In this document: positions 1 through 64,000 of the stretch, in pieces | Numbering within the stretch: the stretch's first letter is position 1 | Layout: each line of letters begins with the position of its first letter | NCBI RefSeq assembly: GCF_009724245.1 | Contig: NZ_WNNK01000017.1 | Location: 1 to 64,000, forward strand | Direction: 5' to 3' | Length of the DNA stretch: 64,000 nucleotides | From: Pseudomonas spelaei | Lineage (GTDB): Bacteria > Pseudomonadota > Gammaproteobacteria > Pseudomonadales > Pseudomonadaceae | Program-made: the position numbers and the translations under genes | The notes under the pieces: generated by a model | Databases searched by the model: none | What the model was told of the DNA's origin: nothing | Seen by the model: the letters and a program-made list of their open reading frames with translations, nothing else

Positions 1-91
1 CAAAGTCATCTAGTCCGCCCTGCAAAACCAAGACATGGTGTGCACTTTAATTTAAGTGGACACCAGTTCTAGCCTTTTAAGCGGGTCTTTC

Positions 92-424
92 ATGCAGCCA
101 CAACGCCGTTCCTACTCCAAATCCTTCAAGGCCCAGGTCATTCAAGAGTGCGCCCAGCCCGGGGCCTCGATAGCCAGCGTTGCGCTGAGCCACAGCCTCA
201 ACGCGAACCTCGTCCATAAATGGATTCGAGTCCAAATGCAGAAAACCATGGCGCTGCAACCTGCTTTCATTCCGCTGCCCTTGCAACCTATCGGGGCAAG
301 GTCGGAAGCTACGTCGTCTACTATCTGCCTCGAAATCCCACACCCGCGCGGCACCGTCAAAGTGAACTGGCCGACCGAAAGCGCTGCCGCCTGCGCCACC
401 TTTCTGCGAGATCTGCTGCGATGA
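92..424 (+). CDS. tnpA: IS66 TnpA-like protein
   Basis: This 110-residue protein is the small accessory protein of IS66 elements. The N-terminal half reads as a helix-turn-helix of the IS3/IS66 TnpA type (YSKSFKAQVIQEC, then SLNANLVHKWI), and presumably binds DNA at the element ends. The ATG at 92 is preferred over an in-frame ATG at 56, because residues MQPQRRSYSKSF match the usual family beginning. It overlaps tnpB by 4 bp (ATGA), which suggests translational coupling. The C-terminal half has no motif I recognise. Confidence 0.75.
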   Translation: MQPQRRSYSKSFKAQVIQECAQPGASIASVALSHSLNANLVHKWIRVQMQKTMALQPAFIPLPLQPIGARSEATSSTICLEIPHPRGTVKVNWPTESAAACATFLRDLLR

Positions 425-756
425 TCCGCATCGACGCCATCTGGCTCGCTACCGAGCCCATGGACATGCGCGCAGGCACCGAAACCGCGCTGGCGCGGGT
501 GGTCGCGGTGTTCGGTGCGGCGCAGCCGCACTGTGCTTATCTGTTTGCCAACCGCCGCGCCAATCGCATGAAAGTGCTGGTGCACGATGGGCTGGGCATC
601 TGGCTGGCGGCCCGCCGCCTGCATCAGGGCAAGTTCTTCTGGCCGGGTTCTCGACACGGCTCTCAGATGGAATTGGGTGCCGAACAACTACATGCCCTGG
701 TGCTGGGTTTGCCATGGCAAAGAGTCGGGCCTGGCAACGCGATTTCCATCGTATAA
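421..756 (+). CDS. tnpB: IS66 Orf2 family protein TnpB
   Basis: This 111-residue protein is the Orf2 (TnpB) of IS66 elements, needed for transposition although its biochemical role is not settled. The family signature is clear: MIRIDAIWLATEPMDMRAG near the start, then a KVLVHDGLGIWLAARRLHQGKFFWP segment (given here as two adjoining parts, KVLVHDGLGIW and LAARRLHQGKFFWP). The start overlaps the tnpA stop. Length is normal for the family and there is no sign of decay. An 81-bp gap separates it from tnpC. Confidence 0.85.
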   Translation: MIRIDAIWLATEPMDMRAGTETALARVVAVFGAAQPHCAYLFANRRANRMKVLVHDGLGIWLAARRLHQGKFFWPGSRHGSQMELGAEQLHALVLGLPWQRVGPGNAISIV

Positions 757-837
757 CACCTGCCATGACCACCCAGGCCGTGCAATTGTCCGATGAGCCT
801 ATCGTCGGTTTTCGCCTGTTCTGGCAAAATCGGCGGC

Positions 838-2385
838 ATGACTTCGCTGCCCAATCTCGACCAACTAAACCCTGAACAACTGCGCGCTCTGGCGGCGCAG
901 TTGATGCAGCGTGTCGAGAGTCTCGATCAGACAGTCGAGACAATGGACAAAAAAATCCACCGCGACCAAACGGTTATCGAGAAGCTGACCCACGAAATTG
1001 CACAGCTCAAACGTTTGAAGTTTGCCAAGCGTAGCGAACAGTTAAATCCGCAGCAGGCTAGCTTGCTGGACGATTTGATCGATACCGATATCGCGGCGAT
1101 GGAGACTGAGCTTCAGGCATTGCAAACAGCTCTGCCTGCGACCGATAAAAAGCAAAAGCCCAAGCGCACGGCGTTGCCGGCGGAGTTCCCACACACGCTA
1201 ATCCACCACGAACCGGACAACACTCATTGTCCTTGCGGGTGCGCACTCAAGCGTATCGGCGAGGATGTCAGCGAGAAACTCGACTACACGCCGGGCGTAT
1301 TTACTGTCGAGCGCCATGTCCGTGGCAAATGGGTCTGTGATGACTGCGAAACACTGATCCAGGCGCCAGTGCCGGCGCAGGTCATCGACAAGGGCATCCC
1401 GACCGCCGGGTTGCTGGCCCACGTCATGATTGCGAAGTATGCCGACCATTTGCCTCTCTACCGTCAGGAGTCAATTTTTGGTCGAGTCGGTTTGGCCATC
1501 CCACGTTCAACTCTGGCCCAATGGGTTGGCGTAACTGGCGTGCAGTTGCAGTCTCTGGTCGATGCCTTGCGCGACGCGGTGCTTGGGCATGACGTGATCC
1601 ACGCCGATGAGACGCCGGTGCAGATGCTCACCCCGGGCGCGAAGAAAACCCATCGTTCCTATGTTTGGGCCTACGCCACCAGCCAGTTCTCGGACTTGGC
1701 GGCGGTCGTTTACGACTTCAGCCCCAGCCGAGCCGGAGAACATGCCCGCAACTTCCTGCAAGACTGGAAGGGCAAGCTGGTCTGCGATGATTTTGGCAGC
1801 TATAAAGCCAGCTTTGAACTCGGCGTCATCGAGATCGGCTGCATGGCCCATGCACGGCGCAAGTTCTTCGAATTGCACGCCACCAATAAGAGCCAGCTCG
1901 CCGAACAGGCCTTGCGTTACATCCAACTACTGTACGAAATCGAGAGCGAAGTCCGAGAGCTGGAGCCGGATCTACGCCACCGAATACGGCAAGAAAAAGC
2001 GGTGCCGGTGATGGACGCCTTGCATGCCTGGATGATCACCCAGCGCCTACTTGTGCACGATGGCTCGGCTATCAGCAAAGCATTGGATTACAGCCTGAAA
2101 CGCTGGACGGCGCTGTCGCGTTATCTTGATGACGGGGCCGTACCCATTGACAACAACTGGGCAGAGAACCAGATCCGGCCGTGGGCGTTAGGTCGCAAGA
2201 ACTGGCTCTTTGCAGGTTCACTGCGCAGCGGCAAACGGGCAGCGGCGATCATGAGTTTGATCCAGTCGGCGCGACTCAGCGGGCATGATCCATATGCTTA
2301 TTTGAAGGACGTCCTCACGCGCCTGCCGACGCATCGAGCGAATAAAATTGCCGAGCTGCTGCCACATAGGTGGCAGCCTGCGTGA
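838..2385 (+). CDS. tnpC: IS66 transposase TnpC
   Basis: This 515-residue protein is the DDE transposase of the element. The N-terminal part (about residues 20-70) is a predicted coiled coil or leucine-zipper region. A zinc-finger-like CxCG region follows (HCPCGCALKRIG, then WVCDDCE). The catalytic domain shows the first Asp in HADETPVQML, the second in VCDDFGSYKA, and the Glu in NNWAENQIRPWALGRKNW. The IS66 C-terminal helix region (GHDPYAYLKDVL) is intact. ATG 838 was chosen over an upstream alternative codon because MTSLPNLDQLNPEQLRAL matches the family start. Confidence 0.9.
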   Translation: MTSLPNLDQLNPEQLRALAAQLMQRVESLDQTVETMDKKIHRDQTVIEKLTHEIAQLKRLKFAKRSEQLNPQQASLLDDLIDTDIAAMETELQALQTALPATDKKQKPKRTALPAEFPHTLIHHEPDNTHCPCGCALKRIGEDVSEKLDYTPGVFTVERHVRGKWVCDDCETLIQAPVPAQVIDKGIPTAGLLAHVMIAKYADHLPLYRQESIFGRVGLAIPRSTLAQWVGVTGVQLQSLVDALRDAVLGHDVIHADETPVQMLTPGAKKTHRSYVWAYATSQFSDLAAVVYDFSPSRAGEHARNFLQDWKGKLVCDDFGSYKASFELGVIEIGCMAHARRKFFELHATNKSQLAEQALRYIQLLYEIESEVRELEPDLRHRIRQEKAVPVMDALHAWMITQRLLVHDGSAISKALDYSLKRWTALSRYLDDGAVPIDNNWAENQIRPWALGRKNWLFAGSLRSGKRAAAIMSLIQSARLSGHDPYAYLKDVLTRLPTHRANKIAELLPHRWQPA

Positions 2386-2398
2386 TGACAAATGGGAT

Positions 2399-2701
2399 CT
2401 AAGCTGGGATCGTTGATCCAAGGTGCAAAACGGTCGCTGGGCCTGCCCTGAAGGTAGGACTGTATGCGTCAGCTGCAATCATATGAGGAGTAATATCATG
2501 AGCTTCTAGGGCTGATTTCGACGCCCATCGCTCAATCAAAACAAATTGGTCTTCATCGTCAGTGACCCTATGAAGGTCGTATTGCAGGCACCCATCTTCA
2601 TTTCTGACAAGTGGGGCAAGTTTTTCAAATGCATCAATTTGCTCTTGTCCCCGCCCCGCCTGCGTAGAAATCAAAATTACCAGCTTCACTTCACTAGACA
2701 T
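2399..2701 (-). CDS. Putative antibiotic-biosynthesis-type monooxygenase (ABM domain)
   Basis: This protein of about 100 residues has the ferredoxin-like ABM fold seen in small quinol or antibiotic monooxygenases and in LsrG-type proteins. Supporting segments are the first strand VKLVILIST, the helix with FEKLAPLVRNEDGCLQYDLHR, the strand FVLIERWASKSALEAH, and a final hydrophobic strand. The start at 2701 is preferred over an ATG at 2707, because a GGAG motif then sits 7 bases upstream. It is convergent with the IS66 element and ends within 15 bp of tnpC, so it may mark the insertion point. The substrate cannot be inferred. Confidence 0.6.
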   Translation of the reverse strand: MSSEVKLVILISTQAGRGQEQIDAFEKLAPLVRNEDGCLQYDLHRVTDDEDQFVLIERWASKSALEAHDITPHMIAADAYSPTFRAGPATVLHLGSTIPA

Positions 2702-3002
2702 AAACATGCTCCATGCTGGTGTTCAGAAATTTGATTGCACATTGCTGTAGACCACCAGTGTGATGGTCATGGCAGGAAAGCATGATTTTGCCTCATGCCG
2801 CAAGCTAGAGCGGTTACTCGCCCTCGGTCTTGTGGGAAGGTGTGTTCGCCAGTCGCTTACGCTCATGCTTATTTGTAGCGCACCAAAGCGCGGGCAGAGC
2901 AAGCGTTTAAAGCTAATTTACGGATTTATGGGTAGGGAGCTATTTCTCTAAAAAATGACCATTCAAAGCCACCACAAACAGTTTGAATGCTACTTACCGG
3001 TT
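2702..3002. other. Intergenic stretch without a supported gene
   Basis: Short open frames occur here, but none has a convincing ribosome binding site or a recognisable protein. The RcsB-box-like motif that precedes moaA starts right after this stretch. Confidence 0.5.
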
Positions 3003-3017
3003 TAAGAATCGTCTGAT
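3003..3017 (+). promoter_or_regulatory. RcsB-box-like site 1 (upstream of moaA)
   Basis: TAAGAATCGTCTGAT, one of five near-identical copies between 3 and 30.5 kb. It lies 86 bp before the moaA start codon. Unlike the other four copies, no clear -10 hexamer is visible 37 bases after its first base, so this promoter is the least certain. The resemblance is to the enteric RcsB box; binding by the island's RcsB homologue is an inference. Confidence 0.5.
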
Positions 3018-3102
3018 TTTTCATGAAGATCGACATCACACACACTCCCCAACCTAAATAGGCACGCAAAACAACGAGCCTAAGCGGTAACTGGAGATAG
3101 TA

Positions 3103-4101
3103 GTGTCCAAACAAACTTTGATAGATAACTTTTCTCGTCAGATTGACTACCTAAGATTGTCGGTCACTGATCGGTGCGATTTGCGATGCGTCTATTGTAT
3201 GGCCGAGGACATGACGTTCATACCGCGCAAGGATGTTCTGTCGCTCGAAGAACTCTATCGAGTAGCAGCACGGTTTGTCGCGCTGGGCACTCGAAAAATC
3301 CGCATAACCGGTGGCGAGCCGCTGGTTCGGCCGAATATTGTCGGTCTGTGTGAACGCCTGGCCGCACTGCCGGGACTGCGCGAGTTGTGCATGACCACTA
3401 ACGGGACACAGCTCGCGAAGCTAGCGACGCCCTTGTTTGCCGCAGGCCTCAAACGGCTCAATATCAGCCTCGACAGCCTCGATGCAGAGCGCTTCAACGT
3501 ACTGACTCGCAACGGCAATTTGAACGAGGTGATCGCTGGTATCGGCGCCGCGTACCGCGCAGGCTTTCAGCACACCAAACTCAATTGCGTGGTGATGAAG
3601 GGACGCAACGATCACGAGATCAACGATTTGGTGGCGTTTGCCATCGATCACGGACTGGATATTTCCTTCATCGAGGAAATGCCCCTGGGCAACATCAGCG
3701 AGCACAGGCGTGGCGATACGTTTTACTCAAGCGCCCAGGTGCGCGAGCGCATTGCCGAGCGCTACACCCTCGTCAGTTCCGACGAATCGACCCAGGGCCC
3801 GTCACGCTATTGGCGCATTGCCGAAGCGTCCCATATCCGCGTCGGCTTCATCTCACCCCACAGTCAAAACTTCTGCGCAACCTGCAACCGCGTGCGGCTC
3901 ACCGTGGAGGGGCGGCTGTTGCTGTGTCTGGGCAACGAGCACAGCGTTGACCTGAAGCCGGTGCTCCGCGATTACCCCGGTGATAACCGACACCTAGAGC
4001 AGTCGATCATCGACGCGATGTTGCGCAAGCCGCAGCGCCACCACTTCGTAATCGATGACACCGTGCAACTTGTACGTTTCATGAACGCCACGGGCGGCTG
4101 A
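3103..4101 (+). CDS. moaA: GTP 3',8-cyclase MoaA (molybdenum cofactor synthesis)
   Basis: MoaA is a radical-SAM enzyme that, with MoaC, turns GTP into cyclic pyranopterin monophosphate, the first step of molybdenum cofactor synthesis. The 332-residue sequence has the radical-SAM cysteines C25, C29 and C32, the ITGGEPLVR motif, and the second cluster cysteines in FCATCNRVR plus C274. It ends in the conserved Gly-Gly. The start is GTG at 3103 with CTGGAG upstream. It is probably an extra copy in an accessory island, where it could supply cofactor to the molybdoenzyme encoded at 20054. An RcsB-box-like site precedes it, and a permease follows after 30 bp, which suggests an operon. Confidence 0.93.
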
Positions 4102-4131
4102 CGCCCGACTGCATTGCGGAGATCCTTACAG

Positions 4132-5412
4132 ATGAACGATCCGGTCAATACCATCGGCGAACGTGCCGGGCTGAGCACGCCCGTCGACGTCGAACGCTGG
4201 AACCATCATGATACGACCTGGATGTTGGGCCTGTTCGGCACGGCGGTGGGCGCTGGTACGCTGTTCCTGCCAATCAATGCGGGCCTGGGCGGTTTCTGGC
4301 CGCTGCTGATCCTGGCCCTGCTGGCTTTCCCCATGACGTTCTATGCGCACCGGGCGCTGTCTCGCTTTGTGCTGTCCGGCACACGGGTGGTCGATATCAC
4401 CGAAGTGGTAGAGGAGCACTTCGGAATCAAAGTCGGCACGCTCGTGACGGTGCTGTACTTCTTCGCGATTTTCCCGGTGCTACTCATCTACAGCGTGGCA
4501 CTCACCAACACCGCGAACAGCTTCCTCGAACATCAACTGCACGTAACGCCACCGCCCCGCGCCGTGCTGTCGTTAATACTGATCCTCGGCCTACTCTTGG
4601 TTGTCAGATGCGGTGAGCGGGTGATCGTCAAAGCCATGAGCCTGATGGTCTATCCATTCATCACTTCATTGGTGTTATTGGCGGTGTACCTGATCCCGCA
4701 CTGGAATGGTGGCATCCTGTCCACCGCTGCAACGCCAGCCACGCCGTCGGCCCTGCTCCACACGCTGTGGCTGGCGATTCCGGTCATGGTGTTCTCCTTC
4801 AATCATTCACCGGTCATTTCCGCGTTTGCAGTGGATCAGAAGCGCCGTTATGGCGCGCAAGCCGAAGAACGCAGTTCGCAAATCCTGCTACGGGCTCATG
4901 TGATGATGGTGGCAACGGTGTTGCTGTTTGTCTTCAGCTGCGTGTTGACCCTGTCGCCCGTCCAACTAGCGCAGGCGAAGGCACAGAACCTGTCGATCCT
5001 TTCCTACCTGGCCAATCACTTCAGCGACCCGCTTATTGCGTTTGTGGCCCCGTTGATTGCCTTCGTGGCTATTTCCAAGTCGTTCCTGGGGCATTACATA
5101 GGTGCCAGCGAAGGCTTCAAAGGGCTGCTCTTCAACCGTGGCGGCCGCCCGGACGCGAAAACCCGGGATCGTCTGACTGCCCTGTTCATGCTTCTCGTGT
5201 GCTGGATTGTCGCCACGCTGAATCCGAGCATCCTGGGCATGATCGAAACCATCGGCGGACCGATCATCGCCGCCATCCTGTTCCTGATGCCGATGTACGC
5301 CATTCACAAAGTTCCAGCGTTGGCGAAGTATCGGGGGTACGCATCCAACGTGTTTGTTACTGCGGTGGGATTGGTAGCAATAACGGGGTTAGCCTATTTA
5401 CTGGCAGCCTGA
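4132..5412 (+). CDS. Amino-acid permease, HAAAP/SdaC-like (serine/threonine type)
   Basis: This integral inner-membrane protein of 426 residues has about eleven hydrophobic segments. It belongs by appearance to the hydroxy/aromatic amino acid permease family, whose SdaC-type members import serine or threonine with protons or sodium. The glycine-rich first helix (LFGTAVGAGTLFLPINAG) and the VVDITEVVEEHFG loop are typical. ATG 4132 is used, with GGAG about 10 bases upstream. It follows moaA by 30 bp and is probably co-transcribed. Its connection with cofactor or fimbrial functions is not obvious, and the substrate is inferred only from family resemblance. Confidence 0.75.
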   Translation: MNDPVNTIGERAGLSTPVDVERWNHHDTTWMLGLFGTAVGAGTLFLPINAGLGGFWPLLILALLAFPMTFYAHRALSRFVLSGTRVVDITEVVEEHFGIKVGTLVTVLYFFAIFPVLLIYSVALTNTANSFLEHQLHVTPPPRAVLSLILILGLLLVVRCGERVIVKAMSLMVYPFITSLVLLAVYLIPHWNGGILSTAATPATPSALLHTLWLAIPVMVFSFNHSPVISAFAVDQKRRYGAQAEERSSQILLRAHVMMVATVLLFVFSCVLTLSPVQLAQAKAQNLSILSYLANHFSDPLIAFVAPLIAFVAISKSFLGHYIGASEGFKGLLFNRGGRPDAKTRDRLTALFMLLVCWIVATLNPSILGMIETIGGPIIAAILFLMPMYAIHKVPALAKYRGYASNVFVTAVGLVAITGLAYLLAA

Positions 5413-5469
5413 ATCAATTGAATCGTTTATTCCGCCCCACGACTTTCAACAGCAAGACTTACAAAGATA

Positions 5470-5595
5470 ATGAGTATTTTTAGAATTATTTTTTTATGTG
5501 TCGTACTCGGCTGTCTTTTAGGAGTATTACTCGGGACAGTCGTATCCTCTCTGTTTATCCGAGACTGTGCAGTACTGATCGAAAAACAACATTGA
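5470..5595 (+). CDS. Small single-pass membrane protein, function unknown
   Basis: A 41-residue open frame sits in the gap between the permease and dsbA. It starts MSIFRIIFLCVVLGCLLG, continues with a hydrophobic stretch, and ends in a short tail (IRDCAVLIEKQH). It has one predicted transmembrane helix of about 22 residues and two further cysteines besides the tail Cys. The Shine-Dalgarno sequence is weak. Position and composition suggest a real small membrane protein co-expressed with its neighbours, but nothing about its role can be read from the sequence. Confidence 0.4.
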   Translation: MSIFRIIFLCVVLGCLLGVLLGTVVSSLFIRDCAVLIEKQH

Positions 5596-5629
5596 AAGCA
5601 AATTCGTATTGACTCAATAAAGGTACTCC

Positions 5630-6253
5630 ATGAAGAAAATATTGCTTACCCTGATCGCTCCCGCGTTATTTACCGCCCCGCTGGCAATGGCGAACTCCAG
5701 CACTGCTCCAGTAGCTGGAAAGAATTACAAAATCACCGAAGAGAAATTGAGTGAGTCACCCAAAGTAATCGAGTTTTTCTCGTATTTGTGCGGGCACTGC
5801 CGGGATTTTGATCCAGCCGTGGCTGCATGGGCGGCGGGGCCTGGCAAAGATGTAGCGATCAAACAGGTTCCGGTTTCTTTTGGCAACAAACAATGGACGG
5901 GTTATGCGAAGGCGTTTTATGTTAGTGAGGCGCTGAACATGAGGGCGGTTACGCACAAGGCGCTATTTGATCTGGCAAACAACGGTGTAAAACTGGATAA
6001 CGATGAAGCGATCGCTGCGTTTTTCATTGGGCTCGGCGCTGATAAAATTTTGACGAACCAAACCATCAAGTCGTTTGCTGTTAACAGCAAGATTGCCGAA
6101 GGTGATCGGCTGGCCATGCATTACAGGATTCGCGAGGTGCCTAGTTTCGTGGCGAACGATAAATTCGTCACCAGCCCAAGCATGTCGGCTTCAAATGAAG
6201 CTATGTTAGATATGCTATCCGCACTGTGCGCGCTTCACGATACAGAAAAATGA
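5630..6253 (+). CDS. dsbA: Periplasmic thiol:disulfide oxidoreductase, DsbA family
   Basis: DsbA-type proteins introduce disulfide bonds into exported proteins. This 207-residue protein has a signal peptide (MKKILLTLIAPALFTAPLAMA), a thioredoxin fold with the C54-G-H-C57 active site, and the cis-proline loop in REVPSF near residue 174. Length fits DsbA. It lies 120 bp before a fimbrial adhesin gene and in the same direction. Its likely clients are the cysteine-containing pilins, chaperone and usher encoded in the island, and possibly the c-type cytochromes. This is probably a second dsbA in the genome. Confidence 0.88.
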   Translation: MKKILLTLIAPALFTAPLAMANSSTAPVAGKNYKITEEKLSESPKVIEFFSYLCGHCRDFDPAVAAWAAGPGKDVAIKQVPVSFGNKQWTGYAKAFYVSEALNMRAVTHKALFDLANNGVKLDNDEAIAAFFIGLGADKILTNQTIKSFAVNSKIAEGDRLAMHYRIREVPSFVANDKFVTSPSMSASNEAMLDMLSALCALHDTEK

Positions 6254-6373
6254 AGCCCCAAAGAATAATCACGCATCGCTACTCAACACCAAATTATTAT
6301 TTAAGCATCGTGCTTTTTTCCCAAAGTTTTAAAACCTAACTCGTCGCCCACCCTTAAATCGAATAACTTAAAC

Positions 6374-7312
6374 ATGCTATTTTATAGAAATCTAATATTC
6401 CCCATGACTGCGCTACTCCTCTGCAGCTCTGGCGCGCAGGCACTTTGCCGAGTAAAATTGGTGCCGGGGCTACAACATATTAATTTCACGCCGCCAGCAA
6501 GCTTGACAATCCCACGAGACACTCCGAATGGCACTGTGCTTTATTCGGAAAAACAACAACTGCAATACACTGAATACGTATGCGATACCGATTCACCAGT
6601 AGGACTGATAGTTGACTCTTCTCGCGGTGAGCAACCTGCAAGCGGTAACGAATTTCCGCTTGGCACTGACGGACTTGCTGTACGTTTCTCGACTTTACAA
6701 CTCGGGTACCACGACGCAGCACACTTAGTTCCAAAGGGTACAAGATCCAATTGGGGGCCCGAAGTCATCGAAGTTATCAAGCGCGGAAATCTTTCATCAG
6801 CGAGCACTATCAAGCCTGGAAGGCTAGCAACATATGTTTTTGGTGAGGCGGTGGTATTTACCCTTAACTTGAACAACTCGATAAATATTGTTGCTGCTTC
6901 GTGTGAAATACCAGATATATCTGTTGAAATGGGAAGCTATACACGTAGTGATTTCGACTCAGTAAATGGGAGCACCTCAAAGCCTACAAGCTTCAACATA
7001 AAACTGAACAACTGCCCTCCAGGCATTACAAAAGTATCCTACAAGCTCATGCCCTCCACCAATACGATAGATTATAGAAATGGTGTTTTCAAATTGAGTC
7101 CTGACTCGACCGCCAAAGATATCGCCCTTCAAATAAAAAAACCGGATGACACGCCTGTCGTGCTAAAAGATTATCAGCATTTCAATGGCTATGACACCAA
7201 TGGTGGAAACTTTGAAATTCCCTTGACTGCCCGCTACTATCGACTTGGCAAAGAACCCATCAAGGCAGGCTCCGCAAATGGCGAGCTAACAGTAGTCATG
7301 GAGTATTTATGA
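6374..7312 (+). CDS. Two-domain fimbrial adhesin (tip protein) candidate
   Basis: A 312-residue secreted protein with a signal peptide ending near AQA. The N-terminal half (to about residue 175) has no motif I can name and would be the receptor-binding domain. The C-terminal half resembles a type 1 pilin domain: a Cys pair (AASCEIP and LNNCPPGITKV), then a pilin-like last strand (NGELTVVMEYL) that a usher chaperone would cap. This layout is that of FimH/CupB6-like tip adhesins. The GC content is visibly lower than in the flanking moaA and permease genes. It is separated by 9 kb from the pilin-chaperone-usher genes. Confidence 0.65.
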   Translation: MLFYRNLIFPMTALLLCSSGAQALCRVKLVPGLQHINFTPPASLTIPRDTPNGTVLYSEKQQLQYTEYVCDTDSPVGLIVDSSRGEQPASGNEFPLGTDGLAVRFSTLQLGYHDAAHLVPKGTRSNWGPEVIEVIKRGNLSSASTIKPGRLATYVFGEAVVFTLNLNNSINIVAASCEIPDISVEMGSYTRSDFDSVNGSTSKPTSFNIKLNNCPPGITKVSYKLMPSTNTIDYRNGVFKLSPDSTAKDIALQIKKPDDTPVVLKDYQHFNGYDTNGGNFEIPLTARYYRLGKEPIKAGSANGELTVVMEYL

Positions 7313-7378
7313 ACGCCTATTCGATTGAAACCTTGGAATCGGCGAAAGTTCGCCCACCTTCGCTCCCCAAATCGCGTT

Positions 7379-7422
7379 TAAGAATCGTCTGATACCCTTA
7401 CGCCGCACCGCATAGCTAAAAT
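7379..7422 (+). promoter_or_regulatory. RcsB-box-like site 2 with -10 element (pvrS promoter)
   Basis: The box TAAGAATCGTCTGAT is at 7379-7393. A -10-like TAAAAT lies at 7417-7422, 38 bases after the first base of the box. The predicted transcript would begin almost exactly at the pvrS ATG at 7429. No Shine-Dalgarno sequence precedes that ATG, so a leaderless message is possible. Confidence 0.55.
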
Positions 7423-7428
7423 CGATCG

Positions 7429-10248
7429 ATGCGATTACGACGACACCTGCTGCAAATCAATGCCATTTCTTCCACCCCCGAGGCTGCTCGCTGGTTGCTT
7501 CGGGCATTTGCCATCGTATTATCGATCGGTATCTTGAGTGGCGTTTACAACTTTCTGTTGTTCACCTTCAACAACGACCTTTCCCAGCGACGCGGCTACA
7601 TGAGCAGTGCGATCGCCGAAGCCCATACCTTTTTCACTAATCGTCAGGTACTGCTCGAGAGCCTGAGCCTCACGGCGCTTCGCACCTCCGCGCAATCCGT
7701 CCCCCAATCGCCGACGCCTGGCGACGAGGAAACCCACCTGCTGCTGAGCAGCGACCCCGCCCATGCGTGGAGCCTCTGGATGACGCGCCGGCTGGAAGAT
7801 TACTTGCGTGAAAAGCAGGTCAGCCTGCTCTACGTAAACACTGGTGAACGACCGCAGATCAAACGGCTATACAACGCGGCTGCGCAAACTCCGGTCATCC
7901 CATCCGACATCCTCGATCAACTGAGGGCACTCGAGTCCCGCAACGCCCCCGTCAACGAGCTGTGGTTGAGCGGTCGGACCGGGCTCCGCGCGCATCTGTA
8001 CCTTTTCACCCGTCTCGACGAGCACGACGCGCAGGCAGGTTGGCTCGGCCTGGAAATCGACAGTCACGAGGTGTCCACTGCGCTGAGCGATCAAAGTGCG
8101 GGCACTTTCCTGATGGTCACGGCCGATGGCATGCAGGTTTTCAGCAACAGTCCAGCGCCGGATCAGCAGATGTGTCGCCCGGGAAATGACGGTTTTTTCG
8201 GTTTTATCGGCAACGGCTTGCTGCCCGAACGCTTGGTGATTCGCAAAGATTTGACGTCCTCGGAATGGCAGCTAGTGTACTCAATTGACTTGCAATCGGT
8301 ACTGCGCGGCCTGTGGAAACAACTGCTCGGCTCAATGGTTTTCTGCCTGCTCAGCCTGAATCTGATCCTGCTGCTGACCCGGCGCTTCGAACAGCGCTTG
8401 ATCATCCCAGCCATCCAGCGCATTCAGGCGCTGGTGGAAAGTGAGGCGTTCAGCCGCGATGTGATCCAGACCGCGCCGGTCGCCCTGTGTGTATTGCGCC
8501 GCAACGACGGCCAGGTGGTCCTCGAAAACCATCTCGCACAGCAATGGCTTGGTATGGGGCCGGCGCGTGACCTGATGGGAATGAGCTGGGTTCGTGAGGC
8601 GTTCATGCCTACCGGCCGAAAGGGCGATGATCATGTCACAGTCGATGGACGACACCTGTGCCTCAGCCGGGCGACCACTCGCTACAAAGGTGAGGATGTG
8701 CTGCTCTGTGCCTTTAGCGATATCAGTACACGCAAACAAGTCGAAGCTACATTGATCGAAGCGCGGCGTTCGGCCGATGCAGCCAACGAGGCCAAGACCC
8801 TATTTCTAGCGACGATGAGCCATGAGATTCGCACTCCTTTGTATGGCGTGCTCGGCACCCTCGAGTTGTTGTCGCGCACCCGTTTGGATGCCCGGCAAAC
8901 CGAATATTTGCAGGTCCTTGAAGGGGCGAGTGCGACGCTCCTGCAACTGATCTGCGACGTGCTTGATGTCTCAAAGATCGAAGCGAATCAACTCACTCTT
9001 GAGTTGAGCGAGTTCTCACCATTGGAACTGACCCAAGACGTGATTCATGCCTACAGCGCCGCGGCGATGAGTAAAGGCTTGCAACTCTATGCCTGCCTTG
9101 ATCCACAGCTTCCCAAGCGGCTGATCGGTGACGTGAATCGCATCCGACAGGTGCTTAATAACCTGCTAGGCAATGCACTGAAATTCACCGATTGTGGCCG
9201 CGTGGTGCTGCGGGTGCGTGCTACGCACCTTGAGGGGGATCATTCGGAGTTGCTGTGGCAGGTATGCGACACGGGGAAAGGCATTGCCGAAGACGATCAG
9301 CCGTTAATTTTCCAACCGTTCTATCAAACCCAGGGCAACCAGTTTGCTATCGCTGGCAGCGGCCTCGGACTGCCGATCTGCCAACGCCTGACCCAGTTGA
9401 TGCACGGCCAGATGCGTCTGGTCAGCGAGCGTGGACTTGGTACCAGTGTCAGCCTAACGCTACCACTGGAGGTCGTGGCCAGCACTGGTAGCACAACGCT
9501 GCCGCGCAATTTGCTGGCCGAACCGGTTTACATCGTCTCCCCCATCCGCGAGCTTGCGCAAACCCTGTCCGGTTGGTTGCATCGTTGGGGCGCCCGGCCG
9601 CATATCGGCCCTCCTCCGGACACCGCCATGCTCCACGGCCAACTTTTACTCGAACTGCATCCCGGCCCACTGCGCCGGCGCTTGGTGGAAGATTGGCACG
9701 GCCCGCAGATCCTGGCCAGTGCCGATGGCCGCAGCGAACGTTTGCCGGAAGACCGCGTGTGGCACGTAAACCTCAATAACCTCACTGCCCTGCACGAGGT
9801 GATAAGCCAGGCTCAAGGGCTTGGAGGCATACGCAAGGATGCTCAAAACCACGACAGCGACATGCGTCGACTCGACTTGCGAGTGCTGGTGGCCGAAGAC
9901 AACGCCGTCAACCGAACGATCCTCAAGGACCAGCTCGAAGCCCTCGGTTGCAGCGTGGAACTGGCGGCTGACGGCGAACAGGCGCTGGGGCGCTGGCAGC
10001 CCGGCCGCTTCGATGTGGTGCTGACCGACGTGAACATGCCTGGTCTGGACGGGTACGCACTGACCAAGGCCCTGCATCAACGCGACAAAACGCTGCCAAT
10101 CATCGGCGCCACGGCCAACGCGATGCGCGGCGAACTGGAGCGATGCCTGGCAGCTGGCATGAATCACTGCCTGGTCAAACCCTTCACCTTGCTCGACCTT
10201 TACAACTGCCTGGCGCCTTACCATGGAAACCGCTGTGACGCCCTATAA
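7429..10248 (+). CDS. pvrS: Hybrid sensor histidine kinase, PvrS-like
   Basis: A 939-residue inner-membrane sensor kinase. It has a first transmembrane helix at about residues 23-46, a periplasmic sensor region, and a second helix near 294-318. A short PAS-like segment follows, then the phospho-accepting His in [13 protein letters not shown] (near 464) and an ATPase domain (N box [32 protein letters not shown]). The receiver domain holds a phospho-acceptor Asp in LTDVNMPG (near 866). The protein ends right after the receiver and has no HPt domain, so phosphate probably reaches RcsB through the HPt of the neighbouring RcsC. The gene overlaps the EAL-domain gene by 26 bp. The set of four matches my recollection of pvrS-pvrR-rcsC-rcsB next to cupD in P. 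aeruginosa PA14. Confidence 0.82.
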
Positions 10249-11428
10249 CATCCTGATTGTCGAAGACCATCCGTTCCAGCGCATGTACTTGGTGCATCTG
10301 TTCAGCGAGCTGGGCGATTACAACCTGCATACCGCAAAAGACGGCAATGAGGCCCTGGAGTGCCTGCGGTTGAATGAGTTCAACCTGGTGCTTACCGACC
10401 TGTTGATGCCAGGCATGGACGGTGTGCAATTCATCCAGCAGTTCGCGAATCTTCGCCACAAGCCGGATCTGGCGATCATGAGTGCCGCGTCCCGGCGCAT
10501 GCTGACGGGGGCCAGTCTGGTGGCGAAAAACCTCGGCATCAAGGTGGTCGGGGTGATCTCAAAACCCGTGACCCGCGCTACCCTGCGCGCTCTGATCAAA
10601 CAACTGCTGACCTGCCAGCACCGCGAGTTGGGCCGGCGGCCAGAACCGACAACATTCGACGGTCGTACACTCGAACAGGCCCTGGATTCGCAAGCCTTCC
10701 AGGCCTGGTTCCAGCCGAGGATCTCGGTACAGGATGGTCGTATTGTCGCGGCGGAAACGTTGGTGCGCTGGGCCCACCCAGAGCACGGGATCCTGTTACC
10801 CAGTGCATTCCTGTCGAGCCTCGAATCCAGTGGACTGGAAGAACGCTTGCTCTGGCGAGTGTTGAAACAGACCATGACGGCCCAGGCACGCTGGCGCGAA
10901 CGCTGCTACGATATTCCGGTCTCAATCAACCTGCCCACGCACCTGCTCGACCTCCCTGACCTGGCGGACCGACTACTGGATTTCGTCCTCCAGCATCAGG
11001 GTGAACTCGGCAAGTTATGCTTTGAGTTGCTGGAATCCTCGATGCCCCGGGAGCTCAGCAACTACTACGCCGGTGCCTGTCGCCTTCGCATGATGGGCTT
11101 TGGTCTGGCTCAAGATGACTTTGGCCAAGGCTACAGTTCCTACCTCAACCTGGTGTCGACCCCCTTCAGCGAACTCAAGATCGATCGAGCGCTGGTCCAG
11201 GGTAGCCAGGATAATGAATGCATGGCCTCGGCACTGAACAGTCTGATTGCCTTGGGTCGCAAACTGGGTCTCACCGTGGTAGCCGAAGGTGTTGAAACCC
11301 CGGCTCAGCTCGAGGCACTACGCGAGGCAGGTTGCAACCAGGCACAGGGGTTTCTGGTTTCCCGCGCACTGCCCGTGGATCAGTTCGAACAACTGCTCAT
11401 GCGCAACTGGCCGGCTAATCTGCACTGA
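10223..11428 (+). CDS. pvrR: Response regulator with EAL phosphodiesterase domain, PvrR/RocR-like
   Basis: A 401-residue cytoplasmic protein with an N-terminal receiver (acceptor Asp in LTDLLMPG, near residue 59) and a C-terminal EAL domain that would hydrolyse cyclic di-GMP. The catalytic signature reads ETL in AAETLVRW rather than EAL; the metal-binding Glu is kept. Other expected residues are present: VSINLP, the Glu pair in CFELLESS, DDFGQGYSS, the Lys in LKIDRALV, and AEGVET. It therefore looks catalytically competent. PvrR and RocR lower cyclic di-GMP and oppose fimbrial expression or biofilm formation. It overlaps pvrS and lies 79 bp before rcsC. Confidence 0.85.
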   Translation: METAVTPYNILIVEDHPFQRMYLVHLFSELGDYNLHTAKDGNEALECLRLNEFNLVLTDLLMPGMDGVQFIQQFANLRHKPDLAIMSAASRRMLTGASLVAKNLGIKVVGVISKPVTRATLRALIKQLLTCQHRELGRRPEPTTFDGRTLEQALDSQAFQAWFQPRISVQDGRIVAAETLVRWAHPEHGILLPSAFLSSLESSGLEERLLWRVLKQTMTAQARWRERCYDIPVSINLPTHLLDLPDLADRLLDFVLQHQGELGKLCFELLESSMPRELSNYYAGACRLRMMGFGLAQDDFGQGYSSYLNLVSTPFSELKIDRALVQGSQDNECMASALNSLIALGRKLGLTVVAEGVETPAQLEALREAGCNQAQGFLVSRALPVDQFEQLLMRNWPANLH

Positions 11429-11507
11429 GGCCCCAGGCCTTATGTCGCTGACAGCGGTAGGATGTCGGTGCCGACTTCAACCCATCCATGCACTACGAGC
11501 CGTTTTT

Positions 11508-14500
11508 ATGAAGCACAACAACGACCGCTTGAAAAACCTTGCTCGCAGCTCATCGCGCTTGAACAAGGGTATGACGTTGTTGGTAGCGATCGCCTTGTTG
11601 CTGATCGGTTTGAGCGTCTGGTCGCTGCAACGGTTGATCGAAGAAACCCAGGTCACGATGCGCCTGCACTCCGCCCGCCTGATGGATAACATCAAGGAGC
11701 AGGAGGAGTTTCTTGCAGCTCTCACCCATCACGGTGTCCAGGGCGACCTACTCAGCGACGGCAGCCATCAGGTGCGCGTGTTCACTCCCTTACCTGAAGA
11801 AGGGCCGAATATTTATCGGGGCCAGGCGTTTTCCTTTTCCATGCCGTTCAGTGTCAAGGTCGAACCGGCTGCGTTCACGTCCGGCGTGTCCTCCGGAATT
11901 CTCGGCTTGGGTGCCAACCTGGCGGATTTCTACAGTACCTTTTGGGCAGGGTCTTACTACCGCTCGCCGCAAGTGTTTCTCTTCAACCCCAAGGGCAACT
12001 ACGACATCACCGTGCCGGCCGCCGGACGCGGGCGCGGTAAAGTGATGAGTACCCGCGAACGCTTCATCGATGTGTTCAATACGGTACTCGCACGACGACC
12101 GCAGGAAGGAGTGCAACCAGCCAACACAGTCATCTGGAAAAGCTACGCCGAGCAGACGGGCGGTACGACCCCAGCTCGCCTGCTGGCCTACGTCAATCTC
12201 GACCTGGAATCCGAGCAATTGACCATCAAGGGGGCTGGCACACGCGTGATCCTCGCCTTGCTGCTTGATCTGGCCCAGCTCAATGATTTCGAACGCGTCA
12301 TGGACTGGTCGATCTATGACCGGTTCACACTGGTGAGCCCTACCGGTGAAGTGTTGATCGGAGCCATCGATCCTGCGTCGCCGTTGCACACGGGATTCAA
12401 CCTCAGGTCGGAGGGACTGGTGTTCAAGCTGGAAAACTCCGGCTGTCATGGCTGGACGACCATCTACACCGTCGGTTTCGCGCATTTCTTCCGTACCGCG
12501 CTCGGGCCGTTGAGCGGTTTGGCGATGGCGTTCCTGGCGGTAATCGGCCTGAGCTGGCTGGCCAGTCGCTGGTATCAGAAAACAGTAATTCAGCCGGCAC
12601 GCCAGGCCCATGAAAGCATCGCCGAAAGCATCGCCTTCAGCCGCGTGGTGATCGATACCGCACCCACCGGCTTGTGCGTCGTGCGCCGGGACAATCAGCA
12701 GGTGCTGATGGAGAACCCGCGCGCCCGAAACTGGCAGGGTACCGCCCGACTGATCAGTGCCCTCCAAGATCGGCACGACAACGACCGAGCTACCGAACTG
12801 CCGCTGGAGATCGACGGGCGTTATCTGGAAGTGAGTATCGTATCAGCTCGCTATCAAGGCCAGGATGTTCGCCTGTTTGCATTCAATGACATTACCCGCC
12901 ACGTCGAGGATGGCCGCGCACTAGAGCAAGCCATGCGTGCTGCGGATGCAGCCAACGAAGCCAAGACTTTGTTTCTGGCAACCATGAGCCATGAGATCCG
13001 CACGCCGCTGTACGGCGTGCTCGGTACACTGGAATTGCTCGGGCTGACCCAACTGATGCCCCGTCAGCAGGCTTACCTGCAGACGATCCAGCGCTCTTCG
13101 GCCACGCTGTTTCAATTGATCAGCGACGTGCTTGACGTGTCGAAAATCGAATCCGGCCAGTTGACCATCGAACCGGTGACGTTCGCCCCGCTCGATATGA
13201 TCGAGGACACCCTGCGCACCTATGCGGCCTTCGCACAAGGCAAGGGGTTGTTGCTGTATGGCTGCACCGATGCCGGCCTACCCGACCGACTGAAGGGCGA
13301 TCCGTTACGGATCCGGCAGATCCTCAACAATCTGCTCAGCAATGCCATCAAGTTCACTGACGCCGGGCGGGTGGTGCTGCGTACCCGAGTGCTGGCGACA
13401 AGCGCCAACGAAGTCAGCCTTGAGTGGCAGGTCACCGATACCGGAATTGGTATCGATCAGATCGAACAGAGCCGGTTGTTCGAGTTGTTCTACCAGGCCC
13501 GCGAAGGCTCCAGCGAGGGAGGCGCCGGCCTGGGTCTACCGATTTGCGGATGGCTCAGCGAAATGATGGGCGGGCAATTGAGCGTGGTCAGTGAGTCGGG
13601 GTTGGGCAGCAGTTTTTCCCTGCGCATGAACTTGCTCGTTCTACCGCCCGGCCCCACGGCCAAAAGCGTCATCGATACTTCGCTGGCGCCGATTCAAGTT
13701 CGTGCACCGATCCTGGAACTGGCGCAAAGTCATTGCAACTGGCTCAATCGCCTGGGCATCCCGGCAACACTCGCGACGGAGTCGATGGAGCACATGCGGG
13801 ACGACACCTTACTGGTGGATCTGCAGCCCGATGAGCGCGCACCCCATTGGCATGGGCCACAGGTTCGTTGCATCAACGGTGGCCCCAACCCGGCCCAGCC
13901 AATCGAGGGTGGCCTGGAGGTGGAGCTGCATGACCTGCGTGCGATAACCCACGCCATCCTCCAGACCCGGTCGGCCATGCCGCAAGCGTCCAGCAGCGCC
14001 TCGCCCGGCAACCCGGCGCTGAACCTGCACATCCTGATCGCCGAAGACAACCCGATCAACCAGGCCATACTCCAGGAGCAGATGGAGGCGCTGGGCTGCA
14101 GCGCCGTGGTCGCCGCCAACGGTGAGTTGGCCTTGCACCTTTGGCAGCCTGCGGAATTCGATCTGGTACTGACCGACGTCAACATGCCGGTCATGAACGG
14201 CTATGAACTGGCAATGGCCCTGCGCGAACACGACGTTCGGCTGCCGATCATCGGCGTCACGGCAAACGCCATGCGCGAAGAAGGCCGGCGCTGTATCGCC
14301 GCCGGGATGAACGCCTGGCTGGTCAAGCCGCTGAGTTTGCAAACCCTGCGTGAACAATTGATCAAGCTGTGCGATCCACCGCTACCCGACAAACCCGCAG
14401 TCATCCCTCGGGAAAGTCCAACGCTCGCAGCCATGCCTGATGCTGCCGACAGCGTCTTCCTGCCACCGGTGATGAAGCCGGTGTTCATCAGTACCATGCA

Positions 14501-14732
14501 GGACGACCTGCAACGCTTCGAAGACGCTCTGCAAAGAGGCGACGCAAAGACTCTCGGCGAACGCTTGCACAGCATTGCCGGGGCCTTGGGCGCTGTGCAG
14601 GCAGTCGACTTCGCCGACGATTGCGCACGCCTGGAGACCGATCTGGCGCGCACCGGGCTGGATGCGCGGCTGGCGCTCAAGGTGCGAGAAGTCATGGACA
14701 GGCTCTCGGCAATTCTCAGGGGCCTGACATAA
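11508..14732 (+). CDS. rcsC: Unorthodox sensor kinase with HPt domain, RcsC/RocS-like
   Basis: A 1074-residue inner-membrane sensor. The first transmembrane helix lies near residues 20-40, with a periplasmic domain to about 335 and a second helix near 337-360. The His box is [13 protein letters not shown] (near 491), followed by an ATPase domain (NNLLSNAIKF, DTGIGIDQIE, GAGLGLPICG) and a receiver (Asp in LTDVNMPV, near 889). A C-terminal HPt has its His in RLHSIAGALGAV, near 1020. Sequence around the catalytic core is nearly the same as in PvrS, so the two arose by duplication. ATG 11508 is used; the open frame upstream overlaps pvrR and is not needed. The HPt makes this the probable direct donor to RcsB. 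Confidence 0.85.
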   Translation: MKHNNDRLKNLARSSSRLNKGMTLLVAIALLLIGLSVWSLQRLIEETQVTMRLHSARLMDNIKEQEEFLAALTHHGVQGDLLSDGSHQVRVFTPLPEEGPNIYRGQAFSFSMPFSVKVEPAAFTSGVSSGILGLGANLADFYSTFWAGSYYRSPQVFLFNPKGNYDITVPAAGRGRGKVMSTRERFIDVFNTVLARRPQEGVQPANTVIWKSYAEQTGGTTPARLLAYVNLDLESEQLTIKGAGTRVILALLLDLAQLNDFERVMDWSIYDRFTLVSPTGEVLIGAIDPASPLHTGFNLRSEGLVFKLENSGCHGWTTIYTVGFAHFFRTALGPLSGLAMAFLAVIGLSWLASRWYQKTVIQPARQAHESIAESIAFSRVVIDTAPTGLCVVRRDNQQVLMENPRARNWQGTARLISALQDRHDNDRATELPLEIDGRYLEVSIVSARYQGQDVRLFAFNDITRHVEDGRALEQAMRAADAANEAKTLFLATMSHEIRTPLYGVLGTLELLGLTQLMPRQQAYLQTIQRSSATLFQLISDVLDVSKIESGQLTIEPVTFAPLDMIEDTLRTYAAFAQGKGLLLYGCTDAGLPDRLKGDPLRIRQILNNLLSNAIKFTDAGRVVLRTRVLATSANEVSLEWQVTDTGIGIDQIEQSRLFELFYQAREGSSEGGAGLGLPICGWLSEMMGGQLSVVSESGLGSSFSLRMNLLVLPPGPTAKSVIDTSLAPIQVRAPILELAQSHCNWLNRLGIPATLATESMEHMRDDTLLVDLQPDERAPHWHGPQVRCINGGPNPAQPIEGGLEVELHDLRAITHAILQTRSAMPQASSSASPGNPALNLHILIAEDNPINQAILQEQMEALGCSAVVAANGELALHLWQPAEFDLVLTDVNMPVMNGYELAMALREHDVRLPIIGVTANAMREEGRRCIAAGMNAWLVKPLSLQTLREQLIKLCDPPLPDKPAVIPRESPTLAAMPDAADSVFLPPVMKPVFISTMQDDLQRFEDALQRGDAKTLGERLHSIAGALGAVQAVDFADDCARLETDLARTGLDARLALKVREVMDRLSAILRGLT

Positions 14733-14786
14733 AATCAACCGATCCTGAACTCTCTTCATCCTACGTAAAGGTACCACGGATTTTTT

Positions 14787-15434
14787 ATGCAGAAACTTAA
14801 GGTCATCATTGCCGACGATCATCCCATTGTGCTGTTGGGTGTACGGGAGCTAGTTTCGCGCGATCCACGCTTTTGCATTGTTGGCGAAGCGGCCTGCTCC
14901 AACGGCCTGGTCGAGTTGCTGGAAGCACAATCGGTAGACCTCGTCATCACCGATTACAACATGCCCGCCGACTCGCCGTATGGAGACGGTCTCAAACTAG
15001 TCGACTATCTTAAGCGTCACTACCCTGCAGTCAAAGTACTGATACTAACGATGATCTCCAACTCGTTAATCCTTACTCGCCTGAATGAATTGGGAGTCGT
15101 CGGAGTTCTTCTCAAGAACCAGTTGCATACTGAAATAGAACGCGCACTCAATGCTGTAGTACAGGGGAAGCTTTACCAGCCTTTGGAAGTTGTGCGTCAT
15201 TCTGTTCTGGAAAACAATACCGACCTGGATGAACGCTTGAAAAGTCTATCACCCAAGGAACTTGAAATCGTTCGCCTTTTCGTCTCTGGCACCAGTGTCG
15301 GTGATATTGCCCGTCGGCAGAACCGAAGTATAAAAACCATCAGCTCACAAAAAGTTTCCGCCATGCGCAAGCTTGACGTCGCCAGCGATCAGGACTTGCT
15401 GACTTATTGCCTGGATCGAGGCGTTTTCAACTAA
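14787..15434 (+). CDS. rcsB: NarL/LuxR-type response regulator, RcsB-like
   Basis: A 215-residue DNA-binding regulator: a receiver with its acceptor Asp in VITDYNMPA, then a LuxR-type helix-turn-helix from about residue 147 (LSPKELEIVRLFVSG). The recognition segment NRSIKTISSQK is the same as I recall for enteric RcsB, and the following SAMRKLDV is also close. This supports binding to an RcsB-type box; five such sites occur in the island. The family includes RcsB of PA14 and RocA1 of P. aeruginosa, both of which activate cup fimbrial genes. It lies between the sensors and the pilin gene, and the pilin promoter box starts 29 bp after its stop. Confidence 0.88.
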   Translation: MQKLKVIIADDHPIVLLGVRELVSRDPRFCIVGEAACSNGLVELLEAQSVDLVITDYNMPADSPYGDGLKLVDYLKRHYPAVKVLILTMISNSLILTRLNELGVVGVLLKNQLHTEIERALNAVVQGKLYQPLEVVRHSVLENNTDLDERLKSLSPKELEIVRLFVSGTSVGDIARRQNRSIKTISSQKVSAMRKLDVASDQDLLTYCLDRGVFN

Positions 15435-15463
15435 TATCATACTAAGGCGCCCGAAGGGTTTTC

Positions 15464-15506
15464 TAAGAATCGTCTGATATTTTCAGCAGGCCCGCGTCGT
15501 TATCGT
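15464..15506 (+). promoter_or_regulatory. RcsB-box-like site 3 with -10 element (major pilin promoter)
   Basis: The box TAAGAATCGTCTGAT is at 15464-15478 and a -10-like TATCGT is at 15501-15506, exactly 37 bases from the box start. The pilin ATG is at 15557, giving a leader of about 45 bases. The -35 position falls at the downstream edge of the box, as expected for an activator that contacts RNA polymerase directly. Confidence 0.62.
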
Positions 15507-15556
15507 GAGCTAGCTGTACTTGATGGACCTCTTATCAAATCAACGACGGGCAACAC

Positions 15557-16162
15557 ATGAAAAAGATATCTTCCGCTGTTCTGGCACTGGCAATGATCGC
15601 CTCTACTGGCTACGCATTCGCAGGAGAAGACCCACCAACACCACAACCCGTTCAGGGCGGTAGTGGCAAGATCAGCTTCACCGGCACCATTAACAATGAC
15701 GCTTGCACCATTGACGGTTCCAACAATGACCGTGTGATCGCCATGGACATGGGTAACGTTGCGATCAAGGACATGGGCACCGCTGAAAATCCGGCTTCGG
15801 GTCGCGTCAGCGCTCAGGATTTCAACCTGAACGTCAACTGCAACACTGGCACCAAAGTCTCCATGCTCTTTGATGCCAACAGTGGCGGATCCGGTCTGGT
15901 GCCGGGCAAGAAAGTCCTGGCCCTGAACACCGGTAACGGCACCGCTACCAACGTCGGTATCGCCTTGCTCGACAGCAAAGGCGCCCTCATCGACCTGACC
16001 TCCAAGTCCACTGCCAAACTGCAAGGTGACTTGCACGGTACCGGCACCGGTGGCGAATCCACCCTCAGCTTCTCCGCCGCCTACGTCACCACCGGTGCTG
16101 AAGGCAGCGCCACCGCCGGTCGTGGCGACGCGACCCTGCCATTTATCCTCGAATACGAATAA
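15557..16162 (+). CDS. Type 1-like major fimbrial subunit (Cup pilin)
   Basis: A 201-residue secreted pilin, the likely main structural subunit of the fimbria. The signal peptide ends near TGYAFAG. The mature protein begins with a Pro-rich donor-strand region, then the GKISFTGTINNDACTI signature with the first Cys, the paired Cys in NVNCNTG, and a C-terminal strand ending LPFILEYE. Length and pattern fit CupA1/CupC1/CupD1-type pilins. It is the first gene of pilin-chaperone-usher. An RcsB-box-like promoter precedes it and a strong hairpin follows, which would favour pilin expression over the downstream genes. Confidence 0.88.
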   Translation: MKKISSAVLALAMIASTGYAFAGEDPPTPQPVQGGSGKISFTGTINNDACTIDGSNNDRVIAMDMGNVAIKDMGTAENPASGRVSAQDFNLNVNCNTGTKVSMLFDANSGGSGLVPGKKVLALNTGNGTATNVGIALLDSKGALIDLTSKSTAKLQGDLHGTGTGGESTLSFSAAYVTTGAEGSATAGRGDATLPFILEYE

Positions 16163-16184
16163 GTCTTCGTAGGATCCATCGTGC

Positions 16185-16202
16185 GCAGCCCTTCGGGGCT
16201 GC
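16185..16202 (+). terminator. Intra-operon hairpin after the pilin gene
   Basis: A perfect 7-bp stem, GCAGCCC and GGGCTGC, encloses a stable TTCG loop and is followed within a few bases by TTTTATT. It lies between the pilin and chaperone genes and probably acts as a leaky terminator or an mRNA-stabilising end. Confidence 0.65.
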
Positions 16203-16229
16203 CTTCAGGTTTTATTCAAGGGTGTTCGC

Positions 16230-16991
16230 ATGTTGCGTCGTTCTATTCCCACCTGCCTGGGATTGCTGGGCATGCTGCTGGCTGGCCAGGCGAGTGCCAG
16301 TATTTCCCTGAGCGCTACACGGGTCGTTTTTGACGGAGCCCACAAGGAAGCCAATATCACCGTGCGCAATGGCAAGCAGGAAGTGCTTGTCCAGTCGTGG
16401 ATCGACAGTGGCGAAGACTCCGCGCAAACCGCCCCGTTCGCCGTCACCCCGCCGCTGGCCAAGGTTCAGCCCAGCGAACAGCAGCTATTGCGCATTCTGT
16501 ATGAAGGCAAAGGCATGCCCGCCGACAAAGAGTCCGTGGTCTGGCTGAGCGTTCAGGAAATCCCCCAGACAATTGATGCGGCCAATACCTTGCAGTTGGC
16601 CGTGCGCCAACGCATCAAGATCTTCTTCCGTCCCGCACACTTGCCGGGGGATCCCCTGAAAGCGCCCTCGCAATTGTTGTGGACATTGTCCCCAGACAAT
16701 GTCGGTGGCGAATTGAGCGTGAAAAACCCCACACTCTTTCACGTTTCGATGGGTGATGTAACGCTGCAGGCTGGCGGGCAGAAGGAAGTTGCTGCCGACT
16801 CGACCATGATTGCTCCCAGTGAAACAAAAACATTTAAGTTACACAAACTCAAGGGCAACTCAACAGCGCAGTTGACCTTCAACAGCATCAATGATTATGG
16901 CGCGCAAAACAAACACCAACTGACCGTCAGTCGCGCAGGCAATAACAGTGAAGAATCCAGCCACAAAGATTCCACTCCGACGCCTAATTAA
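16230..16991 (+). CDS. Periplasmic fimbrial chaperone (PapD family)
   Basis: A 253-residue periplasmic chaperone that would hold pilin subunits and deliver them to the usher by donor-strand complementation. The signal peptide ends near GQASA. The N-terminal Ig-like domain has the typical ISLSATRVVFDG start, the LLRILYEG strand and the VVWLSVQEIP motif. A PapD C-terminal domain follows (LLWTLSPDNVGGELSVKNP). The last 25 residues form a polar tail rich in Ser and Thr. It is the only chaperone gene in the window, whereas from memory cupD has two. Confidence 0.88.
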   Translation: MLRRSIPTCLGLLGMLLAGQASASISLSATRVVFDGAHKEANITVRNGKQEVLVQSWIDSGEDSAQTAPFAVTPPLAKVQPSEQQLLRILYEGKGMPADKESVVWLSVQEIPQTIDAANTLQLAVRQRIKIFFRPAHLPGDPLKAPSQLLWTLSPDNVGGELSVKNPTLFHVSMGDVTLQAGGQKEVAADSTMIAPSETKTFKLHKLKGNSTAQLTFNSINDYGAQNKHQLTVSRAGNNSEESSHKDSTPTPN

Positions 16992-17048
16992 AACCCAGAA
17001 GGACGCGCGTCGCACTTTCAGTTGAAGTTTCAGGATAAAGGTCTTTGC

Positions 17049-19685
17049 ATGCCGTTTATTTACAACAATAAGCAGATTGCCAACCCTGCTGGAGAGCTGC
17101 GCCCGTCCATATCTGACCGTAGCGCCAGTTTATTGCGACTGAACGGTTTGTACTGGCTCGTTCTCGTCATGCCCGCCAACATCACACTGGCATCCGACGA
17201 ATTTGGTGACCCGCAACTTCTTGCATTTAACACGCACTTTCTACAAGGCGCACAAAGCGATGTCGACTTGCAACTTTTGCTGGCTAAAAACAGTGTTTTG
17301 CCGGGCACTTATCGAGTTGACTTGTATATCAACGAAGTGCTGAGCGGCCGCCGTGACATTACTTTCAATCGTAATCCGGCCACGGAGCGAGTTGAGCCAT
17401 GCCTGAGCCTGGAGTTGCTCACGCAACTGGGCATCGACATTGGCAAACTGCAAGCAGAGGGCAAAATCGACCCGGCCGCACCTCAAGCGTGCTACGACTT
17501 GCCCGCCATGATCGAACAGGCCAGCCTGCATTACGACGCCAGCCGCTTGCGCCTGATGGTCAGCGTGCCGCAATTGGCGATGCAACGTGGTATGCGCGGC
17601 TTCGTGAACCCCGAGCTATGGGACGATGGCGTCTCGGCAGCGTTCATCAACTATCAGCTCAACGACAGTCGGAGCGCCAGCTACGGAGAGACCCGTTTCA
17701 CCAACAACTTGGGTTTGCGCAACGGCATCAACCTCGGTGCATGGCGCTTACGCAACGAGTCCAACTTCAGCAACGGCACCGGTCGGCCGAGCACGTACAA
17801 GAGCAACCGCAGCTATCTGCAGCACGACGTCACACCGCTCAAGGGACAGTTCAGCGCTGGCGATATCTTCACCGACAGCGATCTGTTCGACAGCGTGCGT
17901 TATCGTGGTCTGAAACTGGCGTCCGACGAAGGAATGCGAGCGGACAGTGAGCGTGGCTATGCGCCCGTGATTCGGGGCGTGGCGCAGTCCAATGCGACTG
18001 TGGAAATCCGCCAGAACGACTATATTCTATACACCACCAACGTGCCTCCTGGCCCGTTCGAGATCAGCGATATATACCCCAGCGGTTCTAACGGCGACCT
18101 GGAGATCACCATCATTGAAGCCGATGGACGTCGCCGGGTGAGCAAGCAGGCGTTTTCCAGTTTGCCGATCATGGTTCGTAAAGGCCAGTTGAAGTACAGC
18201 GTTTCCGCCGGCCGCTATAGCAGCAACACCGAAGGCATGGCCGAACCGAAGATGCTCAGCACGACACTGGCGTACGGATTGGGCAGTAACCTGACCGGCA
18301 TCCTCGGTGTGCAGACCAGCGACGACTACAAGGCGCTGGCCATGGGCTTCGGCCGCAATACGGCATTCGGCGCGGTGTCGCTTGACGTAACCCACTCAAC
18401 GAGCCAGATCAACGGACTCACGACACAGGGTGACAGCGTGCGCGCCCTGTATGCTAAGACCTTCAGCGGCACCGACACCAGTTTCACCCTGGCGGCCCAC
18501 CGGTATTCCACCGAGGGCTATCGCACCCTGACCGACCACGTTGAGGACCTCAGCGAAGGTACCGTTAAGCGCACCGGCAACGCGAAGACCCGGACCGACC
18601 TGACCATCAACCAGAGTCTGGGCCGCGACCGCGAATGGGGCAGCCTTTATCTCAACGCGAGCGATCAGCGCTACTGGCGCCAAGGCGGTAGCAGGAGTTT
18701 TTCCGCCGGATATGGCAACAATTGGGGCAATGTCAATTACAGCTTCGATGTCACCCGAACCGAGGATTTCAGCTACAAAGGTATGCCAAGCAGGGATACC
18801 CAGTTCAACCTGTCGCTGTCATTCCCGCTTGGGAGCCAGGCAAGGGCACCGCGTGCGTTCGTCACCACGACCTCGCAACAAGGCAGCAACAGCACTCAGA
18901 TGGGCATCAATGGCTACGTTTCGCCCACCAGCGATACTTCGTATTCCTTACAGGCCGGCAATAGCAGTACGAGTGGCAACTCGGGGTCGGCGAACCTCAA
19001 CTTCCGCACCGCCGTCGCGGATATCAATCTGGGCTACAGCCAGGGGCGTAGCTACGATTCGCAGAACGTCAACGTCGCTGGCTCCGTGGTCGCCCATGCC
19101 GGAGGTATCAACCTTGGTCAGTCGGTGGGTGAAACCTTTGCCTTGGCGCAGGTGCCGGGTGTCAGCGGGGCCGGCATCAGCAGCTACAGCGGTGTCGAAA
19201 CCGGCTACAACGGCTATGCGATCATCCCTAGCGCGCAACCCTATCGCGTCAATTGGGTCAGCTTGGACACCCGCGAACTGGGTGGCGACATCGAAATCGA
19301 AAATGCCACCCAGCAACTGGTGCCACGGCGCGGCGCCATCGCCCTCGCCCGCTACAAGAGCAGAACCGGCCGCCGAGTCGAATTCGAATTGTTCGATGCT
19401 CAGAACAAACGGATCCCCTTCGGTGCGTCAGTGGAAGACTCCAGCGGCAAACAGCTGGCTATCTCCGACCCCAATGGCAAGGCGCTGGCGCTGGTCGAGA
19501 AGGATCAAGACCGCTTGTCAATCAAGTGGGGGCACCAGGAATGCTTGGCCACGTATTCGCTGACCGCAATCGAACCGGGCGTTAACTATGAGCGTTACCG
19601 CCTGGCGTGCACAGCCGAAACGACTACTCCCCACGAGCCCCTTGCGCCGAGAGCAGATAAGCCACAAGCGGATGGTGAACAGTGA
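17049..19685 (+). CDS. Fimbrial usher, outer-membrane (PapC/FimD family)
   Basis: An 878-residue outer-membrane usher through which the pilus is assembled and secreted. Visible parts are the N-terminal chaperone-binding domain (FNTHFLQGAQSDVDLQLL, LPGTYRVDLYIN), the plug-containing beta barrel (RGYAPVIRGVAQSNATVEI, then VPPGPFEISDIYP), and the C-terminal domains ending with a Cys pair. ATG 17049 is chosen, with AGGATAAAGG upstream. The N-terminal leader before the first domain is long, about 60 residues, with the hydrophobic signal near residues 35-50. Without the leader its length is normal for a usher. Confidence 0.9.
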   Translation: MPFIYNNKQIANPAGELRPSISDRSASLLRLNGLYWLVLVMPANITLASDEFGDPQLLAFNTHFLQGAQSDVDLQLLLAKNSVLPGTYRVDLYINEVLSGRRDITFNRNPATERVEPCLSLELLTQLGIDIGKLQAEGKIDPAAPQACYDLPAMIEQASLHYDASRLRLMVSVPQLAMQRGMRGFVNPELWDDGVSAAFINYQLNDSRSASYGETRFTNNLGLRNGINLGAWRLRNESNFSNGTGRPSTYKSNRSYLQHDVTPLKGQFSAGDIFTDSDLFDSVRYRGLKLASDEGMRADSERGYAPVIRGVAQSNATVEIRQNDYILYTTNVPPGPFEISDIYPSGSNGDLEITIIEADGRRRVSKQAFSSLPIMVRKGQLKYSVSAGRYSSNTEGMAEPKMLSTTLAYGLGSNLTGILGVQTSDDYKALAMGFGRNTAFGAVSLDVTHSTSQINGLTTQGDSVRALYAKTFSGTDTSFTLAAHRYSTEGYRTLTDHVEDLSEGTVKRTGNAKTRTDLTINQSLGRDREWGSLYLNASDQRYWRQGGSRSFSAGYGNNWGNVNYSFDVTRTEDFSYKGMPSRDTQFNLSLSFPLGSQARAPRAFVTTTSQQGSNSTQMGINGYVSPTSDTSYSLQAGNSSTSGNSGSANLNFRTAVADINLGYSQGRSYDSQNVNVAGSVVAHAGGINLGQSVGETFALAQVPGVSGAGISSYSGVETGYNGYAIIPSAQPYRVNWVSLDTRELGGDIEIENATQQLVPRRGAIALARYKSRTGRRVEFELFDAQNKRIPFGASVEDSSGKQLAISDPNGKALALVEKDQDRLSIKWGHQECLATYSLTAIEPGVNYERYRLACTAETTTPHEPLAPRADKPQADGEQ

Positions 19686-19770
19686 GCGGTTGGGACTTGG
19701 CTGCACCACGGCGGGGATCGCGGTATTTGTGTTCACTGCCATGCCCCTTTCACCCGGTCGAGCCCTATAA
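19672..19770 (+). pseudogene. Truncated start of a secreted gene after the usher (signal peptide only)
   Basis: An ATG overlapping the usher stop opens a 32-codon frame, MVNSERLGLGCTTAGIAVF and on to PLSPGRAL, that looks like a signal peptide. It stops exactly where the mature protein would start. In cup operons an adhesin gene normally follows the usher with this kind of overlap. The stop codon TAA is the first three bases of RcsB-box-like site 4, so a rearrangement may have fused a new promoter onto a lost adhesin gene. A very small real peptide cannot be excluded. Confidence 0.5.
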
Positions 19771-19810
19771 GAATCGTCTTATTTCATCCGCAGGTCAGCC
19801 TGATTATCGT
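19768..19810 (+). promoter_or_regulatory. RcsB-box-like site 4 with -10 element (sulfite dehydrogenase operon)
   Basis: This variant reads TAAGAATCGTCTTAT at 19768-19782 and is the most symmetrical copy (TAAGA, ATCG, TCTTA). A -10-like TATCGT at 19805-19810 is again 37 bases from the box start, the same hexamer as at the pilin promoter. The sorA start is at 20054, so the leader would be long, about 240 bases; nothing recognisable is seen in it. Confidence 0.6.
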
Positions 19811-20053
19811 TGTCTGGCATCACTTGTTGGGCGTTTTAGCCAATCCGGCGCTCTCGCGTAAGCCATTAATGCAACCGAACCCGGCGTGGGTCGGGTCGAA
19901 TAGCTCGATGCCTGCCCCCTGAGTCCCTTTGCCACCCGCGATCAACCCGAGCCTGAACGATGAGTGATATCGATTGGGGTGCATACCCCATGGACTTTTT
20001 CCGAACCAGCCTCATGCGGGGCGCCCAGACACTCCACAACCAGGTGATGAAAA

Positions 20054-21292
20054 ATGAACGGTAATGAAGATTTCTGGAAACTGAATCGTCGTCGGCTGCT
20101 GGGCTTGGCTTCTACAGTAAGCCTGGCGAGCCTGTTACCCCGCCCCTCATTTGCCGGAAACAGCTCAGCTTCGGCCGCGCTGGACGAAATGCCCCACTCC
20201 GACCGGCGTCTGGTGCGCCTGCCGGAAAAAACCAGCCTCATTCAGCTGGCCGACCGACCGCCGCAACTGGAAACCCCACTGCATTACTTTCGTCAGGATC
20301 TGACGCCCAATGAGGCGTTTTTCGTGCGCTGGCACCTTTCCGGTTACCCGACCCATGTCGATACGCGGACATTCCGTCTGCGCCTCGATGGTCAGGTGGC
20401 GAAACCCCAATCTTTCACACTGCAGGATCTGGTCAACGATTTCGAGCCGGCAACCATGGTCGCCATGAACCAGTGTTCGGGCAATGCCCGCAGCCTCTTC
20501 ACCGGTCCCACGCCGGCCGGTTTGCAGTGGCAGTTCGGCGGCATGGGCAACGCCCAGTGGACCGGCGTTCGCCTCAAGGATTTGCTCGACCGTGCGGGGG
20601 TCAAGGCCGGTGCGGTCGAGGTGGCTTTCTCGGGTCTGGACGAATCGCCGATGCCCGGCCTGCCGAAGATCGTCAAGTCGCTGAAGTTCGATCACGCCAA
20701 TGCCGGCGACGTCATGGTCGCCTACGCGATGAACGGCACTGCGTTGCCCATGCTCAATGGTTTTCCGCTGCGACTGGTGGTGCCCGGCTGGTACGCCACT
20801 TACTGGATTAAGTCACTGGCGCATATCGAGGTGCTGGACAAGCGCCTCAGCAACATCTGGATGGACGAAGCCTACCGGATTCCCGACAACACCGAGATCA
20901 GCGAAGAACCGGGCAAGCTGGCCCCGCGAACTGTGCCGATCAACCGTTTCGCGACCCATTCGCTTTTCGTGCGACCAGAGCCTGAAGAGGCACTGCTGGT
21001 CAATCATCCCTACATGCTCGAAGGCCTAGCCAACGACGGAGGCGACGGTATCGCCCGGGTCGAGGTATCCCTCGATGGCGGCCGCACCTGGACCGACGCG
21101 AAACTCGATCCGGAAATCGGACGCTACTCCTGGCGGCGCTGGCGGTTCGTCTGGACCCCGACCCAAAAAGGTCGCTACACGCTGAAGGTGCGCGCCACCA
21201 ACCGCGCTGGCGAAGGGCAGCTGACGAGCCAGTGGAACCGTGGCGGTCTGGCGCGCCGGGTCATCGAGCAAACCACAGGCATGGTGATCTGA
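20054..21292 (+). CDS. sorA: Molybdopterin-dependent sulfite dehydrogenase, SorA/SoxC family
   Basis: This 412-residue periplasmic molybdoenzyme is of the sulfite oxidase family and would oxidise sulfite to sulfate. A twin-arginine signal (NRRRLLGLAS) is followed by the molybdopterin domain. The Mo-ligating Cys is in MNQCSGNARS near residue 140. Other family segments are GGMGNAQWTGVRLKDLLD and LNGFPLRLVVPGWYATYW. The C-terminal dimerisation domain has VEVSLDGGRTWTDAKL. Cytochrome c genes follow at once, as in sorAB. Cofactor supply may come from moaA at 3103. The physiological substrate (sulfite or another S- or N-oxide donor) is inferred from family only. Confidence 0.85.
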   Translation: MNGNEDFWKLNRRRLLGLASTVSLASLLPRPSFAGNSSASAALDEMPHSDRRLVRLPEKTSLIQLADRPPQLETPLHYFRQDLTPNEAFFVRWHLSGYPTHVDTRTFRLRLDGQVAKPQSFTLQDLVNDFEPATMVAMNQCSGNARSLFTGPTPAGLQWQFGGMGNAQWTGVRLKDLLDRAGVKAGAVEVAFSGLDESPMPGLPKIVKSLKFDHANAGDVMVAYAMNGTALPMLNGFPLRLVVPGWYATYWIKSLAHIEVLDKRLSNIWMDEAYRIPDNTEISEEPGKLAPRTVPINRFATHSLFVRPEPEEALLVNHPYMLEGLANDGGDGIARVEVSLDGGRTWTDAKLDPEIGRYSWRRWRFVWTPTQKGRYTLKVRATNRAGEGQLTSQWNRGGLARRVIEQTTGMVI

Positions 21293-21293
21293 C

Positions 21294-21656
21294 ATGAAGC
21301 GTTATCTGCGTTTTCCGCACCTGTTCATCCCCCTGCCGTGGGTTCTTGCTCTCGCGACGTCGAGTGGCTGGGCCGCTGAGGCGCCGAAGGTCGACTTCGG
21401 CCCTCCGATACACACAATCACGGTGCCGGCCGATGAACCTTATTTGCCGGAAGGCCCCGGACGCAATCAGTTCATGGGCTTCTGCACAATGTGTCATTCA
21501 CCTCGCTTCATTACCCATCAACCGCCGTTTCCACGGGCGACCTGGACGGCTGAGGTGGCCAAAATGCGCGGCGAATACGGCGCGCCCATTCCAGAAGCGG
21601 CCGTGGAACCGATCGTTGATTACCTGATGTTCTTCAATGGCAAGGAAACACCATGA
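21294..21656 (+). CDS. sorB: SorB-like periplasmic c-type cytochrome
   Basis: A 120-residue exported monoheme cytochrome c. It has a signal peptide (cleavage near SGWAAEA) and the heme site CTMCH near residues 64-68. It lies 1 bp after sorA, and its start is tightly coupled to the stop. The layout, with heme site, PFPRATWTAEVAKM and YGAPIPEAAVEPIVDYL, is that of the cytochrome partner of SorA-type enzymes. It would take electrons from the molybdenum enzyme and pass them to the membrane cytochromes and oxidase encoded next. It overlaps the following gene by 4 bp. Confidence 0.78.
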   Translation: MKRYLRFPHLFIPLPWVLALATSSGWAAEAPKVDFGPPIHTITVPADEPYLPEGPGRNQFMGFCTMCHSPRFITHQPPFPRATWTAEVAKMRGEYGAPIPEAAVEPIVDYLMFFNGKETP

Positions 21657-22159
21657 GTGACCCCACCCCTAACACGTCCGGCCACGGCGTTTCGCGAGCC
21701 GCGCTCAGCATTACGATCGGCGTGATGCTGTTGGGCACCATCATCAGCTGGACGGTCATTCGTACCCAAGCGACCGCGGACGTCACCAGGCGTGGTGACG
21801 CGCCCCCTGCGCAAATCAGCGCGGTGGTCGACAGTGCACAAGCGACGGCGCTGATCGATGTCGGCGCCGCCGTGATCCAGCGGCAATGCGCTGGCTGCCA
21901 TGACGTGACCGAACGCCTTGTTGCGCCTTCCTGGAAGGCCGTGCTTGAGCGCTACAAATCAATCATCGGTACGCAGCCAATGAATGCCGATGCGCTGGCC
22001 TTGATGATCGCCGCCATCACCCACCCCCGGCCCGGTTGGGACGGGTACGCCGCAGGTCCGACGAATATTTCACTCAGTGATGAGGAGGCCACCGGCACTG
22101 CCGCGTGGGTACTCAAGAATTCCGATTCATCTGCAATAAAGGAATCGTTCCATGAATAA
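21653..22159 (+). CDS. Membrane-anchored monoheme cytochrome c
   Basis: A 168-residue cytochrome with an N-terminal membrane anchor (residues about 17-37) and a single heme site, CAGCH. The rest follows the class I cytochrome pattern down to the last helix (LSDEEATGTAAWVL). The loop where the axial Met normally sits reads GWDGYAAGPTNISL and has no Met, so heme ligation may differ. It overlaps sorB by 4 bp and the oxidase gene by 8 bp, so the cluster is translated as a unit. It probably bridges SorB and the oxidase. Confidence 0.72.
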   Translation: MSDPTPNTSGHGVSRAALSITIGVMLLGTIISWTVIRTQATADVTRRGDAPPAQISAVVDSAQATALIDVGAAVIQRQCAGCHDVTERLVAPSWKAVLERYKSIIGTQPMNADALALMIAAITHPRPGWDGYAAGPTNISLSDEEATGTAAWVLKNSDSSAIKESFHE

Positions 22160-23609
22160 TCCGGTCGCTGGTCCAGCGCCATCCTCCCAAACCGTTGAGC
22201 CACTCTCCCCCCTTGCGCGAATCGATTACGACCTGGTCAAGGCCCACGCCCTGGCAGCGGTCATCACCTTGTTCCTGTCTGGCGTGGCCGGACTGCTTGT
22301 CGCATTGAAGCTGACCCTGCCCGACCTGCTCGGCAGCCATGCGGCACTCACCTGGGGTCGTCTGCGCTACGATCACACTCAGGGCATTTTCTTCGGCTGG
22401 CTGGGCAACGCGTTTTTCGCTTGCTGCTATCATATGGTCCCGCGCTTGGCGGATCGCCCGATCCTCAGCCGCAAGCTCGGCTGGGCGATTTTCTTCCTGT
22501 GGAACCTCGGCGTGCTGTTGCCCGGCTGGCTGCTGGTATCCCTGGGCCTGGACAACCCATGGCTGGCCATCCAGTCGATCGAGTGGGCCGAGTTCCCGAT
22601 GGCCATCGACGTACTGGTGGTGATCGGCCTGCTGCTGGTCTGCGCGCAGTTTGCCGGACCATTCCTGCTCAAGCGCCAACAAGGTGGCTTGTACATATCG
22701 GCGTGGTATCTGATTGGCGGCGCGATCTTCAGCCTGTTGGCCTACCCCATGGGCAACTTCGTTCCGGTCTTCGTACCAGGCGCCCAGGGCGCTGCGTTCA
22801 GCGGCCTGTGGATTCACGATGCTGTCGGATTGTTCGTCACACCGTTCGTACTGGCGATTGCGTATTACATCATCCCGGCCGCGACCAATCGCCCTATCTA
22901 CAGCCACTTTCTGTCGATGATCGGCTTCTGGTTCCTGTTCTTCTTCTATCCCCTGAATGGCACACACCACTACGTTTACTCCGCCATTCCGATGGATGCG
23001 CAGAAGGCGGCGATCATTGCCTCGGTGTACCTGGGCATGGATGTGATCCTGGTGGTGTTCAACCAACTGATGTCACTGCGCGGGCAGTCCGCGAAAGTGG
23101 CGAGCGACGTGCCGCTCAGGTTCGTCTGGACCGGCATCGTCATGTATCTGATCGTCAGCCTGCAAGGCGCTTTCCAGGCCCTGATGCCGGTGAATAAACT
23201 CACCCACTTCTCTGACTGGGTGATCGCTCACTCTCACCTGGCGATGCTCGGTTTCGCCACCTTCGTGGCGGCCGGCGGTATCGCCCATGCCTGGCAACGG
23301 ATGCCGAATGCACGCTACGACGCGGCGGCCATGAACTGGGCGTACTGGTTGATCACCACCGGACTGTTGCTGATGTTCATCACCCTGACGGCTGGTGGTC
23401 TGGTGCAGGCGCACCTGTGGGAAAGTCCTGCGCCTTGGATGGATTCGGTTCGTGCCTCGCTGACCTACTGGTGGATCAGGGACCTGAGTGCCTTGCCACT
23501 GCTGTTGGGTTTCATCGCGTTTTACCTGGGTCTGACCACCGGGCCGCGTAATCACTCGCCGGTAGTCCTGACGGCTCCCGTCACACAATCCAATTTCGCT
23601 GGAGCCTAA
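22152..23609 (+). CDS. ccoN: cbb3-type (C-family) heme-copper oxidase catalytic subunit
   Basis: A 485-residue protein with about twelve membrane helices. It keeps all the metal-ligating histidines: the low-spin heme His in LRYDHTQGIFFGW, copper ligands in WIHDAVGLF and THHYVYSAIP, and the heme pair in VIAHSHLAMLGF. It is a divergent CcoN that would reduce oxygen to water. It is embedded between the SorAB cytochromes and a CcoO-type gene, so the inferred path is sulfite to SorA to cytochromes c to this oxidase. The divergence from standard CcoN suggests a dedicated oxidase rather than the housekeeping cbb3. Confidence 0.82.
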   Translation: MNNPVAGPAPSSQTVEPLSPLARIDYDLVKAHALAAVITLFLSGVAGLLVALKLTLPDLLGSHAALTWGRLRYDHTQGIFFGWLGNAFFACCYHMVPRLADRPILSRKLGWAIFFLWNLGVLLPGWLLVSLGLDNPWLAIQSIEWAEFPMAIDVLVVIGLLLVCAQFAGPFLLKRQQGGLYISAWYLIGGAIFSLLAYPMGNFVPVFVPGAQGAAFSGLWIHDAVGLFVTPFVLAIAYYIIPAATNRPIYSHFLSMIGFWFLFFFYPLNGTHHYVYSAIPMDAQKAAIIASVYLGMDVILVVFNQLMSLRGQSAKVASDVPLRFVWTGIVMYLIVSLQGAFQALMPVNKLTHFSDWVIAHSHLAMLGFATFVAAGGIAHAWQRMPNARYDAAAMNWAYWLITTGLLLMFITLTAGGLVQAHLWESPAPWMDSVRASLTYWWIRDLSALPLLLGFIAFYLGLTTGPRNHSPVVLTAPVTQSNFAGA

Positions 23610-23611
23610 CG

Positions 23612-24898
23612 ATGCAAAGAATCGTCAAACATCGTCTGTTCAACAGCGCATACCTCATTATCTTCGTCGCTGGCATCGGTTTCTTCATTCTGTCATTCAT
23701 GTTGCTGGGCATCCTTCCGGGCAAAGAGCTACAAAAATCCATTGATGCACGTGCCCCTGCCAACATGCGCGACTACACCGCCCAGGAGGAACGTGGTCGG
23801 GCGGTATATGGCCGCGAGGGTTGTGGTTATTGCCACACCCAGCAGGTACGGTTCGTCGAGCAGGACGTGGCTCGCTGGGGCGCGCCGACGGAGGCATGGG
23901 AGACCAAATACGATTACCCGCAACTCTGGGGTACCCGCCGTATCGGCCCTGACCTGGCCCGGGAAACCGGCGTGCGTACCAACGATTGGCAGCTGACTCA
24001 CCTGTTCAACCCTAGGTACGTGGTTAGTGACTCAGTCATGCCGGGGTATCCGTGGCTGTTCGAAGGTGGCGCCGACAAACCAACGTCGGACGCCCTCGCC
24101 CTGACGGCATACCTCCAATCGCTTGGCAGAGCGAGAAAAGTCTCCGGCTACGATGATCCGAGCGCCGCCGAGCCCCCCATGCCTGACGCGCCAGCAGCGG
24201 ATGCCGGCGACGCGCATGGCAGCATAATGGTCAAAGAGATGGCTGCCTCGCTCAATGCCCGCCAGAACCCTATTGCCGCCACTCCGCAACTGGATGGCGT
24301 GGTTCCGGGCCTGACCATGCCGACCAATGAGAGTGACCGTGCGATTGCATTGCGTCAGGGCGCCGCCGCGTTTGCCTTGAACTGCGCAAGCTGTCACGGC
24401 AGTGAAGGCGCCGGCAACGGACCGGCAGCGCCGTCGTTGCTGCCACGCCCAGCCAATCTGAGAGACGCGGCCTTCACCACCGAGCGCCTAGCAGATGTGC
24501 TGTGGAATGGACGACCCGCGACGTCAATGCCGGCTTGGCGTGACCTCGACAGCGCGACCCTGGCCGCACTGGCGCTGTATGTACAAAGCCTGCACGTGCC
24601 TGAGGCTGTTCCCGTGCCACCTGCCGATGTAATGCTGGGCAAATCGCTGTTTGATGCCAACTGCGCCAGCTGCCACGGGGCCAACGGCAAGGGTGATGGC
24701 CCTGCGTCCCGTGGTCTGTCGCCACGCCCCACCAACTTCCAGATCAAGCAGGGCAACACGACTTATCTGCAGGAGATCCTGCGCAACGGGGTTCCCGGAA
24801 CGGCCATGCCTCCGTGGGATTCGATGCTTTCCGATGGGCAGAGAACCGCGATCGTCGCCTATCTCCGCACTCTCTACCAGCCTTCGAAAAAGGAATAG
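23612..24898 (+). CDS. ccoO: Fused CcoO-CcoP-like triheme cytochrome c
   Basis: A 428-residue membrane-anchored protein with three heme c sites. Residues from 1 to about 170 are a CcoO domain: an N-terminal helix (residues about 14-36), the heme site CGYCHTQQVRF, and the MPGYPWLF motif with the axial Met. Two class I cytochrome domains follow, with heme sites CASCHGSEGAGNG and CASCHGANGKGDG and Met motifs SMPAW and AMPPW. Separate CcoO (one heme) and CcoP (two hemes) are the usual forms, so this appears to be a natural fusion. The gene begins 2 bp after ccoN. Confidence 0.8.
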   Translation: MQRIVKHRLFNSAYLIIFVAGIGFFILSFMLLGILPGKELQKSIDARAPANMRDYTAQEERGRAVYGREGCGYCHTQQVRFVEQDVARWGAPTEAWETKYDYPQLWGTRRIGPDLARETGVRTNDWQLTHLFNPRYVVSDSVMPGYPWLFEGGADKPTSDALALTAYLQSLGRARKVSGYDDPSAAEPPMPDAPAADAGDAHGSIMVKEMAASLNARQNPIAATPQLDGVVPGLTMPTNESDRAIALRQGAAAFALNCASCHGSEGAGNGPAAPSLLPRPANLRDAAFTTERLADVLWNGRPATSMPAWRDLDSATLAALALYVQSLHVPEAVPVPPADVMLGKSLFDANCASCHGANGKGDGPASRGLSPRPTNFQIKQGNTTYLQEILRNGVPGTAMPPWDSMLSDGQRTAIVAYLRTLYQPSKKE

Positions 24899-24901
24899 TC
24901 C

Positions 24902-25066
24902 ATGTTCGCTGCAATGGTTATCAGCATGACCCTGATGGTGTCCGCGTTCATCGTCGCCTGGTGGTTCAGTCCCGAACTGCAACGTTGGAGCGAAGCGCCG
25001 AAACAGACAATGCTTGAGCGTGAACGCCGTTACTCGGCCGCAGCGCACACAGCGGGCCATCCTTAA
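24902..25066 (+). CDS. Small CcoQ-like membrane protein
   Basis: A 54-residue protein with one N-terminal transmembrane helix (MVISMTLMVSAFIVAWWF) and a charged C-terminal tail. It lies 3 bp after the oxidase cytochrome gene. Size, topology and location fit the small CcoQ/FixQ subunit or assembly factor of cbb3 oxidases, although the sequence is too short for certainty. It is the last gene before ccmC, and a 96-bp gap follows it. Confidence 0.55.
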   Translation: MFAAMVISMTLMVSAFIVAWWFSPELQRWSEAPKQTMLERERRYSAAAHTAGHP

Positions 25067-25162
25067 GAAAAGTGCTTGGGAGCGCTGTCGTCGAGGCCAG
25101 CGGGGCATGCTCCGGCGGATCTTCGGCGATCGCACTCCGAGCTGTTTTCCAACGGAAAGAGT

Positions 25163-25918
25163 ATGAACTGGACGTGGTTTCACAAGCTTGGCTCGCCCAT
25201 ATGGTTTTACGGCATCAGCGGCAGAATGCTGCCCTGGCTGAGCGTCGCGGCGTTGCTGTTGATCAGCGTTGGCGTGGTCTGGGGCCTGGCCTTCGCGCCG
25301 CCGGACTATCAGCAGGGCAACAGCTTTCGCATCATCTATATCCACGTTCCGGCCGCCATGCTGGCGCAGTCCATCTACGTGATGCTGGCCGTGTGCGGCA
25401 TCGTCGGGCTGGTGTGGAAAATGAAACTGGCCGACGTCGCCCTTCAATGCGCGGCGCCCATCGGTGCCTGGATGACCGCCGTGGCGCTGGTCACCGGGGC
25501 GATCTGGGGCAAGCCGACCTGGGGCTCGTGGTGGGTCTGGGATGCACGCCTGACGTCCATGCTTATCCTGCTGTTCCTGTACTTCGGTCTCATTGCGCTG
25601 GGCAACGCGATCAGCAATCGTGACAGCGCCGCCAAGGCCTGTGCGGTGCTGGCGATCGTCGGCGTGATCAACATCCCGATCATCAAATATTCGGTGGAGT
25701 GGTGGAACACCCTGCACCAGGGCGCGACCTTCACCCTCACCGAAAAACCGGCGATGCCCGCCGAGATGTGGCTGCCATTGCTGCTGACGGCGCTGGGGTT
25801 CTACTGTTTCTTCGGCGCGGTGCTGTTGCTGCGCATGCGTCTTGAAGTGCTCAAGCGCGAAGCCCGGGCCAGTTGGGTGAAAGCGGAAGTGGAAAACAGC
25901 CTGGAGGTCGCTCGATGA
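25163..25918 (+). CDS. ccmC: Heme exporter/transfer protein CcmC
   Basis: CcmC is a six-helix inner-membrane protein that presents heme to CcmE during cytochrome c maturation. This 251-residue copy has the tryptophan-rich heme-binding motif [13 protein letters not shown] and the usual [12 protein letters not shown] start. The in-frame extension upstream (from about 25076) is not typical and lacks family residues. It overlaps ccmD by 4 bp. The normal upstream genes ccmA and ccmB are absent here; the 96-bp leader may hold the breakpoint of a partial ccm operon. Confidence 0.92.
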
Positions 25919-26091
25919 GTTTTGCTTCATTCGGCGACTTCATCGGCATGGGTCATCATGGCCTGTATGTCTGGTCAGCCTATGGCATCTGCCTGGCGGT
26001 ATTGGTCCTCAACGTGGCGGCGCCGATCCTGGCCCGCAAGCGGTATCTGCAACAAGAGGCGCGTCGTCTGCGCCGGGAGAACGGCAAGTGA
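25915..26091 (+). CDS. ccmD: Heme exporter subunit CcmD
   Basis: A 58-residue single-helix protein that stabilises the CcmC-CcmE complex and releases holo-CcmE. It has the typical features: [14 protein letters not shown] before and within the helix, then a basic cytoplasmic tail ([15 protein letters not shown]). It overlaps ccmC and ccmE by 4 bp each. Confidence 0.88.
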
Positions 26092-26543
26092 ATCCGCTGC
26101 GCAAAAAGCGTCTTATCATCATTCTCGCGATCCTGGTCGGGGTCGGCGCTGCCGTCGGCCTGGCCCTGAGCGCCCTGCAGCAGAACATCAACCTGTTTTA
26201 CACACCGACCCAGATCGCCAACGGCGAAGCGCCGCAAGACACGCGCATCCGCGCCGGTGGCATGGTCGAGGCCGGTTCCTTGCAGCGTTCCGGCGACTCG
26301 CTGGACGTGAAATTCGTCGTCACCGATTTCAACAAATCCGTGACCATCACTTATCGCGGCATCCTCCCGGACCTGTTCCGCGAAGGGCAGGGCATCGTCG
26401 CCCTGGGCAAGCTCAACGCCGACGGCGTGGTGGTGGCCGATGAAGTGCTGGCCAAGCACGACGAGAAATACATGCCGCCGGAAGTGACCAAGGCGCTGAA
26501 AGACAGCGGCCAGTCGGCACCCACTCCCGCGAAAGAGGGCTAA
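26088..26543 (+). CDS. ccmE: Cytochrome c maturation heme chaperone CcmE
   Basis: CcmE is a periplasmic heme chaperone that binds heme covalently through a His. This 151-residue protein has an N-terminal anchor, an OB-fold core ([34 protein letters not shown]), and the heme-binding His in [11 protein letters not shown]. The start codon is GTG and overlaps the end of ccmD. Length and motif are normal, so it should be functional. Confidence 0.93.
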
Positions 26544-26546
26544 CTG

Positions 26547-28535
26547 ATGACAGCTGGAATCTTCATCCCCGAATTGGGCCACCTGGCCATGATCCTGGCG
26601 CTGTGTTTCGCGCTGGTTCAGGCCGTGGTGCCATTGGTCGGTGCCTGGCGCGGCGACCGCTTCTGGATGAGCCTGGCCCAGCCGGCCGCGTGGGGGCAGT
26701 TCGCGTTTTTGCTGTTCGCCTTCGGCTGCCTGACCTACGCCTTCATGGTCGATGACTTCTCCGTGGCCTACGTGGCCAACAACTCCAACAGCGCCTTGCC
26801 GTGGTACTACAAGTTCAGCGCCGTGTGGGGTGCCCACGAAGGTTCCCTGCTGTTGTGGGCGTTGATTCTCGGCGGCTGGACCTTCGCGGTGTCGGTGTTT
26901 TCCCGGCAGTTGCCGCAGGTCATGCTGGCTCGCGTGCTGGCGGTGATGGGCATGATCAGCACCGGTTTCCTGCTGTTCCTGATCATGACCTCCAACCCGT
27001 TCAAGCGCATCCTGCCGCAAATGCCCACGGACGGCGCCGACCTCAACCCGCTGCTGCAGGACATCGGCCTGATCGTGCACCCGCCGATGCTGTACATGGG
27101 TTATGTCGGTTTCTCGGTGGCCTTCGCCTTCGCCATCGCTGCGCTGATGGGCGGTCGCCTGGACGCCGCGTGGGCGCGCTGGTCGCGGCCGTGGACCATC
27201 GTGGCCTGGGCGTTCCTTGGTATCGGCATCACCCTCGGCTCGTGGTGGGCTTACTACGAACTCGGCTGGGGTGGCTGGTGGTTCTGGGACCCGGTGGAAA
27301 ACGCCTCGTTCATGCCATGGTTGGTAGGCACTGCACTGATTCACTCGTTGGCGGTCACGGAAAAACGTGGCGTGTTCAAGAGCTGGACCGTGCTGCTGGC
27401 CATCGCTGCGTTTTCGCTGAGCCTGCTGGGGACCTTCCTCGTGCGTTCCGGCGTGCTGACCTCGGTGCATGCCTTTGCGTCCGATCCGGAGCGCGGCGTA
27501 TTCATCCTGATTTTCCTGCTGTTCGTCGTCGGCGGCTCATTGACGCTGTTCGCCCTGCGTGCGCCGGTGGTCAAGAGCCAGGTCGGCTTCAACCTCTGGT
27601 CCCGGGAAACCCTGCTGCTGGGCAACAACCTGGTGCTGGTGGTGGCCGCGTCGATGATCCTGCTCGGCACGTTGTACCCGCTGATTCTCGACGCCATGAC
27701 CGGCGCCAAGCTGTCGGTCGGCCCGCCGTACTTCAACGCGCTGTTCATTCCGTTGATGGGGTTGCTGATGGTGGTGATGGCGGTCGGCATGCTCGTGCGC
27801 TGGAAAGACACCCCGGTGAAATGGCTGGTGAGCATGCTCACTCCGGTGCTGCTGGGCAGTGCGGCCATGGCCGTGGTGGCTGGCGTCGCCTACGGTGATT
27901 TCAACTGGGCCGTGCTGGCGACCTTCATGCTCGCCGCCTGGGTGTTGCTGGCCGGTGTGCGTGACATCTTCGACAAGACCCGCCACAAAGGTCTGATCAA
28001 AGGCTTGCCGACCCTGACCCGCAGCTACTGGGGCATGCAAGTCGCGCACCTGGGCATTGCCGTGTGTGCGCTGGGCGTGGTGCTGTCGAGCCAGAACAGT
28101 GCCGAGCGCGACCTGCGCCTGGCACCGGGCGAGTCCATGGACCTGGCCGGTTATCACTTCATCTTCGAAGGCGCCAAGCACTTCGAAGGCCCGAACTTCA
28201 CGTCCGACAAGGGCACCGTGCGGGTGATCAAGGGCGGCAAGGAAGTCAGCGTTCTGCACCCGGAAAAACGCCTGTACACCGTGCAGAATTCGGTGATGAC
28301 CGAAGCCGGCATCGACGCCGGTTTCACTCGCGATATCTACGTTGCCCTCGGCGAACCCCTGGGTGACGGCGCCTGGGCCGTGCGCGTGCACGTCAAACCG
28401 TTCGTGCGCTGGATCTGGTTCGGCGGTTTGCTGACAGGTTTCGGCGGCTTGCTGGCGGCGCTGGATCGGCGTTATCGGGTCAAGGTCAAAAGCCGTGTGC
28501 GTGAAGCACTGGGCATGTCGGGAGCCACTGCATGA
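26547..28535 (+). CDS. ccmF: Heme lyase subunit CcmF
   Basis: CcmF is a large inner-membrane protein, part of the complex that attaches heme to apocytochrome c. This copy has 662 residues, the usual size. It has many membrane helices and the WWD motif (GGWWFWDPVENASFMPWL), preceded by the periplasmic-loop GAHEGSLLLW segment. The C-terminal periplasmic domain and last helix are present. The stop overlaps ccmG by 4 bp. The base composition is high-GC, as in core Pseudomonas genes and unlike the fimbrial adhesins nearby. Confidence 0.94.
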   Translation: MTAGIFIPELGHLAMILALCFALVQAVVPLVGAWRGDRFWMSLAQPAAWGQFAFLLFAFGCLTYAFMVDDFSVAYVANNSNSALPWYYKFSAVWGAHEGSLLLWALILGGWTFAVSVFSRQLPQVMLARVLAVMGMISTGFLLFLIMTSNPFKRILPQMPTDGADLNPLLQDIGLIVHPPMLYMGYVGFSVAFAFAIAALMGGRLDAAWARWSRPWTIVAWAFLGIGITLGSWWAYYELGWGGWWFWDPVENASFMPWLVGTALIHSLAVTEKRGVFKSWTVLLAIAAFSLSLLGTFLVRSGVLTSVHAFASDPERGVFILIFLLFVVGGSLTLFALRAPVVKSQVGFNLWSRETLLLGNNLVLVVAASMILLGTLYPLILDAMTGAKLSVGPPYFNALFIPLMGLLMVVMAVGMLVRWKDTPVKWLVSMLTPVLLGSAAMAVVAGVAYGDFNWAVLATFMLAAWVLLAGVRDIFDKTRHKGLIKGLPTLTRSYWGMQVAHLGIAVCALGVVLSSQNSAERDLRLAPGESMDLAGYHFIFEGAKHFEGPNFTSDKGTVRVIKGGKEVSVLHPEKRLYTVQNSVMTEAGIDAGFTRDIYVALGEPLGDGAWAVRVHVKPFVRWIWFGGLLTGFGGLLAALDRRYRVKVKSRVREALGMSGATA

Positions 28536-29068
28536 AGCGTTGGTTGATGTTGTTGCCACTGGCGATTTTTCTGGTGGTCGCTGTATTCCTTTACCGTGGG
28601 TTGTACCTGGATCCGGCCGAGCTGCCTTCGGCCATGATCAACAAGCCGTTCCCGGAGTTTTCACTGCCGTCGGTGCAGGGTGACAAGACCCTGACCAAGG
28701 CGGACATTTTGGGCAAACCGGCGCTGGTCAATGTCTGGGGCACCTGGTGCATTTCCTGCCGGGTCGAACACCCGGTGTTGAACAAGCTGGCCCAGCAGGG
28801 CGTGGTGATCTACGGCATCAACTACAAGGACGTCAACGCCGATGCCTTGAAGTGGCTGGCGGACTTCCACAACCCGTATGCGCTGGACATTTGTGACGAT
28901 GAAGGCTCGCTGGGCCTGAACCTCGGCGTGTACGGCGCACCGGAAACCTTCTTCGTCGATGCGAAGGGCATCATCCGTGACAAGTTCGTCGGCGTGATCG
29001 ACGAGCAGGTCTGGCGGGAAAAACTGGCAGGCAAGTACCAGGCGCTGGTCGACGAGGCCAAGCCATGA
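28532..29068 (+). CDS. ccmG: Thiol:disulfide interchange protein CcmG/DsbE
   Basis: A 178-residue membrane-anchored thioredoxin-like protein that reduces apocytochrome cysteines or CcmH before heme attachment. The active site is CISC in WGTWCISCRVEHP. The acidic-loop region (NYKDVNADALKWL) and the cis-Pro loop (GAPETFFVDAKG) are present. It overlaps ccmF and ccmH by 4 bp. Confidence 0.93.
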   Translation: MKRWLMLLPLAIFLVVAVFLYRGLYLDPAELPSAMINKPFPEFSLPSVQGDKTLTKADILGKPALVNVWGTWCISCRVEHPVLNKLAQQGVVIYGINYKDVNADALKWLADFHNPYALDICDDEGSLGLNLGVYGAPETFFVDAKGIIRDKFVGVIDEQVWREKLAGKYQALVDEAKP

Positions 29069-29532
29069 AGCGCTGGTTTGCAGCCGTTGTGCTGGGCTTG
29101 AGCCTGGCCGGTGTGGCCCATGCGGCCATCGACACTTATGAGTTCGCCAAGGAAGGTGACCGCGAGCGATTCCGTGAACTGACCAAGGGTTTTCGTTGCC
29201 TCATGTGTCAAAATCAGGACATCGCCGACTCCAACTCGCCGATTGCCGCCGACCTGCGAAAAGAGGTTTTCCGCATGCTCGGCGAAGGCAAGGACAATCG
29301 GCAGATCATCGACTTCATGGTCGAGCGCTACGGTGATTTCGTCCGCTACAAACCACCCCTGAACGCCAAGACCGCCGTGCTCTGGTTGGGCCCGTCCGCC
29401 TTGTTGCTCGGCGGTTTTGGGGTGATTATGCTGGTCGTCCGTCGTCGCGGGAGGCGCACCGAAATGCCCGATTGCCTGTCCATTGACGAGACCCGGCGCC
29501 TCGACCAGTTGTTGGATAAACACCAGAGATGA
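29065..29532 (+). CDS. ccmH: Cytochrome c-type biogenesis protein CcmH
   Basis: A 155-residue periplasmic thiol protein of the heme lyase complex. It has a signal peptide, the redox motif RCLMCQNQDI (LRCxxC type), and a C-terminal transmembrane helix. ccmI would normally overlap or directly follow it; here ccmI begins more than 1 kb further on, behind an inserted minor-pilin gene and a new promoter. It is the last gene of the compact ccmC-H block. Confidence 0.92.
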   Translation: MKRWFAAVVLGLSLAGVAHAAIDTYEFAKEGDRERFRELTKGFRCLMCQNQDIADSNSPIAADLRKEVFRMLGEGKDNRQIIDFMVERYGDFVRYKPPLNAKTAVLWLGPSALLLGGFGVIMLVVRRRGRRTEMPDCLSIDETRRLDQLLDKHQR

Positions 29533-29908
29533 TTGCTTGATTCCCACTCTGCGTGCTCAGCGCGCCCAGCACAAAAAAGCTGCGGCTGCGCTGGCAATGC
29601 ACCCTCACCGCCGCTCCTGACAATAGCGCAATCACTACCCTGCCCTCCGTTGCCTCTCACAGACTGCTCAGTAATTCCCATGCCCGATGCACCGGAGCTG
29701 GCGGCGACATCTGCTAATTCCTGCTCCTGTCCCTCATCCCCAATGACTCCAGACAGGGTTGATTATCCTCCGCCTGCCCCCCGCGCCCCCCAAACCACTA
29801 GACGTTGAGCCTTGAGCTACGCTGACGAAGCAATCTGCAGCATCTCGATGCAGCAGTTTCAGGCCATTCGTGCCGCCGCAATACCTACAATAAAAAAGGA
29901 ATGTCCGC
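29533..29908. other. Gap between ccmH and the minor pilin
   Basis: No supported gene is seen. A C-rich open frame runs through part of it, but its composition looks non-coding. No RcsB-box-like sequence was found, so the promoter of the downstream minor pilin is not identified. Confidence 0.45.
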
Positions 29909-30271
29909 ATGAAGATCAAACGTCTACCTGTCGCCATCAGCCTTTACTTCGTCCTCAGCGGTGCGTGCTACGCCGCTGCAACCATTGCGCATGGCGTCAT
30001 TCGATTTGAAGGTAGCATCATTGATCCACCTTGCACTACAGACATAAACGCACAATCGCGAATTGCATTGAGCAACTGCCCAAATGCAACTCGCACCATG
30101 GTACTGAAGGCACACAGCGTCGCTACGAGTAGTGCTAAAGCTAAGGTCAAGGTCGAGTTGCTTTCCGATACGACTCAGGGTCATTACTATGATCAACAGT
30201 ATCGGTTGGTGGACGACACAGGCTCGCCGATACGTTCCGGAATGTTTTTAATAACGATGAGTCTGCCCTGA
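29909..30271 (+). CDS. Small type 1-like minor fimbrial subunit
   Basis: A 120-residue secreted protein with a signal peptide ending near GACYAA. The pilin signature HGVIRFEGSIIDPPCTT has the first Cys, and the second lies in LSNCPNATRT. A final strand, YRLVDDTGSPIRSGMFLITMSLP, follows (read as two parts around PIRSG). It is shorter than the major pilin (201 residues), so it may be a minor subunit or an initiator. The position is unusual: it splits ccmH from ccmI. A strong hairpin follows its stop. Low GC sets it apart from the ccm genes on both sides. Confidence 0.65.
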   Translation: MKIKRLPVAISLYFVLSGACYAAATIAHGVIRFEGSIIDPPCTTDINAQSRIALSNCPNATRTMVLKAHSVATSSAKAKVKVELLSDTTQGHYYDQQYRLVDDTGSPIRSGMFLITMSLP

Positions 30272-30309
30272 GCGTTGACCACTGTTTTCTGTGGCAGAAA
30301 GTGCAAAAC

Positions 30310-30334
30310 AGCCGTCAGCTTCGCGCTGACGGCT
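30310..30334 (+). terminator. Hairpin after the minor pilin gene
   Basis: A 10-bp perfect stem, AGCCGTCAGC and GCTGACGGCT, encloses a 5-base loop. The T-run is poor, so termination strength is uncertain. It lies between the minor pilin stop and RcsB-box-like site 5. Confidence 0.6.
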
Positions 30335-30410
30335 TCGCCGCTGTTCCAGTGTCCTTCATCTTCTTGATGTGAGCTAAATCCAAGGGGCTAAAGTACGACC
30401 GCGGGACTTC

Positions 30411-30453
30411 TAAGAATCGTCTGATTTCGCAACTAACCCCACTCAAATAACCT
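30411..30453 (+). promoter_or_regulatory. RcsB-box-like site 5 with -10 element (ccmI-adhesin)
   Basis: The box TAAGAATCGTCTGAT is at 30411-30425 and a -10-like TAACCT at 30448-30453, 37 bases from the box start. The first downstream gene is the shortened ccmI at 30561, followed by an adhesin. Confidence 0.58.
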
Positions 30454-30560
30454 GCTGCACTGAATACCAATACAGAACTCCTCTGATCTAGCCCCACCGG
30501 CTTGCTGCTCGGTAGTTATTTAGATCATCGCCTCGATCAACCATTGGACAAAAATCAAGA

Positions 30561-31418
30561 ATGATTGATTTCTGGCTCGCCGCAGGGCTGTTGCTTTTGG
30601 TCGCCCTGAGTTTTCTGCTGATCCCCGTGTTGCTTGGTCGTCGTGCCAGGCGCGAGGAGGATCGTACCGCCCTGAACATCGCGCTGTATCAGGAGCGTGT
30701 TGCCGAACTGCACTCGCAGCAGTCCGAAGGTGTCCTCAACGCCGCACAATTGGACAGCGTTCGCGCGGAAGCTGCGCGTGAGTTGCTCCTCGATACCGAA
30801 GGCGTTGCCGTGACGCGGGTTTCCCGACTTGGTAAACCCTTGCCGTTGTTGGCCGCCGCATTAGTGCCGGCATTGAGCTTGGGGCTGTACCTGCACTTCG
30901 GTGCTGCCGACGAGGTCGAACTGACCCGCGAATTCGCGCAGGCTCCGCAGTCGATGAAAGAGATGACTCAGCGTTTGGAGCGAGCGGTTGCCGCACAACC
31001 GGATTCTGCGGAAAGCCTGTATTTCCTTGGCCGTACCTACATGGATCAGCAACGTCCGGCGGACGCCGCGAAGATGTTCGAGCACACGCTGAACCTGACC
31101 GGTCGCCAACCGGCACTGCTCGGTCAGTGGGCACAGGCGCTATATTTCGCAGATGGCAAGAAGTGGTCGGCCAAGATCCAGGCGCTGACCGATGAAGCGC
31201 TGAAGGCCGATCCAAAAGAAGTCACCAGCCTCGGTCTGCTCGGTATCGCCGCGTTCGAAGGTGAGCGTTATCAGGAAGCGATCGATTACTGGAACCGTCT
31301 GCTCGCGCAACTCCCGCCGGACGACAAATCCCGCGACGCACTGCAAGGCGGGATCGATCACGCCACCGAACTTAATACCGCCGATACAAAGTTATTGCCG
31401 CACAAACAACCACGTTAA
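30561..31418 (+). CDS. ccmI: Cytochrome c biogenesis factor CcmI, shortened
   Basis: CcmI holds apocytochrome c and passes it to the heme lyase. This 285-residue copy has two N-terminal membrane helices (residues about 3-24 and 95-112) around a cytoplasmic leucine-zipper loop, then TPR repeats ([17 protein letters not shown] and similar). Pseudomonas CcmI usually has about 400 residues; the C-terminal periplasmic domain is missing here, and the protein ends in a tail unlike the family ([14 protein letters not shown]). The gene sits apart from ccmH behind its own RcsB-box-like promoter. It may therefore be expressed with the adhesin that follows 24 bp later. Confidence 0.8.
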
Positions 31419-31442
31419 TCAGCAGTTGGAGCTAAAGAACCA

Positions 31443-32456
31443 ATGCGCCCAGTTATATATACAGCCCCCCCGCTGAACCGATTGGTGAGTTACATGACTA
31501 TCGGAGTGACCGGACTGTTAATTTGTGTCCAAGCAACAGCCGGCGAACTGATTTTTCCTTGGTCCAAAACCACCACGCAACCTTTCACAAAATCAACCCT
31601 TATTGTACCGCAGCAACACTCCGTCGGTACTATATTAGACGACGCAGGACTTAACGTCGGATTAGAGCTCATTGATGTCGACTGTGCGATGCAACGTACC
31701 ACCGTGATCAACAACGGGGTTCTTGTACCAGGCTATACAGATGTGTATCAGACGGGGGTCTCCGGCATCGGCGTGAAATATACTCAGACACAGGGCTATG
31801 GTAGTGGTACATGGGATACCGTACCGATCTCATATAGTCTCGCAGCCCCCTTGTCCCCCTCCAAGCTATTTGGAAGTTTCGTCAGGGCTCAACTCGTTAT
31901 TACCGGGGAGATTGGGAGCGGAACCATTACCAGTGTGCCAACGATGACTCAAACCTGGAGCGGGGCTTGTATTACGCCATCAGCAGTCGGGGCGACCTTT
32001 AACTTTCCTGTCAACGCGACAGTCGAAGCCAGTAGCTGCAGGGTGACGACGCCAGCTCTTCATGTGACGCTGCCGGACACCGAGCTACACGAGATACAAC
32101 CGCTCGGAACGACGAAAGGCAACACGACGTTCAACATTGGGCTGGAGTGTCAAAGTGGCTCGTCTGTATACATCACACTGAGCGACGCCAACAACCCGAA
32201 CAACCGCACCGACAACCTGACGCTGAATTCGAGCTCGACAGCACGGGGCATAGCCCTACGGATCCTGAACAGCGATGGTAAAGCAGTTTCCTTTGGTCCG
32301 GAGTCGTCGGTGGCAGGTAATCCGAACCAGTGGCTTGTTGGTCCTTCTTCGGATACCAGCAATGTGCCGCTCACCGTGCAGTATGTGTCGGTGAGGAGCC
32401 CTTTGACAGCAGGCAGTGTATCGGCCGAGGCTACGTTCACGATGAGTTATCAGTAA
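31443..32456 (+). CDS. Second fimbrial adhesin candidate
   Basis: A 337-residue secreted protein with a signal peptide ending near ATAG. The N-terminal region (to about residue 175) has two cysteines and no named motif. The C-terminal half is pilin-like: a Cys at ASSCRVTT, a second at GLECQSGS, and the last strand SAEATFTMSYQ. It follows ccmI by 24 bp, so the two may share the box-5 promoter. Together with the protein at 6374 it gives the island two different tip-adhesin candidates for one usher. The first 20 codons are uncertain; an ATG at 31494 is an alternative start. Confidence 0.62.
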   Translation: MRPVIYTAPPLNRLVSYMTIGVTGLLICVQATAGELIFPWSKTTTQPFTKSTLIVPQQHSVGTILDDAGLNVGLELIDVDCAMQRTTVINNGVLVPGYTDVYQTGVSGIGVKYTQTQGYGSGTWDTVPISYSLAAPLSPSKLFGSFVRAQLVITGEIGSGTITSVPTMTQTWSGACITPSAVGATFNFPVNATVEASSCRVTTPALHVTLPDTELHEIQPLGTTKGNTTFNIGLECQSGSSVYITLSDANNPNNRTDNLTLNSSSTARGIALRILNSDGKAVSFGPESSVAGNPNQWLVGPSSDTSNVPLTVQYVSVRSPLTAGSVSAEATFTMSYQ

Positions 32457-32930
32457 TCTAGTGAGTCTGAAATTTAAATACTGCTATTGACCTAGAGTTG
32501 TAAAACTGCCCCCCCAATGAATCGATTAATTCCTTGGGCGCAGCGCGTTGGCTCGCAGCAGTGATGAGCAAGGCAAAAACTTTTTTAGTGTGCTCGTGCA
32601 TGCCCATTCTTTTTAAGTAGTTTTTCAATGACCCATTTCAAGATTTCAATGCTTGAAATTTCAGTAGGCTGGCGAGTCTGCCACTAACACGATCCCGCGG
32701 GTTTCCGACCCCGTACCCTTCGAAAGTCCCCAGGGTCCCCGGCGGTTTTCTGCCCGGTCCGGTCGATCGATTCGGCATCCGACTGCCATGCCCAGCCCCA
32801 TCCCTTTGGAAAGACGGACATCCCGGCGAAGGTTTCAGCTAGAGAGATTCCGCGAGTTCGATAACCCGTGTAGGGGGGGCGGCCCTCGGGGAGGACCCGT
32901 GAAATCTGCGCCCCGTGCGGCCTCCCCGGC
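32457..32930. other. Gap between the fimbrial island and the prophage remnant
   Basis: I see no supported gene here. The last part (from about 32690) is high-GC and resembles leader DNA around phage terminase or HNH genes, but no intact gene can be assigned. The junction between ICE cargo and phage DNA is probably in this stretch. Confidence 0.4.
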
Positions 32931-33263
32931 TCATGCCTTTGGTTCCGCCTCGTTGAGATCGAGCCGCTTGGCTACCCAGCGTTCGTACAAACCGATGGCG
33001 ACATCTGCGCCGGCCATCGCGGTCAGGCAACCCAAGGCACCCGCTGTCCAGATCGACAGACCCGCGCCGAACAGCAACATCATCGCTGACACACCGCAAA
33101 CGATGCAGGCACCGGACCGAAGTGCGAGGCGGCGCAGTAACGCCCAGCCTCGTGCCCCATCCTTGTCAGCGCGCCACATCTCGCCAGATACACCGCCAAC
33201 CAGGGACAGGGCAATTACCAACCAGATCGGCATCTCTGCCAGTGCCTGTTGCTCGTTCGTCAT
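32931..33263 (-). CDS. Phage holin-like membrane protein
   Basis: A 110-residue protein with an N-terminal helix (MPIWLVIALSLVGGVSGEMW) and two further hydrophobic segments, ending in a charged tail. This resembles small holins of Pseudomonas prophages, which make pores to release endolysin. The start at 33263 (MTNEQQALAEM) is chosen; the longer frame upstream runs through a terminator. No endolysin gene is adjacent, so lysis function is probably lost. Confidence 0.6.
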   Translation of the reverse strand: MTNEQQALAEMPIWLVIALSLVGGVSGEMWRADKDGARGWALLRRLALRSGACIVCGVSAMMLLFGAGLSIWTAGALGCLTAMAGADVAIGLYERWVAKRLDLNEAEPKA

Positions 33264-33280
33264 TACCCTGCCCCTTAAAC

Positions 33281-33307
33281 AAAAAGACCCGGCGCAATGG
33301 CCGGGTC
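33281..33307 (-). terminator. Orphan rho-independent terminator
   Basis: On the minus strand a 7-bp stem, GACCCGG and CCGGGTC, is followed by TTTTTG. It lies just upstream of the holin start, so it must have ended a minus-strand gene that is no longer present to its right. Confidence 0.65.
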
Positions 33308-33508
33308 TGGTGGTGGGTGGCCTGCCGCGCTTTGCGGTCGCACCCATCGAAGATGGCCCCTTTTTACAGGTCGATTCTGGTGGCAGCAAGACCGGTTTAA
33401 TGCCATCCGGTGAATGTGTGGGTGATGCCCGGTGAACGGCTGACGAATGTCGGTGAATATCTCATCCCGGCTGGCTTTTGCTTCTGTTGCTTCAGTGGCG
33501 TCCCATGC

Positions 33509-33536
33509 GTCCCACCTTCTAAAAACAAGGTGGGAC
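33509..33536. repeat. Perfect inverted repeat in phage intergenic DNA
   Basis: A 10-bp stem, GTCCCACCTT and AAGGTGGGAC, encloses an 8-base A-rich loop. It lies in the 380-bp gene-free stretch 33308-33688, which otherwise holds GC-rich alternating motifs (CACGCGTGCGCGTG) near 33623. Its role is unknown. Confidence 0.5.
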
Positions 33537-33688
33537 GTCTGAAAGCCTCGCAGACTGGGGCTTTGCCCCACCGTCCTACTTCTTTATCTCTTTTCTCGTG
33601 TAAAGAGAGAAATTTAATAAGCACGCGTGCGCGTGAACGCGTGTACCTGTGTCAGCACCGGCCAACAACAATCCCAGGAGCACACCAC

Positions 33689-34156
33689 ATGATGACCTCA
33701 ATGCAAATAGGTGCACTCGTCATCCTGATAGTTCTAGCCGCCCTGCTGCTCTGGGGCGGTTACATCATGGGCCGCAGCGATGGCCTGGAGACCGGCCTGC
33801 GCGAGGGTGAAGACCTCCAGCGCGCAGCAAGCGCCAAAACCATCCGTGAGCTCCGGGCCTCCTTGCAATTCATCCGAGCCGATCACACGCGCCTGGCAAA
33901 AAGCTGCAAAAGCCTTGAATCGGATCCGCTCTTCGGCCCGTCCGAGCACCAGACGCTGGTCGCCATCAGCGAGCTGCTGCGGATCGCCGCAGAGACCTTC
34001 AGCGCCTTTCGCACCGGCAAGAAGCTCGAGCGTGATGCCCGATCTCTGCGCGAACAGGCACTTGCAATGGCAGCGCAGTTGCAACCAGGAATCCAGGGCA
34101 GTTTCGTAGGACAACCACCCAGCACCGCCAGCAAATTCAATGTCGAGGCTGCGTGA
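33689..34156 (+). CDS. Phage-type protein with membrane helix and coiled coil
   Basis: A 155-residue protein with an N-terminal transmembrane helix (ALVILIVLAALLLWGGYIMG), then a mostly helical, charged region likely to form a coiled coil. Similar proteins are common near the integrase end of Pseudomonas prophages; their function is not known to me. The start at 33689 has an AGGAG motif 8 bases upstream. The longer upstream frame passes through the inverted repeat and is not needed. Confidence 0.55.
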   Translation: MMTSMQIGALVILIVLAALLLWGGYIMGRSDGLETGLREGEDLQRAASAKTIRELRASLQFIRADHTRLAKSCKSLESDPLFGPSEHQTLVAISELLRIAAETFSAFRTGKKLERDARSLREQALAMAAQLQPGIQGSFVGQPPSTASKFNVEAA

Positions 34157-34252
34157 TGCGGTTACTTTTCCCTCAATCGCAGTGGAGCGAACGTCCGGCT
34201 CCGGGCTCATTGGAAGAAGTAACTTGCTCACACAAAAGGGAAGGCTCAGGAA

Positions 34253-34600
34253 ATGACGAATAGCAGCTTGGAATCCTTGCCTCACCCTGACGTAGACAAG
34301 GTGTCGGAAGACGTTATGGCACATTTCTTAGGCATTTCGTCTAGAGCTCTTGCGACGCGACGCGCACGCAAACAGATCCCCGAAGGGGTCTGGAACAAGC
34401 AAGGACATCGCATCATGTACAGCAAAAGAAGGTACGAGGAATGGCAAGAAGCACAATGGATTTGCCCAGTGGAGTGGAAATCTTCCGCAAATCCCTCCGG
34501 ATTCGTTTTACTTGGAATGGGGTCCGAAGATGCGAAACGCTCCCCTACCCCGCAACGCCGAAAGGCATTAAAGCTGCATCCCAGCTACGCGATCAAGTAA
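34253..34600 (+). CDS. Excisionase-like protein
   Basis: A 115-residue basic protein upstream of and overlapping an integrase gene. The region SEDVMAHFLGISSRALATRRARKQIPEGVWNKQ (read here as several motifs) has the shape of a winged-helix excisionase that chooses recombination direction. KQIPEGVW and YSKRRYEEW are typical. The C-terminal 35 residues overlap the integrase start in another frame and may be less conserved. Confidence 0.6.
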   Translation: MTNSSLESLPHPDVDKVSEDVMAHFLGISSRALATRRARKQIPEGVWNKQGHRIMYSKRRYEEWQEAQWICPVEWKSSANPSGFVLLGMGSEDAKRSPTPQRRKALKLHPSYAIK

Positions 34601-35635
34601 GAAGCCTGATCAAGCTCGGCCTCTTGGATGATACCAAGTACACCGAGCTGTTCCCCGGCTCGGTCGTTCTGCTGAACAGCATTCCGACGTTTCACGAGTA
34701 CGCCCAGCTTTGGCTAGATGGTCGGGTTATTACTACCGGTACGCGCAACAACTACAAAGGCGCGCTCAACCTTTACTGGATTCCGCCTCTGGCACTGATC
34801 CGTCTCGATCAAATCACCCCCACACTCCTACGCCGCATTATTGCGGCCACGGATTGGACATCGCCAGGCGTTCGGCGTAACGCCCTGGTCGAAACTGTCG
34901 ACGATTCTGGAAGCGGCAGTAGCTGAAGAATTGATCAAGAAGAATCCGGCCGCAACGATAGACCGACCCAAGCGATCGCGAAAGGAGATCAGTCCATTCT
35001 CCTTGGACGAAGCGAACCGCATCATTGCCCACCTGTACCAAACAACGCACTGGCCCAGCGGGATCTACGCCGCATTCTTTGAGTTCGCATTCTTCACGGG
35101 GCTTCGGCTGTCGGAGGTCACGGCGTTGCGCTGGGATGCTGTCGACTTAGTGAAACGCCAGGTACATGTCTGCCGAACCGTCGCGCTTGGTGTGGTAGAA
35201 GAGCGCACCAAAACAGGCAAAGACCGGTTCGTACTGCTGAATGAGCGAGCGCTGCACGCGCTTGAGTTCGCCCGCCTATACGCAGCGCGTCGTGCTAACG
35301 GAATCGGCAAGATCAAAACCACGCCCTACGTGTTCCCGCCTTCGAAGAACGGCGAGTACATCAAGCAGACGTCAGACCTTCACAAACAATGGAGGCCAAC
35401 GCTGGAAGCTTTAGCGATACCTTATCGTCCGCCGTACAACTGCCGTCATACTTATGCGACAATATGCTTAATGTCCAACATGAACCCCGCATTCATCGCT
35501 CAGCAGCTTGGCCACAGTGTCCAAATGTTGCTGACGACGTATGCGCGTTGGCTCAACTCAAGCTCAGACTGGGGGGAGCTGGAAAAGCTCCAGATTGGTA
35601 TCAAATCGGTATCAGGCAAAAAAGACCAGCTCTAA
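34441..35635 (+). pseudogene. Phage tyrosine integrase, frameshifted
   Basis: The first part, from ATG 34441, carries an arm-type DNA-binding domain of the DUF3596 kind (DLPSGVEIFRKSLRIRFTW) and a core-binding domain. The frame is lost near 34885: the first frame ends VETVDDSGSGSS, while the other frame continues KLSTILEAAVAEELIKKNPA with the catalytic domain. The second part holds the catalytic residues: Arg in FTGLRLSEVTALRW, the box YNCRHTYATICL, His in QLGHS and Tyr in LLTTYARWL. A single-base change would restore one protein of about 395 residues. The integrase is therefore inactive unless this is a sequencing error or a programmed shift. Confidence 0.75.
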
Positions 35636-35659
35636 CCCATTGATAGGTAAGGTAATTGA

Positions 35660-35842
35660 TCTCCACAGCTAACATCCACGATGCATGTTAGCCAACAAGC
35701 AGAAGAAGCCGTCAAAGCTGGGTTCAGCGCAACTCCAACCCTGCGGATTAGAGACAATACAACAGGTAGGTCTATAAAACTTGAAGACCCAGCAGATGGA
35801 GTAATGTTGCTTTCTGCTATTGACTGGTTAGTTCAGAAGTGA
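35660..35842 (+). pseudogene. 3' fragment of a DsbA-like (thioredoxin-fold) ICE gene
   Basis: The frame ending at 35842 codes for the last part of a thioredoxin-fold protein. A helix (QQAEEAVKAGFSA) leads into the cis-proline motif TPTLRIRD, then a final helix (LLSAIDWLVQK). The CxxC active-site half is absent. In PFL_4709-type ICEs a thiol:disulfide gene normally lies just before the TIGR03757 gene. This is therefore probably the remains of that gene, cut by the prophage next door. An ATG at 35681 could start a 53-residue peptide, but that seems unlikely to be functional. Confidence 0.5.
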
Positions 35843-36082
35843 GGTTCTGCAAGCTTTCCTCATAAATAAGTGGAAGCGTTCACTTTATTTGTCAGGTGAC
35901 GCGTCTACAGGGGCTGGAGCTGTTGATCGAACGCTTAAACGCATGCCCGAAGGTGCTGCAAATGCCCTTTCGCGGACGTTCAAATGCAGAACACTGAAAG
36001 ACACCAAAAGTCAGCCTGACAAACCTTTCAATTGTCTATAAAATGATCGTGTATCCGACTCCGATCCTTCTAGGAGGTCGAC

Positions 36083-36256
36083 ATGATTGCAAAAGCCAAA
36101 AAGACCAGCAAGACTGATAATCCGCATATCGAAGCTGCTGAGCGCTTTCGTCAGCTGGCTCAGATTCTGGCTGGGGATCCCGCTGAAGCCAAGGCTTTTC
36201 GCGTAAAAACTGGCGTCTATAACGCCAAAGGCCAGCTCAAAGCTGCCTATCGCTGA
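36083..36256 (+). CDS. Small protein, candidate antitoxin
   Basis: A 57-residue charged protein with a strong Shine-Dalgarno sequence (TAGGAGG, 5 bases before ATG). The N-terminus is Lys-rich (MIAKAKKTSKTD); the middle is helical and acidic (IEAAERFRQLAQILAGDPAE), and the end is basic (NAKGQLKAAYR). Its stop overlaps the start of the next gene (TGATG), an arrangement usual in toxin-antitoxin pairs. I recognise no named antitoxin family. A role as antitoxin is inferred from size and coupling only. Confidence 0.5.
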   Translation: MIAKAKKTSKTDNPHIEAAERFRQLAQILAGDPAEAKAFRVKTGVYNAKGQLKAAYR

Positions 36257-36861
36257 TGTATCAACAGCTCCCCTCATTTGTCCTGGGCTTTCACGGATGT
36301 GATCGCATAACCGGGGAAGCGGTCCTCGCTGGTGAGCATGTTGCGCAGAGCGTCAATGACTATGACTGGCTGGGCGAAGGTTCGTATTTCTGGGAAAACA
36401 GTCCAGAGCGTGCATTGAGCTATGCCAAACACATCAAAAAGCATTCCAAACGAGGAAAAGGAGCGATCAAGGATCCATTTGTCGTAGGCGCCGTCATCGA
36501 TTTGGGCTTATGCCTAAATCTGACGGACGAAGGCGCTCTCGACGAACTGCGAGGCGCTTACGACATTCTGGTCGCTAGTTCCGAAGAAATACCGACGAAT
36601 ATTCCTGGGTTTAATGGCGATCAGGATAACCTTAAGCGTCATCTCGATTGCGCAGTGTTCCAGACCCTGCACCAAGCTCGAAAAGCTGTAGGGCTCCCAG
36701 ATTATGCCTCAATCCGCTCTCCCTTCCTGGAGGGCCCGGAGCTTTACCCAGGCACTTTCTTCCGCAAGCAGACGCACGTACAGCTCTGCATACGTGACAT
36801 GTCCTGCATCAAGGGCTATTTCCTTCCAAGAAACGTTGACGGCTCGCTCTTCCAGCTCTAG
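36256..36861 (+). CDS. Possible ADP-ribosyltransferase-fold protein, candidate toxin
   Basis: A 201-residue cytoplasmic protein, unrecognised by name. The N-terminus reads VLGFHGCDRITGEAVLAGE, then SVNDYDWLGEGSYFWENSPERALSYAK. This spacing resembles H-Y-E type ADP-ribosyltransferases such as DUF3990 proteins: a His-Gly in the first strand (H13), an Asp/Gly-Tyr segment (Y44), and an Ala-rich helix. E47 could be the acidic residue, but a later one may serve instead. No signal peptide is present. It is translationally coupled to a 57-residue gene, and the pair lies in a cargo slot of an ICE, where stabilising toxin-antitoxin modules are frequent. Function is inference. Confidence 0.5.
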   Translation: MYQQLPSFVLGFHGCDRITGEAVLAGEHVAQSVNDYDWLGEGSYFWENSPERALSYAKHIKKHSKRGKGAIKDPFVVGAVIDLGLCLNLTDEGALDELRGAYDILVASSEEIPTNIPGFNGDQDNLKRHLDCAVFQTLHQARKAVGLPDYASIRSPFLEGPELYPGTFFRKQTHVQLCIRDMSCIKGYFLPRNVDGSLFQL

Positions 36862-37026
36862 AGCGGCCTAAGCCGATTTTACTGCTGAGTCGAGTCAAAA
36901 GAAGGTCAGCCGCGTTGTAGCTACTTTGACTAGCCGAAATACCAGCTCTCTCTAAATCCTATTTCCTGCTGCACCCATAGCCGTCGTAAGGCTTCCTGTA
37001 CCTGAACTCACTTCAGGTACGGTGCC

Positions 37027-37458
37027 ATGACCGACATCTGCTCCAGCGTCAGTCAATTTTTACACAAGCTTTTGCTTACAAGCCTGCTAGCCGCGTCCAC
37101 TGCTGTCCAAGCCGAAACCTGGGTGATCACCAATCAAGCACATCCGGTATCCGCGCCTGCCGGCGTTCGCACCATTCGTCTCGATGACCAACAACGTCTT
37201 GAAGAACAGCTGACGGCTCAGCTTCCAGCAGACCCACGTCAGGCAGAAGCAACTATTCAACGCTACTTGGCCAGCCCCGCTGGCAAGCGCCTGCAAAGCG
37301 ATCTGGCTCAAGCTCAGCAAGGTGTCACGGACGCCTGGAGTCTGGGTGTGGAAAAACTCCCGGCCGTAGTGGTCGACCGCCGCTACATTGTATATGGCGA
37401 ACCGGACGTAGCTAAAGCCGTCGCGCTGATTGATCGCGCACGGAGTCAGTCACGATGA
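37027..37458 (+). CDS. ICE protein, TIGR03757 (PFL_4709) family
   Basis: A 143-residue secreted protein of the integrating conjugative element transfer system. After the signal peptide (cleavage near VQAET) come WVITNQAHPVSAPAGVRTIRL and the C-terminal thioredoxin-like strand LPAVVVDRRYIVYGEPDVAKA, both typical. It is probably periplasmic and part of the mating-pair machinery. It overlaps the next gene by 4 bp and opens a five-gene transfer operon in the usual order. Its exact role is unknown in the family. Confidence 0.85.
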   Translation: MTDICSSVSQFLHKLLLTSLLAASTAVQAETWVITNQAHPVSAPAGVRTIRLDDQQRLEEQLTAQLPADPRQAEATIQRYLASPAGKRLQSDLAQAQQGVTDAWSLGVEKLPAVVVDRRYIVYGEPDVAKAVALIDRARSQSR

Positions 37459-38396
37459 GACGCTCACGGTTTGCGATCCGCCCACTGTCGCTGGCCATCG
37501 CTTTCAGCCTGTCGTTCAGCGCATCAGCTGCGATCACCTCGGCCGCAATAGTTGCCTCGACCCTTTCACCAACCTGCCTGGAGTACAAGGTCGTCGGCAT
37601 TTGCTATTGGCTGCTCTGCACGCCTTTTGGCTGCAAAGTCAAAACCTCGACCAAGGTTCGCCACTACGTGCCGGACGCCGTGGTTTCGGCATACGCGAAT
37701 ACGGGCTCAAACCCGTGGATAGAGATGTCGCCTCTGGGCACACCGAATCCGGTGGCCCAAGCGGGTAACGACGGCACTACCAATCATGTTGCCGAGAACA
37801 ACATCATCAAATTTAAGGAAGCCGATGTCATTGGCCACCCAGGTGGCGCGGCGCTGAGTCGGTTCGCCAGCGCCTCGGGCTACGTCTGCAAGGGTGCAAC
37901 GTTACCGTTAGTGCCATACTTCCTCAGCACCCTTGACCCCATTGCTTGGCGATACGGCGTTCCGGAGTCCGTATACCCCGAAGCGCTGATTCCGGGTATG
38001 CGGGAAGTCGGTAGCCTGCTCTCAGCAAGTAGTTGGGGAAACGTCTACCCACGTAGCGGCTTCCTTAACCAGACTGACGACTACAAAACGGGCGCAGTTA
38101 TTGCGCAGCGTGCCGGTGACGTGACTACTCGACTTGGCCAGGTTCATGTCTACCTGCCAATGCTTGCCCTCCCCCAGCCCGGTTACTGGCCGGCAGGCGC
38201 GTTGCGCGAAGGTGATGCGTCCACCGGGAAGTGGCAAGAGCTCACCCCGGTCCTCAATCCAACCTGCGCGACCTTCCCCAGTATCGGACCCAAAATCGAT
38301 GCACAAGATGGCGCCTACGCGTGGGCACTTTGGCGCCCGTACTCATGCTGCCAACGCCGCGGGCAAACCTTCCTCGGCAGTACGGACTTCCAATGA
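37455..38396 (+). CDS. ICE protein, TIGR03756 (PFL_4710) family, TraU-like
   Basis: A 313-residue exported protein rich in cysteines (CLEYKVVGICYWLLCTPFGC near the start and PYSCCQRRGQTF at the end). These features are typical of TraU-like mating-pair proteins, whose disulfides need Dsb proteins. The signal peptide ends near FSASAA. It overlaps TIGR03757, and the TIGR03755 gene follows 22 bp later. Length is normal, with no sign of damage. Confidence 0.88.
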   Translation: MRRSRFAIRPLSLAIAFSLSFSASAAITSAAIVASTLSPTCLEYKVVGICYWLLCTPFGCKVKTSTKVRHYVPDAVVSAYANTGSNPWIEMSPLGTPNPVAQAGNDGTTNHVAENNIIKFKEADVIGHPGGAALSRFASASGYVCKGATLPLVPYFLSTLDPIAWRYGVPESVYPEALIPGMREVGSLLSASSWGNVYPRSGFLNQTDDYKTGAVIAQRAGDVTTRLGQVHVYLPMLALPQPGYWPAGALREGDASTGKWQELTPVLNPTCATFPSIGPKIDAQDGAYAWALWRPYSCCQRRGQTFLGSTDFQ

Positions 38397-38418
38397 ATTT
38401 CAGTGATCGGAGAGCACG

Positions 38419-39780
38419 ATGAAACTCACTACTTTAGCGATCGGACTCACCTGCTGCTTCGGCAGTACGCTGGTCCTTTCTGCTGCCCCTATCAATGTCT
38501 CATCCTCTGGAAATGTTATTGGGGACGACGTCCTGTACAGCATCGGCGGTGGCAACGCAGTGACCATGGGCAGCGCGGGCAACATGGATAGCATTTCCGT
38601 GGGTGGCGGTTGGAACAACAACTTGGTCTGCGGAAACATGAGCCTGAACCATACGCTGGAGAACCAGTTAAATGGTGCCACTTCGGGCTTCAAGAACATC
38701 ATGAGTTCGGTGGTACAAAACGCGACTGGCGCCGTTGCCTCTCTGCCGGCACTGATTCTCCAACGTGCAAATCCAGCCCTGTATAACCTGATTACGAATG
38801 GCATCCTGCAGGCCCGTCTCGACTTCGACCGCTCCAAAGGCACCTGCCGCGCCATTGGTGATCGCATGGCGGATATCGCAGGCAACCAAATGGGTTGGGG
38901 CAAGCTGGCTGAGGGCCAAGCAATGAGCCAGACACTGGCCTCCAATTCGGATGCAGTATCTGCCGTTGAGCAAGTCGAAAAAAAAGGTGGCAACGATGGT
39001 GTCACGTGGGTCGGTGGTGATCGAGCGGGGGGCTCCGGCCAGAAGCCGATCCGCATCGTTGGCGATGTCACCAAGGCAGGCTACAACCTGTTGAATAAGC
39101 GTGCCACTGGCGACACGTCATCGATCAGCAAGGACACCTGCAGCAATGGCATGGTGTGCAATGTGTGGTCATCGCCCCAGGAAGCTACCGCCTTTGCCAA
39201 TCGTGTATTGGGGGAACAGCAACAGCAGACCTGTGACAATTGCCCCAAAACGGTGACCGCTGCCGGGGTTGGTCTAACACCCCTGATTCAGGAAACCTAC
39301 GACGTCAAACTCAAAGCGCTGAAGGAGATGTTGACCGGCAATAAATCGTTGTCGGCAGAAAATCTGGAAGCAGCCAGCAGCAGCTCACTGCCAATTACCC
39401 GAGGGGTTGTCGCAGCTCTCAAGGATGAACGCGACCAGGACGTACTCGCCCGTCGCCTGGCCTCAGAAGTTGCCCTATCCGAGGTGCTGGAGAAAGCCTT
39501 GATGCTTCAGCGTACGTTACTGGCGGGCAGTCGTGAGCCCAACGTTGCCGCGAATGATCTCGCCGTCCAGGCAGTCGATCAGCAGAGCTCCTCGCTGCAA
39601 CAGGAAATTGGCAATCTCAAGATTGAGTTGGACATGCGCCAACAGCTCGCGAAGAACTCACCCATGACCATCATCGAGCGCGGTAAAGCACGTACAGAAA
39701 GCTCACGTGGCGTGCTACCGGGCGGGCCTGAAACCGACCGTTTGAATCAGTTGCAATCCCCCGCCAAAAGCAAACCGTGA
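38419..39780 (+). CDS. ICE protein, TIGR03755 (PFL_4711) family
   Basis: A 453-residue exported protein of the transfer apparatus. It has a signal peptide, a Gly-rich region (IGGGNAVTMGSAGNMDSISV), paired cysteines (CSNGMVC, then CDNCPKTV), and a long helical C-terminus that may be a coiled coil. It is the third gene of the standard TIGR03757-03756-03755 series. Function in mating-pair stabilisation is presumed from location; the family has no defined activity that I know. Confidence 0.87.
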   Translation: MKLTTLAIGLTCCFGSTLVLSAAPINVSSSGNVIGDDVLYSIGGGNAVTMGSAGNMDSISVGGGWNNNLVCGNMSLNHTLENQLNGATSGFKNIMSSVVQNATGAVASLPALILQRANPALYNLITNGILQARLDFDRSKGTCRAIGDRMADIAGNQMGWGKLAEGQAMSQTLASNSDAVSAVEQVEKKGGNDGVTWVGGDRAGGSGQKPIRIVGDVTKAGYNLLNKRATGDTSSISKDTCSNGMVCNVWSSPQEATAFANRVLGEQQQQTCDNCPKTVTAAGVGLTPLIQETYDVKLKALKEMLTGNKSLSAENLEAASSSSLPITRGVVAALKDERDQDVLARRLASEVALSEVLEKALMLQRTLLAGSREPNVAANDLAVQAVDQQSSSLQQEIGNLKIELDMRQQLAKNSPMTIIERGKARTESSRGVLPGGPETDRLNQLQSPAKSKP

Positions 39781-39790
39781 GGAATAGACC

Positions 39791-40168
39791 ATGACGAATA
39801 TACAGGAGCCTGTCGTTGCACCCAATCGCTCGCTGGCTCGACGAGTCGGGAGAAGCATTATGTTGGTTCTAACCGCGTTGCTCTCAGCTATCGCCATCAT
39901 GGTACTACTCAGTGCCGTCTTGATGAGCGTGTTCGACAGTGCTGAACAATGGCGAGCATGGCGTACCGACCATTACTGGACTCTCGCCACCTGGCGCCTA
40001 GTGGTTTACGCCGTCCTGGTCGCAAGCTGGCTCAAGCTCAAAGCACGATTACCTCAATCTAAACGGACTGAAGCCCGCGAGCTAAAGAGGCTGGAGATTA
40101 TGGTTATCTTGCTATTCCTCATGATCGAACTGAGCAAAGCCTTTATCCCCAGTGGAGGCATCCAATGA
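39791..40168 (+). CDS. Small membrane protein of the ICE transfer operon
   Basis: A 125-residue inner-membrane protein with three hydrophobic segments, near residues 18-43, 62-80 and 98-115. It lies 10 bp after the TIGR03755 gene and overlaps the TraG gene by 4 bp. A similar small gene stands here in related ICEs. It has no recognised motif. Confidence 0.7.
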   Translation: MTNIQEPVVAPNRSLARRVGRSIMLVLTALLSAIAIMVLLSAVLMSVFDSAEQWRAWRTDHYWTLATWRLVVYAVLVASWLKLKARLPQSKRTEARELKRLEIMVILLFLMIELSKAFIPSGGIQ

Positions 40169-41679
40169 CGCTCTACACCAATGACTACCTGGAGTACTAC
40201 CTCACGCTGGTGGGCTGGATCATCAACAACGGCATCTGGGACATGATTTCTGACACCGGCCTGTACGCCCTGCCCTTCTGCATCATCGTTATTCGAGAGT
40301 GGCTGAAGGTTCGTGGAGAAGGCGCTGATGAGGGCAACAAGGGTGTGCTCTCACTCGCCCGCATCGAGACCCACATCTATGTGGGTTACATCGTCGTCGC
40401 ATTCTTCGCAGTCCCTGCCGTCAATGTGAGCTTCGATACCTTGGCCTTTGATCAAAGCAGAGCTCAGCAATGTCAGTACACCCTGCCTAAACCTTCGGAC
40501 ACAGGCTGGAATACTTCATTCAGTTCACTGGCTGGAAAAAGTGCCCAGATGCCCATGTGGTGGGCCTTTATGCATGCGCTGTCAAAAGGATTGACCAGTG
40601 GCGCTGTAGCAGCCATTCCATGTGGCACCGACCTACGGCAAGTGCGCATGGAAGTGAGTAACACCAAGATCAATAACCCCCTGCTGGCTCAGGAAATCGG
40701 GGACTTTACCCATGATTGTTATGGGCCGTCTCGGGCTCGATTATTTATGCGTCAGCCCGACTTGGGAGCGAAAGCCGATGATCCAAAGTTTGTTCAGGAC
40801 CTTAGCTGGATCGGTTCGCATTTTTTCCTGAACAGCTCGGGGTACTACGACACCGACTACTCCAAAACACCTCGAACATCCTGGCCATATGACGCAGGCC
40901 GAGATGTGGGTTTGCCCCAAGTCAGCGGAGGTGGTGGATACCCGACCTGCAAGCAATGGTGGTCCGATAGCGGAGTGGGCTTACGAGATCGCATCAAGGC
41001 CCAGGTGTCACCCGACCTGATGACCAGAATGCTCGGCTGGGCCAAATGGCTGTCACCGGAAGACGTAACCGACTCGCTTGTTCGGCAACTGGTCTCTCCA
41101 TCCAACCAGGTTAAAGGGGACGTTTATACGGACTACGGTGGACAAATCAATGGGACCGTCTGGAACGGTGCCGCCCGCGTAACAGGCACCCTTGGCGTGG
41201 CACTGGGCTCATTGGCGTACTTTCCAGCCATGGACATGGTTCGCCAGGCACTCCCAATGGTCATGGCGTTCTTGAAGATGGCATTGGTGATTTGCATCCC
41301 GCTGGTTTTGATCGTCGGGGCATATCAACTGCAGGTGGCCATGACACTGACGGTTGTGTTTTTTGCGCTGATCTTCGTGGACTTCTGGTTCCAGTTGGCG
41401 AGATGGATTGATACCACGATCTTGGACGCCTTGTATGGCTCAGGCTCACCGCATTTGTCATTTGACCCAGTGATGGGACTGAACGCTACGGCTCAGGATG
41501 CGATCTTGAACTTCGTCATGGGGGCAATGTTCATCATCCTGCCAGTGTTCTGGATAGGAGCGCTGGGATGGGCAGGGATTAGTGCGGGGAAAGTGCTGGA
41601 AGGGCTTACCAGTGGAACGAAAGATGTAAATCAAGCAGGTCAAGAGGCTGCAGACACTCTAAAGCGTAAAATACTCTAA
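40165..41679 (+). CDS. traG: TraG N-terminal domain mating-pair protein
   Basis: A 504-residue inner-membrane protein with the TraG-N domain: MTLYTNDYLEYYLTLVGWII at the start, NMSF-like helices, and a cluster of hydrophobic segments from about residue 345 to 480. In F-like systems TraG has roles in pilus assembly and mating-pair stabilisation; in ICEs of this type the gene closes the TIGR03755 operon. The F-type C-terminal entry-exclusion region is not present, as expected for this family. The gene looks complete. Confidence 0.85.
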   Translation: MTLYTNDYLEYYLTLVGWIINNGIWDMISDTGLYALPFCIIVIREWLKVRGEGADEGNKGVLSLARIETHIYVGYIVVAFFAVPAVNVSFDTLAFDQSRAQQCQYTLPKPSDTGWNTSFSSLAGKSAQMPMWWAFMHALSKGLTSGAVAAIPCGTDLRQVRMEVSNTKINNPLLAQEIGDFTHDCYGPSRARLFMRQPDLGAKADDPKFVQDLSWIGSHFFLNSSGYYDTDYSKTPRTSWPYDAGRDVGLPQVSGGGGYPTCKQWWSDSGVGLRDRIKAQVSPDLMTRMLGWAKWLSPEDVTDSLVRQLVSPSNQVKGDVYTDYGGQINGTVWNGAARVTGTLGVALGSLAYFPAMDMVRQALPMVMAFLKMALVICIPLVLIVGAYQLQVAMTLTVVFFALIFVDFWFQLARWIDTTILDALYGSGSPHLSFDPVMGLNATAQDAILNFVMGAMFIILPVFWIGALGWAGISAGKVLEGLTSGTKDVNQAGQEAADTLKRKIL

Positions 41680-41713
41680 AATGTAATGGATGAGTTACTT
41701 ATAGCTGAGCTAT

Positions 41714-42034
41714 TTAGTCATCTACACGCCTACCGGCTTTGTAGTAACCATAACCTTGCGAGCCATAACCTCGCCCATATTCGACCCGCTTACTTGGCGG
41801 TTCTGAAATACGGCTGCTCAACACCCAGAGCCCGCCACCAAAAGCCAGTGCAAAAACTGCAACGCTGACAATCCCGCTGAGGATATCTGCAGAAAAATAT
41901 AGCAGTACTAATGCCAGGACCAGACGCTTTGCCAAACGCAGTGTGCGGTTCTGACTGAACCAAACGAGACGCACGATCTTACCGAGCCCATAGCCCAAGC
42001 GGCTCGCTATTCGCTGAGAGGTCTGTGCGGTCAT
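41714..42034 (-). CDS. DUF3742 family ICE protein
   Basis: A 106-residue protein with an N-terminal amphipathic part (RIASRLGYGLGKIVRLVW) and two adjoining membrane helices. A Gly/Tyr-rich tail (YGRGYGSQGYGYYKAGRR) follows. DUF3742 proteins occur next to traG in PAPI-1- and ICEclc-type elements, in the opposite direction as here. Function unknown. The start at 42034 matches the family (MTAQTSQRIASRLGYGLGK) rather than the longer frame. Confidence 0.8.
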   Translation of the reverse strand: MTAQTSQRIASRLGYGLGKIVRLVWFSQNRTLRLAKRLVLALVLLYFSADILSGIVSVAVFALAFGGGLWVLSSRISEPPSKRVEYGRGYGSQGYGYYKAGRRVDD

Positions 42035-42358
42035 TGTGCGTCTCCTTCCCGCCCGATCAAAAGGCGATTTGACATTATTTATAATCCTGATTTCGCTCTG
42101 CCGCAAGATCACAGTACAAACCGCTTCGAACCGCAAGCAACTTTCAGCGACAAGGACAACATCCCGGATTGGTGAGCGTTATAAGCTAGGAGACATTGCC
42201 TAGTTATTACTGTCCTGGCTCAGGAATTTCGTCCAAGCAGAATACGCTCAGATGTCCGACCACACCGTCGGATATCAGAAGTCTGCCATCGGTGGGATTA
42301 ATATTGCTTGCACCCACCGTGATGCGGCTACTGACACAGTCACTCGCAGTGTTTCAGT
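42035..42358. other. Gap between DUF3742 and the permease
   Basis: No gene or clear regulatory element is seen. It marks the left edge of the pip cargo inserted in the ICE backbone. Confidence 0.4.
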
Positions 42359-43735
42359 TTAACGCGTCGTCACCTTGAACTCGGTAGAACGGCCGGTAAT
42401 CTTGAAAAACACCACGACAGCGAGCCCTAGAACCGTCCAGCAGGCGCCTCCGACCTTGGCGTATAAGTCGGCGTTGATTAATACATAGCCGATTATGACG
42501 CAGCCAATCAGCGGCACCGCTCCATGTACAATGCGGCGACCGGCATGGCGGTAGTGCCAAATGACTGCAACATGAAGGAGCATGAAAGCCGAAAGCGCTC
42601 CAAAATTGCACATCGATGCAAGCAAATTGATCTGACCAACGAAAAACAGGCCCAGCACTAGGCTCAACCCCGCTACAAGTAAGATCGCCCGTTGCGGCAC
42701 CCGATTAACCGGATGGATCTGCCGTAGAAACTTTGGTAACTGCCGGTCGCGTGCCATCGCAAACAACAGGCGCGAGGTAGCTGCCTGGGCCACCAGAGAG
42801 TTTGCTATAGCGGAACTGATGGCGACGGCCAGCGCAATGACCACCTGCAACCACGGCCCAGCGACTAGGCGACCAATTTCGTAGAAAGCGTTATTGGATG
42901 CATCGGCGTCAGGATACTGGACAAGGTTCGGTTGTAGCAGCGCTGCCAGCCAAGTCTGCAGAATAAACAAAACCGCGACTAAGGCTAAAGACAACAATGT
43001 CGCTCGGCCGACGACGTGACTGCCACCCTGAGTTTCTTCTGAAAGGGTGGAGATGGCGTCGAACCCCAGGAATGACAGGACTGCAACCGACAGGGCACTA
43101 AAAATCATCGGTAAGGAAAACTCATGCGGATTGTATAGCGGCCTCAAGCTCCAGGTAGCACCGTTAACACCTTGATTGATGGCGATACTGGCCAGCACAA
43201 CAAATACAAGCAATACAGAAAGTTGAGCATATAAAAATAGACGACTTGCACGAGCGGTTGTCTGAATGCCTCGCAGATTCACATGGGTGTTCAGTATCAC
43301 AAAAAACACAATCCAAAACGGCTGGGAGATGCTGGGCAAAACGTTAGCCATGGCATTGGCGCCGATGACATAGAGCAACGTAGGCACCAGTAGATAATCA
43401 AGTAAAATCGCCCAGCCGGCGAGAAACCCCAAACTGCTATTCAGACCACGACCAACATACGTATAGACCGAGCCAGACATAGGGAAAGCTCGGGACATTT
43501 GCTGGTAACTTACAGCAGTGAACAGCATGCCGACAAAACCGATCATATAGGTCAAGGGAACCATGCCATGGCTCGCATCGAACACGCCACCGAAGATGGA
43601 GAACGGTGCAATCGGAACCATAAATACCATACCGTAGATCAGCAGATCCGTAACGTTTAGCTGTCGCTTGAATTCCTGCTTATAGCCGAAATGTGCAAGT
43701 TCAGCATCTTGGCTGAGAGTGGAGGTATCAATCAT
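42359..43735 (-). CDS. APC-superfamily amino acid/amine permease
   Basis: A 458-residue inner-membrane transporter with about twelve helices. The first helix region (DLLIYGMVFMVPIAPFSIFG) and the conserved GFDAISTLSEETQGG loop are those of APC permeases near PuuP and YhdG. It would import an amino acid or amine. The ATG at 43735 has GGAG 9 bases upstream; a GTG at 43744 is an unlikely alternative. It is divergent from the LuxR-type gene, and they share a promoter region containing a palindrome. Known pipR loci pair the regulator with a peptidase and uptake genes, so this permease may carry the product or the signal. Confidence 0.82.
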   Translation of the reverse strand: MIDTSTLSQDAELAHFGYKQEFKRQLNVTDLLIYGMVFMVPIAPFSIFGGVFDASHGMVPLTYMIGFVGMLFTAVSYQQMSRAFPMSGSVYTYVGRGLNSSLGFLAGWAILLDYLLVPTLLYVIGANAMANVLPSISQPFWIVFFVILNTHVNLRGIQTTARASRLFLYAQLSVLLVFVVLASIAINQGVNGATWSLRPLYNPHEFSLPMIFSALSVAVLSFLGFDAISTLSEETQGGSHVVGRATLLSLALVAVLFILQTWLAALLQPNLVQYPDADASNNAFYEIGRLVAGPWLQVVIALAVAISSAIANSLVAQAATSRLLFAMARDRQLPKFLRQIHPVNRVPQRAILLVAGLSLVLGLFFVGQINLLASMCNFGALSAFMLLHVAVIWHYRHAGRRIVHGAVPLIGCVIIGYVLINADLYAKVGGACWTVLGLAVVVFFKITGRSTEFKVTTR

Positions 43736-43796
43736 GGCGCGCACTCCAAAAAAAGGCAGGAGCCTTGACTCTAGAATGTGCCGCTTCAGGACTCCA

Positions 43797-43814
43797 CCCT
43801 AAAAAGTAATAGGG
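43797..43814. promoter_or_regulatory. Candidate PipR binding box 1
   Basis: An 18-base imperfect palindrome, CCCTA-N8-TAGGG, lies in the divergent promoter region of permease and regulator. On the minus strand it includes CCTATTACTTT, which recurs as CCTATTATTTT before pipA. Lux boxes are of similar size and symmetry. Confidence 0.5.
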
Positions 43815-43900
43815 CTTTGTCTTACTCTCTGAATAATCACCTTAGTGGCATAGGCTTTGCTCAAATACTTTGAGATTTTTAATCTTTCTGGAGACATCTG

Positions 43901-44665
43901 ATGCGGATCGACTTGATGACGCTCAGCGACGAACTCGCTCGCTTGGCCAGCCTTGATGATTGTGTGGATTATATCCAAACAATGACCGATACGCTCGGTT
44001 TCCAAACACTGATCTATGATTATGTGCCGGTCCCTCTAAGCCATGAAGGAGCCCTGATTAACCCGTCGGTATTCAAGGCCCGCAATGTGCCCAGCGACAT
44101 GCGCGCCTTCTGGTTTGAGCGAGGCTACTGTCAAATAGACCCCGTTCAACAATGCGCTGTGCGTCGGACCGCCCCCTTCGCCTGGTCATATCGTCCCAAC
44201 ACCTGCAGTGTTTTACACGGGTGTTTAGGTGAGCCTTACAAACCAGTGATCGACTACATACTAGATAACGGACTAACCACAGGCTTGACGGTACCGCTGC
44301 ACTTACCGGGAGGCGCTTTTGCCACACTAACCAGTATTATTACAACTACTGAGCGTGATGCCGAGCAGCACGCCCAGACAAGCCTGGGAGATCTGATGCT
44401 ACTCGCGCATGCCTTCCAAACACGAGCGAGTGAGTTATTGGCCCCTACCGAATGCTTTTGCAACCATGCCCACCTGACTCGCCGAGAACGTGAATGCCTA
44501 CAGTACTCAGCTGAGGGATTGACGGCCAAAGGTATTGCAGCAGCCCTCAACCGTTCCCAGGCCACTGTAAACCTGCACTTGAGCAGTGCCATCCGCAAAC
44601 TCGGAGCCCGTAATCGCGTGGAGGCAATAGTGAAAGGATTGCATTACCGCTTGCTGAAATTCTGA
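43901..44665 (+). CDS. pipR: LuxR solo of the plant-responsive PipR/OryR subfamily
   Basis: A 254-residue regulator with an N-terminal autoinducer-binding domain and a C-terminal LuxR helix-turn-helix ([21 protein letters not shown]). In TraR numbering, canonical AHL receptors have W57 and Y61. Here these positions are M67 and W71, while D80, P81 and W95 keep the pattern. The W-to-M and Y-to-W changes define the subfamily that responds to plant-derived compounds rather than AHLs. No luxI gene is present. The next gene encodes a proline iminopeptidase, the neighbour that defines this group. A CTGGAG Shine-Dalgarno precedes the ATG. It is an insertion within ICE transfer genes. Confidence 0.87.
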
Positions 44666-44680
44666 CGCTAATGGCAAAAA

Positions 44681-44697
44681 CCTATTATTTTCACCAG
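44681..44697. promoter_or_regulatory. Candidate PipR binding box 2
   Basis: CCTATTATTTTCACCAG lies in the 94-bp gap between pipR and pipA. It matches the minus-strand form of box 1 at CCTATTA, then TTT, and in flanking CAAA and GTG. Its own symmetry is weak. Confidence 0.42.
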
Positions 44698-44759
44698 TGA
44701 TTCCTTCGGTATTTTCCAAGTTAGCCTGCCCTCATCTATTCACGGCGAGGAACAACATC

Positions 44760-45650
44760 ATGCAGGTTCACGAAGGTTATGCCGATTTTCGCGATTATCG
44801 CACTTGGTACAGGGTCACCGGCGACCTGCACACCGGGCGATTACCCTTGATTGTTGCCCACGGCGGCCCTGGTTGTACCCACGACTATGTGGATAGTTTC
44901 AAGGACCTAGCCGAAACCGGACGGGCAGTGATTCACTACGACCAGCTCGGTAACGGCCGCTCTACCCACTTACCTTCTGCCACCCTCGAGTTTTGGGCCG
45001 TTAGCCTGTTTCTTGAGGAGTTGACCAATCTGGTGAACCATCTAGGCGTCGCTAAATACGCGCTGCTCGGCCAATCCTGGGGCGGTATGCTCAGTGCTGA
45101 GCATGCCGTGCGCCAACCCTCCGCGCTCAAAGCGCTGATCATTGCTAATTCTCCCGCCTCGATGACCTTGTGGCGAGCAGCAGCACAATCGCTACGTGAA
45201 GCACTGCCGGCTGACGTGCAGGCAATACTCAAACGACACGAAGCCACCGGCACCACCGACAGCGTGGAATATCGCTCCGCCTCCGACGTGTACTACGCCC
45301 GCCATGTCTGCCGAGTGCAACCCATTCCGCCAGAGGTAGCTAGAAGCTTCGCGGCAATCGATGATGATCCTACTGTCTACCACGCCATGAACGGCCCCAC
45401 TGAATTCCACGTCATCGGCAGTCTGAGGGACTGGAGCATCGTTGATCGTTTGCCACGCATTCAAATACCTACCCTCTTGATTTCCGGCCATTTCGACGAG
45501 GCCACTCCAGCCACTGTACAGCCGTACGCCGATCTAATTCCAAACGTGCGCTGGCGCATTTTCGAACATTCCAGCCACATGCCTCACATTGAGGAGCGCG
45601 AAGCTTGCATAGCTGAAGTGGCGGCTTTTTTAGAAAAGTGCGAAGAGTAA
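44760..45650 (+). CDS. pipA: Proline iminopeptidase (alpha/beta hydrolase)
   Basis: A 296-residue serine hydrolase that would remove N-terminal proline from peptides. It has the oxyanion motif [10 protein letters not shown], the nucleophile Ser106 in GQSWGGM, the acid region [10 protein letters not shown] and the catalytic His in HSSHMPHIE. No signal peptide is seen, so it acts in the cytoplasm. The start at 44760 follows a GGCGAGGAACAAC leader. In related loci pipA is activated by the LuxR solo in response to plant signals. The enzyme may process imported peptides, perhaps those carried by the divergent permease. A hairpin follows the stop. Confidence 0.85.
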
Positions 45651-45674
45651 AATTTCGAAAGATGTGACCAACGT

Positions 45675-45703
45675 AGGCCTCTTGCATTGAACATGAGAGG
45701 CCT
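45675..45703 (+). terminator. Hairpin after pipA
   Basis: Arms AGGCCTCT and AGAGGCCT are separated by 13 bases, 25 bp after the pipA stop. There is no clear T-run, so it may be a weak terminator. Confidence 0.45.
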
Positions 45704-46221
45704 TGCTGAGTTATAGCCCACGTCGACAGTATTAAGTAGGCTGGTTTCTCTTTTCAAATCAAGGAATCAAACCAAACACCCGCTTCTCGCAAAGAATAGG
45801 GGATGCACTCATGTGGTTTGCCTCAGAAACGCCGAGTTACTTAACCAGATGGAACCTGCACCAGTGCCATGGTGCCCGGCTGCTTCTCGACGCAAGCAAG
45901 TTTTTTATTTTCCTCTCGAAAATGGCCCAAAAGGAAAAGGGGTCGCAAAGACAATGGAAGGGGATCATAAGAGTAAAAGCCTTATCTGAAAGGGCCGCCT
46001 GGCGGCGGAAAAAGGCTGTGGTGGCGCACCGTTGCGACAAACCGAACCACACGCCTGCTACCTCTAAAAAGGCGAATCACCATCGGCTTACCCTGTGGCC
46101 CAAAAACCCGTACCGCGGTGCCATCAAAAAAATACATGCGCGCACCATTACTGTTTTTCCCTTGTGCTTCAAACCCTTGATACTGGAAAAGACCGCCCAT
46201 GAATCCCTCATGGAGCATGCT
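45704..46221. other. Gap before the relaxase gene; possible oriT region
   Basis: An open frame continues upstream from the relaxase gene, but its composition looks non-coding. A short perfect palindrome, GCCGCC-T-GGCGGC, lies at 45994-46006. In ICEs of this type the origin of transfer tends to lie near the relaxase gene, so oriT could be here. No sequence match to a known oriT is claimed. Confidence 0.3.
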
Positions 46222-48054
46222 ATGTTTTCCTTTCTGCGCCGGCCATCCCAGGCAGCGCCCAACCCACCCGATACGCCCAGCGGTGACTACCTGTTACCAC
46301 TGTCCTGTCAGAGGCTGCTGTCACCGCCACGACGTCAGCTGCTTCTGGAGAACATCTGGCAGCGCGCATCGCTATCCCGCGCACAGTTTGTGGAGCTTTA
46401 CCGGCGGCCACTTAAGCGCTACGCAGAGTTGGTCCAGCAGCTCCCTGCCTCGCAGAACCACCACCATGCACACTTGGGCGGCATGCTGGATCACGGACTT
46501 GAAATCGTCGCCTATGCCTTGAAGATCCGACAAACCTACCTGCTCCCCATAGGCGCACCACCAGAGTCTCAATCGGCACAGGCCGAAGCGTGGACTGCCG
46601 CAGCAGCTTATGGCGCGCTAATCCACGACCTCGGCAAGATTGCCGTCGACGTACATGTCGAGCTGGAGGGAGGGAGGACCTGGCACCCTTGGAATGGCCC
46701 GATCAAATGCCCCTATCGTTTTCGTTATGTGAAAGGACGTAACTATCAGCTGCACGGTGCCGCCGCCGCACTGATCTATGCGCAGATCCTCTCCCCGGAA
46801 ATTTTAGACTGGCTCAGTGACTTCCCTGAAGCCTGGTCACAGTTGATCTTCATCTTGGCTGGTCAGTACGAACACGCCGGCATATTGGGTGAGATCGTGA
46901 TCAAGGCTGACCAAGCCTCCGTCGCGCACGAGCTCGGCGGAAATCCAGCCCGCGCACTGTCCGCCCCCAAACAATCTTTGCAGCGGCAATTGGCAGATGG
47001 TTTGCGCTACTTGGTACGTGACACTTTCAAGTTGAATCAGCCCGATGGACCGTCGGATGGATGGCTGACACATGACGCTCTGTGGCTGGTGAGCAAACCC
47101 ATCTCGGACCAGCTACGGGCGTATTTGTTGAACCAGGGGGTTGATGGGATACCCAGTACAAATGCGCCTTTCTTCAACATGCTGCAGGACCAAGGTGTTA
47201 TCCAGACCAATGCCCAGGACAGGGCCATCTGGAAGGCCACGATAGACAACGGTCGAGGCTGGCGAAATACCCTCACCCTACTCAAACTCTCGCCGGCGCT
47301 CATCTGGAACGATCCCAACGACCGGCCTGAGGCTTACTCAGGCACCGTCGAAATGGAGATCAGTGATTCAGAAGACACCGTTCCAGACATCACGCCATTT
47401 ACCACACCCGGTCCCGCAATCAGTCAAGGGGAAGAGCCTGGTGCTACCTCTGTAGTCGCCCCCTTTGTCCAGTCACCTGCGCAGGTCACCGGCGGTGACG
47501 CTGGCAACTTCGATGACTTGCTGGCATTGCTGGGCAACATTAATGAACCGTCACAACCAGAAGATCTGCCGCGCACTCACGCTCACAGCGGCAACGATCA
47601 GGCGCAAGCAATCGTCGAAAAAATTGACCCAATGCCTAGCACCACAACGGAACTAGGTCAGGCATTTATGCAATGGCTCAAAGACGGTATCGCCGCACGC
47701 AAGATCGTGATTAACGACACCAAAGCGCTGGTCCACACAGTGGCGGGCACCGCGATGCTGGTAACCCCCGGTATCTTCAAACGCTACATCCAGGAATTTC
47801 CTCACATAGAGCGGCTGGCCAAAGCGCAGCAGGTGAATGCTTGGCAATTGGTCCAACGCAGTTTCGAAAAACAGAAGCTTCATCAAAAAACGCAAAAGAG
47901 TTTGAACATCTGGACTTGTGATGTCGTTGGGCCTCGGAAATCGAAGCAGCTTAAGGGCTACTTACTTTTGGACCCGCATACGATTTTCCCCGAGCCACCC
48001 TTTGACAACACCAGCTTATCGCTGAGATCCGAAACTATGGAGTCCTCTCAATGA
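46222..48054 (+). CDS. traI: MobH-family relaxase (TraI_2 domain)
   Basis: A 610-residue relaxase that nicks DNA at oriT and starts transfer. The N-terminal TraI_2 domain (to about residue 280) has the HD-hydrolase-like histidine motifs: NHHHAHLGGMLDHGLEIV and LIHDLGKIAVD, with HPWNG and QLHGAAAAL. A low-complexity linker follows, then the TraI_2 C-terminal domain (FMQWLKDGIAARKIVINDTKA). ATG 46222 (MFSFLRRPS) fits the family start; an ATG at 46210 is possible. It overlaps the integrase by 4 bp. Confidence 0.87.
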   Translation: MFSFLRRPSQAAPNPPDTPSGDYLLPLSCQRLLSPPRRQLLLENIWQRASLSRAQFVELYRRPLKRYAELVQQLPASQNHHHAHLGGMLDHGLEIVAYALKIRQTYLLPIGAPPESQSAQAEAWTAAAAYGALIHDLGKIAVDVHVELEGGRTWHPWNGPIKCPYRFRYVKGRNYQLHGAAAALIYAQILSPEILDWLSDFPEAWSQLIFILAGQYEHAGILGEIVIKADQASVAHELGGNPARALSAPKQSLQRQLADGLRYLVRDTFKLNQPDGPSDGWLTHDALWLVSKPISDQLRAYLLNQGVDGIPSTNAPFFNMLQDQGVIQTNAQDRAIWKATIDNGRGWRNTLTLLKLSPALIWNDPNDRPEAYSGTVEMEISDSEDTVPDITPFTTPGPAISQGEEPGATSVVAPFVQSPAQVTGGDAGNFDDLLALLGNINEPSQPEDLPRTHAHSGNDQAQAIVEKIDPMPSTTTELGQAFMQWLKDGIAARKIVINDTKALVHTVAGTAMLVTPGIFKRYIQEFPHIERLAKAQQVNAWQLVQRSFEKQKLHQKTQKSLNIWTCDVVGPRKSKQLKGYLLLDPHTIFPEPPFDNTSLSLRSETMESSQ

Positions 48055-49325
48055 CTATGCCGCTCAAACTCACTGAGGACTACATCCTTGCGCGCGATTT
48101 ACGAGCCGCCAGTGCGAAAATCTACAACGCGTCGACCAAGGCTTTGGTTAAGCATTTTGGAGCGACCCCGATTGAAGAGATCGATCACAGGGCCATACTG
48201 GCATGGCGCAGGGAGTTTCTGACTACGAACAAATCCAAACGTAGCTGGAACACGTATTCGAGTCACCTGCGTACTGTATGGGGGTATGCCATAAAACATG
48301 GCATGTTGACTCATACAGAAATTAACCCGTTTGCAGAAACCTGCGTGACGCCCGCAAAGCGAGCACACAAGACCGTTCAGGGCAGGGCTATCCAGCAAGC
48401 ACGTACGTGGCTCAACGCTCTGGAGGGAGAAGAACGCTGCACTCACGAGCGTAGCCACATAACTCCGGCGTGGTTCTGGCTTGCTGTGTTCGAGATGTTT
48501 TATTACACCGGCATTCGGCTCAATGCCTTATTACACATACGTTACAAAGATGTGGATTGGGACGAGCAAGTGATACTGATACGGGGAGAAACGGAAAAAA
48601 CCCACCGAGAATTCTCAGTCCCCATCATGGAGGGTCTGGCTCCTCACATACAACTCATCCTGGGCAAAGCCGAACGTGCGGGCTTCTGCGCGGACGATCA
48701 GCTGTTCAATGTCAACCGTTTCTCAAGGTACTACCGAGGAAAGGAGATGACTCTGGACCAGGTCGAAGCGATGTACCGCAAACTCACAAAAAAGGTGGGC
48801 GTACGTGTCACCCCGCACCGCTTTCGACATACGTTGGCCACCGATCTGATGAAACTACCAGACCGCAACATCCACCTGACCAAATACCTGCTAAACCATA
48901 CGAACCTCTCGACGACAATGGAATACATCGAAGTCGACTACGACCATATGCGAACCGTTTTGCATGAGCGCAGCGTCGTACAAGGGGCCTTGAAGCGTAT
49001 CAGGCGTGAAGATACGAGTAGCGCCTCAGCCCAGCCAGAACCTTATAGATTAACGAATGACACTCAGAGGCCTATACCAGCGCCCAAAGCGCTGGATCAG
49101 ATCTCAAGGGCCATGGGCTTATCCTGCGGCCAGGAGCTGGAACAGGTATTCAATTATGTAGCGGGTATTTTTGGTCGTCCGCACGAGCCGAAAAGTAGCG
49201 AAGTGCTGCCGCCGGGGGAACTAAACGCTATCACCACCCTGTTGGCTTCATCGTTTAAAAACACAGCGATGAGAACGTCAGGAGGAAAGGTCTATGGGGC
49301 AGGGACAAAAAACGGCCGACGATGA
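48051..49325 (+). CDS. int: ICE tyrosine recombinase (integrase)
   Basis: A 424-residue integrase. The N-terminal core-binding domain (residues about 10-105) precedes the catalytic domain. Catalytic residues seen are Arg in YYTGIRLNALLHI, the HxxR box in TPHRFRHTLAT, His in YLLNHTNLS and Tyr in TTMEYIEVDYDHM. It lies at the right end of the ICE, reads toward the tRNA cluster and overlaps the relaxase by 4 bp. It probably inserts the element at one of the tRNA genes next door. All key residues are intact, so it may be active. Confidence 0.87.
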   Translation: MTMPLKLTEDYILARDLRAASAKIYNASTKALVKHFGATPIEEIDHRAILAWRREFLTTNKSKRSWNTYSSHLRTVWGYAIKHGMLTHTEINPFAETCVTPAKRAHKTVQGRAIQQARTWLNALEGEERCTHERSHITPAWFWLAVFEMFYYTGIRLNALLHIRYKDVDWDEQVILIRGETEKTHREFSVPIMEGLAPHIQLILGKAERAGFCADDQLFNVNRFSRYYRGKEMTLDQVEAMYRKLTKKVGVRVTPHRFRHTLATDLMKLPDRNIHLTKYLLNHTNLSTTMEYIEVDYDHMRTVLHERSVVQGALKRIRREDTSSASAQPEPYRLTNDTQRPIPAPKALDQISRAMGLSCGQELEQVFNYVAGIFGRPHEPKSSEVLPPGELNAITTLLASSFKNTAMRTSGGKVYGAGTKNGRR

Positions 49326-49493
49326 CCGCTCGTCGGATTTACAAAAATATTCCTCAGTACCAAAGAGATTTCGCGTGCGTCACTGCAAAGATTGAAACAC
49401 TGACCACGGAGACTGCACGGTTTTTTTGAATAATGGACGCCTTAATACGCCGAATGCGCATCCCCACCGCGCATTAAGTAATTGTGCGCAAAC

Positions 49494-49522
49494 AAAAAAA
49501 GACGCCCGAGGGCGTCTTTTTT
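49494..49522. terminator. Bidirectional terminator between the ICE and tRNA-Pro
   Basis: Stem GACGCC and GGCGTC with a 4-base loop is flanked by A7 on the left and T6 on the right. It would stop transcripts coming from the integrase side and from the tRNA cluster. Its presence between the integrase and the tRNA 3' end bears on where the ICE junction lies. Confidence 0.8.
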
Positions 49523-49530
49523 CTTGAAGC

Positions 49531-49607
49531 TGGTCGGGGTAGGGGGATTCGAACTCCCGACATCCTGCTCCCAAAGCAGGCGCGCTACCGGACTGCGCTA
49601 TACCCCG
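49531..49607 (-). tRNA. tRNA-Pro (TGG anticodon), copy A
   Basis: A 77-base tRNA with an encoded CCA, a 7-bp acceptor stem (CGGGGTA start), an anticodon loop containing TGG and a T arm with GTTCGAATC. Its 3' end faces the ICE integrase, so it is a candidate attachment gene. It differs from copy B by a paired change in the T stem (G-C here, A-T in copy B). Confidence 0.95.
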
Positions 49608-49794
49608 GAATACGCACCAAAAATCAATGCATATTGACATCATGCGGCAGCGAAACTAATGTTTGCTGCAGACGGCTGCATGTCTACGAAGATATCTATG
49701 TAAGCAAAATCTTCAAAAACCGTTCCGCCTTCCTCGATCAGAGCTTTTGCCTCTGACCTTAAGATTCGATTCCAGCGTTAACTGGTCTCAAAAA

Positions 49795-49870
49795 TGGTGG
49801 GTCGTGTGGGATTCGAACCTACGACCAATTGGTTAAAAGCCAACTGCTCTACCAACTGAGCTAACGACCC
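49795..49870 (-). tRNA. tRNA-Lys (TTT anticodon)
   Basis: A 76-base tRNA with encoded CCA, acceptor stem GGGTCGT, and anticodon loop CTTTTAA. From memory, the tRNA-Lys gene near clpB is the PAPI-1 attachment site in P. aeruginosa. Confidence 0.95.
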
Positions 49871-49875
49871 AAATA

Positions 49876-49952
49876 TGGTCGGGGTAAGGGGATTCGAACT
49901 CCTGACATCCTGCTCCCAAAGCAGGCGCGCTACCGGACTGCGCTATACCCCG
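49876..49952 (-). tRNA. tRNA-Pro (TGG anticodon), copy B
   Basis: A 77-base tRNA with encoded CCA, identical to copy A except for the compensated T-stem pair. It is 5 bp upstream of the tRNA-Lys gene in transcription order. Confidence 0.95.
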
Positions 49953-49961
49953 GTTTGAAAT

Positions 49962-50037
49962 TGGCTCCGTGACCAGGACTCGAACCTGGGACCCAATGAT
50001 TAACAGTCATTTGCTCTACCGACTGAGCTATCACGGA
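49962..50037 (-). tRNA. tRNA-Asn (GTT anticodon)
   Basis: A 76-base tRNA with encoded CCA, acceptor stem TCCGTGA and anticodon loop CTGTTAA. It is the first gene of the tRNA operon; the promoter is about 90 bp upstream. Confidence 0.95.
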
Positions 50038-50124
50038 ACTACATATTTCAAAGTACAACTTTACTGCTTGTTACCCTCTCTTCAACCCGTCCGTATCGCT
50101 ACGTTCGCGTCTCTGAGGCGCGCT

Positions 50125-50152
50125 ATTCTACAATCTTAAAAACCCCTGTCAA
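50125..50152 (-). promoter_or_regulatory. Sigma70 promoter of the tRNA operon
   Basis: On the minus strand, TTGACA and TAGAAT are separated by 16 bases. They are followed by a GC-rich discriminator (AGCGCGCC), as is usual for stringently controlled stable RNA genes. Confidence 0.8.
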
Positions 50153-50284
50153 CCCTTTAAATTGCTTTTAAGACAATGATTTGCGCTTCTTTCTGATTTC
50201 TTCTTGGGGAGAAGAAACCCGTGGGCTGACGTTGCTGCGGGGCGCACTTTACAAGCCTTTGCCTTACAGTTCAACGCCCTATCG

Positions 50285-50311
50285 AAAAAAAAGGCCCCGC
50301 AATGCGGGGCC
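50285..50311 (-). terminator. Rho-independent terminator of clpB
   Basis: On the minus strand, an 8-bp stem GGCCCCGC and GCGGGGCC with a 3-base loop is followed by eight T residues, 27 bp after the clpB stop. Confidence 0.9.
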
Positions 50312-50337
50312 TCTTCTTATAACGGCACAACCTGGGC

Positions 50338-52902
<2,565 letters not shown>

Positions 52903-52941
52903 TAGTCACCTTCCTTTTGAGCAGGCCGGAGCTATGTATGA

Positions 52942-52955
52942 GCGAGCTTGCTCGC
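52942..52955. repeat. Short REP-type palindrome upstream of clpB
   Basis: GCGAGC-TT-GCTCGC in the clpB leader has the core of a Pseudomonas REP sequence. It lies between the promoter and the clpB start codon and could form a hairpin in the leader. Confidence 0.5.
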
Positions 52956-52997
52956 GAGTAACACATCCTGAATGATGAAACCTGCCAGATGCCCCTA

Positions 52998-53026
52998 TAG
53001 ATGCGGTCGATTCTGGAAGATTCAAG
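52998..53026 (-). promoter_or_regulatory. Sigma32 (heat-shock) promoter of clpB
   Basis: On the minus strand, -35 CTTGAA and -10 CCGCATCTA are separated by 14 bases, close to the RpoH consensus (CTTGAA and CCCCATNTA). The promoter is about 100 bp before the clpB start. Confidence 0.78.
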
Positions 53027-53056
53027 CAGTCAACGATTGATGCAGGTCAGAAGAGT

Positions 53057-53782
53057 CTAGCGTTCGAGCCAGATAAGGGAAGCAAACCGCCCCGTGCGCG
53101 GGCTGCGCCGGTAGGAATAGAAGCGGGGATCGGTCACCGTGCAAAAACCACCACCGTATACGGCGGTGACACCACGCGCAGCCAGGCGCAGACGTGCCAA
53201 CTGATAGATGTCGGCCATGAATTTGCCCGGATTGTGGCTGGGAACAAACGCTTGCGCCGCTACCGAGTGTTGCTGCGTAAAGGCTTCACGCACTTCCGGG
53301 CCAACCTCAAAGGTTTGCGGGCCGATGGCCGGCCCCAGCCAGACAAGTACGTCGGCCGGCGCAACATCCAGGCTTTCGAAGGCCGCTTCCAACACGCCAG
53401 CTGCCAACCCACGCCAACCGGCATGGGCTGCGGCAACGCGCGTACCGTCCCGATTGCAAAACAAGGCAGGTAAACAATCAGCCGTCATCGCCGTGCAGGC
53501 GATGCCAGGAGTGCTGGTCCAACTGCCATCAGCTTCGGCAATCCGACCTGGATCAGCCTCGACCACGGTCACACCGTGGACTTGGCGCAGCCAGGCTGGC
53601 TGGATGTTGAAGGCATCGGTCAAGCGTCGGCGATTTTCGCTGACAGCTTCAGGGCTGTCCTCGACATGATCGCCAAGATTGAGGCTGTCGAACGGCGCCA
53701 GACTGACGCCGCCCGCACGTGTTGTGACGCAGGCTTTCACCCCGGCCGGCGCGGGCCAGTCAGGAATCAGCCAGTCACTCAT
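53057..53782 (-). CDS. pgeF: Multicopper-oxidase-like laccase-domain protein, PgeF/YfiH family
   Basis: A 241-residue cytoplasmic protein of the YfiH family, described variously as purine nucleoside phosphorylase and as a peptidoglycan editing factor that removes wrong MurNAc-amino acids. Metal or catalytic motifs are in TADCLPALFC and AAHAGWRGLAAGVLE. The C-terminal YSYRRSPRTGRFASLIWL is typical. It overlaps rluD by 4 bp and is transcribed after it. It is the core gene between clpB and rluD. Confidence 0.88.
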   Translation of the reverse strand: MSDWLIPDWPAPAGVKACVTTRAGGVSLAPFDSLNLGDHVEDSPEAVSENRRRLTDAFNIQPAWLRQVHGVTVVEADPGRIAEADGSWTSTPGIACTAMTADCLPALFCNRDGTRVAAAHAGWRGLAAGVLEAAFESLDVAPADVLVWLGPAIGPQTFEVGPEVREAFTQQHSVAAQAFVPSHNPGKFMADIYQLARLRLAARGVTAVYGGGFCTVTDPRFYSYRRSPRTGRFASLIWLER

Positions 53783-54741
53783 CCGATAAATGCCTCGCGA
53801 TCTTGCTTGAGCAACGACAACAACCAGACAAAATCGTCTGGAAGTGGCGATTCCCAGCTCATCCGCTTACCGCTCGTCGGATGATCCAGCTCCAGGAAGC
53901 GTGCATGCAGCGCCTGACGCGGGAAAGTTTTCAGGGATTCGACCATCGTTACACTGGCCGCCGGCGGAATACGGAAGCGACCACCGTAGGCCGGATCTCC
54001 GACCAACGGGAAGTTGATGTGCGCCATGTGCACCCGAATCTGGTGGGTACGGCCGGTTTCCAGCTTGACCCGCACGTGAGTGTGGGACCGGAAACGCTCC
54101 AGCACACGGTAGTGGCTGACGGCCTGCTTGCCGCCTTCCATAACCGCCATGCGCTGGCGCTGCTGGCCGTGGCGACCGATGGGTGCATTGATCTTGCCAC
54201 CCGCCACTACCACACCGATCACGATACATTCATAGATGCGGCTGACACTGCGGCTCTGCAACTGTGTGACCAGTTGCGTCTGCGCCTGAATGGTCTTGGC
54301 CACCACCATCAAGCCGGTGGTGTCCTTGTCCAGACGGTGCACGATGCCGCAGCGCGGGACATTGATGATGTCCGGCACATGGTGCAGCAGGGCATTGAGC
54401 AAGGTGCCATCAGCGTGCCCGGCCGCCGGGTGAACCACCAGGCCTGCGGGTTTGTTGATCACCAGGATGTCGTCGTCTTCATAGACGATGTCCAGTTCAA
54501 TGTCCTGGGCGATCCATTCTCCCTGGGCTTCCTGCTCGGCAGTCAGCTCAAGAATCGCACCGCCATGGACTATGTCTCGCGGGCGGATAACCGCTCCATC
54601 CACAGTCAGGCGGCCGTCTTTGATCCAGGCGGAAAGGCGCGAGCGCGAGTGCTCAGCGAATAATTGTGCGGCGACTTGATCGAGGCGTTGGCCGCCCAAT
54701 TCGGACGGCACCTCTGCGCGAAGTTCAATTTTATCGGACAT
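53779..54741 (-). CDS. rluD: 23S rRNA pseudouridine synthase RluD
   Basis: A 320-residue enzyme that makes pseudouridines 1911, 1915 and 1917 in 23S rRNA. It has an N-terminal S4 RNA-binding domain (QRLDQVAAQLFAEHSRSRLS) and a catalytic domain with the essential Asp in HRLDKDTTGLMVVAKT. KLETGRTHQIRVHMAH and VGDPAYGG are further conserved boxes. It is divergent from bamD and shares the intergenic region with it. Confidence 0.94.
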   Translation of the reverse strand: MSDKIELRAEVPSELGGQRLDQVAAQLFAEHSRSRLSAWIKDGRLTVDGAVIRPRDIVHGGAILELTAEQEAQGEWIAQDIELDIVYEDDDILVINKPAGLVVHPAAGHADGTLLNALLHHVPDIINVPRCGIVHRLDKDTTGLMVVAKTIQAQTQLVTQLQSRSVSRIYECIVIGVVVAGGKINAPIGRHGQQRQRMAVMEGGKQAVSHYRVLERFRSHTHVRVKLETGRTHQIRVHMAHINFPLVGDPAYGGRFRIPPAASVTMVESLKTFPRQALHARFLELDHPTSGKRMSWESPLPDDFVWLLSLLKQDREAFIG

Positions 54742-54890
54742 GCTCAGACTAGGCGTGGCACAGCCTTTGGTTTCGGCTGCGCGCTTGTGGTTAAATACGG
54801 CGTCTTTTGCCCCGAGGCTTTCAACGGGGCGCTCATCATAACAGGACGGCCCCGCCCAAGACAGCGGCCGTCATAGGGACGCAAGCCGCC

Positions 54891-55916
54891 ATGCAAGTGA
54901 AACACCTGCTGCTGATCGCCATCCTCGCCATGACTGCTGCTTGCTCGTCAACAAAGGAAGTCGTCGACGAAAACCTGAGCGAAGTCGAGCTGTACCAACA
55001 AGCTCAGACCGACTTGGACAACCACAGCTACACCAGCGCCACAGCGAAGCTGAAGGCACTGGAGTCGCGGTATCCGTTCGGCCGCTATGCCGACCAGGCC
55101 CAGCTCGAACTGATCTACGCCAACTACAAGAACGCCGAGCCGGAAGCTGCCAAGTCCGCCGCCGAGCGTTTTATCCGCCTGCACCCGCAGCACCCGAACG
55201 TGGACTACGCCTACTACCTCAAGGGCCTGACCTCGTTTGACCAGGACGTAGGCCTGCTGGCGCGCTTCCTGCCACTGGACATGACCAAGCGTGACCCGGG
55301 CGCTGCCCGCGACTCCTACAACGAGTTCGCCCAGTTGACCAGCCGCTACCCCAACAGCCGCTACGCGCCGGACGCCAAGCAGCGCATGATTTACCTGCGC
55401 AACCTGCTGGCCTCCTACGAAATCCACGTGGCTCACTACTACCTGACCCGTCAGGCCTATGTAGCAGCCGCCAACCGTGGTCGCTACGTGGTGGAGAACT
55501 TCCAGGAAACCCCATCGGTAGGTGATGGTCTGGCGGTGATGACTGAGGCCTACCAGCGCCTGCACCTGGACGCCCTCGCCGCCACCAGCCTGGAAACCCT
55601 GAAGTTGAACTACCCGAACCATCCAAGCCTGGTGGACGGTCAGTTCGTGCCAACCGTTGCCGAAGCGGATAACCGCTCGTGGCTGAGCAAGTACACTCTG
55701 GGTCTGATCGAGTCCCGTCCACCGCTGCCGCCGGGCGAAACCCGCGCCAACCAGGACGTGATCAAGCAGTACCAGGATGCCAAGGACGCCATTCCTTCGG
55801 ACCTCAAGCCTCATGACGAGAACGGTGACGTGATCGAAGAGCAGGCTCCTCAAGCCTTGGGCAACAACGAAGATCGTTCGTGGTTCAGCTACATGACCTT
55901 CGGTATTTTTGACTGA
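54891..55916 (+). CDS. bamD: Outer membrane assembly lipoprotein BamD
   Basis: An essential lipoprotein of the BAM complex that folds outer-membrane proteins. The 341-residue protein has a lipobox ([12 protein letters not shown]) and TPR repeats ([32 protein letters not shown]). The start at 54891 gives the normal leader. Its natural terminator region is split by the inserted MITE-like element. The fimbrial usher in this window would be an additional BAM client. Confidence 0.95.
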
Positions 55917-55952
55917 TGGGTTGATGCGGCACAAAAAAGGAGCCCCTCGGGC

Positions 55953-56139
55953 TAATGCCGATCAGTTAAGGAGTGGGGATCCAGCAACCGAAGCAGATTC
56001 AGTGTGGGAGCTGGCTTGCCTGCGATGCAGACACCTCGATACTTCAGGTATATCGAGTTGATCCAATCGCAGGCAAGCCAGCTCCCACATTCGTTCTTCT
56101 CTGCCTTGAGCACCGCGTTCGCTTAACTGACTGGCATTA
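55953..56139. mobile_element. MITE-like element inserted in the bamD terminator
   Basis: A 187-bp non-coding element. Its ends are 18-bp inverted repeats, TAATGCCGATCAGTTAAG on the left and the complement of TAATGCCAGTCAGTTAAG on the right (16 of 18 match). It is flanked by an exact 11-bp direct repeat GCCCCTCGGGC (55942-55952 and 56140-56150), which looks like a target duplication. Joining the flanks restores a terminator, GGAGCCC-CTC-GGGCTCC plus T6, behind bamD. A REPIN-like pair lies inside. No transposase is encoded, so it would need help from an intact element. Confidence 0.7.
56003..56089. repeat. REPIN-like inverted pair of REP sequences
   Basis: Two inverted copies of TGTGGGAGCTGGCTTGCCTG are separated by about 45 bases. 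The arms match a common Pseudomonas REP class. The pair lies inside the MITE-like element and could form a long hairpin. Confidence 0.75.
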
Positions 56140-56238
56140 GCCCCTCGGGCTCCTTTTTTATTGCACGCCTTTATTCCGCTGTGCGCCTGTCATGTCCTTG
56201 GCTAAACTGCCCTATTCCTTGTCGAGAAGCTGCCCACC

Positions 56239-56475
56239 ATGGTTCGTTTACTGTTCTGGATTGCCCTGATTGCTGCCGCCGTATGGCTCTGGCGCAAATT
56301 CAAACGCCCTGTGCCGACACAACAGCGTCCCAGTGAGCAAGGTGCAACCCCTATGGTTCGCTGTGCCCACTGTGGCGTGCACTTGCCACAGGATCGCGCC
56401 CTGAGTTCACGTCAGGAATGGTATTGCACACAGGCGCACCTCGAGCAGGGGCCGACGCCTATCGAGCGTCGGTAA
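56239..56475 (+). CDS. Small membrane protein with a four-Cys motif (PP0621-like)
   Basis: A 78-residue protein with an N-terminal membrane helix (LLFWIALIAAAVWLW) and a C-terminal zinc-ribbon-like part: CAHCGVHLPQ and one further Cys plus His in WYCTQAHLEQ. A gene like this lies at the same place in many fluorescent Pseudomonas. Function unknown. In P. aeruginosa, from memory, pilS and pilR occupy this stretch; they are not present here. Confidence 0.7.
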   Translation: MVRLLFWIALIAAAVWLWRKFKRPVPTQQRPSEQGATPMVRCAHCGVHLPQDRALSSRQEWYCTQAHLEQGPTPIERR

Positions 56476-56481
56476 CTGCCG

Positions 56482-57585
56482 CTAAATCCGTCCTGCCGGC
56501 GCATAAGGCGCCGGATCAATGATCGGCTCACGCTCCAGCAACAAATCGGCAAACAACTGACAGGATGCGGGGGCTAGAACCAGCCCATTGCGATAATGCC
56601 CGCAGTTAAGCCACAACCCTTCAAACCCGGGCACTTTACCAATATACGGAATGCCTTCGGGCGACCCAGGTCGCAACCCCGCCCAGTGCCCCACCACTTG
56701 TGCATCCGCCAACGCCGGAATCAGCTCCACAGCCGAGGCTTTCAGGCTTTCCAGTGCCGACTCGGTAGGCGTCTTGTCAAAACCCTCATGCTCCAAGGTG
56801 CTACCAATCAGAATATGCCCGTCTCGCCGGGGAATCGCATAGCGGCCTTTGGCCAAGACCATGCTCGACAAAAAGTCCGAAGCACATTTGTACAAGATCA
56901 TCTGGCCCTTGACCGGCTCCACGGGCAGCACCAAACCCAGATTACCCAGTAACTCGCCGCTCCAGGCACCGGCGGCGAGCACCACATGATCACCACGGAC
57001 CGGGCCAAGTGCAGTATTTACGCCGACAACCTTTCCGTCTTCCTGAATGAAACCTTCTACTGCGCACTGCTCATGAACCGTCACACTGGGTAAAGCCAGC
57101 AAGGCTGCCTTGAGGGACTTGACCAGGCGCGGATTGCGCACGTTGGCCACATCGGCCATGTAAATGGCCTGGGAAAAACCGGAGCCCAGTACGGGGACCG
57201 CGTCATGGGCTGCAGAAACGTCCACCTTGCTCAATGGACGACCTTCGCGGGCAGCCCAGGCAAGCGCTTCGGCTTCATCATCCAGGTCCAGCCAAAACAG
57301 GCCGGTGGTATAAACCTCGGGGTCGACCCCGGTAGCGGCAAATAAACGCTCGCCCAACTGCGGGTAGAAATCCTGGGACCAATGGGCCAGCGCGGTAACT
57401 GCAGGGCTGTAGCGCCACGGATAGAGCGGCGACACAATGCCACCGCCAGCCCAGGAGGACTCCTGCCCCACCGCCGAACGGTCCAGCAGCACCACCGCCT
57501 GCCCTTGGGTTGCCAGGTTGAAGGCAGTCAACAAGCCGATCACCCCGCCGCCGACAATCACTACTGTCTGTTGCTGATTAGCCAT
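56482..57585 (-). CDS. thiO: Glycine oxidase ThiO
   Basis: A 367-residue FAD-dependent enzyme that oxidises glycine to the imine used in thiazole (thiamine) synthesis. The Rossmann motif VVIVGGGVIGLLTAFNLA, the SSWAGGGIVSPLYPW substrate region and the C-terminal NCGHYRNGLVLAPASC box are typical. The ATG at 57585 is chosen; the longer frame adds 22 unlikely residues. It is downstream of pilE in the same direction. Confidence 0.88.
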   Translation of the reverse strand: MANQQQTVVIVGGGVIGLLTAFNLATQGQAVVLLDRSAVGQESSWAGGGIVSPLYPWRYSPAVTALAHWSQDFYPQLGERLFAATGVDPEVYTTGLFWLDLDDEAEALAWAAREGRPLSKVDVSAAHDAVPVLGSGFSQAIYMADVANVRNPRLVKSLKAALLALPSVTVHEQCAVEGFIQEDGKVVGVNTALGPVRGDHVVLAAGAWSGELLGNLGLVLPVEPVKGQMILYKCASDFLSSMVLAKGRYAIPRRDGHILIGSTLEHEGFDKTPTESALESLKASAVELIPALADAQVVGHWAGLRPGSPEGIPYIGKVPGFEGLWLNCGHYRNGLVLAPASCQLFADLLLEREPIIDPAPYAPAGRI

Positions 57586-57647
57586 CTTTCGATCCAGCCG
57601 ATAAAAAGAAAAAGACGCATCTGGAGCCCAATCGCTCACGATCCTCA

Positions 57648-58049
57648 TCATCGCCCCCAGCAGGCCTTGCGCGACATCTCGGGCGCAGCCGTCGGATTAC
57701 TTCCAACACCGCTACTGGTCAGCCTGAAGTCACCACACAAATCCCCCATCATCACTGAGCCAATGATGGGCGTAGCCACCAGATTGAAATCCTGAGGGTT
57801 CAGTACCACCGCGATTCTATAGTGATCATTGCCCGCACTGACGCCACCTGCATCAATAAAGGTACCGTTCCTCGCGTAATAACGCTCAAGGTACTGGGCC
57901 TGCTCTGTCAGCAAACTGGCTATTTCCGTGCGATACACCCTTTTCATATGGTTGGTGTATCCGGGATACGCAACACCGGCCAAGGTGGCGACGATCGCCA
58001 CTGCGATCAATAACTCGATCAGGGTAAAGCCTTTACTGCATCTGCTCAT
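57648..58049 (-). CDS. pilE: Type IV minor pilin PilE
   Basis: A 133-residue minor pilin with a prepilin peptidase site (SKG, then FTLIELLIAVAIVATLAG), E5 of the mature form and the TLAGVAYPGY spine. A Cys pair near the end probably forms the D-region loop. It would join the priming complex at the pilus tip. It follows pilX by 12 bp. In P. aeruginosa, pilY1 and pilY2 lie between these two genes; here there is no space for them. Confidence 0.85.
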   Translation of the reverse strand: MSRCSKGFTLIELLIAVAIVATLAGVAYPGYTNHMKRVYRTEIASLLTEQAQYLERYYARNGTFIDAGGVSAGNDHYRIAVVLNPQDFNLVATPIIGSVMMGDLCGDFRLTSSGVGSNPTAAPEMSRKACWGR

Positions 58050-58061
58050 CGCGCCGCTCGC

Positions 58062-58601
58062 CTACAGAAGTTGTCGCCACATGATTCGTCGGAAGCGGAC
58101 CCCCTGCCCGTCACCCAGCGCCACTCGCGCATACACCGCCTCCAGCACCGTCCGTGAGTGACCACTGATGCCCACTGCGGTCACCCGGTACAACGTCGCC
58201 GAGATGTCGGGTGGCAGATGAGCCAATCCAACACCACTCCCCAGGTTTTGAATGCCATAGACGCCATCCTTCATGCCTATCCAAGTGATCGTTGAGGCAG
58301 GATCAGTCCCTGGAACTGTCACCCAAATGGACTCACGTGGAGGACCGCACGTCGCAACGGAGCCGCATAGTCGCAAATCAAAACCCGGAGTCTGCACCGC
58401 AGACTCGCCCAGCCTCAGGCCACTTTCAGCACTTTGAAATGACTGGTTGCGTAACCGGACGCCGCCGGCGATCTTTTCCTGGGAGATTGCTCCCTGCATC
58501 GAAGACAGCCCAATGAGTGCCAACAGCAGCAGGAACACCAGACTGATCGGCAGCACCATACCGGCCTGCCACGAATGAAGCCGAAATTGACGTCGCGACA
58601 T
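58062..58601 (-). CDS. pilX: Type IV minor pilin PilX
   Basis: A 179-residue protein with the PilX N-terminal segment (QAGMVLPISLVFLLLLALIG, then SMQGAISQEKIAGGVRLRNQ). PilX lacks Glu5, and here that position is also not acidic. It is a component of the type IV pilus tip complex. It lies 4 bp after pilW, in the normal order. Confidence 0.83.
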   Translation of the reverse strand: MSRRQFRLHSWQAGMVLPISLVFLLLLALIGLSSMQGAISQEKIAGGVRLRNQSFQSAESGLRLGESAVQTPGFDLRLCGSVATCGPPRESIWVTVPGTDPASTITWIGMKDGVYGIQNLGSGVGLAHLPPDISATLYRVTAVGISGHSRTVLEAVYARVALGDGQGVRFRRIMWRQLL

Positions 58602-58605
58602 GAGG

Positions 58606-59313
58606 CTACTCCAGACGATTACGCAACGCCGCTACGACGCTGTACGTCTGATCCCTCACCCGCCCGCCGGGATCCTGGAGCGTCAGGAGGATGCGCACGC
58701 TGCGTATCAAGGCTTCGTCAGCGGGGCTGGCGTCATACCGTGTCACAACGCTTGACTCCGCCTTCCCGGCCACCCCGAAACTGAGGTCGAATTCCCGCAC
58801 GTTATCCACCAGGACCGCCTTGGCCGGAGCGGCTGGTGTGCTCAGCCGTAACTGCCCACCTTCAAAGGTGTATGTCAGCTTGCGAACAGGGAAGCGGGTA
58901 TGTCCCTGCGCAGGCTCCGGAGCGGTTCCGGCATAGGCCTGGGCAACGCTGATGCAATCGGAAAGCACCATCCAATCGGCTTTACTGCCACTGTTTCCAG
59001 TATCCGCAGTGACCAGTGTCAGCGTCTTTGAACTCCCGCTGGCGCTCCAGCCAACAGGTCGCGCAAAGTCCGTCGGCGCGTTGACGATAGACTCAACGGA
59101 CAGGCAACCAAACATGCCCGCGAGGCGGATTTCCTGAATCATCTTACCCAGGATAAACCGCGCGTCGTCCTGCAACAGCGCAGACGCATTCTGGCTGGCA
59201 TATGTACTGCGAGCGCTGATAGATATCTGGACCAGCCCTATCACCAGCACCAACCCAAGGGTCAACGCCAACAGCATCTCGACCATCCCGAAACCGCGAT
59301 CACGGCGAGTCAT
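58606..59313 (-). CDS. pilW: Type IV minor pilin PilW
   Basis: A 235-residue minor pilin with the cleavage site RGFGMVEMLLALTLGLVLVI and the PilW features (LLQDDARFILGKMIQEIRLAGMFGC). It overlaps pilV by 4 bp. Confidence 0.85.
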   Translation of the reverse strand: MTRRDRGFGMVEMLLALTLGLVLVIGLVQISISARSTYASQNASALLQDDARFILGKMIQEIRLAGMFGCLSVESIVNAPTDFARPVGWSASGSSKTLTLVTADTGNSGSKADWMVLSDCISVAQAYAGTAPEPAQGHTRFPVRKLTYTFEGGQLRLSTPAAPAKAVLVDNVREFDLSFGVAGKAESSVVTRYDASPADEALIRSVRILLTLQDPGGRVRDQTYSVVAALRNRLE

Positions 59314-59777
59314 TGCAACGCCCTATCGACTGCAACGCGACTGGTCAGCGTGAACGTTTCTCGGGCACCGCTGGCATTCGCCCCCCGGGAGTCGTCCCAA
59401 CTGATACTGACGGTCACCTCTCGCTGATTGATAGAGACTGAGCCTTTGGCGCTTTCACCAGCAAAACCGAGGATATTGGCCTCAAAATCATGCAGGTCCT
59501 GGTCACGAACACTGGCCATTACGGTATTGGCAGGAGCACTTTCCAGCTGCCCCCATGAATAGTCGGCTCCCGAATTGGCGCGAATTCGGTCCAGCATGTC
59601 ATAGGCGATAAAGCTGGCCTGGCTGGTCATCCTTGAGCTGTCGGTGTACTTCAAGGCCTTGAGTTGGATCAGCGCCGCTCCCAGCAAGCCAACGGCGAGG
59701 ATCAACACCGAAACCAGGACCTCGATCAAGGTCATACCGATTTGCGATGCTGGGGAGGGTTGGGCGTAAGACGTCAT
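59310..59777 (-). CDS. pilV: Type IV minor pilin PilV
   Basis: A minor pilin of about 155 residues. The prepilin leader ends in SQIG, followed by MTLIEVLVSVLILAVGLLG. The start is uncertain: ATG at 59777 gives a 14-residue leader, while a TTG at 59822 with an upstream AGGAG motif would add 15 residues. It opens the pilV-W-X-E operon. Confidence 0.82.
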   Translation of the reverse strand: MTSYAQPSPASQIGMTLIEVLVSVLILAVGLLGAALIQLKALKYTDSSRMTSQASFIAYDMLDRIRANSGADYSWGQLESAPANTVMASVRDQDLHDFEANILGFAGESAKGSVSINQREVTVSISWDDSRGANASGARETFTLTSRVAVDRALQ

Positions 59778-60028
59778 TGGGCCGGCGTGCATACCATCGT
59801 CATCCGTGTCGAAGGGTGTCAAAAGGCAGGAAGGAATCTCCTCTGCGGCCCAAGACTAGCGCCTGTCCTGAAGCTGCGCCGCACCTCGGAACAAAGCGAA
59901 ATACTTTGGACAGGAAGGCCACCATTCATCACTTCGAAGCCGACGCTATAACTATGCCTGCCAACTGGCCGCCTGAGTTCCGGCGAGTGGGGCCAGCCAC
60001 GACAATAACGTCCACGGAGGGGCGACAT

Positions 60029-60610
60029 ATGAAACAGCATGGTTTTACATTGATCGAGCTATTGTTCGGCCTGATCCTGAGCGGCGTCCTGGCCCAGTTG
60101 GCGATGCCCAGTTTCAAGGGACTGCTTGAGTCGCAGCGCCGTCAGAGCGCCGCCGAGTCCCTGGCTGGAGGACTGCGCTATGCCCGCACCGAAGCCATCG
60201 CGCGCAATCGTTCGGTCATCATCCACGCACTGGACGATGACTGGAGCCTGGGGTGGAGGGTCATACTCGACCTGAGCGGCCGCGGTCATCTGGATAACAG
60301 CAATCCAGTGCTGCTGGAGCGCCAGGACAGCGGACAGATACCGATTGTGGGCAATACACCCGTCAAAACCCAGATACGCTTCAGCGGACTGGGCGAACCA
60401 TTGCTGTCAGCAGGTGGTTTTCGGGCCGGCACCGTACACGTCTGCGCAACAGACCAGCAACTGAGCGTGCACCAAGTGGTGCTGGCACCCACCGGGCGCA
60501 TCAGCCTGCGCAGTGACAAGACCGAACAGGCACTATGCCGGGGTTACACCGGCACGTTGGGGCTTAGAGCAGCGAACGAACCCGCAGCTCCTTGGGCATG
60601 GAGAAAGTAA
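60029..60610 (+). CDS. fimT: FimT/GspH-type minor pilin
   Basis: A 193-residue pseudopilin with the cleavage site [28 protein letters not shown] and the GspH domain ([21 protein letters not shown]). FimT and FimU are close relatives; the name FimU is also possible. It is divergent from pilV, with about 250 bp between them. The 3' end overlaps ispH by 47 bp in convergent direction, and the last 25 residues differ from the family. Confidence 0.75.
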
Positions 60611-61511
60611 TGTTTTCTTCACGACCGGCCAACTCATCCGCGCCGGTGGCGCCCCAGGCTTGCAGTTGCTGAATCACGCCACGCACCAGGACTTCCGGGG
60701 CCGAAGCGCCAGCGGTGATGCCGATGCGCTCGACACCATCGAACCAGCTGCGCTGCAAGTCTTCGGCACCATCGATCAGGTACGCCGGGGTGGCCATACG
60801 CTCGGCCAGCTCCCGCAGACGGTTGGAGTTGGAACTGTTGGGGCTACCGACCACCAGCACCACGTCGCATTCGTCGGCCAATTGCTTGACGGCGTCCTGA
60901 CGGTTTTGCGTGGCGTAGCAGATATCGTCCTTGCGTGGCCCGCCAATCGCCGGGAAACGTGTGCGCAAGGCATCGATGACACGACTGGTATCGTCCATGG
61001 ACAAAGTGGTCTGGGTGACGAAGGCCAGCTTCTCCGGGTTGTGCACCTGAAGCGCGGCCACATCTTTTTCGTCTTCCACCAGATAGATCGCGCCGCCATT
61101 ACTGGCATCGTACTGACCCATGGTGCCTTCGACTTCCGGATGACCGGCGTGGCCGATCAGAATGCACTCACGACCGTCACGACTGTAGCGCGCGACTTCG
61201 ATATGAACCTTGGTCACCAGCGGGCAGGTGGCGTCGAACACTTTCAAGCCACGGCCGGCCGCTTCGGTACGAACAGCCTGGGAAACACCGTGAGCACTGA
61301 AAATGACAATGACGTCATCCGGAACCTGATCCAGCTCTTCGACGAAAATAGCACCGCGCGCGCGCAAGTCTTCAACCACGAATTTGTTGTGGACCACTTC
61401 ATGGCGCACGTAAATCGGCGGCCCAAAGACTTCCAGGGCGCGGTTGACGATTTCAATCGCCCGGTCCACGCCGGCGCAGAAGCCACGGGGGTTGGCGAGT
61501 TTGATTTGCAT
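60564..61511 (-). CDS. ispH: 4-hydroxy-3-methylbut-2-enyl diphosphate reductase IspH
   Basis: A 315-residue iron-sulfur enzyme of the MEP isoprenoid pathway. It makes IPP and DMAPP in the last step. The three cluster cysteines are in [20 protein letters not shown] and [10 protein letters not shown]; the HxxG motif and the SSNSNRL box are present. It is the usual partner of fkpB and lspA. Confidence 0.96.
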
Positions 61512-61532
61512 GCTGTGCCTCGTGTCTTGCCC

Positions 61533-61562
61533 TGTAGGAGCGAGCTTTCTCGCTCCTACAGT
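61533..61562. repeat. REP-type palindrome between fkpB and ispH
   Basis: A perfect inverted repeat with 13-base arms, CTGTAGGAGCGAG and CTCGCTCCTACAG, around CTTT. This is a classic Pseudomonas REP sequence and may act as a transcript-stabilising end. Confidence 0.8.
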
Positions 61563-61578
61563 AGGCCGGTTTCGTTAG

Positions 61579-62031
61579 TTACAACGCTTTAACGTCGATG
61601 ATTTCAACATCAAAGGTCAAGGTTTTACCGGCCAACGGATGATTGAAGTCAATAGTCACTTGCGCATCATCAAAGGCTTTGACCACACCCGGCAGCTCGG
61701 TATTCGCCGCATCGTTGAAGATCACCAGCAGGCCTTCCGACAACTCCATGTCCTGGAACTGCGAACGCGGGATGATCTGTACGTTTTGCGGGTTTGGCTG
61801 ACCAAAAGCGTTTTCCGGCAGGATCTGCAGGTTGCGCTTGTCGCCAGCCTTGAAACCGAACAGTGCCGCTTCGAAACCCGGTAGCAGGTTGCCATCGCCA
61901 ACCTTGAAGGTCGCTGGGGCCTTGTCGAAGGTGCTGTCGACCGTGTCGCCGTTCTCCAGGCGCAGTGCGAAATGCAAGGTGACTTCCGTGTTCTGGCCGA
62001 TGCGTTGCTCAGCCAATACCTGTTCAGTCAT
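61579..62031 (-). CDS. fkpB: FKBP-type peptidyl-prolyl isomerase FkpB/SlpA
   Basis: A 150-residue SlpA-type isomerase. TEVTLHFALRLENGDTVDST starts the FKBP domain; an inserted flap with QIIPRSQFQDM follows, and the domain resumes at VTIDFNHPLAGKTLTFDVEI. The ATG at 62031 is used. It overlaps lspA by 8 bp. Confidence 0.92.
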   Translation of the reverse strand: MTEQVLAEQRIGQNTEVTLHFALRLENGDTVDSTFDKAPATFKVGDGNLLPGFEAALFGFKAGDKRNLQILPENAFGQPNPQNVQIIPRSQFQDMELSEGLLVIFNDAANTELPGVVKAFDDAQVTIDFNHPLAGKTLTFDVEIIDVKAL

Positions 62032-62536
62032 GAACGGTCTCTCCGGTTTTCTTGCTTTTGAACATATCCAGCGCCAGCATGATTGCACCGACGCTGATGG
62101 CGCTGTCGGCAAAGTTGAACGCCGGGAAATACCAGCGGTTTTGCCAATGCACCAAAATGAAGTCGATCACATGGCCCAGGGCGATGCGGTCGTACAGATT
62201 GCCCAGCGCGCCACCGAGCACCAGAGCCAGCGCAACCGCCAGCCAGGTATCGTTACGCCCCAGGCGCTTGAGCCAGACCACCAGAACCGCGCTGACGACT
62301 ACTGCAATCAGGGCAAACAGCCAGCGCTGCCAGCCGGAGCTGTCAGCCAGAAAGCTGAAGGCAGCACCGGTGTTGTAGGCCAAGGTCCAGCTGAAGTAGT
62401 CAGGAATGACCACAATCTGCTGATACATCGACAACGAGCCCTCGAAGTGAGCCTTGCTGAGCTGGTCAATGACCAGCACCAGCACGCTCAGTACGAGCCA
62501 GCCCAGGCGTCCGAAACGACCGGCTGCATTAGGCAT
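62024..62536 (-). CDS. lspA: Signal peptidase II (lipoprotein) LspA
   Basis: A 170-residue inner-membrane aspartic peptidase with four helices that cleaves lipoprotein signal peptides, such as that of BamD. Catalytic Asp residues are in [15 protein letters not shown] and [20 protein letters not shown] is also conserved. It overlaps ileS by 8 bp. Confidence 0.95.
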
Positions 62537-64000
62537 AGTGACGAACCTCGCCTGCGCCGCTGATGTTGTCGACGCAACGGCCACAGATTTCCGGGTGCTC
62601 CGGGTTCACGCCGACGTCTTCACGGCAGTGCCAGCAACGGGCGCACTTGGCGAAGGCCGACTTGACCACCTTGAGCTTCAAGCCCGGCACTTCGGTAGCC
62701 ACTGCATCGGCCGGAGCCTGGACGAATGGTGCCAGGCTGGCAGTCGAGGTAATCAAGACGAAGCGCAGCTCGTTGCTCAGCTTGGCCAGGTCGGCGGTCA
62801 GGCCTTCTTCGGCAAACAACGTGACTTCGGCCTGCAGGTTGCCACCCACGGCCTTGGCCGCACGCTGGTTCTCCAGTTCCTTGTTCACGGCAACCTTGAC
62901 GGCCATGACACCTTCCCAGTACTCGCGGCCTAGCTCGAAGTCAGCCGGCAGTTCGGTCAGGCCTTCATACCAGGTATTGAGCATGACGGACTCGTTACGC
63001 TCGCCCGGCAGGTATTCCCACAGCTCATCGGCGGTGAAGGCCAGAATCGGAGCGATCCAGCGCACCAGCGCTTCAGAGATGTGGTACAGCGCGGTTTGCG
63101 CCGAACGGCGGGCCTTGCTGTTGGCACCGGTGGTGTACTGGCGATCCTTGATGATATCGAGGTAGAAACCACCCAGCTCCTGCACGCAGAAATTGTGGAT
63201 CTTCGAGTAGACGTTCCAGAAACGGTATTCGCCGTAGTGCTCTTGCAACTCGCGCTGCAACAACAAAGTACGGTCCACGGCCCAACGATCCAGGGCGAGC
63301 ATGTCCTCGGCCGGCAGGATGTCGGTGGCCGGGTTGAAGCCGGTCAGGTTCGACAGCATGAAGCGCGCGGTGTTGCGGATACGGCGGTAAGCGTCAGCGC
63401 TACGCTGCAGGATCTGCTCGGACACGGCCATCTCGCCCGAGTAATCGGTGGAGGCAACCCATAGGCGCATGATGTCAGCGCCCAGCGTGTCATTGACCTT
63501 CTGCGGAGCGATCACGTTGCCCAGGGACTTGGACATCTTGCGACCGTTCTCGTCGACGGTGAAACCGTGCGTCAGCAGCTCACGGTACGGTGCGTGATCG
63601 TCGATGGCGCAACCCGTCAGCAAGGACGAGTGGAACCAGCCACGGTGCTGGTCCGAACCTTCCAGGTACAGGTCGGCACGAGGACCAGTCTCGTGGCCCA
63701 TTGGGTGCGAACCGCGCAGTACATGCCAATGCGTGGTACCCGAGTCGAACCAGACGTCCAGTGTGTCGCTGATCTTGTCGTACAGCGGCGCTTCGTCGCC
63801 GAGCAGCTCAGCAGCGTCCAGTTTGAACCAGGCTTCGATACCTTCCTGTTCAACACGCTGGGCCACAACTTCCATCAGTTCGACGGTGCGCGGGTGCAGT
63901 TCACCGCTTTCCTTGTTCAGGAAGAACGGGATCGGCACACCCCAGTTGCGCTGGCGGGAAATGCACCAGTCCGGACGGTTGGCAATCATCGAGTGCAGGC
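62529..64000 (-). CDS. ileS: Isoleucyl-tRNA synthetase IleS (C-terminal part)
   Basis: The gene runs off the right edge; the first half, with the HIGH motif, is missing from the window. Present are [17 protein letters not shown], the KMSKSLGN loop, the anticodon-binding helical domain and the C-terminal zinc knuckle ([11 protein letters not shown], then CGRCVDN). It is the core gene that precedes lspA. Confidence 0.96.

What the first reader, a model, noticed from the sequence alone, without database searches (positions are those of the whole stretch)
42359..45650. Plant-responsive LuxR solo carried as ICE cargo
The regulator has the W57M and Y61W changes (M67, W71) that define the OryR/PipR subfamily and is flanked by pipA and a permease. 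Finding it inside transfer genes of an ICE suggests that plant sensing spreads by conjugation in this genus.
Basis: partly seen in the sequence, partly recalled or inferred. Interest (0 to 1): 0.62.

Follow-up and report, generated by a model that had tools for sequence, protein, structure and literature searches.

The report
Plant-responsive-type regulator riding a mobile element
A bacterial gene set of the kind used to sense plant compounds sits as a clean insert inside a large DNA element built to move between cells, but the same insert was not found in the related elements examined, so one case of carriage is shown and repeated spread is not.

Summary
Permease (42359-43744, -), LuxR solo (43901-44665, +) and proline-iminopeptidase-family hydrolase (ATG probably 44760, stop 45650, +) form a 3.8-kb insert in a PFGI-1/PAPI-1-class ICE, between a TraG_N gene and the MobH relaxase. 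In the five nearest ICEs that point holds 34-56 bp. The ICE sits in tRNA-Lys: a 121-bp repeat on contigs C8 and C97, uninterrupted in four relatives.

The LuxR has M67 and W71. M67 does not define OryR/PipR: 26 of 26 ABC-transporter-linked genus relatives aligned keep W, as does GM79 PipR (PMC4981722). The window LuxR falls in a branch linked to an APC permease, with three chromosome-like trios in the genus and a permease-LuxR pair in a sister genus. An operator box precedes pip clearly; a weaker one lies in the divergent promoter; no stronger one in about 109 kb of ICE.

Spread by conjugation in the genus is not shown: 0 of 16 related ICEs read carry the trio, and the best LuxR relative is 70% identical. 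PAB LuxR systems on plasmids typed conjugative are already in public records. Interest moderate.

The parts
42359..43744 (-). APC-superfamily amino acid/amine permease, divergent from luxR
   Evidence: Pfam AA_permease_2 2.6e-36; 81-84% identical to the permease of 13 other APC-linked PAB loci
43798..43816 (-). candidate PAB box in the permease-luxR intergenic region
   Evidence: 15.2 bits with a matrix trained without window sites, second in the window, but the reversed-window control reaches 17.3; with a six-site matrix it scores 14.0, level with an unrelated site; it rests on its homologous position
43901..44665 (+). PAB/OryR-type LuxR solo, M67 W71 Q83 V116 I120
   Evidence: Pfam Autoind_bind and GerE; alignment of 44 proteins
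44678..44696 (+). PAB box upstream of pip, centre about 70 bp before the ATG at 44760 (hand count)
   Evidence: 24.2 bits against 10.5 for the best window site outside the trio and 17.3 for the reversed-window control
44760..45650 (+). proline iminopeptidase-family hydrolase (pip); annotated ORF from GTG 44697
   Evidence: TIGR01250 262 bits, cut-off 167.65; 7a6g_A 5e-132; S106 D246 H273
42125..45918 (.). inserted cargo segment; 34-56 bp stand at this point in the five nearest ICEs
   Evidence: blastn breakpoints in L077-L081
37455..41679 (+). ICE transfer genes: TIGR03756/TraU, TIGR03755, small gene, TraG_N
   Evidence: colinear in 16 of 16 related ICEs read
41714..42136 (-). small ICE gene bordering the slot
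   Evidence: tblastn match between TraG_N and TraI in 9 of 16 ICEs; 12 of 16 when each locus is searched alone
45811..48054 (+). MobH/TIGR03760 relaxase TraI; homology begins well inside this ORF in most relatives listed, so the true start may lie downstream
48051..49325 (+). tyrosine integrase of the ICE
   Evidence: Pfam Phage_integrase 5.6e-22; next to TraI in 16 of 16 ICEs read
49726..49846 (.). right copy of the ICE-flanking direct repeat, ending inside tRNA-Lys (49795-49870)
   Evidence: 96% identical to C97:217999-218120, last 89 bp identical; uninterrupted site in L109, L110, L111, L113

Best explanation
The trio is a self-contained plant-compound-responsive (PAB/OryR-type) circuit acquired as cargo by a PAPI-1/PFGI-1-class ICE. 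Proposed working: the APC permease imports a plant-derived small molecule, perhaps an amide or amine; the ligand lets the LuxR dimer occupy an AACCTA-type box about 70 bp before the pip ATG and perhaps a related box in the divergent permease/luxR region; pip, and probably the permease, are induced; the hydrolase then destroys or processes the signal, closing a feedback loop as proposed for GM79 PipR. The ICE delivers the circuit to a host with no other PAB LuxR. Shown here: gene content, residues, the pip box, insert borders, ICE integration, and absence of a second close homologue in the genome. Inferred: ligand, import, induction, feedback, and that the ICE still moves.
For: Families and residues. 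The APC-linked LuxRs (window, 3 genus loci, 10 sister-genus loci) form one clade with support 1.000. Matrices trained without window sites put the pip-upstream site first in 64 kb; similar boxes stand in six of six sister-genus loci read. Insert point nearly empty in 5 of 5 nearest ICEs. One TIGR03744 (VirB4-like) and one TIGR03743 (TraD) match, both with open frames, and one relaxase match at 1e-100 in the genome; ParA and DnaB genes at the left end on C97; direct repeat and uninterrupted site. The two other own-genome matches that reach beyond the DNA-binding part are 30% and 24% identical. PipR import and feedback model: PMC4981722, passages.
Against: No ligand or expression data. The divergent-promoter box alone is within chance. 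The 20-site matrix used sites picked with an earlier matrix that included the window's, so it is not fully independent; the six-site matrix has no window site but comes from loci chosen for their likeness to the window. Position 120 is I, not L. The ICE is split over at least three contigs, and a TraU gene 98% identical to the window's, with its upstream neighbour, recurs on C25, so its exact structure is unclear. Some PAB solos gave no response to plant extract or to HEHEAA (PsaR2, PsrR: PMC3909224, PMC7301841, passages), so a plant response cannot be taken for granted.
Confidence: 0.7

Rival explanations
1. Substrate-regulated scavenging: the LuxR senses an amide or peptide nutrient, plant-made or not, and the trio is a small catabolic unit rather than a plant sensor.
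For: A Rhizobium relative of the hydrolase is annotated as L-amino acid amidase. PipR also answers peptone and a tripeptide (PMC4981722, passages). Acetamidase/formamidase genes lie beside PAB loci in L132 and L135.
Against: Reported PAB solos affect plant colonisation or in planta survival (PMC3909224, PMC7301841, passages). A nutrient role and a plant cue do not exclude each other.
Confidence: 0.2
2. Plant sensing controls ICE transfer: the LuxR also switches ICE excision or conjugation genes in planta.
For: The trio sits between transfer genes. Two sites on C25 score 15.0 bits, level with the window's divergent-promoter site (15.2).
Against: No site in about 109 kb of ICE comes near the pip site (24.2): best 15.0 on C25, 9.8 on the C97 tail, 10.5 elsewhere in the window, against 17.3 for a reversed-window control. 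The trio has its own promoter regions and lies in a variable slot.
Confidence: 0.04
3. Inert passenger: acquired but not expressed or not selected in this host.
For: The window's divergent-promoter box is the weakest of the eight trio sites.
Against: All three reading frames are open, the hydrolase triad is kept, and the pip box is strong despite 26-30% DNA divergence from the nearest trios, which fits selection.
Confidence: 0.1
4. Assembly artefact: a chromosomal trio wrongly joined into the ICE.
For: The ICE is assembled in several contigs and C8 begins with IS66 genes. Reads were not available.
Against: The trio is inside a 148,998-base contig with ICE genes on both sides, and the borders fall in a slot that varies among relatives.
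Confidence: 0.03

Closest known systems
Xanthomonas oryR-type loci with an upstream APC-superfamily transporter (PMC4981722, passages)
   Same: APC transporter, LuxR solo with W57M and Y61W, adjacent pip, as the passages describe
   Different: Not compared here by sequence (no named Xanthomonas locus obtained); the window locus is on an ICE in another family of bacteria
PipR system of Pseudomonas sp. GM79 (PMC4981722, passages)
   Same: PAB LuxR, downstream pip, box at about the same distance before pip (-71.5 reported, about -70 here)
   Different: ABC importer and second peptidase aapA; W57 kept; no ICE mentioned in the passages seen
ABC-linked PAB loci on plasmids of Klebsiella variicola, Rahnella, Rhizobium, Pannonibacter
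   Same: PAB LuxR with M67 and W71 plus pip on a replicon; the K. variicola record is typed conjugative
   Different: ABC transporter type; the four LuxRs opened are 44.6-53.6% identical to the window's
PAPI-1 / PFGI-1 class ICE
   Same: TIGR03760 relaxase over cut-off, TIGR03755/03756/03744/03743, tRNA-Lys site, fimbrial cargo with PvrR, RcsC-like and RcsB-like genes
   Different: Carries the LuxR trio and a sulfite dehydrogenase/cytochrome block; the passages of PMC8565334 on PAPI-1 mention no such trio

Membership tests
PAB (OryR-type) LuxR solos | Autoinducer-binding plus LuxR HTH domains | tested here: met
   PF03472 1.8e-26, PF00196 3.6e-17
PAB (OryR-type) LuxR solos | Y61W (TraR numbering; W71 here) | tested here: met
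   W in window and in 44 of 44 aligned
PAB (OryR-type) LuxR solos | W57M (M67 here) | tested here: met
   M in window and 18 of 44 in all; not universal in the subfamily (PMC4981722 for PipR)
PAB (OryR-type) LuxR solos | Specificity patch Q83, V116, L120 | tested here: inconclusive
   Q83 and V116 met; I at 120; L in 28 of 44, V 10, I 4, M 2. Patch from PMC3909224, passages
PAB (OryR-type) LuxR solos | Adjacent pip gene | tested here: met
   TIGR01250 member directly downstream
PAB (OryR-type) LuxR solos | No linked luxI | tested here: met
   one PF00765 match in the genome, on C3
PAB (OryR-type) LuxR solos | Responds to plant compounds, not to AHLs | not testable with these tools
   needs reporter assays
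PipR subtype (ABC-linked) | Linked ABC peptide importer | tested here: not met
   APC permease instead
PFGI-1/PAPI-1 class ICE | Class relaxase and conserved ICE proteins | tested here: met
   TIGR03760, TIGR03755, TIGR03756 over cut-off; TIGR03744, TIGR03743 over cut-off on C25
PFGI-1/PAPI-1 class ICE | Integrated at a tRNA gene with flanking direct repeats and an empty site in relatives | tested here: met
   tRNA-Lys, 121-bp repeat, continuous site in 4 of 4 relatives aligned
PFGI-1/PAPI-1 class ICE | Excises and transfers | not testable with these tools
   needs excision PCR and mating

The most novel reading that the evidence does not exclude
The APC-permease branch is a separate sensing type from the resident ABC/W67 (PipR) type in this genus, with its own import route and probably its own ligand, and it travels as one compact cassette between chromosome sites and ICEs, so that a strain without any plant-compound LuxR gains a complete circuit in one conjugation event.
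Probability: 0.3. Interest if true: 0.6.

Novelty: new variant of a known kind. Interest (0 to 1): 0.42.

Why it matters
If functional, a conjugative element hands over a complete interkingdom sensing circuit, so the ability to respond to a plant compound would be a mobile trait. Within this genus the split between APC-linked (M67) and ABC-linked (W67) LuxRs offers a test of what the transporter and position 57 contribute to ligand choice, and the operator box makes regulons searchable.

Tried and rejected
Spread among ICEs: I read the slot in the 16 other genomes with the relaxases most like this one, of 93 other genomes with a match; 0 of 16 carry the trio; 77 were not read. PAB LuxR and class relaxase on one contig were compared by eye from the listings: only G384 has them within 100 kb, and there the PAB locus lies on the host side, across a ClpB-like ORF (name recalled, no call) and the tRNA array. 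G169 (104 kb apart) also lies on the outer side, judged by the relaxase's strand only. Genomes with the two on different contigs stay unresolved.

Other collections: genome contigs gave 5 loci matching only in the DNA-binding region; viral contigs none; phages two SdiA-annotated hits at 24%; class sample 1 of 369, the window itself. So no named Xanthomonas OryR was aligned here; statements on it come from papers.

Transposition: a 22-nt, 77% direct repeat (42123 and 45882) lies near the insert ends but may be chance; the insert's listed ORFs of 80 aa or more are the trio and overlapping frames. A genome-wide pattern for the box core found one further hit, inside a long reading frame on C55, taken as chance. 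A search for near-perfect 20-bp palindromes at both promoters found nothing in any of the four trios; the box was found by comparing loci by eye. Donor: trio G+C 52.6% against 63-67% in four homologous loci argues against recent transfer from those lineages. No structure was predicted.

Literature: searches (20 of 31 listed; none; 1; 1; 12 of 35 listed) showed no title or abstract start that describes a PAB LuxR on an ICE; the library is open-licence PMC only. PMC13133039 (passages) mentions ICE remnants near a canonical Rhizobium QS system; PMC4338825 (passages) reports some LuxR solos on plasmids.
Full report
Setting. The window is bases 1-64000 of contig C8 (148,998 bases) of a 6.57-Mb genome in 97 contigs.

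The trio. Permease 42359-43744 (-), LuxR 43901-44665 (+) and hydrolase ending at 45650 (+) are open reading frames with Pfam matches AA_permease_2, Autoind_bind plus GerE, and Abhydrolase_1. The hydrolase is above the TIGR01250 cut-off; its start is probably ATG 44760, where three relatives have an ATG. Its best solved relative is 7a6g_A, 5e-132, and S106/D246/H273 are in place for a triad. No NCBIfam model fits the permease over its cut-off, so its substrate is open.

The regulator. M67 and W71 correspond to W57M and Y61W. I aligned 44 LuxRs: window, 29 from a genus sample, 10 from a sister genus, 4 from plasmids. W71, D80, P81, Q83 and V116 are in 44 of 44. M67 is in 18 (window, three genus loci, ten sister-genus loci, four plasmid loci); 26 genus loci have W. 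Position 120 is I in the window and the three closest loci.

Two architectures. All 26 W67 loci have an ABC transporter permease on the far side of luxR and pip on the near side; they are the best 26 such matches, the weaker ones were not fetched. Window, G336, G322 and G101 have the APC permease instead, divergent from luxR, with pip downstream. Ten sister-genus genomes have APC permease plus LuxR but no pip match within the 1.5-kb flanks, nor within 19.5 kb in the six read further. The four plasmid loci are ABC-linked yet M67, so transporter type and residue 67 go together only within Pseudomonadaceae as sampled here (family name inferred). The APC-linked LuxRs form a clade with local support 1.000; the window's place inside it is weakly resolved, 0.655. 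PMC4981722 (passages) states that Xanthomonas oryR homologues have an APC transporter upstream and no linked ABC transporter, so the window type resembles that arrangement; I could not align a named Xanthomonas protein.

Distribution. In a genus sample 94 of 398 genomes have a LuxR match at E <= 1e-30; besides the window only G336, G322 and G101 match at 65-70%, the rest at 52% or less. Of these three, G336 and G322 have no class relaxase match and G101 has one on another contig. In a family sample 11 of 388 match at 1e-79: the window and ten genomes of one sister genus. In a class sample 1 of 369 matches at 1e-40, the window itself. Plasmid records: 152 with a LuxR match at 1e-25, 37 typed conjugative, all below 60% identity; the four I opened (K. 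variicola, Rahnella, Rhizobium, Pannonibacter) are ABC-linked, and of these only K. variicola is typed conjugative.

The ICE. The relaxase is MobH and TIGR03760 (PFGI-1 class), with TIGR03755 and TIGR03756 proteins upstream. The genome has one TIGR03744 (VirB4-like) and one TIGR03743 (TraD) match, both on contig C25, and one relaxase match at 1e-100. A repeat joins C8:49726-49846 and C97:217999-218120, 96% identical with the last 89 bp identical, ending inside tRNA-Lys. Four of four relatives aligned show left and right flanks as one uninterrupted stretch overlapping by that repeat (search). On C97 the ICE side carries ParA, DnaB and DUF2857 proteins. The ICE is therefore spread over at least C97, C25 and C8, about 109 kb held if all of C25 belongs to it. 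C25 repeats a TraU gene (98% identical) and its upstream neighbour (91%), which I cannot place.

The insert. In 16 related ICEs (the top 16 other genomes, fetched) TraU, TIGR03755, TraG_N, TraI and integrase are colinear, and the trio matches in none. In the five closest, DNA homology runs to window 42124 (42111 in L078) and resumes at 45919 or 45920, with 34-56 bp between. Others hold different cargo around this place, for example ParDE-type and MerR/HMA genes in L082, so it is a variable slot. The trio's G+C is 52.6%, a little below the ICE genes measured (54-56%) and well below four homologous loci (63-67%).

Operator boxes. Comparing promoters of the four trios showed a common AACCTA-type site before pip and between permease and luxR. 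A matrix from six sites of the other three trios ranks the window pip site (44678) first at 21.4 bits; the divergent site (43798) scores 14.0, level with an unrelated site, and the reversed window reaches 17.7. A matrix from 20 sites, none from the window, gives 24.2 and 15.2, next 10.5, reversed window 17.3; its sites were picked with a matrix that did include the window's. The pip site is thus clear and the other rests on position. With the first matrix, six of six sister-genus loci read score 21.7-23.2; of 30 ABC-linked loci 9 score over 20 and 21 score 8.8-16.0, where shuffled windows reached 8.5-13.2. The pip site's centre is about 70 bp before ATG 44760 (hand count); GM79 has -71.5 (PMC4981722). 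On C25 and the C97 tail the best scores are 15.0 (two sites) and 9.8, so nothing stands out at transfer genes, though weak sites cannot be excluded.

Chromosomal relatives. G322 and G101 share most of the left flank (main blocks of 86-89%, one of 74%), with a chemotaxis receptor gene next to the trio in G322; G336 has other neighbours. Ten flanking proteins tested from the three are ordinary metabolic, transport or signalling proteins and none is an integrase; islands are not excluded.

Verdict. That the circuit senses a plant compound follows from family membership and is untested here; two relatives gave no response in published assays (PMC3909224, PMC7301841, passages). Spread by conjugation is possible but rests on one case. 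Papers were seen as passages found by term and as listings; none was read whole.

Noticed in passing
window 6374-19685 and 31443-32456: Fimbrial, RcsC-like, RcsB-like and PvrR genes resemble the CupD module of PAPI-1; a block with SorA-like sulfite dehydrogenase, cbb3-type oxidase-like and CcmF/NrfE genes (20054-29068) lies between two fimbrial parts.
   Followed up: partly
window 45919-46015: Conserved stretch (79-81% identity) before the relaxase gene in the five nearest ICEs, starting at the trio's right border; candidate origin of transfer, untested.
   Followed up: no
window 49531-49607: Extra tRNA-Pro copy on the ICE side of the direct repeat, so the element seems to carry a tRNA gene.
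   Followed up: partly
window 34841-35635 and 32931-33389: Part of a second tyrosine integrase, perhaps split from the overlapping frame 34441-34926 (inferred), and a phage holin-family ORF; remnants of another element.
   Followed up: no
L144 12256-13625 (C25) and window 37027-38396: Two-gene stretch with TraU present twice in the genome (98% and 91% identical proteins), suggesting an internal duplication or part of a second ICE.
   Followed up: partly
L120-L129, L134-L139: PAB-type LuxR with APC permease but no adjacent pip match in ten genomes of a sister genus, against the statement that all PAB solos are next to pip.
   Followed up: partly
L132 8768-9682 and L135 7068-8285: Acetamidase/formamidase genes beside PAB loci of both transporter types; may hint at an amide signal.
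   Followed up: no
L130: A Klebsiella variicola plasmid from banana with sheath rot, typed conjugative, carries an ABC-pip-luxR-pip locus.
   Followed up: partly
L147 and L148 (G384): An ABC-type PAB luxR lies about 16 kb from the tRNA array used by an ICE, on the host side.
   Followed up: yes
window 36256-36861: Uncharacterised 201-aa protein beside the transfer genes, no Pfam match.
   Followed up: no
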